Shown here piece after piece: positions 1 to 37,199 of a stretch of DNA of 37,199 nucleotides. The DNA lies in contig JAGHZW010000088.1 of the NCBI GenBank assembly GCA_017745195.1, positions 1,760 through 38,958 on the forward strand, given 5' to 3'. The position numbers were made by a program, and so were the translations under genes. Numbering within the stretch: position 1 is the stretch's first letter; each line of letters opens with the position of its first letter. A model generated the notes under the pieces. That model saw nothing but the letters and a program-made list of their open reading frames with translations. It was not told the origin of the DNA and did not search any database. The DNA comes from Pseudoxanthomonas sp. GTDB taxonomy: Bacteria > Pseudomonadota > Gammaproteobacteria > Xanthomonadales > Xanthomonadaceae.

Positions 1-1862
1 ATTGGATCCTGGTGGTCGCGCCGGCCAATGACCCGTCCGCCGGCCACGCGGTCACCGACGACAAGGCGCGCGGCATCCGCAACTACTTCTGGTCGCAGCG
101 GCCCGACACGCTGCTGTACCTGCGCGACAACGGCGGCGACGAGGACTTCCACCTGTACGCGGTGGACCTGGCCAGCAACCAGACCCGCGACCTCACCCCG
201 TTCCCGAAGACCACCGCGATGGTGGTCAGCGTCAGTCCTACCCAGCCCGACAGCATCCTGGTCGGCATGAACGACCGCGACCCCAAGTGGCACGACCTGT
301 ACCGCGTCGACCTGGCCAGCGGCACGCGCACCCTGGTCGAGAAGAACACGCAGGAGATCGCCGGTTACATCGCCGATGGCGACTACAACCTGCGCTTCGC
401 CCAGCGCTCGCGCCCGGACGGCGGCATGGACATCCTCAAGCGCGCCGGCGCCGCCTGGGAGAAGGCCGACGACGTGCCGTTCAAAGACGTGCTCACCACC
501 AACGTGCTGGGCCTGACCAACGACGGCAAGACCCTGTACCTGTCCGACTCGCGCAACCGCAATACCGCCGCGGTCTATGCGATCGACAGCGCCAGCGGCC
601 AGCGCAACCTGCTGGCCGAGGATGCGCGCGCCGACATCGGAGGCGGCCTGGCCGATCCTCGCACCGGACAGCTGCAGGCGGTATCGGTCGACTACCTGCG
701 CCAGGAATGGAAGCCGCTCGGCGACGCGCTGACCGCCGACCTCAAGACGCTCGAAGGCATCGGTCCGGGCGAAGCGAACATCAACGCGCGCACGCTCGAC
801 GACAAGACCTGGATCGTCGCCTACTCGGCCGCCGAATCGCCGGTGGTCTACTACCGCTACGACCGCACACCCGGCGCCGAAGGCAAGCTGACCAGACTGT
901 TCTCCTCGCGCCCGGCGCTGGACGGCAAGCCGCTGGCGCCGATGTGGCCGCAGGAGATCAAGTCGCGCGACGGCCTGACCCTGCCCAGCTACCTCACCCT
1001 GCCGGTGCAGTCCGATCCCGATGGCGACGGCAAGCCCAACGCGCCGGTGCCGATGGTGCTGCTGGTCCACGGCGGCCCGTGGGCGCGCGACGACTACGGC
1101 TACAGCAGCTGGGACCAGTGGCTGGCCAACCGCGGCTACGCGGTGATGCTGGTCAACTACCGCGGCTCGACCGGCTTCGGCAAGGCGTTCACCAATGCCG
1201 GCGATGGCGAGTGGGCCGGCAAGATGCACGACGACCTGATCGACGCGGTGCAGTGGGCGGTCGGCCAGGGCATCACCACCGCCGACAAGGTCGCGATCAT
1301 GGGCGGCAGCTACGGCGGCTACGCCACGCTCGCCGGCCTGACCTTCACCCCCGACACCTTCGCCTGCGGCGTGGACATCGTCGGCCCGTCCAACCTCGCC
1401 ACGCTGCTGGCCACCGTGCCGCCGTACTGGGCCAGCTTCTACGAGCAGCTGGCCCGGCGCATGGGCGACCCGCGCACCGAGGAAGGCAGGAAGTGGCTGA
1501 CCGAGCGCTCGCCGCTGACCCACGCCGACAGGATCGTGCGGCCGCTGCTGATCGGCCAGGGCGCCAACGACCCGCGGGTGAAGCAGGCCGAGAGCGACCA
1601 GATCGTCGAGGCGATGAAGGCCAAGAACATCCCGGTCACCTACGTGCTGTTCCCCGACGAGGGCCACGGCTTCGCCCGCCCGGAGAACAACAAGGCCTTC
1701 AACGCGATCACCGAGAACTTCCTCGCCAAGTGCCTGGGCGGCCGCGCCCAGCCGATCGGCGAGGACCTGAAGGGGTCGAGCGTCACCGTGCCCACCGGCG
1801 CCGACGGCGTCGAGGGCCTGGGCGCGGCGCTGCAGGCGCACACGCAGGACGTGCGGAAGTAA
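1..1862 (+). CDS. S9 family (prolyl oligopeptidase) peptidase, 5'-truncated
   Basis: This is the C-terminal 620 or so residues of a serine peptidase of family S9. The frame is open through the left edge (codons begin at base 3), so the true start and any signal peptide lie outside the window. The first half fits the beta-propeller region that limits substrate access. The second half is an alpha/beta-hydrolase domain with an HGGP oxyanion motif near base 1070. The catalytic triad is visible: Ser in GGSYGGY (codon 1308-1310), Asp in GANDPR (1569-1571) and His in DEGHGF (1665-1667). Family members cleave short peptides, often in the periplasm of Xanthomonadales. A 60-residue tail after the hydrolase core has no recognised motif. 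The gene converges with the dehydrogenase gene downstream, and a strong hairpin separates them. The family call is secure; the substrate is unknown. Confidence 0.93.
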   Translation, partial: WILVVAPANDPSAGHAVTDDKARGIRNYFWSQRPDTLLYLRDNGGDEDFHLYAVDLASNQTRDLTPFPKTTAMVVSVSPTQPDSILVGMNDRDPKWHDLYRVDLASGTRTLVEKNTQEIAGYIADGDYNLRFAQRSRPDGGMDILKRAGAAWEKADDVPFKDVLTTNVLGLTNDGKTLYLSDSRNRNTAAVYAIDSASGQRNLLAEDARADIGGGLADPRTGQLQAVSVDYLRQEWKPLGDALTADLKTLEGIGPGEANINARTLDDKTWIVAYSAAESPVVYYRYDRTPGAEGKLTRLFSSRPALDGKPLAPMWPQEIKSRDGLTLPSYLTLPVQSDPDGDGKPNAPVPMVLLVHGGPWARDDYGYSSWDQWLANRGYAVMLVNYRGSTGFGKAFTNAGDGEWAGKMHDDLIDAVQWAVGQGITTADKVAIMGGSYGGYATLAGLTFTPDTFACGVDIVGPSNLATLLATVPPYWASFYEQLARRMGDPRTEEGRKWLTERSPLTHADRIVRPLLIGQGANDPRVKQAESDQIVEAMKAKNIPVTYVLFPDEGHGFARPENNKAFNAITENFLAKCLGGRAQPIGEDLKGSSVTVPTGADGVEGLGAALQAHTQDVRK

Positions 1863-1873
1863 CTGTCACGAAG

Positions 1874-1898
1874 GCGGGCGCCGGAGTCCGGCGCCCGC
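1874..1898. terminator. GC-rich hairpin between convergent genes
   Basis: Perfect 12-base inverted repeat (1874-1885 and 1887-1898) around a single centre base; as RNA it would form a stem of about 10 bp with a short loop. It lies 12 bases after the S9 peptidase stop and 3 bases from the stop of the facing dehydrogenase gene, so it could end transcription from both sides. Neither strand has a U-tract, so intrinsic termination is not assured. Confidence 0.55.
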
Positions 1899-1900
1899 TG

Positions 1901-3070
1901 CTATGGCTGCCAGACCGTGCCGAGCGGATCGAGCTCCATCGTGTCCATCGTCCCGCCGCGCCAGCCGAAGCCGCAGACGGCGAGGACGCCTTCGTTCATC
2001 GGGTCCAGGCCCAGAGCCTCGTCCAGGCACGTCTCGTTGATCGCGCACGTCACGTAGGCGGCCAGGCCGGCCTCGGTGGCCGAGAGGTACAACGTCTGCG
2101 AGAGGTGGCCCGCCTCCAGCAGGACCGCGCGGTAGGCCTTCGCGTGCTGGCGGTATTTCCAGAAGTTCCGCGCATAGCGCGGGGCCATGATCGCGAGCAC
2201 GTGGGCATCGGCGAACCAGGTCTGGCCGGCGACGGCCTCGCACATGAGCTTTTCCAGCGGCATTGCGGGATCGGGCAGGCGGCCCAGCGCGTGCTCAATG
2301 GGGTCGTAGTAGTAGATCCCGGGGTCCAGGCCGGTCACGTCCCTGACCACGACAAAGGCATCCACCGGGTGAAGCCCGCCCCCCGAAGGGCAGTTCTTCT
2401 TCAGGAATACCGTATCAGGCGTCACGGATACCACCGCCTGCGCCGCGAACACGCGCTCGAGAACCTGGGTCAGCGACGCCAGCGGAAGTGCCCGTGATCG
2501 ATCAAAGTTGCGGCACGTAGCCCTCCGCCTGAGCAGGTCGTCGAAGCCGTTCAACGCACTTCGCTGCAACGCGACCTTGGAGACGAGGTCGTCACGAATG
2601 GCGCGTTCCGGCGGCGGCGGTCCCAGAACGTCCCGCAACTTGTCTGCCGTTTCCGTGCCCGTGCTCTGCATGGCCTCGACGGCATCCACCCCGTTCCAGC
2701 GGGTCAGGCCGTGTGCAAGGGCCGAGAGTGGATGCCAGTGGCTGCGCCTGAGTGCCTCGTCCCTTGCGCGGAATGGATCGTCGGGTCCCGCCTGATCGGC
2801 AAGGACCAGTCCCCGGTCGATGAGCTCCTTCAGCTTCGGCTGCCACTCGTCCGGCAGGTCGGCCGGTTCGCTCCATTGCTCGGGGCTGAGACCGCCAATG
2901 ACCTCGCGGGCCAATGCATCCACCACATGCTCAGCGCCCAGGTGTGGTGCCAGGGCGATCCAGGAGCGAACACGCCTGGCGCCTGTCCCGCCGGCGAGAA
3001 GATCATCCAGGTCGAAAGTGACCTCCTCCCTGGATTCGAGATAGAGCACCTTGCACCGGCGAACCCTCAT
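1901..3070 (-). CDS. SagB/ThcOx-like putative peptide maturation dehydrogenase
   Basis: A 389-residue flavin-type dehydrogenase of the nitroreductase superfamily, closest by eye to SagB-type enzymes, which oxidise azolines to azoles in ribosomal peptide products. The N-terminal 170 residues are a helical region without clear motifs. The flavoprotein domain follows: an RRRATCRNF segment, then CPSGGGLHPVDAF and GIYYYDP (SagB equivalents are PSAGGLYP and GLYHYDP), then AYRAVLLEAGHLSQTLYL and a C-terminal GFGWRGG. I recall a computational family of exactly this type (TIGR04511) found beside a putative modified peptide and a cyclase, as here. I chose the ATG at 3070 because GAGGAAGG sits just upstream; an in-frame ATG at 3085 has a poorer ribosome-binding site. 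No YcaO cyclodehydratase is present, so the reaction may not be azoline oxidation. The gene is divergent from the peptide gene, 78 bases away. Confidence 0.85.
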   Translation of the reverse strand: MRVRRCKVLYLESREEVTFDLDDLLAGGTGARRVRSWIALAPHLGAEHVVDALAREVIGGLSPEQWSEPADLPDEWQPKLKELIDRGLVLADQAGPDDPFRARDEALRRSHWHPLSALAHGLTRWNGVDAVEAMQSTGTETADKLRDVLGPPPPERAIRDDLVSKVALQRSALNGFDDLLRRRATCRNFDRSRALPLASLTQVLERVFAAQAVVSVTPDTVFLKKNCPSGGGLHPVDAFVVVRDVTGLDPGIYYYDPIEHALGRLPDPAMPLEKLMCEAVAGQTWFADAHVLAIMAPRYARNFWKYRQHAKAYRAVLLEAGHLSQTLYLSATEAGLAAYVTCAINETCLDEALGLDPMNEGVLAVCGFGWRGGTMDTMELDPLGTVWQP

Positions 3071-3121
3071 GCCTTCCTCTTTCATGCGACGCGTTTCCCG
3101 TTAAGCTTCGCTGCGAAACCA

Positions 3122-3142
3122 CCCCTGACGGGTGGTCAGGGG
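3122..3142. promoter_or_regulatory. Inverted repeat covering the peptide gene's ribosome-binding site
   Basis: CCCCTGAC (3122-3129) and GTCAGGGG (3135-3142) are perfect 8-base complements with a 5-base spacer. The right arm contains AGGGG, the likely Shine-Dalgarno sequence 6 bases before the peptide ATG at 3149. If transcribed, the hairpin would hide the ribosome-binding site. As DNA, the dyad in a 78-base divergent promoter region is a plausible operator. An alternative pairing CCACC/GGTGG (3119-3123 with 3131-3135) is mutually exclusive with it. Confidence 0.55.
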
Positions 3143-3148
3143 AAACCG

Positions 3149-3469
3149 ATGTCCGATCCGAACCAGGGGGCCGCACCGGCTCCCCTCGCTCCCGAAGTCG
3201 CCGACCGCCTGCTCGACCTGCTGGCAAGTGATGACGAATTCCGGGATCTCTTCGCTCGAGACCCCGCGGCGGCGCTGGTCAAGGCCGGCTACGACCCCGG
3301 CGCGGCAGAAGACCTCAAGCTGCTCCATTCCCGCCTGAAGGTCGGAGGCCTGGCTTCCAAGGACGCCATCGCCTCGGCGCGCGACGAGATCCGCTCGTCG
3401 CTGACCTCGGGCTTGGGCATGCAGCCGATCCTGCTCAATATCCAGTCAAAGGGCACGCGCGACGCGTAA
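3149..3469 (+). CDS. Putative modified peptide (NHLP/Nif11-like leader) precursor
   Basis: A 106-residue small protein that looks like a ribosomal natural-product precursor. Residues 12-65 form an acidic, helical leader with LASDDEFRDLFARDP, which resembles Nif11/nitrile-hydratase-like leader peptides. KVGG follows at residues 64-67, a typical double-glycine cleavage site. The remaining 39 residues would be the core: rich in Ser, Ala and basic/acidic pairs, with GLGMQPILLNIQ near the end. There is no cysteine anywhere, so thiazole or lanthionine formation is excluded; Ser and Thr remain possible sites. I recall the family TIGR04509 (putative modified peptide), whose neighbours match this locus. 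The ATG at 3149 is chosen for its AGGGG ribosome-binding site and the leader motif; the frame is open upstream but unlike protein. The stop lies 2 bases from the stop of the facing cyclase gene. Confidence 0.82.
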   Translation: MSDPNQGAAPAPLAPEVADRLLDLLASDDEFRDLFARDPAAALVKAGYDPGAAEDLKLLHSRLKVGGLASKDAIASARDEIRSSLTSGLGMQPILLNIQSKGTRDA

Positions 3470-3471
3470 CC

Positions 3472-6027
3472 TCACTTTGCCTGGGCCGGCGGCAGTCTCG
3501 TCATTTCCAACCGCCGCTCCAGCACGTCCCGGTCACCAGCCGCCGCGGCCAGCGCGGTGGCGTGGCGCTCGGCGAGCCGGGCATCGACCACGTTGAGAGC
3601 CTGCTGGCACCACGCACAGCCATACTCCGCGTAGGCCCGCCCCCTGTTACCTGCAAGCCAGCGGGCCTGTGCGAGCGCGGCGTCGGCTTCACCTGCAGCC
3701 ATGTAGGCCTCCATCAGGGCGACCCTGGCCTGCAGCGGCTCTGTTCCGTCGACGATGGCATTGAGGGAAGCGATCGCCTCGTTCGGTTTTCCTGCGAGGA
3801 TCAGCCGGCGGGCCGCCAGCACCGTGGCGAGGGATTTGACCGGCTGGATCGAGGCCAGTCTGTCGTTCTCCTTCAGCGCCGCCGAGACGGCCGCGGCCGG
3901 TGACGGGTCGCCCATCCGCTGCGCCAACAGCGCGGCATGCAAGGCTAGCGTTGCATCGTCACGCTGGTCCATGCCGCTGGTGGGCTGCCGCGCGGCCGTC
4001 AGGGCAGCGTCGACCGCCGACCGCAACACCTGCTTCGAAGTGTCCGCGTCCCCCATCGCCCAGAGTGCGACCGCCAGCGGGAGATAGCTCTGGCGGAAGC
4101 GGGCGGCATCCTTGACCGCCCTTGCATGTACCCGATCCGCCTCGGCCCTCGCGAGGCGCCACTTCCCTTCGTCGAGGTACATCGACACGCGTTCGAAGTA
4201 GGTCAGCTTGAGCTGGTCGTCGGACGGCCAAAGCTTCTCCGCTGCAGCGAAGTCTCCTGCTGCCGCCAATGCTGCGACCTGCCAGATCCGCATGCCCGGC
4301 GTGCCGGTATCACCGGCGGACGACAGGATCCGCCGGGCCTCGTCGAACTCGCCGCGTGCCAGGCGGAGCCGACCCAGAAGCTCCATGGAAACCTGCGCGA
4401 ACTCGCTCTGCTTGACCGCCGCACGTGAAGCAAAGTCCAGCGCCTGCCCGTAACTGTTGTGGACCTCGAGCGCGAAGGCGGTGTTGGTCAGCGCGGGAAA
4501 ATAATCGGGATACATCTTCGCCATCTGCATCCAGGCATCGGCGGCATGCTCTGGATCTTCCAGCTGCACCACCCACGCGTCGAGATAGACCTGGTCTCTT
4601 CCCTTCAGGTTCGCCCGCAGTTCCTGGGCCTTCCTGAGGTATGGCATTCCCTCCGCCTGCTGGTCCAGCACGTTGTAGGCCCGCATGACGCCGATATGGG
4701 CCAGCGCGAACTCGGGATCGAACGAGATCGCCCGCTTGTAGAAATCCCTGGCTTGGACGTAGTTGCCCGTTCCGTAGGCTTCCTGGCCCAGGGCGTAAGC
4801 CCGAAGGGCATCCAGGCTCCGCGTCGCCACTTGCGGAAGGGGTTTGGAATCCTTCGAGAGTGCAACGCTGCCTTCGCCCAGCGCCGATCGCAACGACGCC
4901 GTAACCTCGTCGATCGATTCGAGGGTCGATTCCATCCCGACCCCATGCGCCGAGGTGGAGAACAAGGTCTCCCTCGTCCGCGGATCGACGAGTTCCAGGC
5001 TGACATGAACCTGGCCGCCCACCTCCGATACCGAAGGGAGGACCAGGCCAAGCGCGCCGTCGCGAATCGCCACTTCGGATCCGACCTCGCGATCCACCAG
5101 CGCGAGCATCGGACGCCCCATGCGCGAGAGGGTATCCCGCACTTTCAGCTCCGACAGCACGTTGATATGCCGCGACTGCTCCAGGCTCAGCCGGAACGCC
5201 TGTTCCAGCGAATCGTCCAGCACGGTCTGGCCGGTGAGGTTGCGCAGGTCGCCCACCACCACCCAGTCGCGCTCGGCGAAGGCGATCGCCGGCTCAGGGC
5301 GGGTCATGAACCAGCCGCCGACGACCAGGCCGACCACGGCGGCCGCTTCGGCGGCCAAGGCGAGGGGATGCCGCCACGCCGGAACATCGCGCCGCGCCTT
5401 GGCGTCGCCGCGCGGCGCGCGCAGCGGGGCCAGGCCCGGTTCGCCCACTTCATGTATTTCCTGCGGCTTGGGCACGCCCTTGAACAGCCAGCGGCCGTGG
5501 GTACGCCATTGCAACGCGTCGCCGCGCTCGCCCAGATCGCTTGCCGAGCGCCGCAGCAACGGCTCGGCCACCGACGACAGCAGGATCTGCCCGGGTCGGG
5601 CCAGGTGCATCAGCCGCGCGGCGAAGGGCTTGGCCAGGCCTTCCACTTCCACCTGCTTGGCGCCGGCGTCCACCGCCTCCTGGCTGTTGCGCCAGATCAG
5701 CACTTCGCCGACGTGCAGGCCTGCGCGCGCCAGCATCGGCCCGATGCGGTGCGCGCGGCCCAGCGCATCCAGGCCACGGCGGTAGTCCAGGGCAAAACCG
5801 AGGCCGTCGAGCGGGCGCTCGAACAGCATCAGCAGTCCGTCGGAGCGGTCGATCAGGCGGCCACGCCAGCGCTGCTGCAACTCCAGCACCAGCCGGTCGT
5901 GGTCGCGGAACAGGGCGGCGGCGACGCTGTCGCCCAGCTTCTCGACCAGGCTGGTCGAGTCGCACAGGTCGGTCAGCAGCAGGGTCCGCAGCTGCGGTGC
6001 ACGGGCATCGTGTGGCATGCCGTCCAT
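3472..6027 (-). CDS. Putative peptide modification system cyclase: class III cyclase-like, membrane segment, TPR region
   Basis: An 851-residue protein. Residues 10-190 resemble a class III adenylate/guanylate cyclase domain: LLLTDLCDST with Asp20, RSDG with Asp63, AARL with Arg138, and a closing LFKGVPKPQEI strand. By eye the two metal-binding Asp are kept, but the substrate-selecting Lys position is not Lys, and the Asn four residues before Arg138 is Pro134, so activity is uncertain. Residues 221-241 form one probable transmembrane helix after a basic stretch. Residues 252-370 resemble the TolB-like domain often attached to such cyclases, and 390-830 form a TPR-like helical repeat region, probably outside the membrane. 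The architecture and neighbours match the family I recall as TIGR04510. The gene follows the GGDEF gene by 9 bases, so they are probably cotranscribed. The ATG at 6018 is an alternative start. Confidence 0.82.
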   Translation of the reverse strand: MDGMPHDARAPQLRTLLLTDLCDSTSLVEKLGDSVAAALFRDHDRLVLELQQRWRGRLIDRSDGLLMLFERPLDGLGFALDYRRGLDALGRAHRIGPMLARAGLHVGEVLIWRNSQEAVDAGAKQVEVEGLAKPFAARLMHLARPGQILLSSVAEPLLRRSASDLGERGDALQWRTHGRWLFKGVPKPQEIHEVGEPGLAPLRAPRGDAKARRDVPAWRHPLALAAEAAAVVGLVVGGWFMTRPEPAIAFAERDWVVVGDLRNLTGQTVLDDSLEQAFRLSLEQSRHINVLSELKVRDTLSRMGRPMLALVDREVGSEVAIRDGALGLVLPSVSEVGGQVHVSLELVDPRTRETLFSTSAHGVGMESTLESIDEVTASLRSALGEGSVALSKDSKPLPQVATRSLDALRAYALGQEAYGTGNYVQARDFYKRAISFDPEFALAHIGVMRAYNVLDQQAEGMPYLRKAQELRANLKGRDQVYLDAWVVQLEDPEHAADAWMQMAKMYPDYFPALTNTAFALEVHNSYGQALDFASRAAVKQSEFAQVSMELLGRLRLARGEFDEARRILSSAGDTGTPGMRIWQVAALAAAGDFAAAEKLWPSDDQLKLTYFERVSMYLDEGKWRLARAEADRVHARAVKDAARFRQSYLPLAVALWAMGDADTSKQVLRSAVDAALTAARQPTSGMDQRDDATLALHAALLAQRMGDPSPAAAVSAALKENDRLASIQPVKSLATVLAARRLILAGKPNEAIASLNAIVDGTEPLQARVALMEAYMAAGEADAALAQARWLAGNRGRAYAEYGCAWCQQALNVVDARLAERHATALAAAAGDRDVLERRLEMTRLPPAQAK

Positions 6028-6036
6028 CCCCGTGCC

Positions 6037-7074
6037 TCAGGTCGCCGGCACGCCGGCGCCATCGATCCAGAACGCGCGGTTGCCGCCCTGTCGCTTGGCT
6101 TCGTACAGCGCCGCATCGGCGCGGGCATACCAGTCGTTCCAGTCCTGCTCCGGCTCGACCAGGCAGGCGCCGACGCTGACCGGGCAGATCGTCGGCACCT
6201 GCTGCTGCAGCAGCAGCAGGTTGCGCGTGGCGGCGACCACGAAGTCGGCGTAGCGCATCACGTCCTCGCGCTTCTGCGCCGACACCAGCAGGCAGAACTC
6301 GTCGCCGCCCAGGCGGCAGGGCACGTCTTCGGCACCGGCGACCGAGCGCAGGATGCCGGCGATGTTCTGCAGCACGCGGTCGCCGATCAGGTGGCCGTGG
6401 TCGTCGTTGACCTGCTTGAAGCGGTCGCAGTCCACCAGCACCAGGCCCATCGCCTCCTGGTTGCCGAGCCGGCGGCATTCCTGCAGGTGCAGGGTCAGGC
6501 CGCGGCGGTTGTACAGGCCGGTGAGCTCGTCGGTGCGGATCAGCTCTTCGGTCTGGTTGAGCTGGTGGGTGGTGGCGTAGAGGTTGTCGAGCGCCGTCTC
6601 CAGGTCCTGGTTGCGGCGGCGCAGCTGGCGGATCAGGCTCTGCTCGTTGAGCACCACGCGGGTGATCGAGCGGCGCAGGAACTGCGCCACCAGGCCGGGG
6701 TCACGTTCGACCAGGCGCTGGAATTCCTCTTCGCCCAGCTCCACCAGGCGGCCGTCGGTGACGGCCACCGCGTCGGCGCTGCGGGTGTGCTCGCCGATCA
6801 GCAGGCCCAGCTCGCCGAAGAACTCCTGCGGGCCGAGCTGCTTGGTCGCCAGGTCGTTGCCGAAGTCCAGCTCGACCCGGCCGTCGGCGATGACGTACAT
6901 GAGTTCGCCCGCATCGCCGCGGCGGAAAACACGCTCGCCGGCATGCACCGCGCGATCGTGGCCGACCGCGGCGAACAGGTTGAATTCGCGCATGGCCAAG
7001 GCGGCACCCGCGCCGGCGCCACCTTCCTGGTCGATCTTGTCTCGGACGTTGCGTGTCACGCCGTCGCTCGACAT
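6037..7074 (-). CDS. Cyclic-nucleotide-binding GGDEF diguanylate cyclase
   Basis: A 345-residue soluble sensor-output protein. Residues 32-135 form a cyclic-nucleotide-binding (CAP-like) domain, with the phosphate-binding cassette FFGELGLL..HTRSADAV at 85-104. A helical linker (143-180) leads to a GGDEF domain (182-340) with an intact RLGGDEF at 254-260, so synthesis of c-di-GMP from two GTP is expected. The inhibitory I-site RxxD is absent: the equivalent positions read GAED, so product inhibition through that site is unlikely. The frame stays open upstream, but I chose the ATG at 7074 because GGGAG precedes it and the upstream translation looks non-coding. Its stop is 9 bases before the cyclase start. 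That suggests an operon in which a cyclic nucleotide made by the cyclase is sensed here (inference). Confidence 0.88.
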   Translation of the reverse strand: MSSDGVTRNVRDKIDQEGGAGAGAALAMREFNLFAAVGHDRAVHAGERVFRRGDAGELMYVIADGRVELDFGNDLATKQLGPQEFFGELGLLIGEHTRSADAVAVTDGRLVELGEEEFQRLVERDPGLVAQFLRRSITRVVLNEQSLIRQLRRRNQDLETALDNLYATTHQLNQTEELIRTDELTGLYNRRGLTLHLQECRRLGNQEAMGLVLVDCDRFKQVNDDHGHLIGDRVLQNIAGILRSVAGAEDVPCRLGGDEFCLLVSAQKREDVMRYADFVVAATRNLLLLQQQVPTICPVSVGACLVEPEQDWNDWYARADAALYEAKRQGGNRAFWIDGAGVPAT

Positions 7075-7512
7075 CCCACGGCTCCCGTACCCGGCCCCCC
7101 CCGGGTGAAGGGCGAGCATACCATTGGCCCGCGTACGGGACGGCGGGGCAGCGACCATGGCGGAGCGACCGGCCATCGGGTCGTGGCGGCCGCCCTGGAT
7201 GCGGGTCGCGGATCGCCGGGCCGGATGATGGGCCTCGCGTGGCCGGACCGGGCCGACCGGATGACTGCCCGGATGCGGCGATCCGCACGAGCGGCAGCCG
7301 ATCACCTCGCCTTCGGGCGTGCGCAGGCGCACCGATCCGCCTGGACCGTGGCGCCCGGGGGCGCGGTCATCTGTCGCCGGACCAGCCGCCGACGGATCGC
7401 GCGGGCACAGACAACCTGCTCGCATTCCATCCCCCATGTCGCCAGCAACGGCGACTCCTGAATGGGTGAACGCCGGAACGCGACGGTGACGGCCAGCGCC
7501 GCCACACCCCCT
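7075..7512. other. 438-base gap upstream of the GGDEF gene, with a C8 tract
   Basis: I see no convincing gene. Open frames on both strands have irregular codon use and low-complexity translations. Just upstream of the GGDEF start, a run of eight C (7095-7102) is flanked by ACCCGG (7089-7094) and CCGGGT (7101-7106), which together form a small hairpin. The promoter of the GGDEF-cyclase operon should lie here, but no clear -10/-35 pair stands out. Confidence 0.5.
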
Positions 7513-7534
7513 AAAAAAACGGGTGCGCCCGTTT
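7513..7534 (-). terminator. Rho-independent terminator of aceBA
   Basis: Read on the minus strand, AAACGGG, a 4-base loop and CCCGTTT are followed by a run of T (bases 7513-7519 are A on the plus strand). This is a classic intrinsic terminator about 60 bases after the aceA stop. Confidence 0.8.
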
Positions 7535-7550
7535 CCGGGTGCACCCGCAA

Positions 7551-7580
7551 CCCCGGTCCGCTTCTCCCGTCGGACCGGGG
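7551..7580 (-). terminator. Second hairpin in the aceA 3' region
   Basis: Perfect 10-base arms CCCCGGTCCG (7551-7560) and CGGACCGGGG (7571-7580) with a 10-base loop, 16 bases after the aceA stop. It has no T-run of its own. It could stabilise the 3' end of the message or assist the terminator downstream. A 12-base palindrome (7536-7547) lies between the two hairpins. Confidence 0.5.
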
Positions 7581-7596
7581 ACCGTGCCGCCCGGCC

Positions 7597-8889
7597 TCAG
7601 GCCGCGGCGCGATCGTGGAACTGTTCTTCTTCGGTCGAGCCCTTCAGCGCGGTGGTCGAGGACTGGCCCTGCTGGATCGCCTGGGTCACCTGGTCGAAAT
7701 AGCCGGTGCCGACCTCGCGCTGGTGCTTGACCGCGGTGAAGCCCTTTTCGGCGGCGGCGAACTCGGCCTCCTGCAACTCGACGAAGGCGCTCATCTGCCG
7801 GCGCGCGTAGCCGTGGGCCAGGTTGAACATCGAGTAGTTCAGCGCGTGGAAGCCGGCCAGGGTGATGAACTGGAACCTGTAGCCGTAGCTGGCGATTTCC
7901 TTCTGGAACTTGGCGATCGTCGCGTCATCCAGGTTCTTCTTCCAGTTGAAGCTGGGCGAGCAGTTGTAGGCCAGCAGTTTGCCCGGGTACTTGGCATGGA
8001 TCGCCTCGGCGAACTTGCGGGCGAACTCCAGGTCCGGCTTTCCGGTCTCGCACCAGACCAGGTCGGCGTACGGCGCGTAGGCCAGGCCGCGGCTGATCGA
8101 CTGCTCCAGGCCGTTGCGGACCTTGTAGAAGCCTTCGACGGTGCGCTCGCCGGTGCAGAACGGCTTGTCGTTGTCGTCCACGTCGGAGGTCAACAGGTCG
8201 GCGGCCTCGGCGTCGGTGCGCGCCACCAGGAGCGTCGGCACGCCCAGCACGTCGGCGGCCAGGCGCGCGGCGTTGAGCTTCTCCACTGCCTCCCGGGTCG
8301 GCACCAGCACCTTGCCGCCCATGTGCCCGCACTTCTTCACCGAGGCCAGCTGGTCCTCGAAGTGCACGCCGGAGGCGCCGGCCTCGATCATCGCCTTCAT
8401 CAGCTCGAAGGCGTTGAGCACGCCGCCGAAGCCGGCTTCGGCGTCGGCCACGATCGGCTGCAGGAAGTCGATGCTGTCGTCGCCCTCGGCATGGTGCAGC
8501 TGGTCGGCGCGCAGCAGCGCGTTGTTGATCCGGCGCACCACCGCCGGCACCGAGTCGGCCGGGTACAGAGACTGGTCCGGATACATCTGCCCGGCCAGGT
8601 TGGCGTCGGCGGCCACTTGCCAGCCGGACAGGTAGATCGCGTTCAAGCCGGCCTTGACCTGCTGCATGGCCTGGTTGCCGGTCAGCGCGCCGAGCGCGTT
8701 GACGAAGTCCTTCTCGTGCAGGTAGCGCCACAGCTTCTGCGCGCCGAGCTTGGCGATCGAGTGCTCGACCGGAATCGTGCCGCGCAGGCGGACCACGTCG
8801 GCGGCGGTGTAGTTGCGGGTGATGCCGGCCCAGCGCGGGTCGGTGTTCCATTCGTGCTGGATCTGCTCGGCGGTCTTCAGCGTGGTCAT
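7597..8889 (-). CDS. aceA: Isocitrate lyase
   Basis: Cleaves isocitrate to succinate and glyoxylate, the first step of the glyoxylate shunt, in the cytoplasm. The protein is 430 residues, the usual length for the enterobacterial-type enzyme. The active-site signature KKCGHMGGK lies at residues 185-193, with the catalytic Cys at 187. Other family segments include [19 protein letters not shown] near residue 89, [11 protein letters not shown] near 146, and [11 protein letters not shown] in the C-terminal half. I chose the ATG at 8889 because the frame's upstream extension runs into the aceB-aceA gap and lacks conserved sequence; GGAG-type sequence precedes this start. It lies 34 bases downstream of aceB on the same strand, so the two are an operon. 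Two hairpins follow the stop. Confidence 0.97.
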
Positions 8890-8923
8890 GGCGTTCTCCG
8901 TGGGGTGTTCTGGGCGGCCGGCA

Positions 8924-10630
8924 TCAGTCGATGCGGGCATAGGCGGGCAGGGTCAGGAAATCGACCAGCTGGCAGGCGCGGGTCAGTTCGTCGAGCAAGG
9001 CGATGGCCTCGGCAATCCGCGCGCCGCCGGGCAGCGTCGCGGTATCGCCGAGCCGGCCCGGCAGCGCGGCCAGGGTCCGTTCGAACAGGGCGAAGTCGAT
9101 CACCGTGCCGTCGGCCAGGTGCACCGGGCTTCCATCGGCGTGGCGGCCGCGCGGGTCGGAGTGGTGCAGCCACTGCCACAGCTGCGCGCGGGCGATCTCG
9201 GCGGTGGCCGCGTCCTCCATCAGCCAGTGGATCGGCACGCAGCCGTTGCCGTCCAGCCAGGCGGCCATGTAGCGCACGCAGACCTCGACGTTGTTCTCGA
9301 AGCCTTCGCGGGTGATCGTGCCGGCGCTGGGGCGGATCAGCTCGTCGCGACCCGCGTTCGCGTCCTCGCGCAGCACGTGGTGCTGGTGCGGCGTGGGCAT
9401 GTGCGCATCGAAGATCTCGCGCGCCACCGGGATCAGCGCCGGGTGCGCCACCCAGGTGCCGTCGTGGCCGGCGCTGACCTCGCGCAGCTTGTCGGCGCGC
9501 ACCCGCGCCAGTGCCTGTTCGTTGGCCGCCTCGTCGCCGGCGATCGGGATCTGCGCGGCCATGCCGCCCATCGCGTGCGCGCCGCGGCGGTGGCAGGTGC
9601 GGATCAGCCGTTCCGAATAGGCCTTCAGGAACGGCTGGGTCATGGTCACCTGGCCGCGCTCGGGCAGCACCCGGTCGGCATGCGCGCGAAAGGTCTTCAG
9701 GTAGGAAAAGATGTAGTCCCAGCGCCCGCAGTTCAGGCCGACGATGCGGTCCTTCAGCGCGTGCAGGATCTCGTCCATCTCGAACACCGCCGGCAGCGTC
9801 TCCACCAGCACGGTGACCTTCATCTGCCCGTGCGGCAGGCCCAGCATCGCTTCGACATGGGAAAGCGCGGTTTCCCACAGCGCCGCCTCTTCCATCGACT
9901 GCAGCTTGGGCAGGTAAAAGTACGGGCCGCGGTCATTGGCCATCAGCGTGCGCGCGTTGTGCCAGGCGAACACGGCCATGTCGAACAGGCCGCCGCAGAT
10001 CGGCTCGCCGTCGATGCGCACGTGCTTCTCGTCCAGGTGCCAGCCGCGCGGGCGCACGATCAGCACCGCGCGCTCCTCGTACGGGCGCAGCCGGTACTGC
10101 TTGCCGTTGTCGCCCTCGAAGGCGAGCGTGCCGGCCACCGCGGCGGCCAGCGCACGCTGGCCGGCCAGCAGGTTGCGCCAGGTCGGCGCGGTGGAATCCT
10201 CGAAGTCGGCCATGTAGCACTGCGCGCCGGAGTTGAGCGCGTTGATCACCATCTTCGGGTCGGTCGGGCCGGTGATCTCGACGCGGCGGTCCTGCAGCGC
10301 GCGCGGGATCGGCGCGACGGTCCAGTCGCCCTCGCGGAGGGCGCGGGTATCGGCGCGGAAGTCGGGCAGGCCACCGGCGTCGAAGAAGGCCTGGCGTTCG
10401 CGGCGCGCGGCGAGGCGGGCGCGGCGCTCCGGCTCGATCGCCCGGTGCAGCGAGACCAGCAGGCCCAGCAGCGGCGCCGGCAGCAGCTGCTCCTGGCCGG
10501 CGACGCGCTCGGTCAGCGCGAGCCCGGCGGCCGCGCGGGGCACCGCGGCAATGGGCGGACGGCTGGCCGGACGGGGCGAGGACGGGGCGTTCGCGGCGGA
10601 ACTGCTGGGCGTGGCGGCGATGGCGGACAT
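8924..10630 (-). CDS. aceB: Malate synthase A
   Basis: Condenses glyoxylate with acetyl-CoA to give malate, the second step of the glyoxylate shunt. The protein is 568 residues. Residues 1-40 are a Ser/Ala/Pro-rich extension not typical of the family; the conserved enzyme begins around residue 45. Recognisable segments are [65 protein letters not shown] and the C-terminal MEDAATAEI that carries a catalytic Asp. The ATG at 10630 has AGGAG 8 bases upstream. The gene is first in an aceBA operon and divergent from a LysR-type regulator across 116 bases. Confidence 0.97.
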
Positions 10631-10746
10631 GGCAGGCTCCTGGCTGCTTGGTGCGGAGCCCACGCTGCATCGCGTCAAACTATTTGACAAAACAGTTTTG
10701 GCAATGTGTTCTATAAGTTCAACTGATAAACAGGCACAACCATTCC
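10631..10746. promoter_or_regulatory. Divergent aceBA / LysR control region
   Basis: An AT-rich 116-base region between divergent genes. It contains GTCAAA-CTA-TTTGAC (10674-10688), a perfect 6-base inverted repeat, followed directly by CAAAAC-A-GTTTTG (10688-10700), a second one sharing one base. A TTGACA element (10684-10689) overlaps the first repeat and could serve the regulator gene, but no well-spaced -10 is obvious. These dyads are the best operator candidates for the adjacent LysR protein. Confidence 0.6.
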
Positions 10747-11709
10747 ATGTCGCCTGCCGCAAGCCCCCGTTTTTCCTATAAATCCGACCGACTCAAACCG
10801 CTGCGGGCGTTCTGCCAGACGGTCCGTCTGGGCTCGGTTTCGCGCGCCGCGGACGCCCTTTTCGTCAGCCAGCCGGCCATCACCCTGCAGCTGCAGGCGC
10901 TGGAACGGGACCTGGGCGTGCCGTTGCTGGAGCGCAACGGCCGGCGCCTCCTGCCGACCCGCGAGGGCGAGGTCCTGTACGAGATGGCCCTGCCGCTGGT
11001 CGAGCAGATCGACGGGCTGGAGGCCGCCTTCCGCGAGCGGGTGCAGGGCCTGGACGCCGGCGAGCTGAAGATCGCCGCCAACAGCTCCACGATCCTCTAC
11101 CTGCTGCCGCGGATCGTGGCGGCGTTCCGCGCCCGCCATCCGGACGTGCGCCTGACCCTGACCAACGTGGTGACCAGCGAGGGCACCGACCTGCTGCGCG
11201 AGGACGCGGTCGACCTGGCGGTGGGCACCCTGCTCGACGTGCCGGCCGACCTCAGCTACGAGGCCGCCTACCGCTTCGAGCAGCGACTGATCGCTCCGCC
11301 CGGCCATCCGCTGCTGAAGAAGGCGCGGTTGGAGCTGGCCGACCTGGCCGGCTATCCGCTGATCCTGCCGCCGAAACGGCAGGTCACCTGGCGCCTGGTC
11401 GACCTGGTGCTGCAGCAGAACCGGGTGCCGTACACGGTCGCGCTGGAAGTCAGTGGCTGGGACGTGATCAAGCAGTACGTGGCGATGGGCATGGGCGTGT
11501 CGATCGTGCCCTCGATCTGCCTGGCCGAGAACGAGGGCGAACGCCTGGCCTCGCGCTCGCTGGCCGCGTTCTTCCCCTCGCGCAGCTATGGCGTGGTGGT
11601 GCGCAAGGGCCGCGTGCTGTCGCCGCAGGCCCGCGCCTTCATCGCCCTGATCAAGCCGGACCTGATGGCCCCGCGCGAGTATGACGAGGCCGGGCATTCG
11701 GAGCGCTGA
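10747..11709 (+). CDS. LysR-family transcriptional regulator next to aceBA
   Basis: A 320-residue LysR-type regulator. The winged helix-turn-helix spans about residues 17-75, with SVSRAADALFVSQPAITLQLQALE as the recognition region (cited here only by its ends, SVSRAA to QALE). The linker helix and a periplasmic-binding-protein-like effector domain (about 95-300) follow. The effector domain has WDVIKQYVAMGMGVSIVPS near residues 240-258, a CysB-like pattern. Its divergence from aceBA and the dyads in the shared promoter suggest control of the glyoxylate shunt, probably with autoregulation (inference). The ATG at 10747 is the first that includes the whole DNA-binding domain; its ribosome-binding site is weak. 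The effector is unknown. Confidence 0.92.
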   Translation: MSPAASPRFSYKSDRLKPLRAFCQTVRLGSVSRAADALFVSQPAITLQLQALERDLGVPLLERNGRRLLPTREGEVLYEMALPLVEQIDGLEAAFRERVQGLDAGELKIAANSSTILYLLPRIVAAFRARHPDVRLTLTNVVTSEGTDLLREDAVDLAVGTLLDVPADLSYEAAYRFEQRLIAPPGHPLLKKARLELADLAGYPLILPPKRQVTWRLVDLVLQQNRVPYTVALEVSGWDVIKQYVAMGMGVSIVPSICLAENEGERLASRSLAAFFPSRSYGVVVRKGRVLSPQARAFIALIKPDLMAPREYDEAGHSER

Positions 11710-11710
11710 G

Positions 11711-11738
11711 CGGCGCGGATCGCGAACGCACCGCGCCG
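11711..11738. terminator. Hairpin after the LysR gene
   Basis: CGGCGCGG (11711-11718) pairs with CCGCGCCG (11731-11738) around a 12-base loop. It lies one base after the regulator stop and 8 bases before the stop of the facing small gene, so it may act for both. There is no T-run. Confidence 0.45.
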
Positions 11739-11746
11739 GCGATGCG

Positions 11747-11914
11747 TCAGGACTTCCCGCCAGCGCCCGGCGTCGGCGTCGGCTTCTTCTTCGGCACGTC
11801 CGCGGCTTGCCCGTGCAGGCGCAGGCCGTACTGGTGGTCGTATTCGTACGCCCGGCGGCGCGATGTCGGCGCCGGTTTGGCGGGTGGTTTGCCCTTGTCG
11901 TCCTTGGTCGCCAT
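11747..11914 (-). CDS. Small basic hypothetical protein (55 aa)
   Basis: A Lys/Pro-rich protein of 55 residues beginning MATKDDKGKPPAKPAPTS and ending in a second Lys/Pro/Thr-rich segment. A short aromatic patch, YEYDHQYGLRLHG, sits in the middle. The ends look disordered, with no signal peptide or membrane segment. The ATG at 11914 follows GAGGCGGA at a reasonable distance. The frame extends further upstream, but that part reads as non-coding. The central patch between two charged disordered tails looks conserved in style, which is why I call it a gene. I do not recognise a function. Confidence 0.5.
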   Translation of the reverse strand: MATKDDKGKPPAKPAPTSRRRAYEYDHQYGLRLHGQAADVPKKKPTPTPGAGGKS

Positions 11915-12051
11915 CCGATTCCGCCTCGCGCGTGCCGCGCATTCCGCCTCGATGCAGGAGGCTACGGACATCGCCATGGCAACCGGCCAGAGGCGCCGCT
12001 TTGCGCGCCCGCGATGGCCGCCCGCGAGCTCGCCGCGCGGCTCGGCACCGA

Positions 12052-12690
12052 TCACAGCCTGCGCCAGCCTGGCCCTTCGCCGCTGCGCCAGTACACGGCC
12101 AGCGCGCGGGCGTAGATCGCGTCGGCCTCGACGAAGCCGAACCAGCGACCGTCGGCGCTGCGGCCGCGATGGTCACCCAGCACCAGCACGTAGCCGGGCG
12201 GCACCAGCACGCCGGCGATGTCGGGGCCGCCACCATCGGCCAGGTCCAGCCGGGCCACGCGCGTGCCGAAGCGCTCGGCATCGCGCTGCACCGTGTCGTC
12301 CATCGGCGCGCCGTTGATCGCCAGATGGCCATCGCGCAACTCGACCCGGTCGCCGGCCACTGCGACCACGCGCTTGATCAGCCGTGTGCCATCGGCCGGC
12401 GAGTCGAACACGACCACGTCGCCGCGCCGCGGCTGGTCGCGCTCGACCAGCACGTGGCGGGTGAACGGAACGCGCAGCCCGTAGGCGCTCATGTCCACCG
12501 CCACGCGATCGCCCGGCTGCAACGTCGGCTGCATCGAACCGCTGGGCACCAGGTAGTGGTTGGCGAACGAGGCGCGCGCGGTGCCGAGCAACAGCAGCAG
12601 GGCCAGCGTCGGCAGCACTTCGCGGCGCAGCCACAGGCGTGCGCGGCGCGCGCGTGAAGATTGCTGCGATGATTTCGGCAAGGCTTCCAT
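12052..12690 (-). CDS. lepB: Signal peptidase I (S26 family), short form
   Basis: Removes signal peptides from exported proteins at the outer face of the inner membrane. The 212-residue protein has a basic N-terminus and one transmembrane helix (about 22-43). The catalytic Ser is in VPSGSMQPT (Ser52), and the general-base Lys is in RLIKRVVAVAGD (Lys106). A late box reads LGDHRGRSADGR, a variant of the usual GDNRDNSxDSR. It is shorter than the two-helix E. coli LepB (324 residues) and is not beside lepA or rnc here, so it may be a second, specialised copy. The ATG at 12690 is the natural start. The gene is divergent from the membrane protein gene at 12851. Confidence 0.88.
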   Translation of the reverse strand: MEALPKSSQQSSRARRARLWLRREVLPTLALLLLLGTARASFANHYLVPSGSMQPTLQPGDRVAVDMSAYGLRVPFTRHVLVERDQPRRGDVVVFDSPADGTRLIKRVVAVAGDRVELRDGHLAINGAPMDDTVQRDAERFGTRVARLDLADGGGPDIAGVLVPPGYVLVLGDHRGRSADGRWFGFVEADAIYARALAVYWRSGEGPGWRRL

Positions 12691-12850
12691 CGATGGCTCC
12701 GGCGTGGGCGGACGACTCCCACGCTATCGCCGCGCGCGGCGTCGATCCACATGACCAACGACATGGATCGCGCATGGCCTGCGCCCGCCGCTTGACGGAC
12801 GCAGGCCGGAAGCCGCGCTATCGTGGGTGCCTGCCGCCAGGACGCCCCGC

Positions 12851-13570
12851 ATGCGCAACCTCGACTTCAGCTCGTGGTCCGGCCTGCTCACCACCCTGCT
12901 CGGGCTGGTGGTCGTGTCGCTGGTGGCCGTCGGTATCCGCCTGCTGTTCATGCAGACCCTGCAGCGCAAGCGCGAGCGCGAGAACCGGCAGATCAACGAG
13001 CGGTTGAAGACGCTGATCGCCGCCTACAAGACCCTCGGCGGCTCGTTCACCGGCGAGCTGAGCGTGGACCCGACCCACCTGCGCGACCGACACCGCGATG
13101 CGGAGGCGGACAATGCCGATGATCCCGGCACCGCGTCGGAACGGCGGCGCCGCATCCGCGACGCGGTCGAGGCCGCGCTGTCGGATGTGGTCCTGCTCGG
13201 TACCGAGGAACAGGTACGGCTGGCCGCGCAGGCCGCCAGCGACATGGTCGCCGGACGCAGGATCGAGACCGCCGCGCTGGTCGCGTCGCTGCGCGTGTTC
13301 ATCCGCCAGGCGCTGGACCTGGAACCGATCCCGGCTGGCCTGGCCATTCCCGGCCAGGGACCGCTGCGCGTGGTCGCCGGTGGTGGCGGCAAGCGCGGCG
13401 CCGACGGCGGCGACAAGTCGCGTACCGCGGGTGGCGGTGGCGGAGGAATGGGCGGAGGAATGGGCGGAGGGATGGGAGGCGGCATGGCGGCCGGAGCGGG
13501 GGCAGGCGCGGGCGCCGGCCTGGGCCAACAAGATACGGGCGACGACCTCGCCTCGCCGGGCCGGTCCTGA
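12851..13570 (+). CDS. Membrane-anchored protein with Gly/Met-rich C-terminus
   Basis: A 239-residue protein of unknown function. One transmembrane helix lies at about residues 10-33, followed by a basic stretch (QRKRERENR). A helical region of about 35-160 includes ERRRRIRDAVEAALSDVVLLGTEEQVRLA, which looks like a coiled or helical bundle (named here by its start ERRRRIRD and end EQVRLA). After about residue 175 the sequence becomes Gly-rich: four GGGM units (residues 197-212), then alternating Ala-Gly. The start at ATG 12851 puts the membrane helix near the N-terminus; an earlier in-frame ATG at 12827 adds eight residues. The gene is convergent with the VOC gene. The low-complexity tail may be disordered or self-associating (inference). 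Confidence 0.75.
   Translation: MRNLDFSSWSGLLTTLLGLVVVSLVAVGIRLLFMQTLQRKRERENRQINERLKTLIAAYKTLGGSFTGELSVDPTHLRDRHRDAEADNADDPGTASERRRRIRDAVEAALSDVVLLGTEEQVRLAAQAASDMVAGRRIETAALVASLRVFIRQALDLEPIPAGLAIPGQGPLRVVAGGGGKRGADGGDKSRTAGGGGGGMGGGMGGGMGGGMAAGAGAGAGAGLGQQDTGDDLASPGRS
13439..13486 (+). repeat. 12-base tandem repeat encoding GGGM
   Basis: Four in-frame copies of a 12-base unit: two identical GGCGGAGGAATG copies (13439-13462), then two diverged copies (13463-13486). They encode GGGM four times in the tail of the membrane protein. The repeat could expand or contract without shifting the frame. Confidence 0.85.
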
Positions 13571-13579
13571 TCGCCGCCG

Positions 13580-13963
13580 TTACGGGCGCACTTCCTCCAT
13601 CAGCCCGACCAGGTTGCCATCGGGATCGCGCAGGAACGCGGTCCACAGTTCGTGGTCGGGCATGCGCGCGGTCAGTTGCGGCTCGCGTTCGCCGGTCGCG
13701 CCGCGTGCGAGCATCGCCGCATGGGTCGCGACGATGTCGTGCACGCGGAAGTACAGGATCGAGTTGGCGCCGACCGCACCGGCGCCCTGCGGCGTGGTCA
13801 GCATGATCCGCACGCCGTCGGCATCGAGAAATGCCAGCTGCGGCCCGGCGCGGAACAGGAACGCCAGGCCAAGCACGTCGCGGTAGAAGCCGAGCGCGGC
13901 ATCGACGTCGGCGACGGTGATCGCGACCTGGCGGATGCCGTGTGTCTGCGCGGTGGTGGCCAT
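13580..13963 (-). CDS. VOC (glyoxalase/bleomycin-resistance fold) family protein
   Basis: A 127-residue single-domain protein of the vicinal oxygen chelate superfamily. It begins with IRQVAITVADVDAALGFYRDVLGL and ends with FLRDPDGNLVGLMEE (each quoted only in part: VAITVADVDAALGFY and LRDPDGNLVGLMEE), the paired beta-alpha-beta-beta-beta modules of the fold. The metal ligand expected at the start of the first strand is Gln/Ala here rather than His, while a Glu near the C-terminus (LMEE) is kept, so metal binding is uncertain. Members include lactoylglutathione lyase, dioxygenases and resistance proteins; the substrate cannot be read from sequence. ATG 13963 is the natural start. It lies convergent to the membrane protein gene, 9 bases away. 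Confidence 0.85.
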   Translation of the reverse strand: MATTAQTHGIRQVAITVADVDAALGFYRDVLGLAFLFRAGPQLAFLDADGVRIMLTTPQGAGAVGANSILYFRVHDIVATHAAMLARGATGEREPQLTARMPDHELWTAFLRDPDGNLVGLMEEVRP

Positions 13964-14157
13964 CCTGTTCTCCCTCCCGGTGCTGCCGGTTCGATCGCCG
14001 GTGTGGTCGGTCCGCCCCGGCCGTGGCGTGCAGTGCCGGCATCATGCCGCCCGCGCGCCATCATTGCGCTTGCCTCCGCCTGCGGGGAAGTGTCCGGTCG
14101 GACGCGCGGGACGTTGGAGGACGTGCAGGCCCGACGGGATCTCCCGCGCATGCCGGC

Positions 14158-14736
14158 TCAGAGCAGGCCGGGGACCAGCGCCCATGTGCGACGCCGGTAG
14201 TCCTCGTAGGCCGGACCGAAATGCGCGGCCAGCCAGCGCTCTTCCTGGCGGAGTTTGAACCAGAACGAGACCGCGACGATCGCCACCGCCAGCAGGCCGC
14301 GCCAGGCGCCCACCATCACCGCGTTGCCGAGGAACAGCAGGAGCAGGCCGCTGTAGATCGGATGGCGGACATGGCGGTACGGGCCGGTTTCCACCAGTTC
14401 GTGGTCCTGCTTGAGCTGCACGGTGCCGCTCCAGTTGCGACCGAGCAGGTGCCGCGACGCGATCGCCAGCACCGCGCCGGCCACGCACAGCAGCAGGCCG
14501 GACGCACGGACAGCCATGGTGTCCGGCACGAACTTCCCGCGCAGCAGGCCATGGCCGATCCCGTCGCCCGGCGCCAGCAGCAGCACCGCCACCGCCAGTG
14601 GCAGCCAGTACGCGAGCAGGCGCTTGCTGCGCGACTCGGTGCGCTGTGGACGCTTGACGTTGCGCGCACTCCACAGCCAGTAGCCGATCACCGCGAACCA
14701 GCAGAGCGTGAGTCCGATGTCGAAGAGAGACGGCAT
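14158..14736 (-). CDS. Isoprenylcysteine carboxyl methyltransferase-like membrane protein
   Basis: A 192-residue integral membrane protein with about four to five hydrophobic helices (roughly 5-22, 42-56, 77-95, 130-155). It carries the ICMT/PEMT family signature: GPYRHVRHPIYSG at about 118-130, then a C-terminal ERWLAAHFGPAYEDYRRRT. In this family the first motif binds S-adenosylmethionine at the membrane interface. Bacterial members have mostly unknown methyl acceptors, so I do not assign a substrate. It lies 45 bases after the sugar dehydrogenase gene on the same strand and is probably cotranscribed. Confidence 0.82.
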   Translation of the reverse strand: MPSLFDIGLTLCWFAVIGYWLWSARNVKRPQRTESRSKRLLAYWLPLAVAVLLLAPGDGIGHGLLRGKFVPDTMAVRASGLLLCVAGAVLAIASRHLLGRNWSGTVQLKQDHELVETGPYRHVRHPIYSGLLLLFLGNAVMVGAWRGLLAVAIVAVSFWFKLRQEERWLAAHFGPAYEDYRRRTWALVPGLL

Positions 14737-14781
14737 GGCGACGTGCCCGGCAAGGTCCGCCGATATGGGCCGCCAGGCCGA

Positions 14782-15924
14782 TCAGCCGGACGTCTGGCGC
14801 GGCTCGAGCCGGAACAGGCGCCCCTGCGAGCCGCGGCCGCCATCCTCCAGCAGCCAGATCGTGCCATCGGGCCCCTGCTCGACCTCGCGGATGCGCGTGC
14901 CCATGTCGAAGCGCTCGGCTTCGCGCGCGTGGACGCCGTCGAAGGCCACCCGCACCAGGCTCTGCGAGGACAGGCCGCCGATCAGGCCGCTGCCTTTCCA
15001 GCCCGGATAGCGGTCGCCGCTGTAGATGACGAAGCCGGCCGGCGAGATCACCGGCGTCCAGCTGACCACCGGCGCGCGGAATTCCGGGCGGGTGTCGTGG
15101 TCGGGAATGGGTCGTCCGTCGTAGTGGTCGCCGTTGGACACGATCGGGTAGCCGTAATTGGCGCCCTTCTCGATCAGGTTGAGTTCGTCGCCGCCGCGGG
15201 GGCCCATCTCGTGCACCCACAGCCGGCCGTCGCCATCGAAGGCGATGCCGAGCATGTTGCGATGGCCGAGCGTCCACACCTGCGCGGCCACCCCGCCCTG
15301 CGCGGCGAACGGGTTGTCAGGCGGCACGCTGCCGTCATCGCGCAGGCGGATCACCTTGCCGAGGTTGCTGGCCATGTCCTGCGCCGGGTCGAACTTCTGC
15401 CGCTCGCCGGAGGTGATCCACAGCATGCCGGCGCGATCGAAGGCGATGCGGTGGCTGTAGTGGCCGCGGCCCTCGACCTTCGGCTGCTGGCGCCAGATCA
15501 CCTGCGGGTCCTGCAGGGCGGCGCTGTCGCCGTCGATGGCCAGCTTGGCCCGTGCGACCGCGGCACCGGCGGTATCGCCCTCGCCGGCCTCGGCGTAGCT
15601 GAAGTAGAGCAGCCCGTTGTCGGCGAAGCGCGGATGCAGGACCACGTCGCCGAGTCCGCCCTGGCCGGCATGGACCACCGCCGGTACGCCGCCGACGCGG
15701 ATGCGGCGGTTGCCGGCGAGGTCCTGGATCCACAGCCCGCCGCCGCGTTCGCTGACGAGCAGGCGGCCATCAGGCAGGAAGGTCATCGCCCATGGCTCGT
15801 CGAAGCGCGCGACCTCGCGTTCGGTGAACGGTTTGGGCGCCGGTGCGGGCTGCGCCTGCGCGGCGGCCGTGCCGCCGCCGAGGCCGACCGCGCATGCGAA
15901 GAAGGCAAGAGTGACGAGGCGCAT
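14782..15924 (-). CDS. PQQ-dependent sugar dehydrogenase (soluble, exported)
   Basis: A 380-residue exported beta-propeller of the soluble glucose/aldose sugar dehydrogenase family. A signal peptide covers about residues 1-24 (MRLVTLAFFACAVGLGG, cleavage near AQAQ). Family motifs follow in order: EPWAMTFLPDGRLLVSER, GGLGDVVLHPRF, SGER with ASNLGKVIRLRDDG, GHRNMLGIAFD, WVHEMGPRGGDELN and NYGYP. Members oxidise aldoses in the periplasm with PQQ as cofactor; no PQQ synthesis genes are in this window. The ATG at 15924 places the signal peptide correctly; the frame continues upstream without conserved sequence. Its gene precedes the ICMT-like gene. Confidence 0.9.
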   Translation of the reverse strand: MRLVTLAFFACAVGLGGGTAAAQAQPAPAPKPFTEREVARFDEPWAMTFLPDGRLLVSERGGGLWIQDLAGNRRIRVGGVPAVVHAGQGGLGDVVLHPRFADNGLLYFSYAEAGEGDTAGAAVARAKLAIDGDSAALQDPQVIWRQQPKVEGRGHYSHRIAFDRAGMLWITSGERQKFDPAQDMASNLGKVIRLRDDGSVPPDNPFAAQGGVAAQVWTLGHRNMLGIAFDGDGRLWVHEMGPRGGDELNLIEKGANYGYPIVSNGDHYDGRPIPDHDTRPEFRAPVVSWTPVISPAGFVIYSGDRYPGWKGSGLIGGLSSQSLVRVAFDGVHAREAERFDMGTRIREVEQGPDGTIWLLEDGGRGSQGRLFRLEPRQTSG

Positions 15925-16001
15925 GTGGAACCTCGCGAGCGGCCGGAGGGAGCCTGATCCTACCCGGCGCGCGTCATGCAACCGTGACGCCGTCCAGCGG
16001 C

Positions 16002-17429
16002 TCAGCGCGCGTGACGGAGCGCGGCGAATGCGGCCAGCGCCGCCTGCCGGCCCTCGGCCAGGTCGACCTGCGGCGTGCGCGGGTAGTCAGGCGCATGCCG
16101 CCGCAGCAGTTCCGGGTGTTCCCATGGCGCGAACCGCGCCGGCAGCGGCAATGCCGCCAGTTCCGGTACCCAGCGTGCGATATAGGCGCCTTCCGGATCG
16201 AACCTGCGCGCCTGGCTCACCGGATTGAACACGCGGAAGTACGGCGCGGCGTCGGCGCCGGTGCCGGCGGTCCATTGCCAGCCCTGGGTATTGTTGGCGA
16301 GGTCGGCGTCGACCAGCGTGTCCCAGAACCAGCGCGCGCCGTGCCGCCAGTGCATGCGCAGGTGCTTGGTCAGCCAGCTGGCGACGACCATGCGCACGCG
16401 GTTGTGCATCCAGCCGGTGTGCCAGAGCTCGCGCATGCCGGCATCGACGATCGGCACGCCGGTGCGGCCATGGCGCCAGGCAGCGAGCCTGGCCTGCAGC
16501 GGCCGCGCCCAGCGGAAATCCTCGAAGCGCGGATCCAGCGGACGCTCGGCCACCTGCGGAAAGTAATGCAGCACATGGTGGGCGAACTCGCGCCAGCCCA
16601 GTTCGGCGAGGAAACGCTCGCGGTCGCCATCCGCGATGCCGTCCGCGTCGTTCACCGTGGCGGCCACGCGCTGCACCGAGATTTCACCGAAGTGCAGGTG
16701 CGGCGACAGGCGCGAGGTGCCGGCCTCGACCGCCCTGTCGCGTGCGTCCGCGTAGCCGTCGAGCGCGCGCCCGGCGAAGCGCGCCAGTGCCTGGCGCGCG
16801 CCGGTCTCCCCCGGCGTGAAGCGCTGCCAGAAACCGGCATCCCACGCCGGTCGCGGCGCCGGCAGGATGTCGTCCAGCGCCACCCCGTGCGGCGCACCGG
16901 CATCTTCCGGCGACGGCAGCCGCGCCGGCGCGTCCCAGGTCGCGGGCGCGCGCCATTGCGCCCGCGCCGTGCGCCAGAACGGAGTGAACACGCGATACGG
17001 ATCGCCCTGCTTCGTCGCCACTTCCCACGGCTCGAACAGCAGCGATCCGTTGAAGCTCTCCGCGTGCAGGCCGGCGCGGCGCAGCTCGCGCTTGATCCTG
17101 GCGTCGCGTTGTTCCACCGCGGGCTCGTAGCGGCGCGCCCACAGCACCGCCTCGGCGCCGGTCAGCGCCGCGGTGGCCTGCAGCAGCGGCAGGCTGTGGC
17201 CGTGCAGCACCAGCAGGCGCGAACCGCGGCGCTCGAGTTCGGCCGACAACGCCGCCAGCGCGCGCCGGCGCCAGGCATTGGAGGCGGCGCCCGGCGCCCA
17301 CGCGCCTTCCTCGTCCGGTGCGTGGATATAGACCGGCACCGGCAGCCAGCCCCGATCGAGCGCGGCACGCAACGCCGGCTGGTCATCCAGCCGCAGGTCG
17401 TCGCGGAACCAGACCAGGGCGACGGCCAT
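16002..17429 (-). CDS. phrB: Deoxyribodipyrimidine photolyase (class I)
   Basis: Light-driven repair of cyclobutane pyrimidine dimers. The 475-residue protein has the antenna-binding alpha/beta domain at about 1-130 (starts MAVALVWFRDDLRLDDQPAL) and the FAD-binding helical domain at about 200-470. Signature stretches include SRLSPHLHFGEIS, ELGWREFAHHVL, TGVPIVDAGMRELWHTGWMH, NRVRMVVASWLTKHL, WFWDTLVDADLANN and DAAPYFRVFNP. These fit a CPD photolyase rather than a DASH cryptochrome. The ATG at 17429 is immediately before the conserved N-terminus. It lies 8 bases after the acyltransferase stop, so it is likely in the same operon. Confidence 0.95.
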   Translation of the reverse strand: MAVALVWFRDDLRLDDQPALRAALDRGWLPVPVYIHAPDEEGAWAPGAASNAWRRRALAALSAELERRGSRLLVLHGHSLPLLQATAALTGAEAVLWARRYEPAVEQRDARIKRELRRAGLHAESFNGSLLFEPWEVATKQGDPYRVFTPFWRTARAQWRAPATWDAPARLPSPEDAGAPHGVALDDILPAPRPAWDAGFWQRFTPGETGARQALARFAGRALDGYADARDRAVEAGTSRLSPHLHFGEISVQRVAATVNDADGIADGDRERFLAELGWREFAHHVLHYFPQVAERPLDPRFEDFRWARPLQARLAAWRHGRTGVPIVDAGMRELWHTGWMHNRVRMVVASWLTKHLRMHWRHGARWFWDTLVDADLANNTQGWQWTAGTGADAAPYFRVFNPVSQARRFDPEGAYIARWVPELAALPLPARFAPWEHPELLRRHAPDYPRTPQVDLAEGRQAALAAFAALRHAR

Positions 17430-17437
17430 GCGTGCGC

Positions 17438-18043
17438 CTAGGTGGTGCCCCGGTTCTTGCCCTGCCACGGGCGGTACCACTCGCGGATCGCGGCCATGTC
17501 GGCGTCGAGGTCGCCGCTGGTATGGAACAGCGGACCGATGCCGATGACCTTGTCCGGGTAGTGGAAATAGGCCATCAGGATCGGCACCCCGGCGCCATGG
17601 GCGATCTTGAGGAAGCCGGACTTCCACTGCCTGACCGGCTTGCGCGTGCCTTCGGGGGCGAGCGCGAACCACAGCCTCGGCGAGGTGCGGATCAGCTCCA
17701 CGCTCTGTTCGACCACGCCCTGCGGCCTGCTGCGGTCCAGCGGGATCACCCCGAGCCTGCGCAGCACCACCGACAGCGGCCACCAGAACAGCGAATCCTT
17801 GCCGAGGATGCGCGCATCGAAGCCCAACGCCATCTTCGCCGCCATGCCCCAGATGCCGTCCCAGTTGGACGAATGCGGCGCGGCGATCAGCACCAGCTTC
17901 GGGATGTCCGGGAACTTGCCGGTCACGCGCCAGCCGCCGAGGCGCAGCAGGGTGCGGCCGAGCCAGCGCGAGAAACGGCGCGTCGGCGGCACCTGCGGCA
18001 TGTTCGCCGGGATCATCGGCAGCAAGGGTTCGGTGTCGCTCAT
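17438..18043 (-). CDS. 1-acyl-glycerol-phosphate-type acyltransferase (PlsC-like)
   Basis: A 201-residue acyltransferase. The HX4D catalytic motif reads HSSNWD at about residue 56, and the acceptor-phosphate motif reads APEGTRK at about 128. The small size and the PHSSNWDG/EGTRK pair resemble the short PlsC-like proteins with a broad or unknown acceptor lipid. There is no clear signal peptide, and hydrophobic stretches are limited, so peripheral membrane association is expected. The ATG at 18043 lies one base beyond the ArfB stop and the gene ends 8 bases before the photolyase start, so translation is likely coupled. Confidence 0.85.
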   Translation of the reverse strand: MSDTEPLLPMIPANMPQVPPTRRFSRWLGRTLLRLGGWRVTGKFPDIPKLVLIAAPHSSNWDGIWGMAAKMALGFDARILGKDSLFWWPLSVVLRRLGVIPLDRSRPQGVVEQSVELIRTSPRLWFALAPEGTRKPVRQWKSGFLKIAHGAGVPILMAYFHYPDKVIGIGPLFHTSGDLDADMAAIREWYRPWQGKNRGTT

Positions 18044-18044
18044 T

Positions 18045-18476
18045 TCATTCCCAGGAGCGCGTGCCGCGCCCGCGCTTGATCTGGCTGCGTTCACGCTTGC
18101 CTTCCAGGCGGCGCAGCTGCGAACCGCGGGTCGGTTTGGTCTCGATCCGGCGCTTGGGCACCGACAGGCCCGCGGCGATGAAGGCGGCCAGCCGTTCGCG
18201 CGCATCCTGGCGGTTGCGGTCCTGGGTGCGGAAGCGCTGCGCGTCGATCACCAGCACGCCGGCATCGGTAACCCGGCGGTCGCGCCGGGCCAGCAGCCGC
18301 GCGCGCAGCGGTTCGGGCAGCGACGGCGAGCCGGCGATGTCGAAACGCAGCTCGACCGCGGTGGAGACCTTGTTGACGTTCTGCCCGCCGGCGCCGCTGG
18401 CGCGCACGAAGCGCTCGACGATCTCCGACTCGGGGATCGCCAGGCTCGGACTGATCGTCAGCGCATCGGCAGGCAT
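18045..18476 (-). CDS. arfB: Alternative ribosome-rescue factor B (peptidyl-tRNA hydrolase)
   Basis: Frees ribosomes stalled on messages lacking a stop codon by hydrolysing the peptidyl-tRNA. The 143-residue protein has the release-factor GGQ motif at 30-32 (RASGAGGQNVNKV), whose Gln positions the catalytic water. The Lys/Arg-rich C-terminal tail (from about 108 to the end: KRRIETKPT, KRERSQIKRGRG) enters the mRNA channel in E. coli ArfB (YaeJ). Length matches that family (about 140) rather than the larger RF1/RF2. It sits 57 bases after truC and 1 base before the acyltransferase. Confidence 0.94.
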   Translation of the reverse strand: MPADALTISPSLAIPESEIVERFVRASGAGGQNVNKVSTAVELRFDIAGSPSLPEPLRARLLARRDRRVTDAGVLVIDAQRFRTQDRNRQDARERLAAFIAAGLSVPKRRIETKPTRGSQLRRLEGKRERSQIKRGRGTRSWE

Positions 18477-18533
18477 GGCCGGATTGTATGCAGGAGCCCC
18501 GGTGGTCGGCGACAGGGAGTCGCCGGGTCGCTG

Positions 18534-19226
18534 CTACGCCAGCTCCCAGCCGAACAGCGCCATCGCCTTGAGGAACTCGCCCTCGGGAGCCGCCTGGACC
18601 CGCAGCATCGCGCCGGTCTGCGGATGAGGGAAGCCCAGCCGCCACGCGTGCAGCAGCATCCGGTGCACGCCGCGCATGCGGAAGGCGCGGTTGTGGCGCC
18701 CGTCGCCGTGGCTGGTGTCGCCGATCAGGTGATGCGAGACGTGCTTGAGGTGGCGGCGGATCTGGCGGAAGCGGCCGGTCACCGGTTCGCATTCGAGCAG
18801 CGCGTAGCGCGAGGTCGGGAAGCCGGCCGAGGGCTCGTCCAGTTCGCCGGTGGCCAGGCGTTGGAAGCGGGTCACCGCCGGCTTCTTCTGCGGCTTGCCC
18901 GGGCCGCCGTCGAGCGGATGGTCGATGGTGAATGCTTCCTCCGGCCAACCGCGGCAGACGGCGAGGTAGCGCTTTTCCAGCTGCTGGGCCATCACCGCCT
19001 TGCCCAGCGCCGAGGCGCTGTCGCGATCGAACGCCAGCAGCAGGCAACCGCTGGTGGCGCGATCGAGCCGGTGGACCAGGTGGATCGAACGACCGAACTG
19101 TTCGCGCAGCCGGTCGGCGGCGAAGTCGGTCTCGTCGGCGGCCAGTGCGCTGTCGTGCACCATCAATCCCGCCGGCTTGGCGACCACCGCCAGCCACTCG
19201 TCCTGGTACAGCACCGGCAACTGCAT
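18534..19226 (-). CDS. truC: tRNA pseudouridine(65) synthase TruC
   Basis: A 230-residue RluA-family pseudouridine synthase. The active-site motif VHRLDRATSG spans 51-60, with catalytic Asp55. GRFRQIRRHLKH at about 151-162 is the other conserved element. There is no N-terminal S4 domain, and the short length and the start MQLPVLYQDEWLAVVAKPAG fit TruC, which modifies U65 in tRNA, rather than RluC/D. RluA itself is an alternative. The ATG at 19226 has GGGAGA upstream. The gene is divergent from the M16 peptidase gene across 93 bases. Confidence 0.88.
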   Translation of the reverse strand: MQLPVLYQDEWLAVVAKPAGLMVHDSALAADETDFAADRLREQFGRSIHLVHRLDRATSGCLLLAFDRDSASALGKAVMAQQLEKRYLAVCRGWPEEAFTIDHPLDGGPGKPQKKPAVTRFQRLATGELDEPSAGFPTSRYALLECEPVTGRFRQIRRHLKHVSHHLIGDTSHGDGRHNRAFRMRGVHRMLLHAWRLGFPHPQTGAMLRVQAAPEGEFLKAMALFGWELA

Positions 19227-19319
19227 GGTTTCTCCCGTCACCGCTGCAGGGGTGCGCGGCTTCTGCGACACTCGGCGCGCCGGCGGTCCTGCCGGCATGC
19301 TTATCACTGGAGACCACGG

Positions 19320-22112
19320 ATGATCCCCGGCAACAAGGCAATTCTCGCATTCACCCTGACGCTCGCACTCGCCCTGCCCGGCACGGCGCTGTCCGCCACC
19401 ACGGCGCCGGCCCTGCCCAAGGGCGTGGCCGCGGGTCCGAGCATCGAGGGCATCAGCGAGTTCACCCTGGCCAACGGCCTGCGCGTGCTGCTGTTCCCCG
19501 ATCCGACCAAGCCGACCGTCACCGTCAACCTGGTCTACGGCGTGGGCTCGGTGCACGAGAACTATGGCCAGACCGGCATGGCGCACCTGCTCGAACACCT
19601 GATGTTCAAGGGCACGCCGACCCACGACGACATCAGCGGCGAGATGAAGCGCCGCGGCATCGCCTTCAACGCGACCACCTCGCTGGATCGCACCAACTAC
19701 TTCGCCTCCTTCCCGGCCAGCGCCGACACCCTGGACTGGGTGCTGCGGATGGAGGCCGACCGCATGCTCAACTCGCGCATCGCCCGCGCCGACCTGGACA
19801 GCGAGATGACCGTGGTCCGCAACGAGCTGGAAGCCGGCGAGAACAACCCGGCCGGCGTGCTGATGCAGCGGCTGCGCTCGACCGCCTTCCTCTGGCACAA
19901 CTACGGGCATTCCACGATCGGCGCGCGCTCGGACGTGGAAGGCCTGAAGATCGAGCAGCTGCAGGCCTTCTACCGGACCTGGTACCGGCCCGACAACGCC
20001 ACCCTGATCATCGCCGGGCGCATCGACCAGGCCGAGGTGCTGCGCAAGGTGTACGCCGCGTTCGGCCCGCTGCAGAACCCGAAGACGCCGCTGCCGCGCT
20101 TCCCGACCATCGAGCCGGCGCAGGACGGCGAGCGCGAGGTCACCGTGCGCCGCACCGGCGACCTCAACCTGGTCGCCGCCGCCTACCACATCCCGTCGCG
20201 CACCCACGCCGACAACGCCGCGCTGTCGGTGCTGGCCAACGTCCTGGGCTACACGCCGGGCGGGCGCCTGCACCGGGCGCTGGTCGAGCCCCGGATCGCC
20301 GCCGGCGCGGGCGCCACCGCCGAATCGCTGGCCGATGCCGGCCTGTTCACCGCGGTGGCGGTGCAGCCGCGCGATGGCGATGCGGCGAAGATGGAGCAGG
20401 TGCTGCTGGCCCAGCTCGAGCAGGTCGCCAAGTCACCGGTCACCGCCGAGGAAGTGGCGCAGGCGCAACAGCGCATCGCCAATGCCTACGACCTGTATTT
20501 CACCGACGTCAACGCGGTCGGCATGGGCCTGTCGGAGTTCGTCGCCGCCGGCGACTGGCGATTGCTGTTCACCAGCCGCGACGCGGTCGCCAAGGTCACC
20601 GCCGCCGACGTCAACCGCGTGGCCGCGCAGTACCTGCGCTCGAGCAACCGCACGCTCGGCCGCTTCGTGCCGACCGACGCGCCGGACCGGGTCGAGGTCC
20701 CGGCCGGCCCGGCGGCCGCGGACGTGGTCGCCGGCTACACCGGCCGCGCCGCGGTCGATGCCGGCGAGCACTTCGAGCCGACCCCGGCCAACATCGAGGC
20801 GCGCACCCAGCGCATCACCCTCGGCGACGGCCTCAAGCTCGCGCTGCTGCCCAAGCGCACGCGCGGCAACACGGTAACGGTGGTCGGCAACTTCCGTTTC
20901 GGCGATGCCACTTCGCTGACCGGTCGCGACATGGCCGCCGGCCTGGCTGGCGCCATGCTGATGCGCGGCTCCAGACAACTGAGTCGCGTGCAGATCGACC
21001 AGAAGCTGGAAGCGCTGCAGGCCAAAGGCGGGGTTGGCGGCGCGCTGCAAGGCGCGAGCCTGTCGCTGCTGACCCGTCGCGACCAGCTGGCCGAAGCGCT
21101 GGCGCTGCTGGCGGGCGTCCTGCGCGAGCCGACCTTCCCCGAAGACGAGTTCGAACAGCTGCGGCTGCAGGCGATCACCGGGATGGAGGCCTCGCGCAAG
21201 GAACCGGGCAGTATTGCTTCGCAGGCGCTGGCGCTGCACTTCGATCCATGGCCGGCCGGGCATCCGCTGCATGTGGAGACGCTGGACGAATCGCTGGCCG
21301 GGCTGCGCGCGCTCAAGCGCGAGGACCTGATCGCGTTCCACCGCGATTTCTACGGCACCGCGCAGGGCGAGGTCGCCGTCGTCGGCGACTTCGACGCCGA
21401 TGCGGTACGCGCGCAGCTGGAAAGCCTGTTCGCCGGCTGGCAGACCCCCCATCCGTATGCGTCGATCAGCACGCGCTACACCGCAGTGGCGCCGGTGAAC
21501 GAGCGCCTGCCCGCACCGGACAAGCCCAACGCGGTGTTCATGGCCCGCCACAACGTCGCCTTGCGGGTGACCGATGCCGACTACCCGGCGCTGATGGTCG
21601 CCAACCGGATCTTCGGCGGCGGCGCGCTGAAATCGCGGCTCGGCGACCGGATCCGGCAGAAGGAAGGCCTCAGCTACGGCGTGGGCAGCTCGATCGACGC
21701 CGACGACAGCCTCGGCGGCCAGGACGATGCCGGCAGTTTCATGATCCAGGCCATCGCCGCGCCGCAGAACATGGGCAAGGTCGAGGCCGCGGTGCGCGAG
21801 GAACTGGCCAGGCTGATCGCGGCAGGCATCACCGCCACCGAACTGCGCGATGCGGTATCGGGCCTGATGACCGAACGCGAACAGGCGCGGGCCAACGACG
21901 GCCAGGTCGCCGGCATGCTCCAGGACCAGCTGTTCTTCGGCCGCACCATGCAGTTCAGCGCCGACCTCGACGCGAAGTACCGCGCACTCGACGTGGACCA
22001 GGTCAACGCGGCGATCCGCAGGCACCTGGATCCGGCCAAGCTGAGCACGTTCACCGCCGGTGATTTCGCCGCCGCGGAGAAGGCACCCGCGCCGGCGGCG
22101 GCTGGCCACTGA
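19320..22112 (+). CDS. M16 family zinc metallopeptidase, exported (copy 1)
   Basis: A 930-residue two-half M16 (pitrilysin/insulinase-type) peptidase. The N-terminus is a signal peptide (about 1-25, MIPGNKAILAFTLTLALALP, cleavage near ALSA). The inverted zinc motif HLLEH lies at 89-93, and the third ligand Glu is in NELEAGE at about 171. The second half (from about 490) is a catalytically silent M16 domain with FGGGALKSRLGDRIRQKEG-type sequence (quoted in part: GGGALKSRLGDRIR) near 765. Such proteins degrade peptides in the periplasm. ATG 19320 has GGAG upstream. A 12-bp hairpin follows the stop. A diverged paralogue is at 31575-34439. Confidence 0.93.
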   Translation: MIPGNKAILAFTLTLALALPGTALSATTAPALPKGVAAGPSIEGISEFTLANGLRVLLFPDPTKPTVTVNLVYGVGSVHENYGQTGMAHLLEHLMFKGTPTHDDISGEMKRRGIAFNATTSLDRTNYFASFPASADTLDWVLRMEADRMLNSRIARADLDSEMTVVRNELEAGENNPAGVLMQRLRSTAFLWHNYGHSTIGARSDVEGLKIEQLQAFYRTWYRPDNATLIIAGRIDQAEVLRKVYAAFGPLQNPKTPLPRFPTIEPAQDGEREVTVRRTGDLNLVAAAYHIPSRTHADNAALSVLANVLGYTPGGRLHRALVEPRIAAGAGATAESLADAGLFTAVAVQPRDGDAAKMEQVLLAQLEQVAKSPVTAEEVAQAQQRIANAYDLYFTDVNAVGMGLSEFVAAGDWRLLFTSRDAVAKVTAADVNRVAAQYLRSSNRTLGRFVPTDAPDRVEVPAGPAAADVVAGYTGRAAVDAGEHFEPTPANIEARTQRITLGDGLKLALLPKRTRGNTVTVVGNFRFGDATSLTGRDMAAGLAGAMLMRGSRQLSRVQIDQKLEALQAKGGVGGALQGASLSLLTRRDQLAEALALLAGVLREPTFPEDEFEQLRLQAITGMEASRKEPGSIASQALALHFDPWPAGHPLHVETLDESLAGLRALKREDLIAFHRDFYGTAQGEVAVVGDFDADAVRAQLESLFAGWQTPHPYASISTRYTAVAPVNERLPAPDKPNAVFMARHNVALRVTDADYPALMVANRIFGGGALKSRLGDRIRQKEGLSYGVGSSIDADDSLGGQDDAGSFMIQAIAAPQNMGKVEAAVREELARLIAAGITATELRDAVSGLMTEREQARANDGQVAGMLQDQLFFGRTMQFSADLDAKYRALDVDQVNAAIRRHLDPAKLSTFTAGDFAAAEKAPAPAAAGH

Positions 22113-22119
22113 CCGCAAC

Positions 22120-22155
22120 CATGCCCTCCCCGGCGCACGACGCGGGGAGGGCATG
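22120..22155. terminator. Strong hairpin after M16 peptidase copy 1
   Basis: CATGCCCTCCCC (22120-22131) pairs perfectly with GGGGAGGGCATG (22144-22155). The 12-base loop can extend the stem by GCG/CGC. It begins 8 bases after the stop. There is no T-run, but the stem is long. Confidence 0.65.
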
Positions 22156-22189
22156 CACGAACCGCACGCCGGACTTCCTACGTCACCAG

Positions 22190-22210
22190 GGCGGTCCGAT
22201 CCGGACCGCC
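22190..22210. terminator. Hairpin after ubiB
   Basis: GGCGGTCCG (22190-22198) pairs with CGGACCGCC (22202-22210) around a 3-base loop, 9 bases after the ubiB stop on the minus strand. It faces the M16 hairpin, so each converging gene has its own. Confidence 0.5.
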
Positions 22211-22218
22211 GTCCGCGA

Positions 22219-23877
22219 TCAGCGCCGCGGCAGCGCCGCTAGGATCGCCCACAGGCCGCCGAGGCCGGCGATCCACGCCGACAGCGGCACGCCGAACAGG
22301 CGCGGCCCACCGGCTTCCAGCGCATACAGCACCGCGGCCACCACCAGCAGGCCGCTACCGAGGATGGCGGCGACCGAGCGCCGCTGCATCGTCTGCAGCG
22401 TGCGCGCGACCTCGGCCAGCTCCTGCGAGCGGATACCCATCTCGTGGCGGCCTTCGACTTGCTGTTCCAGCCAGGCATGCAGCAGGCGCGGCATTTCCGG
22501 CGCGCGGGTCATCAGCTCCGGGGCGCGCTTGCCGAACTCGCGCAGCAGCCGGCGCGGGCTGTAGCGCTCGCGCAGGATCCGCTCGAGCACCGGCTGCGCC
22601 ACCGCCCAGATGTCCAGGCGCGGATCGAGCTGGCGGCCGACGCCCTCGATGTTGAGCAGGGTCTTCTGCAGCAGGATCAGCTGCGGCTGCAGGGTCAGCT
22701 CGTAGCGCTGCGCGGTGCGGAACAGTTTGGCCAGCACCTCGGCCAGCGAGATCTCGCTCAGCGGCCGGGTGAAGTACGGCTCGCACACCGCGCGCGCGGC
22801 CGCTTCGAGTTCGTCGATGCGGACCGTCGCCGGCATCCAGCCCGCTTCAACGTGCAGCTCGGCGATGCGCCGATAGTCCTTGTGGAAGATGGCCATGAAG
22901 TTCTCGGCCAGGTAGTACTGGTCCTGCGCCGAGAGCTGGCCGACGATGCCGAAGTCGAGCACCACGAAGCGCGGGTCATGGCGGCGCGCCGGGTCGTCGT
23001 CGACCCAGATGTTGCCGGCGTGCGCGTCGGCGTGGAAGAAGTTGTCGCGGAACACCTGGGTGTAGAACACGCGCACGCCCTTGGCGGCGAGCACGCTGCG
23101 ATCGATGCCCGCGGCATCCAGCGCGGCGACGTCGTCGGACGGAATGCCGCTGACCCGTTCCATGGTCAGCGCGCGCTCGGCGGTATGGCTCCAGATCACC
23201 TCCGGCACGTACAGGTCCGGCGAGTCCGCCCACAGCCGGCGCATCACGCTGGCGTTGGCGCCCTCGCGCTGCAGGTCCAGCTCGGCGGCCAGGGTGGTCT
23301 CGATCTCGGCGACCACCGCCTGCGGGCGGATCTTGTCGGCGTTGGGATGGGTGCGGTCGACCAGCGCGGCCAGCGACTTGAGCAGGGCGATGTCGGCGGC
23401 GATCTGCTTCTCGATGCGCGGCCGCAGCACCTTGACCACCACCTCGCGGCCGCTGGGCAGGCGCGCGGCATGCACCTGCGCGATCGAGGCCGAGGCCAGC
23501 GGCGTGGTGTCGAACGCGGCGAACGCGGCGGTGACCGGCTGGCCCAGCGCCTGCTCGACGATCGCGCGGGCCACGTCGCCGTCGAACGGCGCGACCTGGT
23601 CCTGCAGCAGGGCCAGCTCGCTGGCGATGTCCACCGGCAGCAGGTCGCGGCGGGTCGAGAGGATCTGCCCGAACTTGACGAAGATCGGTCCGAGCTCCTG
23701 CAGCGCCAGGCGCAGGCGCGCCCCGCGCGGCAGCGCGGCCACCGCCGCCGGCGCACGCGGCGCGAACGGCTTACCCAGGCGCAGCCAGCGTTCGGCCGGG
23801 GTGTCGTCGAGCAGTTCGTCCAGCCGGTAGCGCAGGACCACCCGGCCGATCCGCCAGGCGCGCAGCGCGGCCTTCAC
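22219..23877 (-). CDS. ubiB: UbiB, ABC1/ADCK-type atypical kinase for ubiquinone synthesis
   Basis: Needed for ubiquinone synthesis; family members are ATPases that appear to help extract lipid precursors from the membrane. The 552-residue protein has the KxGQ motif (KFGQ, 68-71), the Ala-rich loop ASASIAQVH (about 127-135) replacing the kinase P-loop, the lysine in [16 protein letters not shown] (catalytic loop) and LDFGIVG (metal-binding). Two C-terminal hydrophobic helices (about 499-520 and 528-547) anchor it. The start codon is GTG (23875-23877), overlapping the ubiJ stop by 4 bases, which indicates translational coupling. Confidence 0.95.
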
Positions 23878-24500
23878 GGCAGCACCTGCATGCGCGGCAA
23901 CCGGGCGACCCGCGCGGCGATGCGTTCGACGTCATCGCGCAACGCGTCGACGTCGTCGTTGAAGGCGGCCAGCTCGGCGCGCGCGACCACGTCGCGGCGT
24001 TCCTCGGTGAGGTACTCGGCGCCCGAACGGGCCAGGCCGGTCGCGGCCGCACGCATGTCGCGCAGCGCCGCGGCGAGCGCATTGGCGACCTGCACCCCGA
24101 TCACCTCGCCGAAGGCGGCGACGAAAGGCTGCTGCCAGTCGGGATCGAAGCCGGCCGCCAGGCGCTGCAGGTGCTGGGCCAGCTCGGCATCGCCCGATAC
24201 GTGCAGGCGTCCGTTGCCCTTGCGTGCGTTCGCCAGGAACGGCAGCTGCCCGAGCAGGCCGCCGATCGTGCCGCGCACCGCCAGGTCGGCTTCGCGCAGC
24301 GGCGGACCGACCTGCAGGTAGCCGCCGTGCACGCCGATTTCCAGGGCCAGCGGCGGCGATTCCAGCGCCAGCGAGATGCGCCGGCCATCCATCGAGGCCA
24401 GCGCGGCGCGCGTGTCGGGATCCAGCGTCACGGCGCGGTTGAGCGCCGCTTCCAGGGCGCGTCCGGCCAGCGGCTTGAGGGCATCGAAAGGCGTTGGCAT
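23874..24500 (-). CDS. ubiJ: UbiJ, SCP2-domain ubiquinone synthesis accessory protein
   Basis: A 208-residue accessory protein of aerobic ubiquinone synthesis. In E. coli UbiJ binds lipid intermediates for the Ubi complex. Residues 15-115 look like an SCP2 sterol-carrier-like domain ([46 protein letters not shown]). A long helical C-terminus (about 130-205) has heptad-like spacing ([22 protein letters not shown], quoted by ends FNDDVD and ARVARL). The ATG at 24500 is preferred over the open upstream frame, which crosses a terminator hairpin. The order ubiJ-ubiB is the classical one; ubiE is not seen in the window. Confidence 0.9.
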
Positions 24501-24570
24501 GGGCCGCATTCTACCGGCGGCGGGCCGGTACGCGGACACCCACACGCGCCAGCGGCGGGACGGATCGCCG

Positions 24571-24606
24571 AAAACGGGAACGGGCGAAGCACTGCTCGCC
24601 CGTTCC
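24571..24606 (-). terminator. Rho-independent terminator after the DUF1328 gene
   Basis: On the minus strand, an 11-bp perfect stem (GGAACGGGCGA / TCGCCCGTTCC, 24577-24587 and 24596-24606) with an 8-base loop, followed by CGTTTT (24571-24576). It lies about 70 bases after the DUF1328 stop and upstream of ubiJ. Confidence 0.75.
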
Positions 24607-24674
24607 GATGGCTTCCCTGCCGTGCACGCCGGCGTGTCCCCGCCGGGCGGCAGGCCCTCCCGTGGGGTGGCGCG

Positions 24675-24833
24675 CTAGACCTTGCGTCCGCGCAGCAGCG
24701 AGATCGCGCCCAGGATCAGGAACACGACGAACAGGATCCAGGCGATGTTGGTGGCGGCACCGGCAATTCCGCTGAAACCCAGCAGCGCGGCGATGACGGC
24801 GATGATGAAGAAGACGACGGCATAGTGAAGCAT
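24675..24833 (-). CDS. DUF1328 family small membrane protein (YtjA-like)
   Basis: A 52-residue peptide with two transmembrane helices (about 3-24 and 28-46) and a basic C-terminus RGRKV. It begins [20 protein letters not shown], the hallmark of the DUF1328/YtjA family. The function is unknown; relatives are often stress- or osmotically induced. The start is settled by the ribosome-binding site: GAGGG lies 6 bases before the ATG at 24833 but directly abuts an in-frame ATG at 24839, so 24833 is correct. It is transcribed alone and ends at an intrinsic terminator. Confidence 0.88.
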
Positions 24834-24882
24834 GGGCATCCCTCGGCAGATAACGCCACTCCGGGCGGTTGCAGGGATGCTG

Positions 24883-24919
24883 CGCGCACGCCGGTGGTGA
24901 TCAGGTGACGGCGTGCGCG
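24883..24919. terminator. Hairpin spanning the oleD stop codon
   Basis: CGCGCACGCCG (24883-24893) pairs with CGGCGTGCGCG (24909-24919), 11 perfect bases around a 15-base loop. The oleD stop codon is in the loop, so one arm is coding. It is the only terminator-like structure at the end of the oleC-oleD pair; no T-run follows. Confidence 0.45.
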
Positions 24920-25908
24920 TTCCGCCACGCGGCTTTCAGCCTTGTGATTCCCTCGTCAAAGGACACCGCGGGCACGTAGCCGAAATCGCGTCGCGCCGGT
25001 TCCATGCTGTACCAGTGCGTGGTGCTGAGCTGCTCGGCGAGGAAGCGGGTCATCGGCGGCTCGCCACGCAGGCGCAGCAGCGGCCACAGCCGCTCGCAGA
25101 CCGCGCCGATGCGGTAGGCGGCCTTGAACGAGAGATGCTTGCGCACCGGCGGCGCACCGGCCGCGGCGAGCAGCGCGTTGAGCAGCTCGCCCATCGGCTT
25201 GGGCTCGCCGTTGGAGATGAAGTACGCCTTGCCGGCGCAGGCCGCGCCGGGTGCGAGGTGTTCGAACGCATCGAAGTGCGCCTGCGCGGCGTTGTCGATG
25301 TAGGTGGTGTCGACCAGGTTGTCACCGCTGCCGACGATGCGCAGCCGCCCGGCACGCGAACGCTCGACCAGCCGCGGCAGGATCTGCGCGTCGCCGGGCC
25401 CCCAGATCAGCCGCGGGCGCAACGCGACCACCGCCAGCGTCGCGTCGTTGGCGGCGAGCACTTCCTGTTCTGCGATCGCCTTGGTCGCCGCATACGGCGC
25501 CTGGAAGTCCTCGCCGTAGGGCACCTCGTCGGCTCCGAGGCCTTCGACCGGATGGGTCGCGCGATGGGTCACGCTCGGCGTGGAGGTGTAGACCAGCCGG
25601 CCGATCCCGTGCGCGCGGCAGGCGGCGAGCACGTTGCGCGTGCCGAGCACATTGGCCTGGAAATAGCTGTCGTAGCTGCCCCAGGCGCCGGCCTTGGCCG
25701 CGTTGTGGAAGACCGCGTCGGCACCGGCGGCCGCATGCGCCAGGGCATGCGCGTCGGCGAGGTCGCCCCGCACCTGGCCCACGCCCAGCGCCGCCAGCGC
25801 CGGCGAATGGCTGCGCTGGAAGCTGATGACGTCGTGCCCACGCTCGCGCAGGCCGCGGCACAACGCCTGGCCGAGGAATCCGCCGCCGCCGGTGACCAGG
25901 ATCTTCAT
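24901..25908 (-). CDS. oleD: OleD, 2-alkyl-3-ketoacyl (beta-keto acid) reductase
   Basis: Reduces the 2-alkyl-3-keto acid from OleA to the beta-hydroxy acid with NADPH, the second step of olefin synthesis. The 335-residue extended short-chain dehydrogenase has the Rossmann motif VTGGGGFLG (5-13), a Ser/Thr-rich segment [10 protein letters not shown] (107-116), and catalytic YAATK (Tyr139, Lys143). Other family segments are [20 protein letters not shown] and [10 protein letters not shown] (the first quoted in part: [12 protein letters not shown]). The start overlaps the oleC stop as ATGA (4 bases), so translation is coupled. Sterol-dehydrogenase-type relatives exist, but the linkage to oleA, oleB and oleC makes OleD secure. 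Confidence 0.95.
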
Positions 25909-27572
25909 GCATTCGCTCCCAGCTGGGTGGCGGCCCAGGCGGCCAGCTTCTCGCGGCCGATCTTGGCGTTGTGGCGGATGTCGACGGGGAATCCGGGATG
26001 GAGCAGAAACCTGTGCACGCGCGCGGCGTGCGGATGGCGCGTGCCAATCATGCGCAGCTCGGCCTCGATCCGCTCGAACGCGGCGGCCGGCACGCCGTCG
26101 GCCAGCTCGACGCACAGCACGGGTTGCTGCGCGCCCGCGGCCCCGCCGATGCCGACCAGCGCGGTGCGCCGGACCTGCGGATGCACGTTGAACACCGGCT
26201 CGACCTGCTCGGTGTAGAGCGGGCCGTCGACGGCTTCCACGCGCTGGGTCTTGCGGCCGCAGAACCACAGCCGGCCCTGCGCGTCGAAATAGCCGACATC
26301 GCCCATGCGGTGGACGATGCGTTCGCTGCCGCCGTCGACCTGTTCGCGGATCTTCGCCGCGCGCGTGGCCGACTCGCGGTTGTAGTAGCTGTCGGTGGCG
26401 GTGGGACCGGCCACGGTGATCTCGCCGACCTCGCCCGGCGCCAGCACGCGCACGCCGGACCAGTCGGCGATCGGCGCATCGTCCACGGCAATGATCCGCA
26501 CCTCGTTGGGCGGCACTGGCCGGCCGACGCAGGTGCCGGCGCCGCTTTCGGTCGCCACCCGCGTGTCCTGCAGCTCGCGACCCTCGATCACCGCGACCGG
26601 CAGGCATTCGGTGGCGCCGTACGGCGTCCAGAACTGAGCCCGGTCGCCGAGCAGGGTGCGGATCTTCTCGACCACTTCCGGCGGCACCGGCGCGCCGGCC
26701 GACGTCACCCGGCGCAGCGTCGGCAGGGGTCGGCCATGCTCGGCCAGCACCCGCATCAACGCCGGCGAGCCGAACAGCTGGCTCACGCCGAAGCGGCCGA
26801 TCGCGTCGTGCAGGCGCTCGGGATTGGCCCGCGCCGGCCGGGTCGGATCCATGTCCGGGATCACCGAGGTCAACCCCAGGGCCGGATCGAACAGCGCGAA
26901 CGGCGGAAACGTTGGCAGGTCGACGCCACCGGGTTCGATGCCGAAGGCCTCGCGCATCATCGCGATCTGGGCGACGAAGTGGCGATGGCGGTAGACCACG
27001 CCCTTGGGCACACCGGTCGAGCCGCTGGTGAACAGGATCGCGGCGACATCATCCGGCGCGGTGTCGGCGAGCTGCGGTCCGCTGCCGGCACCGTCGCGCT
27101 CGACCCGCGCCAGCGTGGTTCCGCCCCAGCCCCAGCGGGTGCCGACGGTGACCAGCCTGCGCGCCGACTTCGCCCAGCCCAGCGCCAGCCGCGCCGCGTG
27201 CGCCAGCGGGATGCCGATGAAGGCCTCGGCCTGCGCCTCGTCCAGGCACTGCTTCAGCGCGCGCCGGTCGATGCCCGGATCGACCAGCACCGGCACCGCG
27301 CCGGCCTTGAACAGGGCGAACATCAGCAGGAAGAACTCCGGCGACGGCCGCACCATCACCACCGTGCGCATGCCGCGGCCGATGCCATGCACGGCCAGGC
27401 CCGCGGCGATCGCGTCGCTGCGCGCATCCAGCGCGCGGTAGTCGAGGACCACGTTGTAGGTGGCCAGACCGCCACCGGCGCCGCGCCGGCCGGGGCAGCG
27501 GATCGCCGGCTGGTCGGGACGCTCGGCGGCCAGCCGCGGCAGCGCCGCGGCGATATTGCAGGGTTCGGTCAT
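25905..27572 (-). CDS. oleC: OleC, beta-lactone synthetase (ANL superfamily)
   Basis: Converts the 2-alkyl-3-hydroxy acid from OleD to a beta-lactone with ATP, the third step of olefin synthesis. The 555-residue protein is an acyl-adenylating enzyme: nucleotide-binding loop [10 protein letters not shown] (182-191), YGATE (318-322), [17 protein letters not shown] (hinge region) and a C-terminal Lys in [10 protein letters not shown]. The ATG at 27572 is close to the conserved N-terminus; the frame extends upstream without conservation. It overlaps oleD and is divergent from the YkgJ-like gene across 133 bases. Confidence 0.95.
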
Positions 27573-27622
27573 CGGCCGATTATCGCCGATACGACCCGCG
27601 CTTCCGGCGCCGTGCGAAGCTG

Positions 27623-27636
27623 AAGCGGCGCCGCTT
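27623..27636. promoter_or_regulatory. 14-base palindrome in the oleC / YkgJ-like divergent region
   Basis: AAGCGGCGCCGCTT is a perfect palindrome in the 133-base intergenic region. ATCGGCCGAT, another perfect palindrome, sits at 27571-27580 over the oleC start. Either could be an operator; GC-rich palindromes also arise by chance here. Confidence 0.35.
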
Positions 27637-27705
27637 GCGCATGGCGGCGGTTGCGGCAGAATGCCGCGCCCCCTCCTCCGATTCGCCGCGCAAGGCCCGG
27701 CACCC

Positions 27706-28089
27706 ATGGCCCATCCCTGCCTGTCCTGCGGCGCCTGCTGCGCCTACTTCCGCGTCAGCTTCCACTGGAGCGAGGCGGACCCCGCGCTGGGCGGGCAGGT
27801 GCCTGTCGAACTGACCGAAAGCCTGCGCACCCATGAGCGGGTCATGCGCGGCACCTCGCAGTCGAATCCGCGCTGCATCGCACTCGATGCCGAGATCGGC
27901 CGCTACAGCCGCTGCACGATCCACGACCGCCGGCCGTCGGCCTGCGCCACGGTACCGGCCTCGCTGGAGTTCGGCGAACGCAGTCCGCAGTGCGACAAAT
28001 CACGGTTGGCCCATGGGCTGCATGTGTTGACCGAGGCCGACTGGGTCGGCGTGGCCGACATCGAACGCAATCCGCTGCCGCCCGCATGA
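27706..28089 (+). CDS. YkgJ-family cysteine-cluster protein
   Basis: A 127-residue protein with an N-terminal cluster CLSCGACC (Cys5, 8, 11, 12) and further cysteines in NPRCIALD, SRCTIHDRRPSAC and PQCDKSRL, the pattern of the YkgJ/zinc- or iron-chelating family. The function is unknown; the spacing suggests Zn or an Fe-S cluster (inference). ATG 27706 begins just before the cluster; an in-frame ATG at 27661 would add 15 residues. It lies on the strand opposite the ole genes, between oleC and oleB, with its stop only 19 bases from the oleB stop. Confidence 0.85.
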   Translation: MAHPCLSCGACCAYFRVSFHWSEADPALGGQVPVELTESLRTHERVMRGTSQSNPRCIALDAEIGRYSRCTIHDRRPSACATVPASLEFGERSPQCDKSRLAHGLHVLTEADWVGVADIERNPLPPA

Positions 28090-28108
28090 CGCAGGCACGG
28101 CACCGCCG

Positions 28109-29065
28109 CTAGAGCGGATTGGCGTCGAGGAAGCGGCGGATCGCCGGGACCAGCACCTCGTGCCTGTCCTCGAGCACGTAATGGCCCGCGTCCTCGAAGG
28201 CGTGCACTTCGGCGCGTGGCAGGTCGGCGCGGAAGCGCTCGAGGAAATGCCGGTCGAAGACGAAGTCCTTCAGGCCCCAGCCGATGAAGGCCGGGCGGTC
28301 GGCGAACGACGGCAGCGCCCTGCCGGCCGCTTCGAGCAGCGGCCAGGCCGCGTCCTCCGGCGACAGCGGGATGTCCTGCATGAAGCGGATCGTGGAGATC
28401 CGGTTCTTCCACGAGTCGTACGGCGCCACGTAGGCGCGGCGCACGTCGGCCGGCATCTTCCGCTCCACGCCCAGCCACGAGGCCCCGGCGGAGAACGCAT
28501 TGAACGCGCGGATCACCAGTTCGCCGACCGAGTAGTCGCGTCCCAGCGCGATCTGCCAGGGCATTTTCTTCGCCGCCGGCATCGGGAACGCGGCGGTGTT
28601 GAGGATCACCAGCCGCTTGACCTGGGTGGCGTGCCTGAGCGCCCAGCCGAAGCCGATCATCCCGCCCCAGTCGTGCACGGCCAGGGTCACCGGCGTGGCG
28701 TCGTCGACCCCGGCATGGCGCAGCAGCGCCTCCAGGTCGTCCACCCGCGACTGCAGGGTGTAGTCGTAGCGCGGCGAAGAAGCCAGGTGGTCGTCCGGCT
28801 TGTCCGACAGGCCCATGCCGACGTGGTCGGGGACGATCACCCGGTACTGCCTGCCGGCAGCGGGATCGGTCAGCCCGGCCACCAGCGTGCGCCAGTAGTA
28901 GCTCCACGACGGATTGCCATGCAGCGCGACCACCACCTCGGCGTCGCGCGGGCCCTCGTCCAGGTACGACATGGTGATGCTGGGACGGACCTCGAAGCGC
29001 TTCGGGTCGCGGGGATAGCCGGGGAACTGGGACACGGTCGGGACGTTCGCGCGGAAACCGCGCAT
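28109..29065 (-). CDS. oleB: OleB, beta-lactone decarboxylase (alpha/beta hydrolase)
   Basis: Removes CO2 from the beta-lactone made by OleC, giving a cis-alkene, the last step of the pathway. The 318-residue protein belongs to the haloalkane-dehalogenase-like alpha/beta hydrolases: HGNPSWSYYWR (oxyanion loop, 49-59), nucleophile Asp132 in VHDWGG, and catalytic His295 in EDAGHYVLED. The Asp nucleophile and the HGNPSW loop fit the family; the linkage to oleA, oleC and oleD distinguishes it from true dehalogenases. The ATG at 29065 is likely; later ATGs at conserved positions are absent. Confidence 0.93.
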   Translation of the reverse strand: MRGFRANVPTVSQFPGYPRDPKRFEVRPSITMSYLDEGPRDAEVVVALHGNPSWSYYWRTLVAGLTDPAAGRQYRVIVPDHVGMGLSDKPDDHLASSPRYDYTLQSRVDDLEALLRHAGVDDATPVTLAVHDWGGMIGFGWALRHATQVKRLVILNTAAFPMPAAKKMPWQIALGRDYSVGELVIRAFNAFSAGASWLGVERKMPADVRRAYVAPYDSWKNRISTIRFMQDIPLSPEDAAWPLLEAAGRALPSFADRPAFIGWGLKDFVFDRHFLERFRADLPRAEVHAFEDAGHYVLEDRHEVLVPAIRRFLDANPL

Positions 29066-29158
29066 TGTAGGCCAGCGTAGCCCGCGGCCGGCCCACGGAC
29101 GCCGGCACGGTGCGACGCCAGCGACTACCATGCACGCCCGCCCTACGGTCCCGCCGCC

Positions 29159-29890
<732 letters not shown>

Positions 29891-29954
29891 GCGGCGCGCC
29901 ATCCGCTGAAGAACGGGCCGGCATCGCGCGACACCCGGCCCCGACGCAGACGTG

Positions 29955-29979
29955 AAAAGGGCCGGACGAGCCGGCCCTT
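29955..29979. terminator. Bidirectional terminator between the YecA-like gene and oleA
   Basis: AAGGGCCGG (29957-29965) pairs with CCGGCCCTT (29971-29979) around a 5-base loop. The minus strand continues TTCACG, giving a short T-run for oleA; the plus strand continues CGCTTC. It lies between convergent stops. Confidence 0.7.
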
Positions 29980-30003
29980 CGCTTCAGACGCCGGTGGCGT
30001 CGA

Positions 30004-31020
30004 TTACCACTCCACCTCGGCCATCGAGCAGTTCAGGCCCGAACCGATACCGAGCAGGGCGATGCGGTCGCCCTTCTTCAGGCGGCCCAGCTCCTTGAGC
30101 TTGCTCAGCACGATCGGCACCGACGCCGGACCGATGTTGCCGTGCTCGCCGAAGATGGTCATGACCTTCTTCGGGTCCACGCCCAGCGACTTGATGAAGG
30201 CCTGGGTGTGCGGGCGGCTGACCTGGTGGATCACGAACTGGTCCAGCTCGTCCGCCGCCCAGCCCAGCGCGACCTTGGCCGCGGCGAAGGTCTTGGTCGC
30301 CAGCTTGATGCCCTCGATCAGCAGCATGCGGGTGTCGGTGACCATGCGGTCCAGGTTGCCGCGGCACAGCTGGTTGAACTCGGTGGCCGAGCGGGTCACG
30401 CCGCCCTTGTAGCGCGGCGCGTCCGGGGCCAGCTCGCGGCGGGCCAGGACCATCGCGGCGGCGCCGCAGCCCAGTGTCAGCGCGGCCATCTCGTCGCGGA
30501 ACTGCTGCTCGGTCACGTCCGGCGAAGCCATCCGCTCGAGGGTCTTCTCGTAGACCAGGTTGGCGGTCTCGCCGTCGACCACCAGCGCATAGTCGATCTC
30601 GCCGCGCTCGAGCATCCGCGCGGCGATGTCCATGCCGTTGATGAAGGCCAGGCAGGCGTTGGCGACGTCGAAGGTCATGCACTCGTCGGACACGCCCAGG
30701 TTGCCGGAGACGATCGAGGCGGTGGACGGCTCCAGGTAGTCGCGGCTGACCGAGGTGTTGACCAGCAGGCCGACCTTTTCGATGCCGACCCCGGCGTCAT
30801 CCAGCGCCTTGCGCGCGGCCAGCGTGGCCACGTCGGAGGCCTGCACGTCCTGGTCCCACAGGCGGCGCGCATGGATGCCGGCGATGTCGCCGAGCACGTC
30901 GACCCGGATGCCGAGACGATCCAGGGTCGGCTTCAGCCGCGCGTTGATTTCCTGCGAGGTCAGGGTGTGCGGCGCATCGACATGCGCCAGTCCCGCGATG
31001 GAGACGTTCTTGAAAAGCAT
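30004..31020 (-). CDS. oleA: OleA, thiolase-type acyl-CoA condensing enzyme
   Basis: Condenses two fatty acyl-CoAs head to head to a 2-alkyl-3-keto acid, starting long-chain olefin synthesis. The 338-residue protein has the nucleophile Cys123 (VANACLAF), His265 (FVIHQVSR) and Asn295 (GEHGNIGP). Glu97 (RDYLEP) matches the cross-dimer base. Relative to the well-known Xanthomonas enzyme as usually numbered (Cys143, Glu117, His285, Asn315), all four are offset by the same 20 residues. The ATG at 31020 precedes the conserved N-terminus. FabH is excluded by linkage to oleB, oleC and oleD and by the glutamate. Confidence 0.96.
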   Translation of the reverse strand: MLFKNVSIAGLAHVDAPHTLTSQEINARLKPTLDRLGIRVDVLGDIAGIHARRLWDQDVQASDVATLAARKALDDAGVGIEKVGLLVNTSVSRDYLEPSTASIVSGNLGVSDECMTFDVANACLAFINGMDIAARMLERGEIDYALVVDGETANLVYEKTLERMASPDVTEQQFRDEMAALTLGCGAAAMVLARRELAPDAPRYKGGVTRSATEFNQLCRGNLDRMVTDTRMLLIEGIKLATKTFAAAKVALGWAADELDQFVIHQVSRPHTQAFIKSLGVDPKKVMTIFGEHGNIGPASVPIVLSKLKELGRLKKGDRIALLGIGSGLNCSMAEVEW

Positions 31021-31112
31021 GGCAATCCACGCCCGTGGGGCGAAAGGGTCATCGATTCTAACGGCTGCCCGCCTTCACCGCACCTTTACGTATGGCCCGG
31101 CCGGGGCGGGGT

Positions 31113-31430
31113 TCAGCGTCCGCAGCGCCAGGCGCTGAAGCGCTGGGTGCCGCCGGCCGGCTCGCCGAGCGGCTGCAAGGTGTCGGCCGGCAGGGCGACG
31201 GCCTCGTTGCGGGCCAGGGTTTCAAGCTCGTCGCGGACCTTGACCGCGTTGCGCTCGTAGAAGGCCACGTTGTGCTTGACCGAGACCTCGATCTCGCCCT
31301 GCTTCACGCATCCGGCCGGTACGGCGCCGGCCGGCACCACCCGGACCTGCTTGGCCTCGGGCTTGATCGACACCCAGGTGCAGGCGGCGAGTGGCAGGAC
31401 CAGGAGCAGGACGGACAGGGGACGAAGCAT
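31113..31430 (-). CDS. DUF4156 family lipoprotein
   Basis: A 105-residue predicted lipoprotein. The N-terminus MLRPLSVLLLVLPLAAC is a signal peptide with a lipobox LAAC, so Cys17 should carry the lipid. The mature part includes PAGCVKQGEIEVSVKHNV, with a second Cys, and YERNAVKVRDELETLARNEA (quoted in part: RNAVKVRDELETLARNEA), the DUF4156 pattern. The function is unknown. It lies 92 bases upstream of oleA on the same strand and might share transcription. Confidence 0.85.
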   Translation of the reverse strand: MLRPLSVLLLVLPLAACTWVSIKPEAKQVRVVPAGAVPAGCVKQGEIEVSVKHNVAFYERNAVKVRDELETLARNEAVALPADTLQPLGEPAGGTQRFSAWRCGR

Positions 31431-31494
31431 GAACGGATTCCGGAATGAGGCAGGCAGGGGCAGAGTGCCGGCCGGGAGATGAACGGTACAGGAG

Positions 31495-31556
31495 CAGGCC
31501 GCGCCCGGCGGCCTGCGATGCGGGTCGCGGCGGCGGGCTTCGCCGCCGCGCACCCG
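31495..31556 (-). terminator. Paired GC hairpins after M16 peptidase copy 2
   Basis: Two stems follow the peptidase stop on the minus strand. The first is CGCGGCGGCG (31526-31535) with CGCCGCCGCG (31541-31550), extended by CGGGT/ACCCG around a one-base bulge. The second is CAGGCCGC (31495-31502) with GCGGCCTG (31508-31515). Neither has a T-run. Confidence 0.45.
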
Positions 31557-31574
31557 GCCTGGTTACGACCCGGG

Positions 31575-34439
31575 TTACTTCTTCGTCGTCGTGACCGGCT
31601 TGCCGTCGGCGTCGACCACGTGGACCTCGCCCAGGCCCAGCGCGCGCACCGGCGCCTCGACCTGCTTGAGGTCGCCGACCACGACCCAGACCAGTCGGTC
31701 CGGATCGAGCGTGGCCGCGGCCTGCTTGACCTGGTCCACGGTCAGCGCCTCGATCTCGGCCTTGCGCCGGAACACGTAGTCGTCCGGCCGGCCGTAGCGG
31801 ACGATGCCGCCGATGGTGCTCATCACCGCCCGGCCGGTCTCGTAGGCGCCGGGCAGGCTGCGGATCTCGGTGGCCTGGATCTTGGCCACTTCCTCGGCGG
31901 TCGGCGGTGCCTTGCCGGTCGCGTAGTCACGCACCTCGCGGTCCACTTCCTTGAGCGACTCGGCGGTCTTGTCGATCTGCACCGGGGCGAAGCTGATCCA
32001 CGGGCGCTGGCCGATCGCGCCGGGCGTGCTGCTGTAGGCGCCGTAGGCCCAATGCTTGTCCTCGCGCAGGTTCATGTTGAGGCGTGAACTGAACTCGCCG
32101 CCGAGCACCGAGTTGGCGAAGTCGAAGCGGATCGCGCCCGGGTCCTTCGTCGAGGGCACGACCTGGCCGGCCAGGATCGTGGCCTGCACCGCACCGGGCT
32201 GGTCGACCAGGTACACCGCCGGCTTGGCCGGACGCTGCACCGTCGGCAGCGCGGCGCTGGCCGCCGCCGGCGCGGCCACCTTCCAGTCGCCGAAGTGCTT
32301 CTCCAGCAGCGGCATCACTTCATCGAGCGTGGTGTCACCCACGACGATCAGGGTCGCGTTGTCCGGCCGCACCCACTGCCTGTGGAAGGCGACCAGGTCG
32401 TCGCGGGTCAGCGAACCGATCGACGCTTCGGTGCCGCTGCCGCTGAACGGGATCGCGTAGGGATGGCCCTTGCCATACAGCAGCGGCGGCAGCACACGCA
32501 GCGCGGCGCCGTTCGGGCGCGCCTTTTCCTGGCCGATGCCGGCGATCCAGCTGGCGCGGACGCGGTCGATCTCCTTCTGGTCGAAGCGCGGCTGGCGCAG
32601 CATGTCGGCGAACAGGCCGAGCGAGCCGTCCAGGTTCTCCTTCAGCGCCGACAGGTAGGCGTTGCCGCCGTCCAGCGACGCGCCGGCGCCGAGCATCGCG
32701 CCCAGCGATTCGGCGCGGTTGGCGAAGGCCAGCGCGTCCAGGTCGCCGGCACCCTCGTCGAGCATGCCCATCGCGAAGCTGGAGGTGCCCAGCTTGTGGC
32801 CCTGGTCGGCGGCGAAGCCGCCTTTGAATTCGTAGCTGAACTGCACCACCGGCACCGCGTCGCGGCGGGCGAGGATCACCTTCGTGCCGTTGGCAAGGGT
32901 GGCGCGTTCCAGCGCCGGGAACTTCAGGTCGGGGAAGCTCTGCGGCACCGGCACGCCCTGGCTGCGGTCGACCGTGCTCGCGGTTGTCCTGTACTTCGCA
33001 TCGGGCTTGGGCAGCACGAACGGCGCCGGCGTCGGCGACGGTTCCTCGGCCAGCGCGGTGCGCTCGCCGGGCACTACCAGCAGGGTGTGCGAGCCTTCGC
33101 CGAGCCAGCGGTTGCCGGTGGCCTTCAGCTCTGCGGCGGTGGTGTGGCGGATCACCTCCAGGCTGGTGCGGAAGCAGCCCGGGTCCTTCGTGTACACGGC
33201 ACATTCGGCCAGCGCGTCAGCCTTGCCGCCGAATCCGCCGATGCGCTCGACGCCGCGCACGAAACCGGCCTCGAGCATGGTCTGCGCCTGCTGCAGTTCC
33301 TCGGCGGTCGGGCCTTCGGCCAGCAGCTTGCGCAACTCCTCGTCGATGATCGCCTCGACCCTGGCCGGGTCCACGCCCTGCTTCACGTCGGCGGTGATGA
33401 GGAAAGTGGAGGCCAGCTCGAACGGCTCGATGTAGGTGCTGACCTTGTCGACCAGCTTGTCCTCATGCACCAGGCGGCGGTCCAGGCGCGAGCTGCGGCT
33501 GCCGCCCAGCACCTGCGACAGCACCTGCAGCCGGTCGGCATCGGCATCGCCGTAACCGGCTACGCTCCACGCACGGTGGATGCGCGCCTGCGGCACCTTG
33601 TCGGTCATCGTTTCGTGGCTGCTCGCGCGCTTCACCGGGCCGGCCTGCACCCGTGCCAGGCTAGGGCCGGCGGGGATGTCGCCGAAGTAGCGGCCGACCT
33701 TGTCCTTCGCGGTGGCCACGTCGATGTCGCCGGCCAGCACCAGCACCGCATTGTTCGGGCCGTACCAGGCGCGGAACCACTGCTTCACGTCTTCCAGCGA
33801 AGCGGCGTCGAGGTCGTTCATCGAGCCGATCGTGCTGTGGTGGTACGGATGGCTTGCCGGGTACAGCGCGCGGTAGATCTCGTCGTCGGCCTGGCCGTAG
33901 GGCTGGTTCTCGCCCTGGCGCTTTTCGTTCTGGACCACGCCGCGCTGTTCGTCGAGCACCTTCTGGTCGATCGCACCGAGCAGGTGGCCCATGCGGTCCG
34001 ACTCCATCCACAACGCCATGTCCAGCGCGGTGGTCGGCACGTTCTGGAAGTAGTTGGTGCGATCCAGCCAGGTGGTGCCGTTCTGGTCGGTGGCGCCGGC
34101 CAGCTCGAACGGCTCGAAGAATTCGCCGCGGTGGTTCTCCGAACCGTTGAACATCAGGTGTTCGAACAGGTGCGCGAAACCGGTGCGGCCGGCCGGCTCG
34201 TCCTTGCTGCCGACGTGGTACCAGAGGTTGACCGCGACGATCGGCGCCTTGCGGTCGGTGTGCACGATCACCCGCAGCCCGTTGGGCAGGGTGAACTCCT
34301 CGTACGGAACCAGCTGCTCGCCGGCGGGCGCGGCGGCCTTGGCGGCCAGGGCCGGCGATGGCGCGAGGGCGGCGACGCCGAACGAGGCGGTGATGGCCAG
34401 GACCAGGGCGGCCGTGCGCGGCCGACGGGCTACCGTCAT
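31575..34439 (-). CDS. M16 family zinc metallopeptidase, exported (copy 2)
   Basis: A 954-residue two-half M16 peptidase. A signal peptide covers about residues 1-32 (basic MTVARRPR, hydrophobic core, cleavage near ALA). The zinc motif HLFEH is at 90-94, and the third ligand is in QNEKRQGE near 165-172. The C-terminal half (from about 500) is the non-catalytic M16 domain with a GGEFSSRLNMNLRE segment. This copy contains WYHVGSKDEPAGRTGFAH and LMFNGSENH, unlike copy 1 (VYGVGSVHENYGQTGMAH), so the two are old paralogues. The protein probably acts in the periplasm. ATG 34439 is the natural start, and the gene is divergent from the SDR gene. Confidence 0.94.
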   Translation of the reverse strand: MTVARRPRTAALVLAITASFGVAALAPSPALAAKAAAPAGEQLVPYEEFTLPNGLRVIVHTDRKAPIVAVNLWYHVGSKDEPAGRTGFAHLFEHLMFNGSENHRGEFFEPFELAGATDQNGTTWLDRTNYFQNVPTTALDMALWMESDRMGHLLGAIDQKVLDEQRGVVQNEKRQGENQPYGQADDEIYRALYPASHPYHHSTIGSMNDLDAASLEDVKQWFRAWYGPNNAVLVLAGDIDVATAKDKVGRYFGDIPAGPSLARVQAGPVKRASSHETMTDKVPQARIHRAWSVAGYGDADADRLQVLSQVLGGSRSSRLDRRLVHEDKLVDKVSTYIEPFELASTFLITADVKQGVDPARVEAIIDEELRKLLAEGPTAEELQQAQTMLEAGFVRGVERIGGFGGKADALAECAVYTKDPGCFRTSLEVIRHTTAAELKATGNRWLGEGSHTLLVVPGERTALAEEPSPTPAPFVLPKPDAKYRTTASTVDRSQGVPVPQSFPDLKFPALERATLANGTKVILARRDAVPVVQFSYEFKGGFAADQGHKLGTSSFAMGMLDEGAGDLDALAFANRAESLGAMLGAGASLDGGNAYLSALKENLDGSLGLFADMLRQPRFDQKEIDRVRASWIAGIGQEKARPNGAALRVLPPLLYGKGHPYAIPFSGSGTEASIGSLTRDDLVAFHRQWVRPDNATLIVVGDTTLDEVMPLLEKHFGDWKVAAPAAASAALPTVQRPAKPAVYLVDQPGAVQATILAGQVVPSTKDPGAIRFDFANSVLGGEFSSRLNMNLREDKHWAYGAYSSTPGAIGQRPWISFAPVQIDKTAESLKEVDREVRDYATGKAPPTAEEVAKIQATEIRSLPGAYETGRAVMSTIGGIVRYGRPDDYVFRRKAEIEALTVDQVKQAAATLDPDRLVWVVVGDLKQVEAPVRALGLGEVHVVDADGKPVTTTKK

Positions 34440-34529
34440 GGTGACGCTCCACAGGGATGAGCGCCCGATCCTACCCAGCCCCCCCGGCCTTTACACTAGG
34501 CCACAAGCCATGCGGGACCGGAGCCACCG

Positions 34530-35267
34530 ATGCCCGATTCCACCGAAACCGATCGCCACTGCCTGGTGACCGGGGCCAATCGCGGCCTGGGCCTGGAGTT
34601 CGTCCGCCAGCTGCTGTCGCGCGGCGGGCGCGTGGTCGCCACCTGCCGCCATCCCGGTCGCGCGACCGCCCTGAACACCCTGGCCGGCGAGCATCCGGGC
34701 CGGCTGCACGTACTGCCGCTGGACGTGGCCATGGCCCGCAGCCGCGACGAACTGCTGCGCGAGCTGCCACTGGTGCTCGACGGCGCCCGGCTCGGCCTGC
34801 TGGTCAACAACGCTGGCGTCCTGCATGGCGGCGAGCGCTTCGGCCAGGTCAGCGAAGCGGGCCTCGACACCAGCCTGCGCACCAATGCGGTCGGCCCGTT
34901 CCTGCTCAGCCAGGCGCTGGCGCCGCTGCTGGCCGATGCCGGAGACGGCCGGGCCGGCGCGGTGGTCGCCAACCTGTCGTCGGAAATCGGCTCGCTCGCC
35001 CGGCGGCACGAGTTCCGCACGCCCAGCTACGCCATCGGCAAGGCCGCACAGAACATGGGCAGCGTGCTGCTGGCGCGGGCGCTGGCACCACGCGGCATCC
35101 GCGTGGTCGCGCTGCATCCGGGCTGGGTACGCACCGACATGGGCGGACCGCAGGCCACGGTGTCCGCGGGCGATGCGGTTGCGGCGCTGCTGCGGGTGAT
35201 CGACGGCCTCGGCCCGGACGACAGCGGCGTGTTCCTCGATTCGAACGGCCAGTCCGTGCCCTGGTGA
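34530..35267 (+). CDS. Short-chain dehydrogenase/reductase
   Basis: A 245-residue classical SDR with NAD(P) binding at TGANRGLG (14-21), NNAG at about 93-96, the catalytic Ser in NLSSEIGS near 150, and YAIGK at about 165-169. It lacks membrane segments and is likely cytoplasmic. PGWVRTDMGG near 195-205 and the lack of specificity markers leave the substrate open. Some proteins of this type relate to C-factor, a Myxococcus signal protein (analogy only). ATG 34530 fits the start of the Rossmann fold, 90 bases from the M16 start on the other strand. Confidence 0.92.
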   Translation: MPDSTETDRHCLVTGANRGLGLEFVRQLLSRGGRVVATCRHPGRATALNTLAGEHPGRLHVLPLDVAMARSRDELLRELPLVLDGARLGLLVNNAGVLHGGERFGQVSEAGLDTSLRTNAVGPFLLSQALAPLLADAGDGRAGAVVANLSSEIGSLARRHEFRTPSYAIGKAAQNMGSVLLARALAPRGIRVVALHPGWVRTDMGGPQATVSAGDAVAALLRVIDGLGPDDSGVFLDSNGQSVPW

Positions 35268-35630
35268 TGGCGGCGGTCCGTCGCGGCCGCCGCCCCTTCT
35301 AATAAGACGCCGACACGCGGGGATACCTGCCTCGTGCGGCGCTTCCATGGCCGGCTTCGCCTGGATTGCCCTGCTCCGCGACTGGCGGACGCTGCCCAGC
35401 GGACGTCCGCGAACCGTGCGGACACTGCGGACACTGCACCAAATCCCTTCCATTTCAATGCGTTGGAGTTGGCACGCTGCATGCATTGCTTTCTGGTGCG
35501 CCGAGGCCATCCAACAAGCTACTGAACGGATGGTGAACAAAGGCGAGAAATCTGGAACTTTCGCTTGCAGTTGCTGGTTAGGTGTATTACTTTACTACCA
35601 CACCACAGCTACACAACACCGGAGCACGCC
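35268..35630. other. Gene-free stretch with a candidate ECF-type promoter
   Basis: No gene is seen in these 363 bases. The last 120 are AT-rich for this genome. GGAACTT (35554-35560) resembles the -35 element of sigma-E-type promoters, with TGGTTAG about 16 bases downstream, suggesting envelope-stress control of the secreted repeat protein gene at 35631. The -10 match is imperfect. A short tandem TGCGGACAC lies near 35415-35440. Confidence 0.45.
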
Positions 35631-36038
35631 ATGAACGCCAAGACCCTGTCCGCCGCGATGAGCCTGATCCTGTCGCTGGCCGCCCTGTCCGCCAACGCCG
35701 AAACCGCGCGCGTCGACCATATCGTCGACCTGCCGGCCATCACCGTCCAGCCCGATGCCGCGCTGCGCGCCGAACTCGCCGCGGCCGACACCGTCCGCGT
35801 CGACCACATCGTCGACCTGCCGGCCGTCACCGTGCGCCCGGACGCCGCCTTGCGCGCCGAGCTGGCCACCAGCGCCTTCGTCGCCCGCATCGTCGACCTG
35901 CCGGCGATCAACGTGCACCCGACCGCCGAACAGCTGGCCGAGCGCGCCGCGATCATCGCCGCCGAGCAGGCCCGCGCCCTGACCGCGCAGCTGGCCACCA
36001 ACCTGCTGGCCGAGACCCTGGCCGTCACCACGCCCTGA
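35631..36038 (+). CDS. Secreted protein with tandem IVDLPA repeats
   Basis: A 135-residue protein of unknown function. Residues 1-23 are a signal peptide (MNAKTLSAAMSLILSLAALS, cleavage after ANA). Residues 27-104 hold three repeats of about 27-29 residues: two near-identical RVDHIVDLPA-TV-PDAALRAELA units and a third, diverged one (ARIVDLPAINVHPTAEQLAERA, quoted in part: IVDLPAINVHPTAEQ). The C-terminus (105-135) is Ala-rich and helical. There are no cysteines or lipobox, so it is probably periplasmic or secreted. GGAG precedes the ATG at 35631. I do not recognise a family. Confidence 0.72.
   Translation: MNAKTLSAAMSLILSLAALSANAETARVDHIVDLPAITVQPDAALRAELAAADTVRVDHIVDLPAVTVRPDAALRAELATSAFVARIVDLPAINVHPTAEQLAERAAIIAAEQARALTAQLATNLLAETLAVTTP
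35709..35942 (+). repeat. Three coding repeats within the secreted protein gene
   Basis: Repeat period about 29 then 27 residues (IVD at residues 31, 60 and 87). The first two units are also close at DNA level (GTCGACC and ATCGTCGACCTGCCGGCC recur), so duplication was recent; the third is degenerate. Confidence 0.8.
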
Positions 36039-36040
36039 GT

Positions 36041-36059
36041 GCCGCCCCCGCGCGGCGGC
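36041..36059 (+). terminator. Short GC hairpin after the repeat-protein gene
   Basis: GCCGCC (36041-36046) pairs with GGCGGC (36054-36059) around a 7-base loop, 3 bases after the stop. No T-run; weak. Confidence 0.3.
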
Positions 36060-36086
36060 GGCCTGGGCCCGCATACAATCGCCGCG

Positions 36087-36563
36087 ATGCAAGCTCCCGT
36101 TTTCGATGTCCTGCTGTACCAGCCGGAAATCCCGCCGAACACCGGCAACGTGATCCGGCTCTGTGCCAATACCGGCGCGCGCCTGCACCTCATCGAGCCA
36201 CTCGGCTTCGCGATGGAAGACCGGCAACTGCGGCGCGCCGGGTTGGACTACCACGAGTACGCCCGCGTGCAGGTGCACGCCAGCCTGGACGCCGCGCTCG
36301 ACGCGATCCGGCCGCAGCGCCTGTTCGCGCTGAGCACCCGCGGCCAGGTCCGCCACGACCAGCCGCACTACGCCGATGGCGATGCCTTCCTGTTCGGCGC
36401 GGAGACGCGCGGCCTGCCGCAGGACGTGCTCGACGCCATCCCGGCGCCACGGCAGCTGCGCCTGCCGATGCGGCCGGGCAACCGCAGCCTCAACCTGTCC
36501 AACGCGGTGGCGGTCGTGGTGTTCGAAGCCTGGCGGCAGTCGGGATTCGCCGGCGGCGGGTGA
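36087..36563 (+). CDS. trmL: tRNA (cytidine(34)-2'-O)-methyltransferase TrmL
   Basis: Methylates the 2'-OH of the wobble base in tRNA-Leu using S-adenosylmethionine. The 158-residue protein is a single SPOUT domain: PEIPPNTGNVIRLCANTG near the N-terminus, GAETRGLP at about 103-110 and the knot segment MRPGNRSLNLSNAVAVVVFE (quoted in part: PGNRSLNLSNAVAV) near 125-142. These are TrmL hallmarks, and its length matches the family. The ATG at 36087 starts the conserved fold; the frame extends upstream without conservation. Confidence 0.95.
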   Translation: MQAPVFDVLLYQPEIPPNTGNVIRLCANTGARLHLIEPLGFAMEDRQLRRAGLDYHEYARVQVHASLDAALDAIRPQRLFALSTRGQVRHDQPHYADGDAFLFGAETRGLPQDVLDAIPAPRQLRLPMRPGNRSLNLSNAVAVVVFEAWRQSGFAGGG

Positions 36564-37019
36564 ATGCCGATGCCGGGCAGACCGGCAGACCCCGTTACGC
36601 CACTGGATCGTCCAGGCCGACGTGATCGGCCGGCGGCGACATCGTGCTGTTGCGACGCTGCCCGCGTCCGGCGGTTCTGATCGGCACACAGCGCGCGATG
36701 GTGACGACCCAGGCCGCGCCGTTCCCACTCCCGGGTTCTGGTTGCCCCATGAGCGCGACCATGCCGGAGTCCACCGCGCGATCGGCGCGCCGATCCGGCG
36801 GCAATGCGGTCGCCAGCGAACGTATTCGCCCATCGACGGACGCCATCGTCGCGCCGGGCCCGGCTCCGCAAACACGTGCATCGGACGGGTGAGGCGAAGG
36901 CCATCGCAAGATCGGAACAGTCGCCGAAATCCGCGAACAGCGGCGCCAGCCCTCGAAAAATAACCTGCTCACGTCGGCGCTGGGGATGGTCCCCGACGCC
37001 AGGAAAACGGAGCAGATCC
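36564..37019. other. 456-base gene-poor stretch with a 16-base palindrome
   Basis: I find no convincing gene. A minus-strand frame (36595-36972) has irregular third-position use and a low-complexity translation, so I do not call it. GATCGGCGCGCCGATC (36780-36795) is a perfect 16-base palindrome. The AT-rich patch near 36955-36970 may hold the promoter for the following gene. Confidence 0.5.
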
Positions 37020-37199
37020 ATGATCACCCACCAGCAGGCCCATGCGCTGATCGCCGCCGGCGAAGCCCGTGCCGACGCCATCGGCGTTCCCGTCAACATT
37101 GCCGTGCTCGACGCCGGCGCCCACCTCAAAGCCTTCGCCCGCCAGGACGACGCGGTCCTCGGCGCGATCGACATCGCCATCGGCAAGGCCCGCACCGCG
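37020..37199 (+). CDS. GlcG/HbpS heme-binding family protein, 3'-truncated
   Basis: The first 60 residues of a GlcG/HbpS-like protein. The start MITHQQAHALIAAGEARADAIGVP and NIAVLDAGAHLKAFARQDDA (both quoted in part: AHALIAAGEARA and VLDAGAHLKAFARQDDA) match the family's N-terminal alpha-beta motif, typically about 140 residues. HbpS binds heme; most members are uncharacterised. GGAG precedes the ATG at 37020. The right edge cuts the gene in the middle of IAIGKART. Confidence 0.85.
   Translation, partial: MITHQQAHALIAAGEARADAIGVPVNIAVLDAGAHLKAFARQDDAVLGAIDIAIGKARTA

Follow-up and report, generated by a model that had tools for sequence, protein, structure and literature searches.

What signal is received by a guanylate cyclase with a TPR sensor whose gene adjoins those for a small precursor-like peptide, a SagB-like dehydrogenase and a diguanylate cyclase? 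This arrangement is found in a 37,199-nucleotide stretch of Pseudoxanthomonas sp. DNA (the window), with all four genes within positions 1901-7074. A first-pass annotation had placed the genes side by side with these identities and the GGDEF gene 9 bases upstream of the cyclase gene, and the coordinates and the NCBIfam and Pfam matches agree with it (the gap is 6028-6036). The features are as follows.

1901..3085, reverse strand: SagB-like FMN nitroreductase-fold dehydrogenase (TIGR04511), putative peptide maturase; TIGR04511, TIGR03605, PF00881 (Nitroreductase, 80.6 bits), WKYR motif
3149..3469, forward strand: NHLP-type precursor-like peptide, 106 aa (TIGR04509); profile match
3191..3406, forward strand: peptide residues 15-86, helical leader-like part; AlphaFold2 model, mean pLDDT only 68.2
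3407..3466, forward strand: peptide C-terminal tail, residues 87-106, candidate core; without secondary structure, pLDDT ~55, differs between types
3472..6027, reverse strand: transmembrane guanylate cyclase with TPR sensor (TIGR04510), XC_0250 orthologue; profile, model and residues
5428..6000, reverse strand: class III nucleotidyl cyclase domain, residues ~10-200, constant part of the cyclase; structural matches, same-genus identity
5308..5364, reverse strand: single transmembrane helix of the cyclase, residues ~222-240; hydrophobicity, flank charge
4858..5271, reverse strand: alpha/beta domain of the cyclase, residues ~253-390, predicted periplasmic; model secondary structure
3508..4815, reverse strand: TPR-like superhelix of the cyclase, residues ~405-840, predicted periplasmic, hypervariable sensor; model, TPR matches, variability
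6037..7074, reverse strand: CNB-GGDEF diguanylate cyclase, XC_0249 orthologue; Pfam, 5h5o match, residues
6700..6951, reverse strand: cyclic-nucleotide-binding domain of the CNB-GGDEF protein, residues 42-125; PF00027 (cNMP_binding, 66.9 bits)
6076..6534, reverse strand: GGDEF domain of the CNB-GGDEF protein, residues 181-333, motif intact; PF00990 (GGDEF, 130 bits)

The NCBIfam profile search gave 544.8 bits for the dehydrogenase with TIGR04511 (cut-off 240), 1099.5 bits for the cyclase with TIGR04510 (cut-off 400) and 80.4 bits for the peptide with TIGR04509 (cut-off 34), confirming the memberships that the annotation had proposed. The window thus holds all three members of the set, over cut-off and in adjoining genes; the NCBIfam families themselves are named without a described function and leave out the GGDEF partner and the link to cGMP. 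The profile scores and the adjacency of the GGDEF and cyclase genes are far beyond chance. No RNA family match was found in the window with Rfam.

The structure model of the cyclase (pLDDT 86.8) matches Rv1900c, Ma1120 and the guanylyl cyclase Cya2 in its cyclase domain. By model and residues the protein is a class III nucleotide cyclase; we rejected its reading as a peptide cyclase and consider it unlikely that it modifies the peptide, as the name "peptide modification system cyclase" implies. In Xanthomonas campestris, XC_0250 was reported to make cGMP, not cAMP, and XC_0249 to be a diguanylate cyclase that binds cGMP and is activated by it, the pair being noted as adjacent in other xanthomonads too (An et al. 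2013, PMC3770947). The XC_0250 residues D41, D71, L73, A150, L157 and A161 are all present (6/6) in the window cyclase and stand at identical numbers (6/6) in the Xanthomonas-like locus L052; over 107 loci they were conserved in 107, 107, 97, 107, 87 and 105 cases, respectively. The best solved-structure match of the CNB-GGDEF protein was 5h5o, taken as XC_0249 because 7/7 published residues fit its numbering. The cGMP contacts F73, E90, H98, N145 and E146 of XC_0249 are found 5/5 in the window protein and in 99, 100, 100, 96 and 100 of 100 cases, respectively, and the GGDEF motif is kept in 100/100. The two genes are likewise adjacent in the window, and their catalytic and cGMP-contact residues are shared with the Xanthomonas pair; as judged from sequence, they are orthologues of XC_0250/XC_0249, with cGMP and c-di-GMP activities predicted.

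The second-messenger layer, which the annotation had believed undescribed, is therefore already published for XC_0250/XC_0249 (PMC3770947), and what is new here is the mosaic described below. The published work differs in that, in the parts used here, it leaves the TPR part uncharacterised and gives no ligand; its main text contains no word starting with "peptide" and no "dehydrogenase", XC_0248 or XC_0251. Biofilm formation of an XC_0250 mutant was restored by the cyclase domain alone (PMC3770947), which makes the TPR part dispensable for output; a 2019 review lists it as a domain of uncharacterised function (PMC8042644). Our literature searches turned up nothing published on the half of the locus made up of peptide and SagB, and the papers listed in one of them did not mention XC_0251 or XC_0252.

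The transmembrane helix of the cyclase showed a hydrophobic peak of at least 1.57 in 107/107 loci (at least 1.6 in 106), and its N-terminal flank was the more positive in 107/107. Because there is one such helix with positive-inside charge, the TPR part is predicted to be extracytoplasmic. The alpha/beta domain (residues ~253-390) presumably resembles the TolB N-domain. The predicted order of extracytoplasmic sensor, single transmembrane helix and cytoplasmic cyclase fits a receptor guanylate cyclase, and the TPR cyclase is probably a receptor. The peptide-receptor guanylate cyclases of animals also have an extracytoplasmic sensor, one transmembrane helix and a cytoplasmic guanylate cyclase; the likeness is one of working only, with no homology claimed, and their N-to-C order is opposite to that of the window cyclase with its TPR-type sensor.

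For comparison across the family, 99 main loci were hand-picked, best scores first, from ~155 listed places of 240 genomes over cut-off; because the best-scoring places were listed first, weak members are under-sampled. L201-L210 were chosen as odd or low-scoring SagB cases, and L001-L003, being duplicates or a frameshifted record, were excluded. A contig search with the window cyclase as query gave 3 loci only. As the annotation had it, the GGDEF gene is fixed beside the others: it lies directly upstream of the cyclase gene, on the same strand, in 99/99 Xanthomonadaceae loci (a count leaving out L125, a 3.7 kb contig ending inside the cyclase), and is missing beside some copies among the variant and outside loci (L201, L202, L207 and L212).

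The genes are also lost jointly. We hand-picked 51 near-complete family genomes without a full TIGR04510 match from the 155 of 395 genomes lacking a match over cut-off. Among the 51, TIGR04511 exceeded its cut-off in none and the GGDEF protein was present in 5, in 4 of them directly beside aceA, while the neighbouring isocitrate lyase was found in 48. In the same-genus locus L158, the peptidase and aceA adjoin and the whole unit is absent. In all 13 loci without the unit taken from these genomes (L158-L170), aceA, aceB and lysR remain together and the GGDEF gene is gone with the rest, and we therefore rejected synteny alone as the cause of the GGDEF linkage. Besides the locus and ace-lysR genes, 12 gene families recur in at least 5 genera in the neighbour survey; the 10 that were scanned contained no peptide exporter, and no dedicated one was seen. 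C39-peptidase proteins occur in 17/19 genomes tested and are absent from the locus-carrying G017 and G118. A defence system was also rejected, PADLOC giving generic CNB matches only (best 29.1 bits).

The SagB-like dehydrogenase matches TIGR03605 with 116 bits, and the W-K-Y of its WKYR motif is kept in 96/96 full-length relatives. The peptide was found by profile in 99/101 loci, the remaining two being contig ends, and the profile matches are consistent with the annotation's "leader-type peptide". Considered as a candidate RiPP precursor, the peptide shows in its AlphaFold2 model, at low confidence, a helical NHLP body and a loose tail without structure. The window peptide lacks the cysteine common to most relatives' peptides, and no export signal was recognised on it. 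Ordinary synthesis of a TOMM (thiazole/oxazole-modified microcin) was rejected, since no YcaO-type cyclodehydratase was found by PF02624 in the genome itself (87.6% complete) or among the window genes read. The SagB-like dehydrogenase would be the most likely enzyme to mature the peptide. The Os1348 cluster of Pseudomonas sp. Os17 (PMC7726476) likewise combines an NHLP-clan small protein with a SagB-type dehydrogenase, without a SagC/SagD homologue; it differs in having an acetyltransferase, a HEXXH protein, efflux genes and an antibiotic phenotype, and no cyclase is mentioned in the part of that paper used here.

In comparisons of close relatives, little change is seen in the GGDEF protein or the guanylate-cyclase (GC) domain, while the TPR part (predicted to be periplasmic), the peptide and SagB drop to 20-40% identity, with changes that largely coincide. 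Between the same-genus loci L091 and L203, AceA is 98%, the GGDEF protein 99% and the GC domain, S9 and LysR each 100% identical, against 24% for the TPR part and 35% for SagB; in the DNA, a 3.7 kb block has been replaced between ~99% identical flanks. Of 141 same-genus pairs with at least 90% identical GC domains, 87 had TPR parts below 40%; these come from 9 genera, two of which contribute 47 and 22, and same-genus pairs are not independent.

We quantified the pattern with partial Mantel tests with species controls on 97 loci, omitting 10 of 107 with missing genes (L040, L048, L058, L077, L090, L098, L109, L129, L208 and L210). Where a locus encoded more than one peptide, we took that closest to the cyclase; the "peptide C-terminal part" begins at the LASK motif (window residue 68) and takes in everything after it, last helix included. 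The correlations were 0.73 between the peptide C-terminal part and the TPR part, 0.67 between SagB and the TPR part and 0.64 between the GGDEF protein and the GC domain, compared with 0.15-0.21 across the two blocks; with one locus per genus (25 genera), the values were 0.72 vs 0.10. The correlation steps at the membrane, from 0.12-0.15 in the GC domain and transmembrane helix to 0.62-0.66 in all four TPR quarters, with intermediate values in the alpha/beta domain (0.26-0.36). Controlling for SagB and the leader part still left 0.45 between the peptide C-terminal part and the TPR part. We set aside a division in which the leader follows SagB and the tail follows the TPR part, as it is only weakly supported (leader with SagB 0.28 vs leader with TPR 0.21); in same-genus pairs with different TPR and similar SagB (n=21), the leader had diverged too (median identity 0.31).

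In the Gram-positive pherotype loci agr and comQXP, a polymorphic sensor, pre-peptide and maturase are swapped as one block onto a constant output. Loci of the window type show this pattern, with polymorphic sensor, peptide and maturase candidate exchanged as a block and the output constant, but differ in their Gram-negative host, guanylate-cyclase receptor, NHLP-type precursor and SagB-type putative maturase. The joint swapping of peptide, enzyme and sensor half, with the signalling half constant, is what one would expect were the peptide the signal sensed by the cyclase. On balance, we lean towards reading the locus as a signal circuit that senses a peptide and carries an exchangeable specificity cassette. 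In this reading, the NHLP-type peptide would be matured, with the SagB-like dehydrogenase as the most likely enzyme, and would leave the cytoplasm; the peptide or its C-terminal part would then bind the cyclase at its predicted periplasmic TPR part. This would set, in one direction or the other, how active the guanylate cyclase domain in the cytoplasm is; cGMP would bind the CNB domain on the adjacent GGDEF protein and raise c-di-GMP, which may in turn control biofilm and other social traits. The annotation had proposed that the peptide feeds cAMP/cGMP and then c-di-GMP; the mosaic lends this evolutionary evidence, and the XC_0250 product is cGMP, not cAMP (PMC3770947). Its interpretation as a whole is partly supported, the exception being the second-messenger layer, which had been described before.

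The 3' ends of the peptide and cyclase genes abut. The TPR end, peptide and SagB are contiguous, and such a block, if it recombines as one, would give a correlation by linkage alone; part of the mosaic pattern may be due to physical linkage. We think it unlikely that linkage explains the whole, with diversifying selection acting on the TPR part for some other reason, an external ligand or a phage, while peptide and SagB hitch-hike in the shared recombining tract. The contiguity of the block, the intermediate alpha/beta domain, as from a fuzzy recombination edge, and the similarity of SagB in 35/110 same-genus pairs with differing TPR parts would all suit such hitch-hiking, but the correlation stays level across all four TPR quarters, with no fall with distance from the peptide gene, and between peptide C-terminal part and TPR it survives control for SagB and leader. 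Moreover, the peptide switches type rather than merely drifting, and all the genes are lost together in the genomes tested.

Toxin systems, too, typically have polymorphic cassettes, and the matured peptide might be a polymorphic bacteriocin-like product, with the TPR cyclase sensing own or rival peptide and triggering a protective biofilm. The polymorphism is compatible with this, as are the peptide arrays (at least 2 peptide genes in 10/99 loci with a match, 4 in L133) and the effect of the Os1348 cluster on antibiotic activity in Pseudomonas sp. Os17 (PMC7726476). We give this antagonistic role a small chance, however, as no immunity or export gene was recurrent in the neighbour survey (10/12 families scanned), the PADLOC matches are generic, and the output described in print is signalling in biofilm formation and virulence. 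Finally, a peptide that stays in the cell as a small regulatory subunit of SagB or the cyclase, with SagB acting on a small molecule as the true signal, would agree with the lack of a recurrent exporter in the same scan, the lack of a YcaO partner in the 87.6% complete genome and the crystallisation of the related Os1348 as a stable dimer (PMC7726476), but is quite improbable given the precursor-like disordered variable tail on a helical NHLP body (low-confidence model) and a co-variation with the predicted periplasmic TPR part that is unexpected for a cytoplasmic partner.

Returning to the peptide-sensing circuit, its fullest form would be a Xanthomonadales peptide pheromone of a new Gram-negative kind, in which a transmembrane receptor guanylate cyclase has as its cognate ligand an NHLP peptide matured by SagB, several exchangeable sensor types exist per genus, and strains of one type share a cGMP to c-di-GMP decision, giving kin-restricted biofilm or group behaviour. 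We regard this as a serious possibility, somewhat short of an even chance. The mosaic joins two literatures that we found separate in our searches. It gives a concrete candidate ligand, encoded next door, for the best-studied cGMP pathway in any bacterial pathogen and predicts type-specific recognition, and the question of the signal is therefore open to direct test. If true, the proposal would mean that a large Gram-negative family has a peptide-pheromone layer, and would provide a bacterial counterpart of the peptide-receptor guanylate cyclases.

Profile searches confirmed the four-gene observation at 1901–7074 and the three families named in the first-pass annotation, all matched above cut-off, and the gap between the GGDEF and cyclase genes was 9 bases, as stated there.

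Genes of the putative peptide-modification locus
1901–3085, minus strand: SagB-like dehydrogenase; TIGR04511, 544.8 bits, over the NCBIfam cut-off
3149–3469, plus strand: peptide, 106 residues; TIGR04509, 80.4 bits, over the NCBIfam cut-off
3472–6027, minus strand: TPR cyclase; TIGR04510, 1099.5 bits, over the NCBIfam cut-off
6037–7074, minus strand: CNB-GGDEF protein; Pfam cNMP_binding and GGDEF

The W, K and Y of the SagB WKYR motif were kept in 96/96 full-length relatives; in TOMM dehydrogenases, K–Y forms the catalytic pair. The window's own genome yielded no YcaO partner. The peptide contains no cysteine and also matched the Os1348 model, below its cut-off (30.7 bits vs. 40). For the peptide half, the closest precedent comes from Pseudomonas sp. 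Os17: its Os1348 cluster, in the sections of the source consulted (PMC7726476), influences antibiotic activity and contains a SagB-type dehydrogenase alongside an NHLP-clan protein, with neither SagC nor SagD. In the model of the cyclase (pLDDT 86.8), the cyclase domain is of class III, with Rv1900c and Ma1120 as its best matches and the guanylyl cyclase Cya2 matching also.

Further segments of the cyclase model
Residues 221–242: single helix
Residues 253–385: alpha/beta domain
Residues 405–842: long TPR-like superhelix

A hydrophobic segment lay at the helix position in 107/107 loci (mean at least 1.6 in 106) and its more positive flank was on the cyclase side in all 107, by which prediction the TPR part should be periplasmic. 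The peptide model, a weak one (mean pLDDT 68.2), has helices over residues 15–86 and then a loose tail.

Of 395 genomes from the family Xanthomonadaceae, 240 had a TIGR04510 match above cut-off. We fetched 100 loci around such matches and, excluding one from the window's own genome (L125), found the CNB-GGDEF gene directly upstream of the cyclase on the same strand in 99/99; SagB was present in 96, the three misses being contig ends. With the window included, a profile search recovered the peptide in 99 of 101 loci (two misses, again contig ends), 10 of them with at least two peptide genes. Outside the family, the GGDEF gene adjoined the cyclase in seven of the eight fetched loci with a visible cyclase (L152, L211, L214–L218), the exception being L212, while L213 was too short to count; of ten atypical loci from within the family, seven had it and L201, L202 and L207 did not. 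The conserved GGDEF neighbour that the annotation proposed to survey thus held throughout the main sample but not in these four loci, and the linkage is strong, not absolute. TIGR04511 occurred in 121 of 398 genomes drawn from the order Xanthomonadales, spread over five families, and in 5 of 369 drawn from the class Gammaproteobacteria, four from this family and one from another family of the same order.

The unit usually sits next to aceA-aceB-lysR, with aceA beyond the GGDEF gene in 94/99 loci. The window genes flanking the locus at 7597–11709 are putative isocitrate lyase, malate synthase and LysR regulator genes, and this order was retained in 13/13 fetched loci without the four-gene unit. 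Of the 51 near-complete genomes examined that lack a full cyclase match, none had SagB above cut-off (fragments remain in G175), 5 had the GGDEF protein and 48 had AceA. In L158, from the window's own genus, 187 bases separate the S9 peptidase gene from aceA and the whole unit is missing between them. Decayed SagB, peptide and S9 remnants lie at 9580–10531 of L171, from G175, a genome that has lost the cyclase.

Several variants were seen besides. A 3747-base contig of the window's own genome (G000:C4; loci L125 and L005) carries a second SagB-peptide-cyclase cassette adjoining an S9 3' end whose encoded segment is 92% identical to the S9 protein of the window; either the locus has been duplicated, or the assembly includes a different strain's allele of it. 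L201 (genome G022) is strongly expanded over 622–17562: SagB and the cyclase are each present in several copies, peptide genes are numerous, and the CNB-GGDEF neighbour is missing. At 3858–18513 of L210, about 13.5 kb of what looks like an inserted element splits the SagB gene, the cyclase and GGDEF genes alongside being otherwise intact. In loci L203–L206, from three genera, the peptide takes a second form, 78 residues long, accompanied by a divergent SagB in opposite orientation, and a second cyclase-like gene lies on the far side of SagB in L104 (5272–7008) and L119 (6454–8868). Elsewhere in the window, 24901–31020 holds in a row epimerase, AMP-binding, alpha/beta hydrolase and ketoacyl-ACP-synthase-III-like genes, presumably an ole-type long-chain olefin cluster, and two M16 peptidase genes lie at 17607–22112 and 31575–34439.

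The annotation had proposed that the peptide could provide the input to cyclic-nucleotide and then c-di-GMP signalling; the direction of this proposal was supported, and the signalling pair itself is already in print. In Xanthomonas campestris, according to the consulted parts of An et al. 2013 (PMC3770947), XC_0250 synthesises cGMP, and XC_0249 binds cGMP at 0.29 µM, which switches on its diguanylate cyclase activity; biofilm and virulence depend in part on both proteins. Since the published mutant regained biofilm with just the cyclase domain (PMC3770947, same parts), the TPR part modulates at most. The window genes are orthologous to this pair: among solved structures, 5h5o matches the CNB domain of the window best and its numbering fits 7/7 published XC_0249 residues, and the five tested XC_0249 contact residues are all in the window and each in 96–100 of 100 loci. 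In L052, a Xanthomonas-like locus, the six tested XC_0250 residues keep their numbering, and the window likewise has all six. XC_0253, a dipeptidyl aminopeptidase with a lipoprotein signal in the consulted part of PMC6341742, corresponds to the S9 gene that comes after SagB in the window, and we therefore infer that XC_0251 and XC_0252 are the peptide and SagB genes. Neither tag was found in the literature searched, and An et al. do not mention XC_0251, peptide or dehydrogenase in their main text.

Comparison within a genus divides the locus into two parts. L091 and L203, from a genus whose GGDEF proteins are 86–97% identical to 5h5o, share 98% identity in AceA, 99% in the GGDEF protein and 100% in the cyclase domain, against 41% in the alpha/beta domain, 24% in the TPR part and 35% in SagB, and are 100% identical in S9 and LysR. 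Compared in 150-base windows, their DNA is 97–100% identical until position 9237 of L091, which falls within the cyclase gene close to the TM segment; identity is 33–57% beyond it and again 97–100% from 12987, the start of S9. L205 and L129, from another genus, gave the same shape (92–97%, 37–69% and 82–93%), and pairs of the same type, such as L128–L103 and L126–L129, had no such drop. Across 107 loci of 27 genera, cyclase domains were at least 90% identical in 141 same-genus pairs, and TPR identity in these was below 40% in 87, 40–60% in 25 and at least 60% in 29; the 87 pairs come from 9 genera, yet 47 and 22 are from two of them. One genus had six TPR types among ten loci and another six among 11. 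Of the 92 loci that had two or more partners from their own genus, 8 had their best TPR match, peptide included, in another genus. The TPR part, peptide and SagB are exchanged as a block; of 110 same-genus pairs that differ in the TPR part, 35 retain similar SagB proteins.

Partial Mantel tests on 97 loci, controlling for AceB and LysR, gave the same two blocks: an output block of GGDEF protein and cyclase domain and a specificity block of TPR, peptide and SagB. The C-terminal part of the peptide correlated with TPR at 0.73 and SagB at 0.65, the cyclase domain and GGDEF protein giving 0.15 and 0.21. SagB–TPR remained at 0.67 with the cyclase domain and GGDEF protein also controlled, GGDEF protein–cyclase domain at 0.64 with TPR controlled, and GGDEF protein–TPR at 0.155 with the cyclase domain controlled. 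When each of 25 genera was represented by a single locus (30 draws), the medians for the C-terminal part of the peptide were 0.72 for TPR and 0.10 for the cyclase domain. Part of this correlation would be expected from linkage alone, as TPR part, peptide and SagB lie next to one another and the 3' ends of the peptide and cyclase genes abut. Along the cyclase, however, the correlation was 0.12–0.15 for the cyclase domain and TM segment, 0.26–0.36 for the alpha/beta domain and 0.62–0.66 for each TPR quarter; such flat values over the quarters count against simple decay, although a functionless block swap could still fit them. For the C-terminal part of the peptide, the correlation with TPR was still 0.45 once SagB and the leader part were also controlled.

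As for export, a Pfam scan of 10 of the 12 other neighbouring families, those in at least 5 genera, found no recurrent peptide exporter near the loci, the sole transporter being a sodium/proton exchanger in 8 loci. Proteins with a C39 peptidase were present in 17 of 19 genomes tested and absent from G017 and G118, both carriers of the locus. Haft et al. 2010 described NHLP precursors with, in the consulted part, one branch lacking the usual export genes (PMC2887384).

The mosaic tying peptide to sensor is new, as far as the literature searched shows. In peptide-pheromone specificity loci, a polymorphic sensor, a precursor-like peptide and a likely maturase are swapped together on a constant output, and the present locus resembles them in exchanging its polymorphic sensor, peptide and likely maturase together while its output stays constant. 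By this analogy, SagB would mature the peptide, which would be exported and bind the TPR sensor, with an effect of either sign, and the ligand state of the sensor would set cGMP and then c-di-GMP. The matured peptide is thus most likely the ligand of the TPR sensor, in a circuit that would be read out as cGMP and then c-di-GMP.
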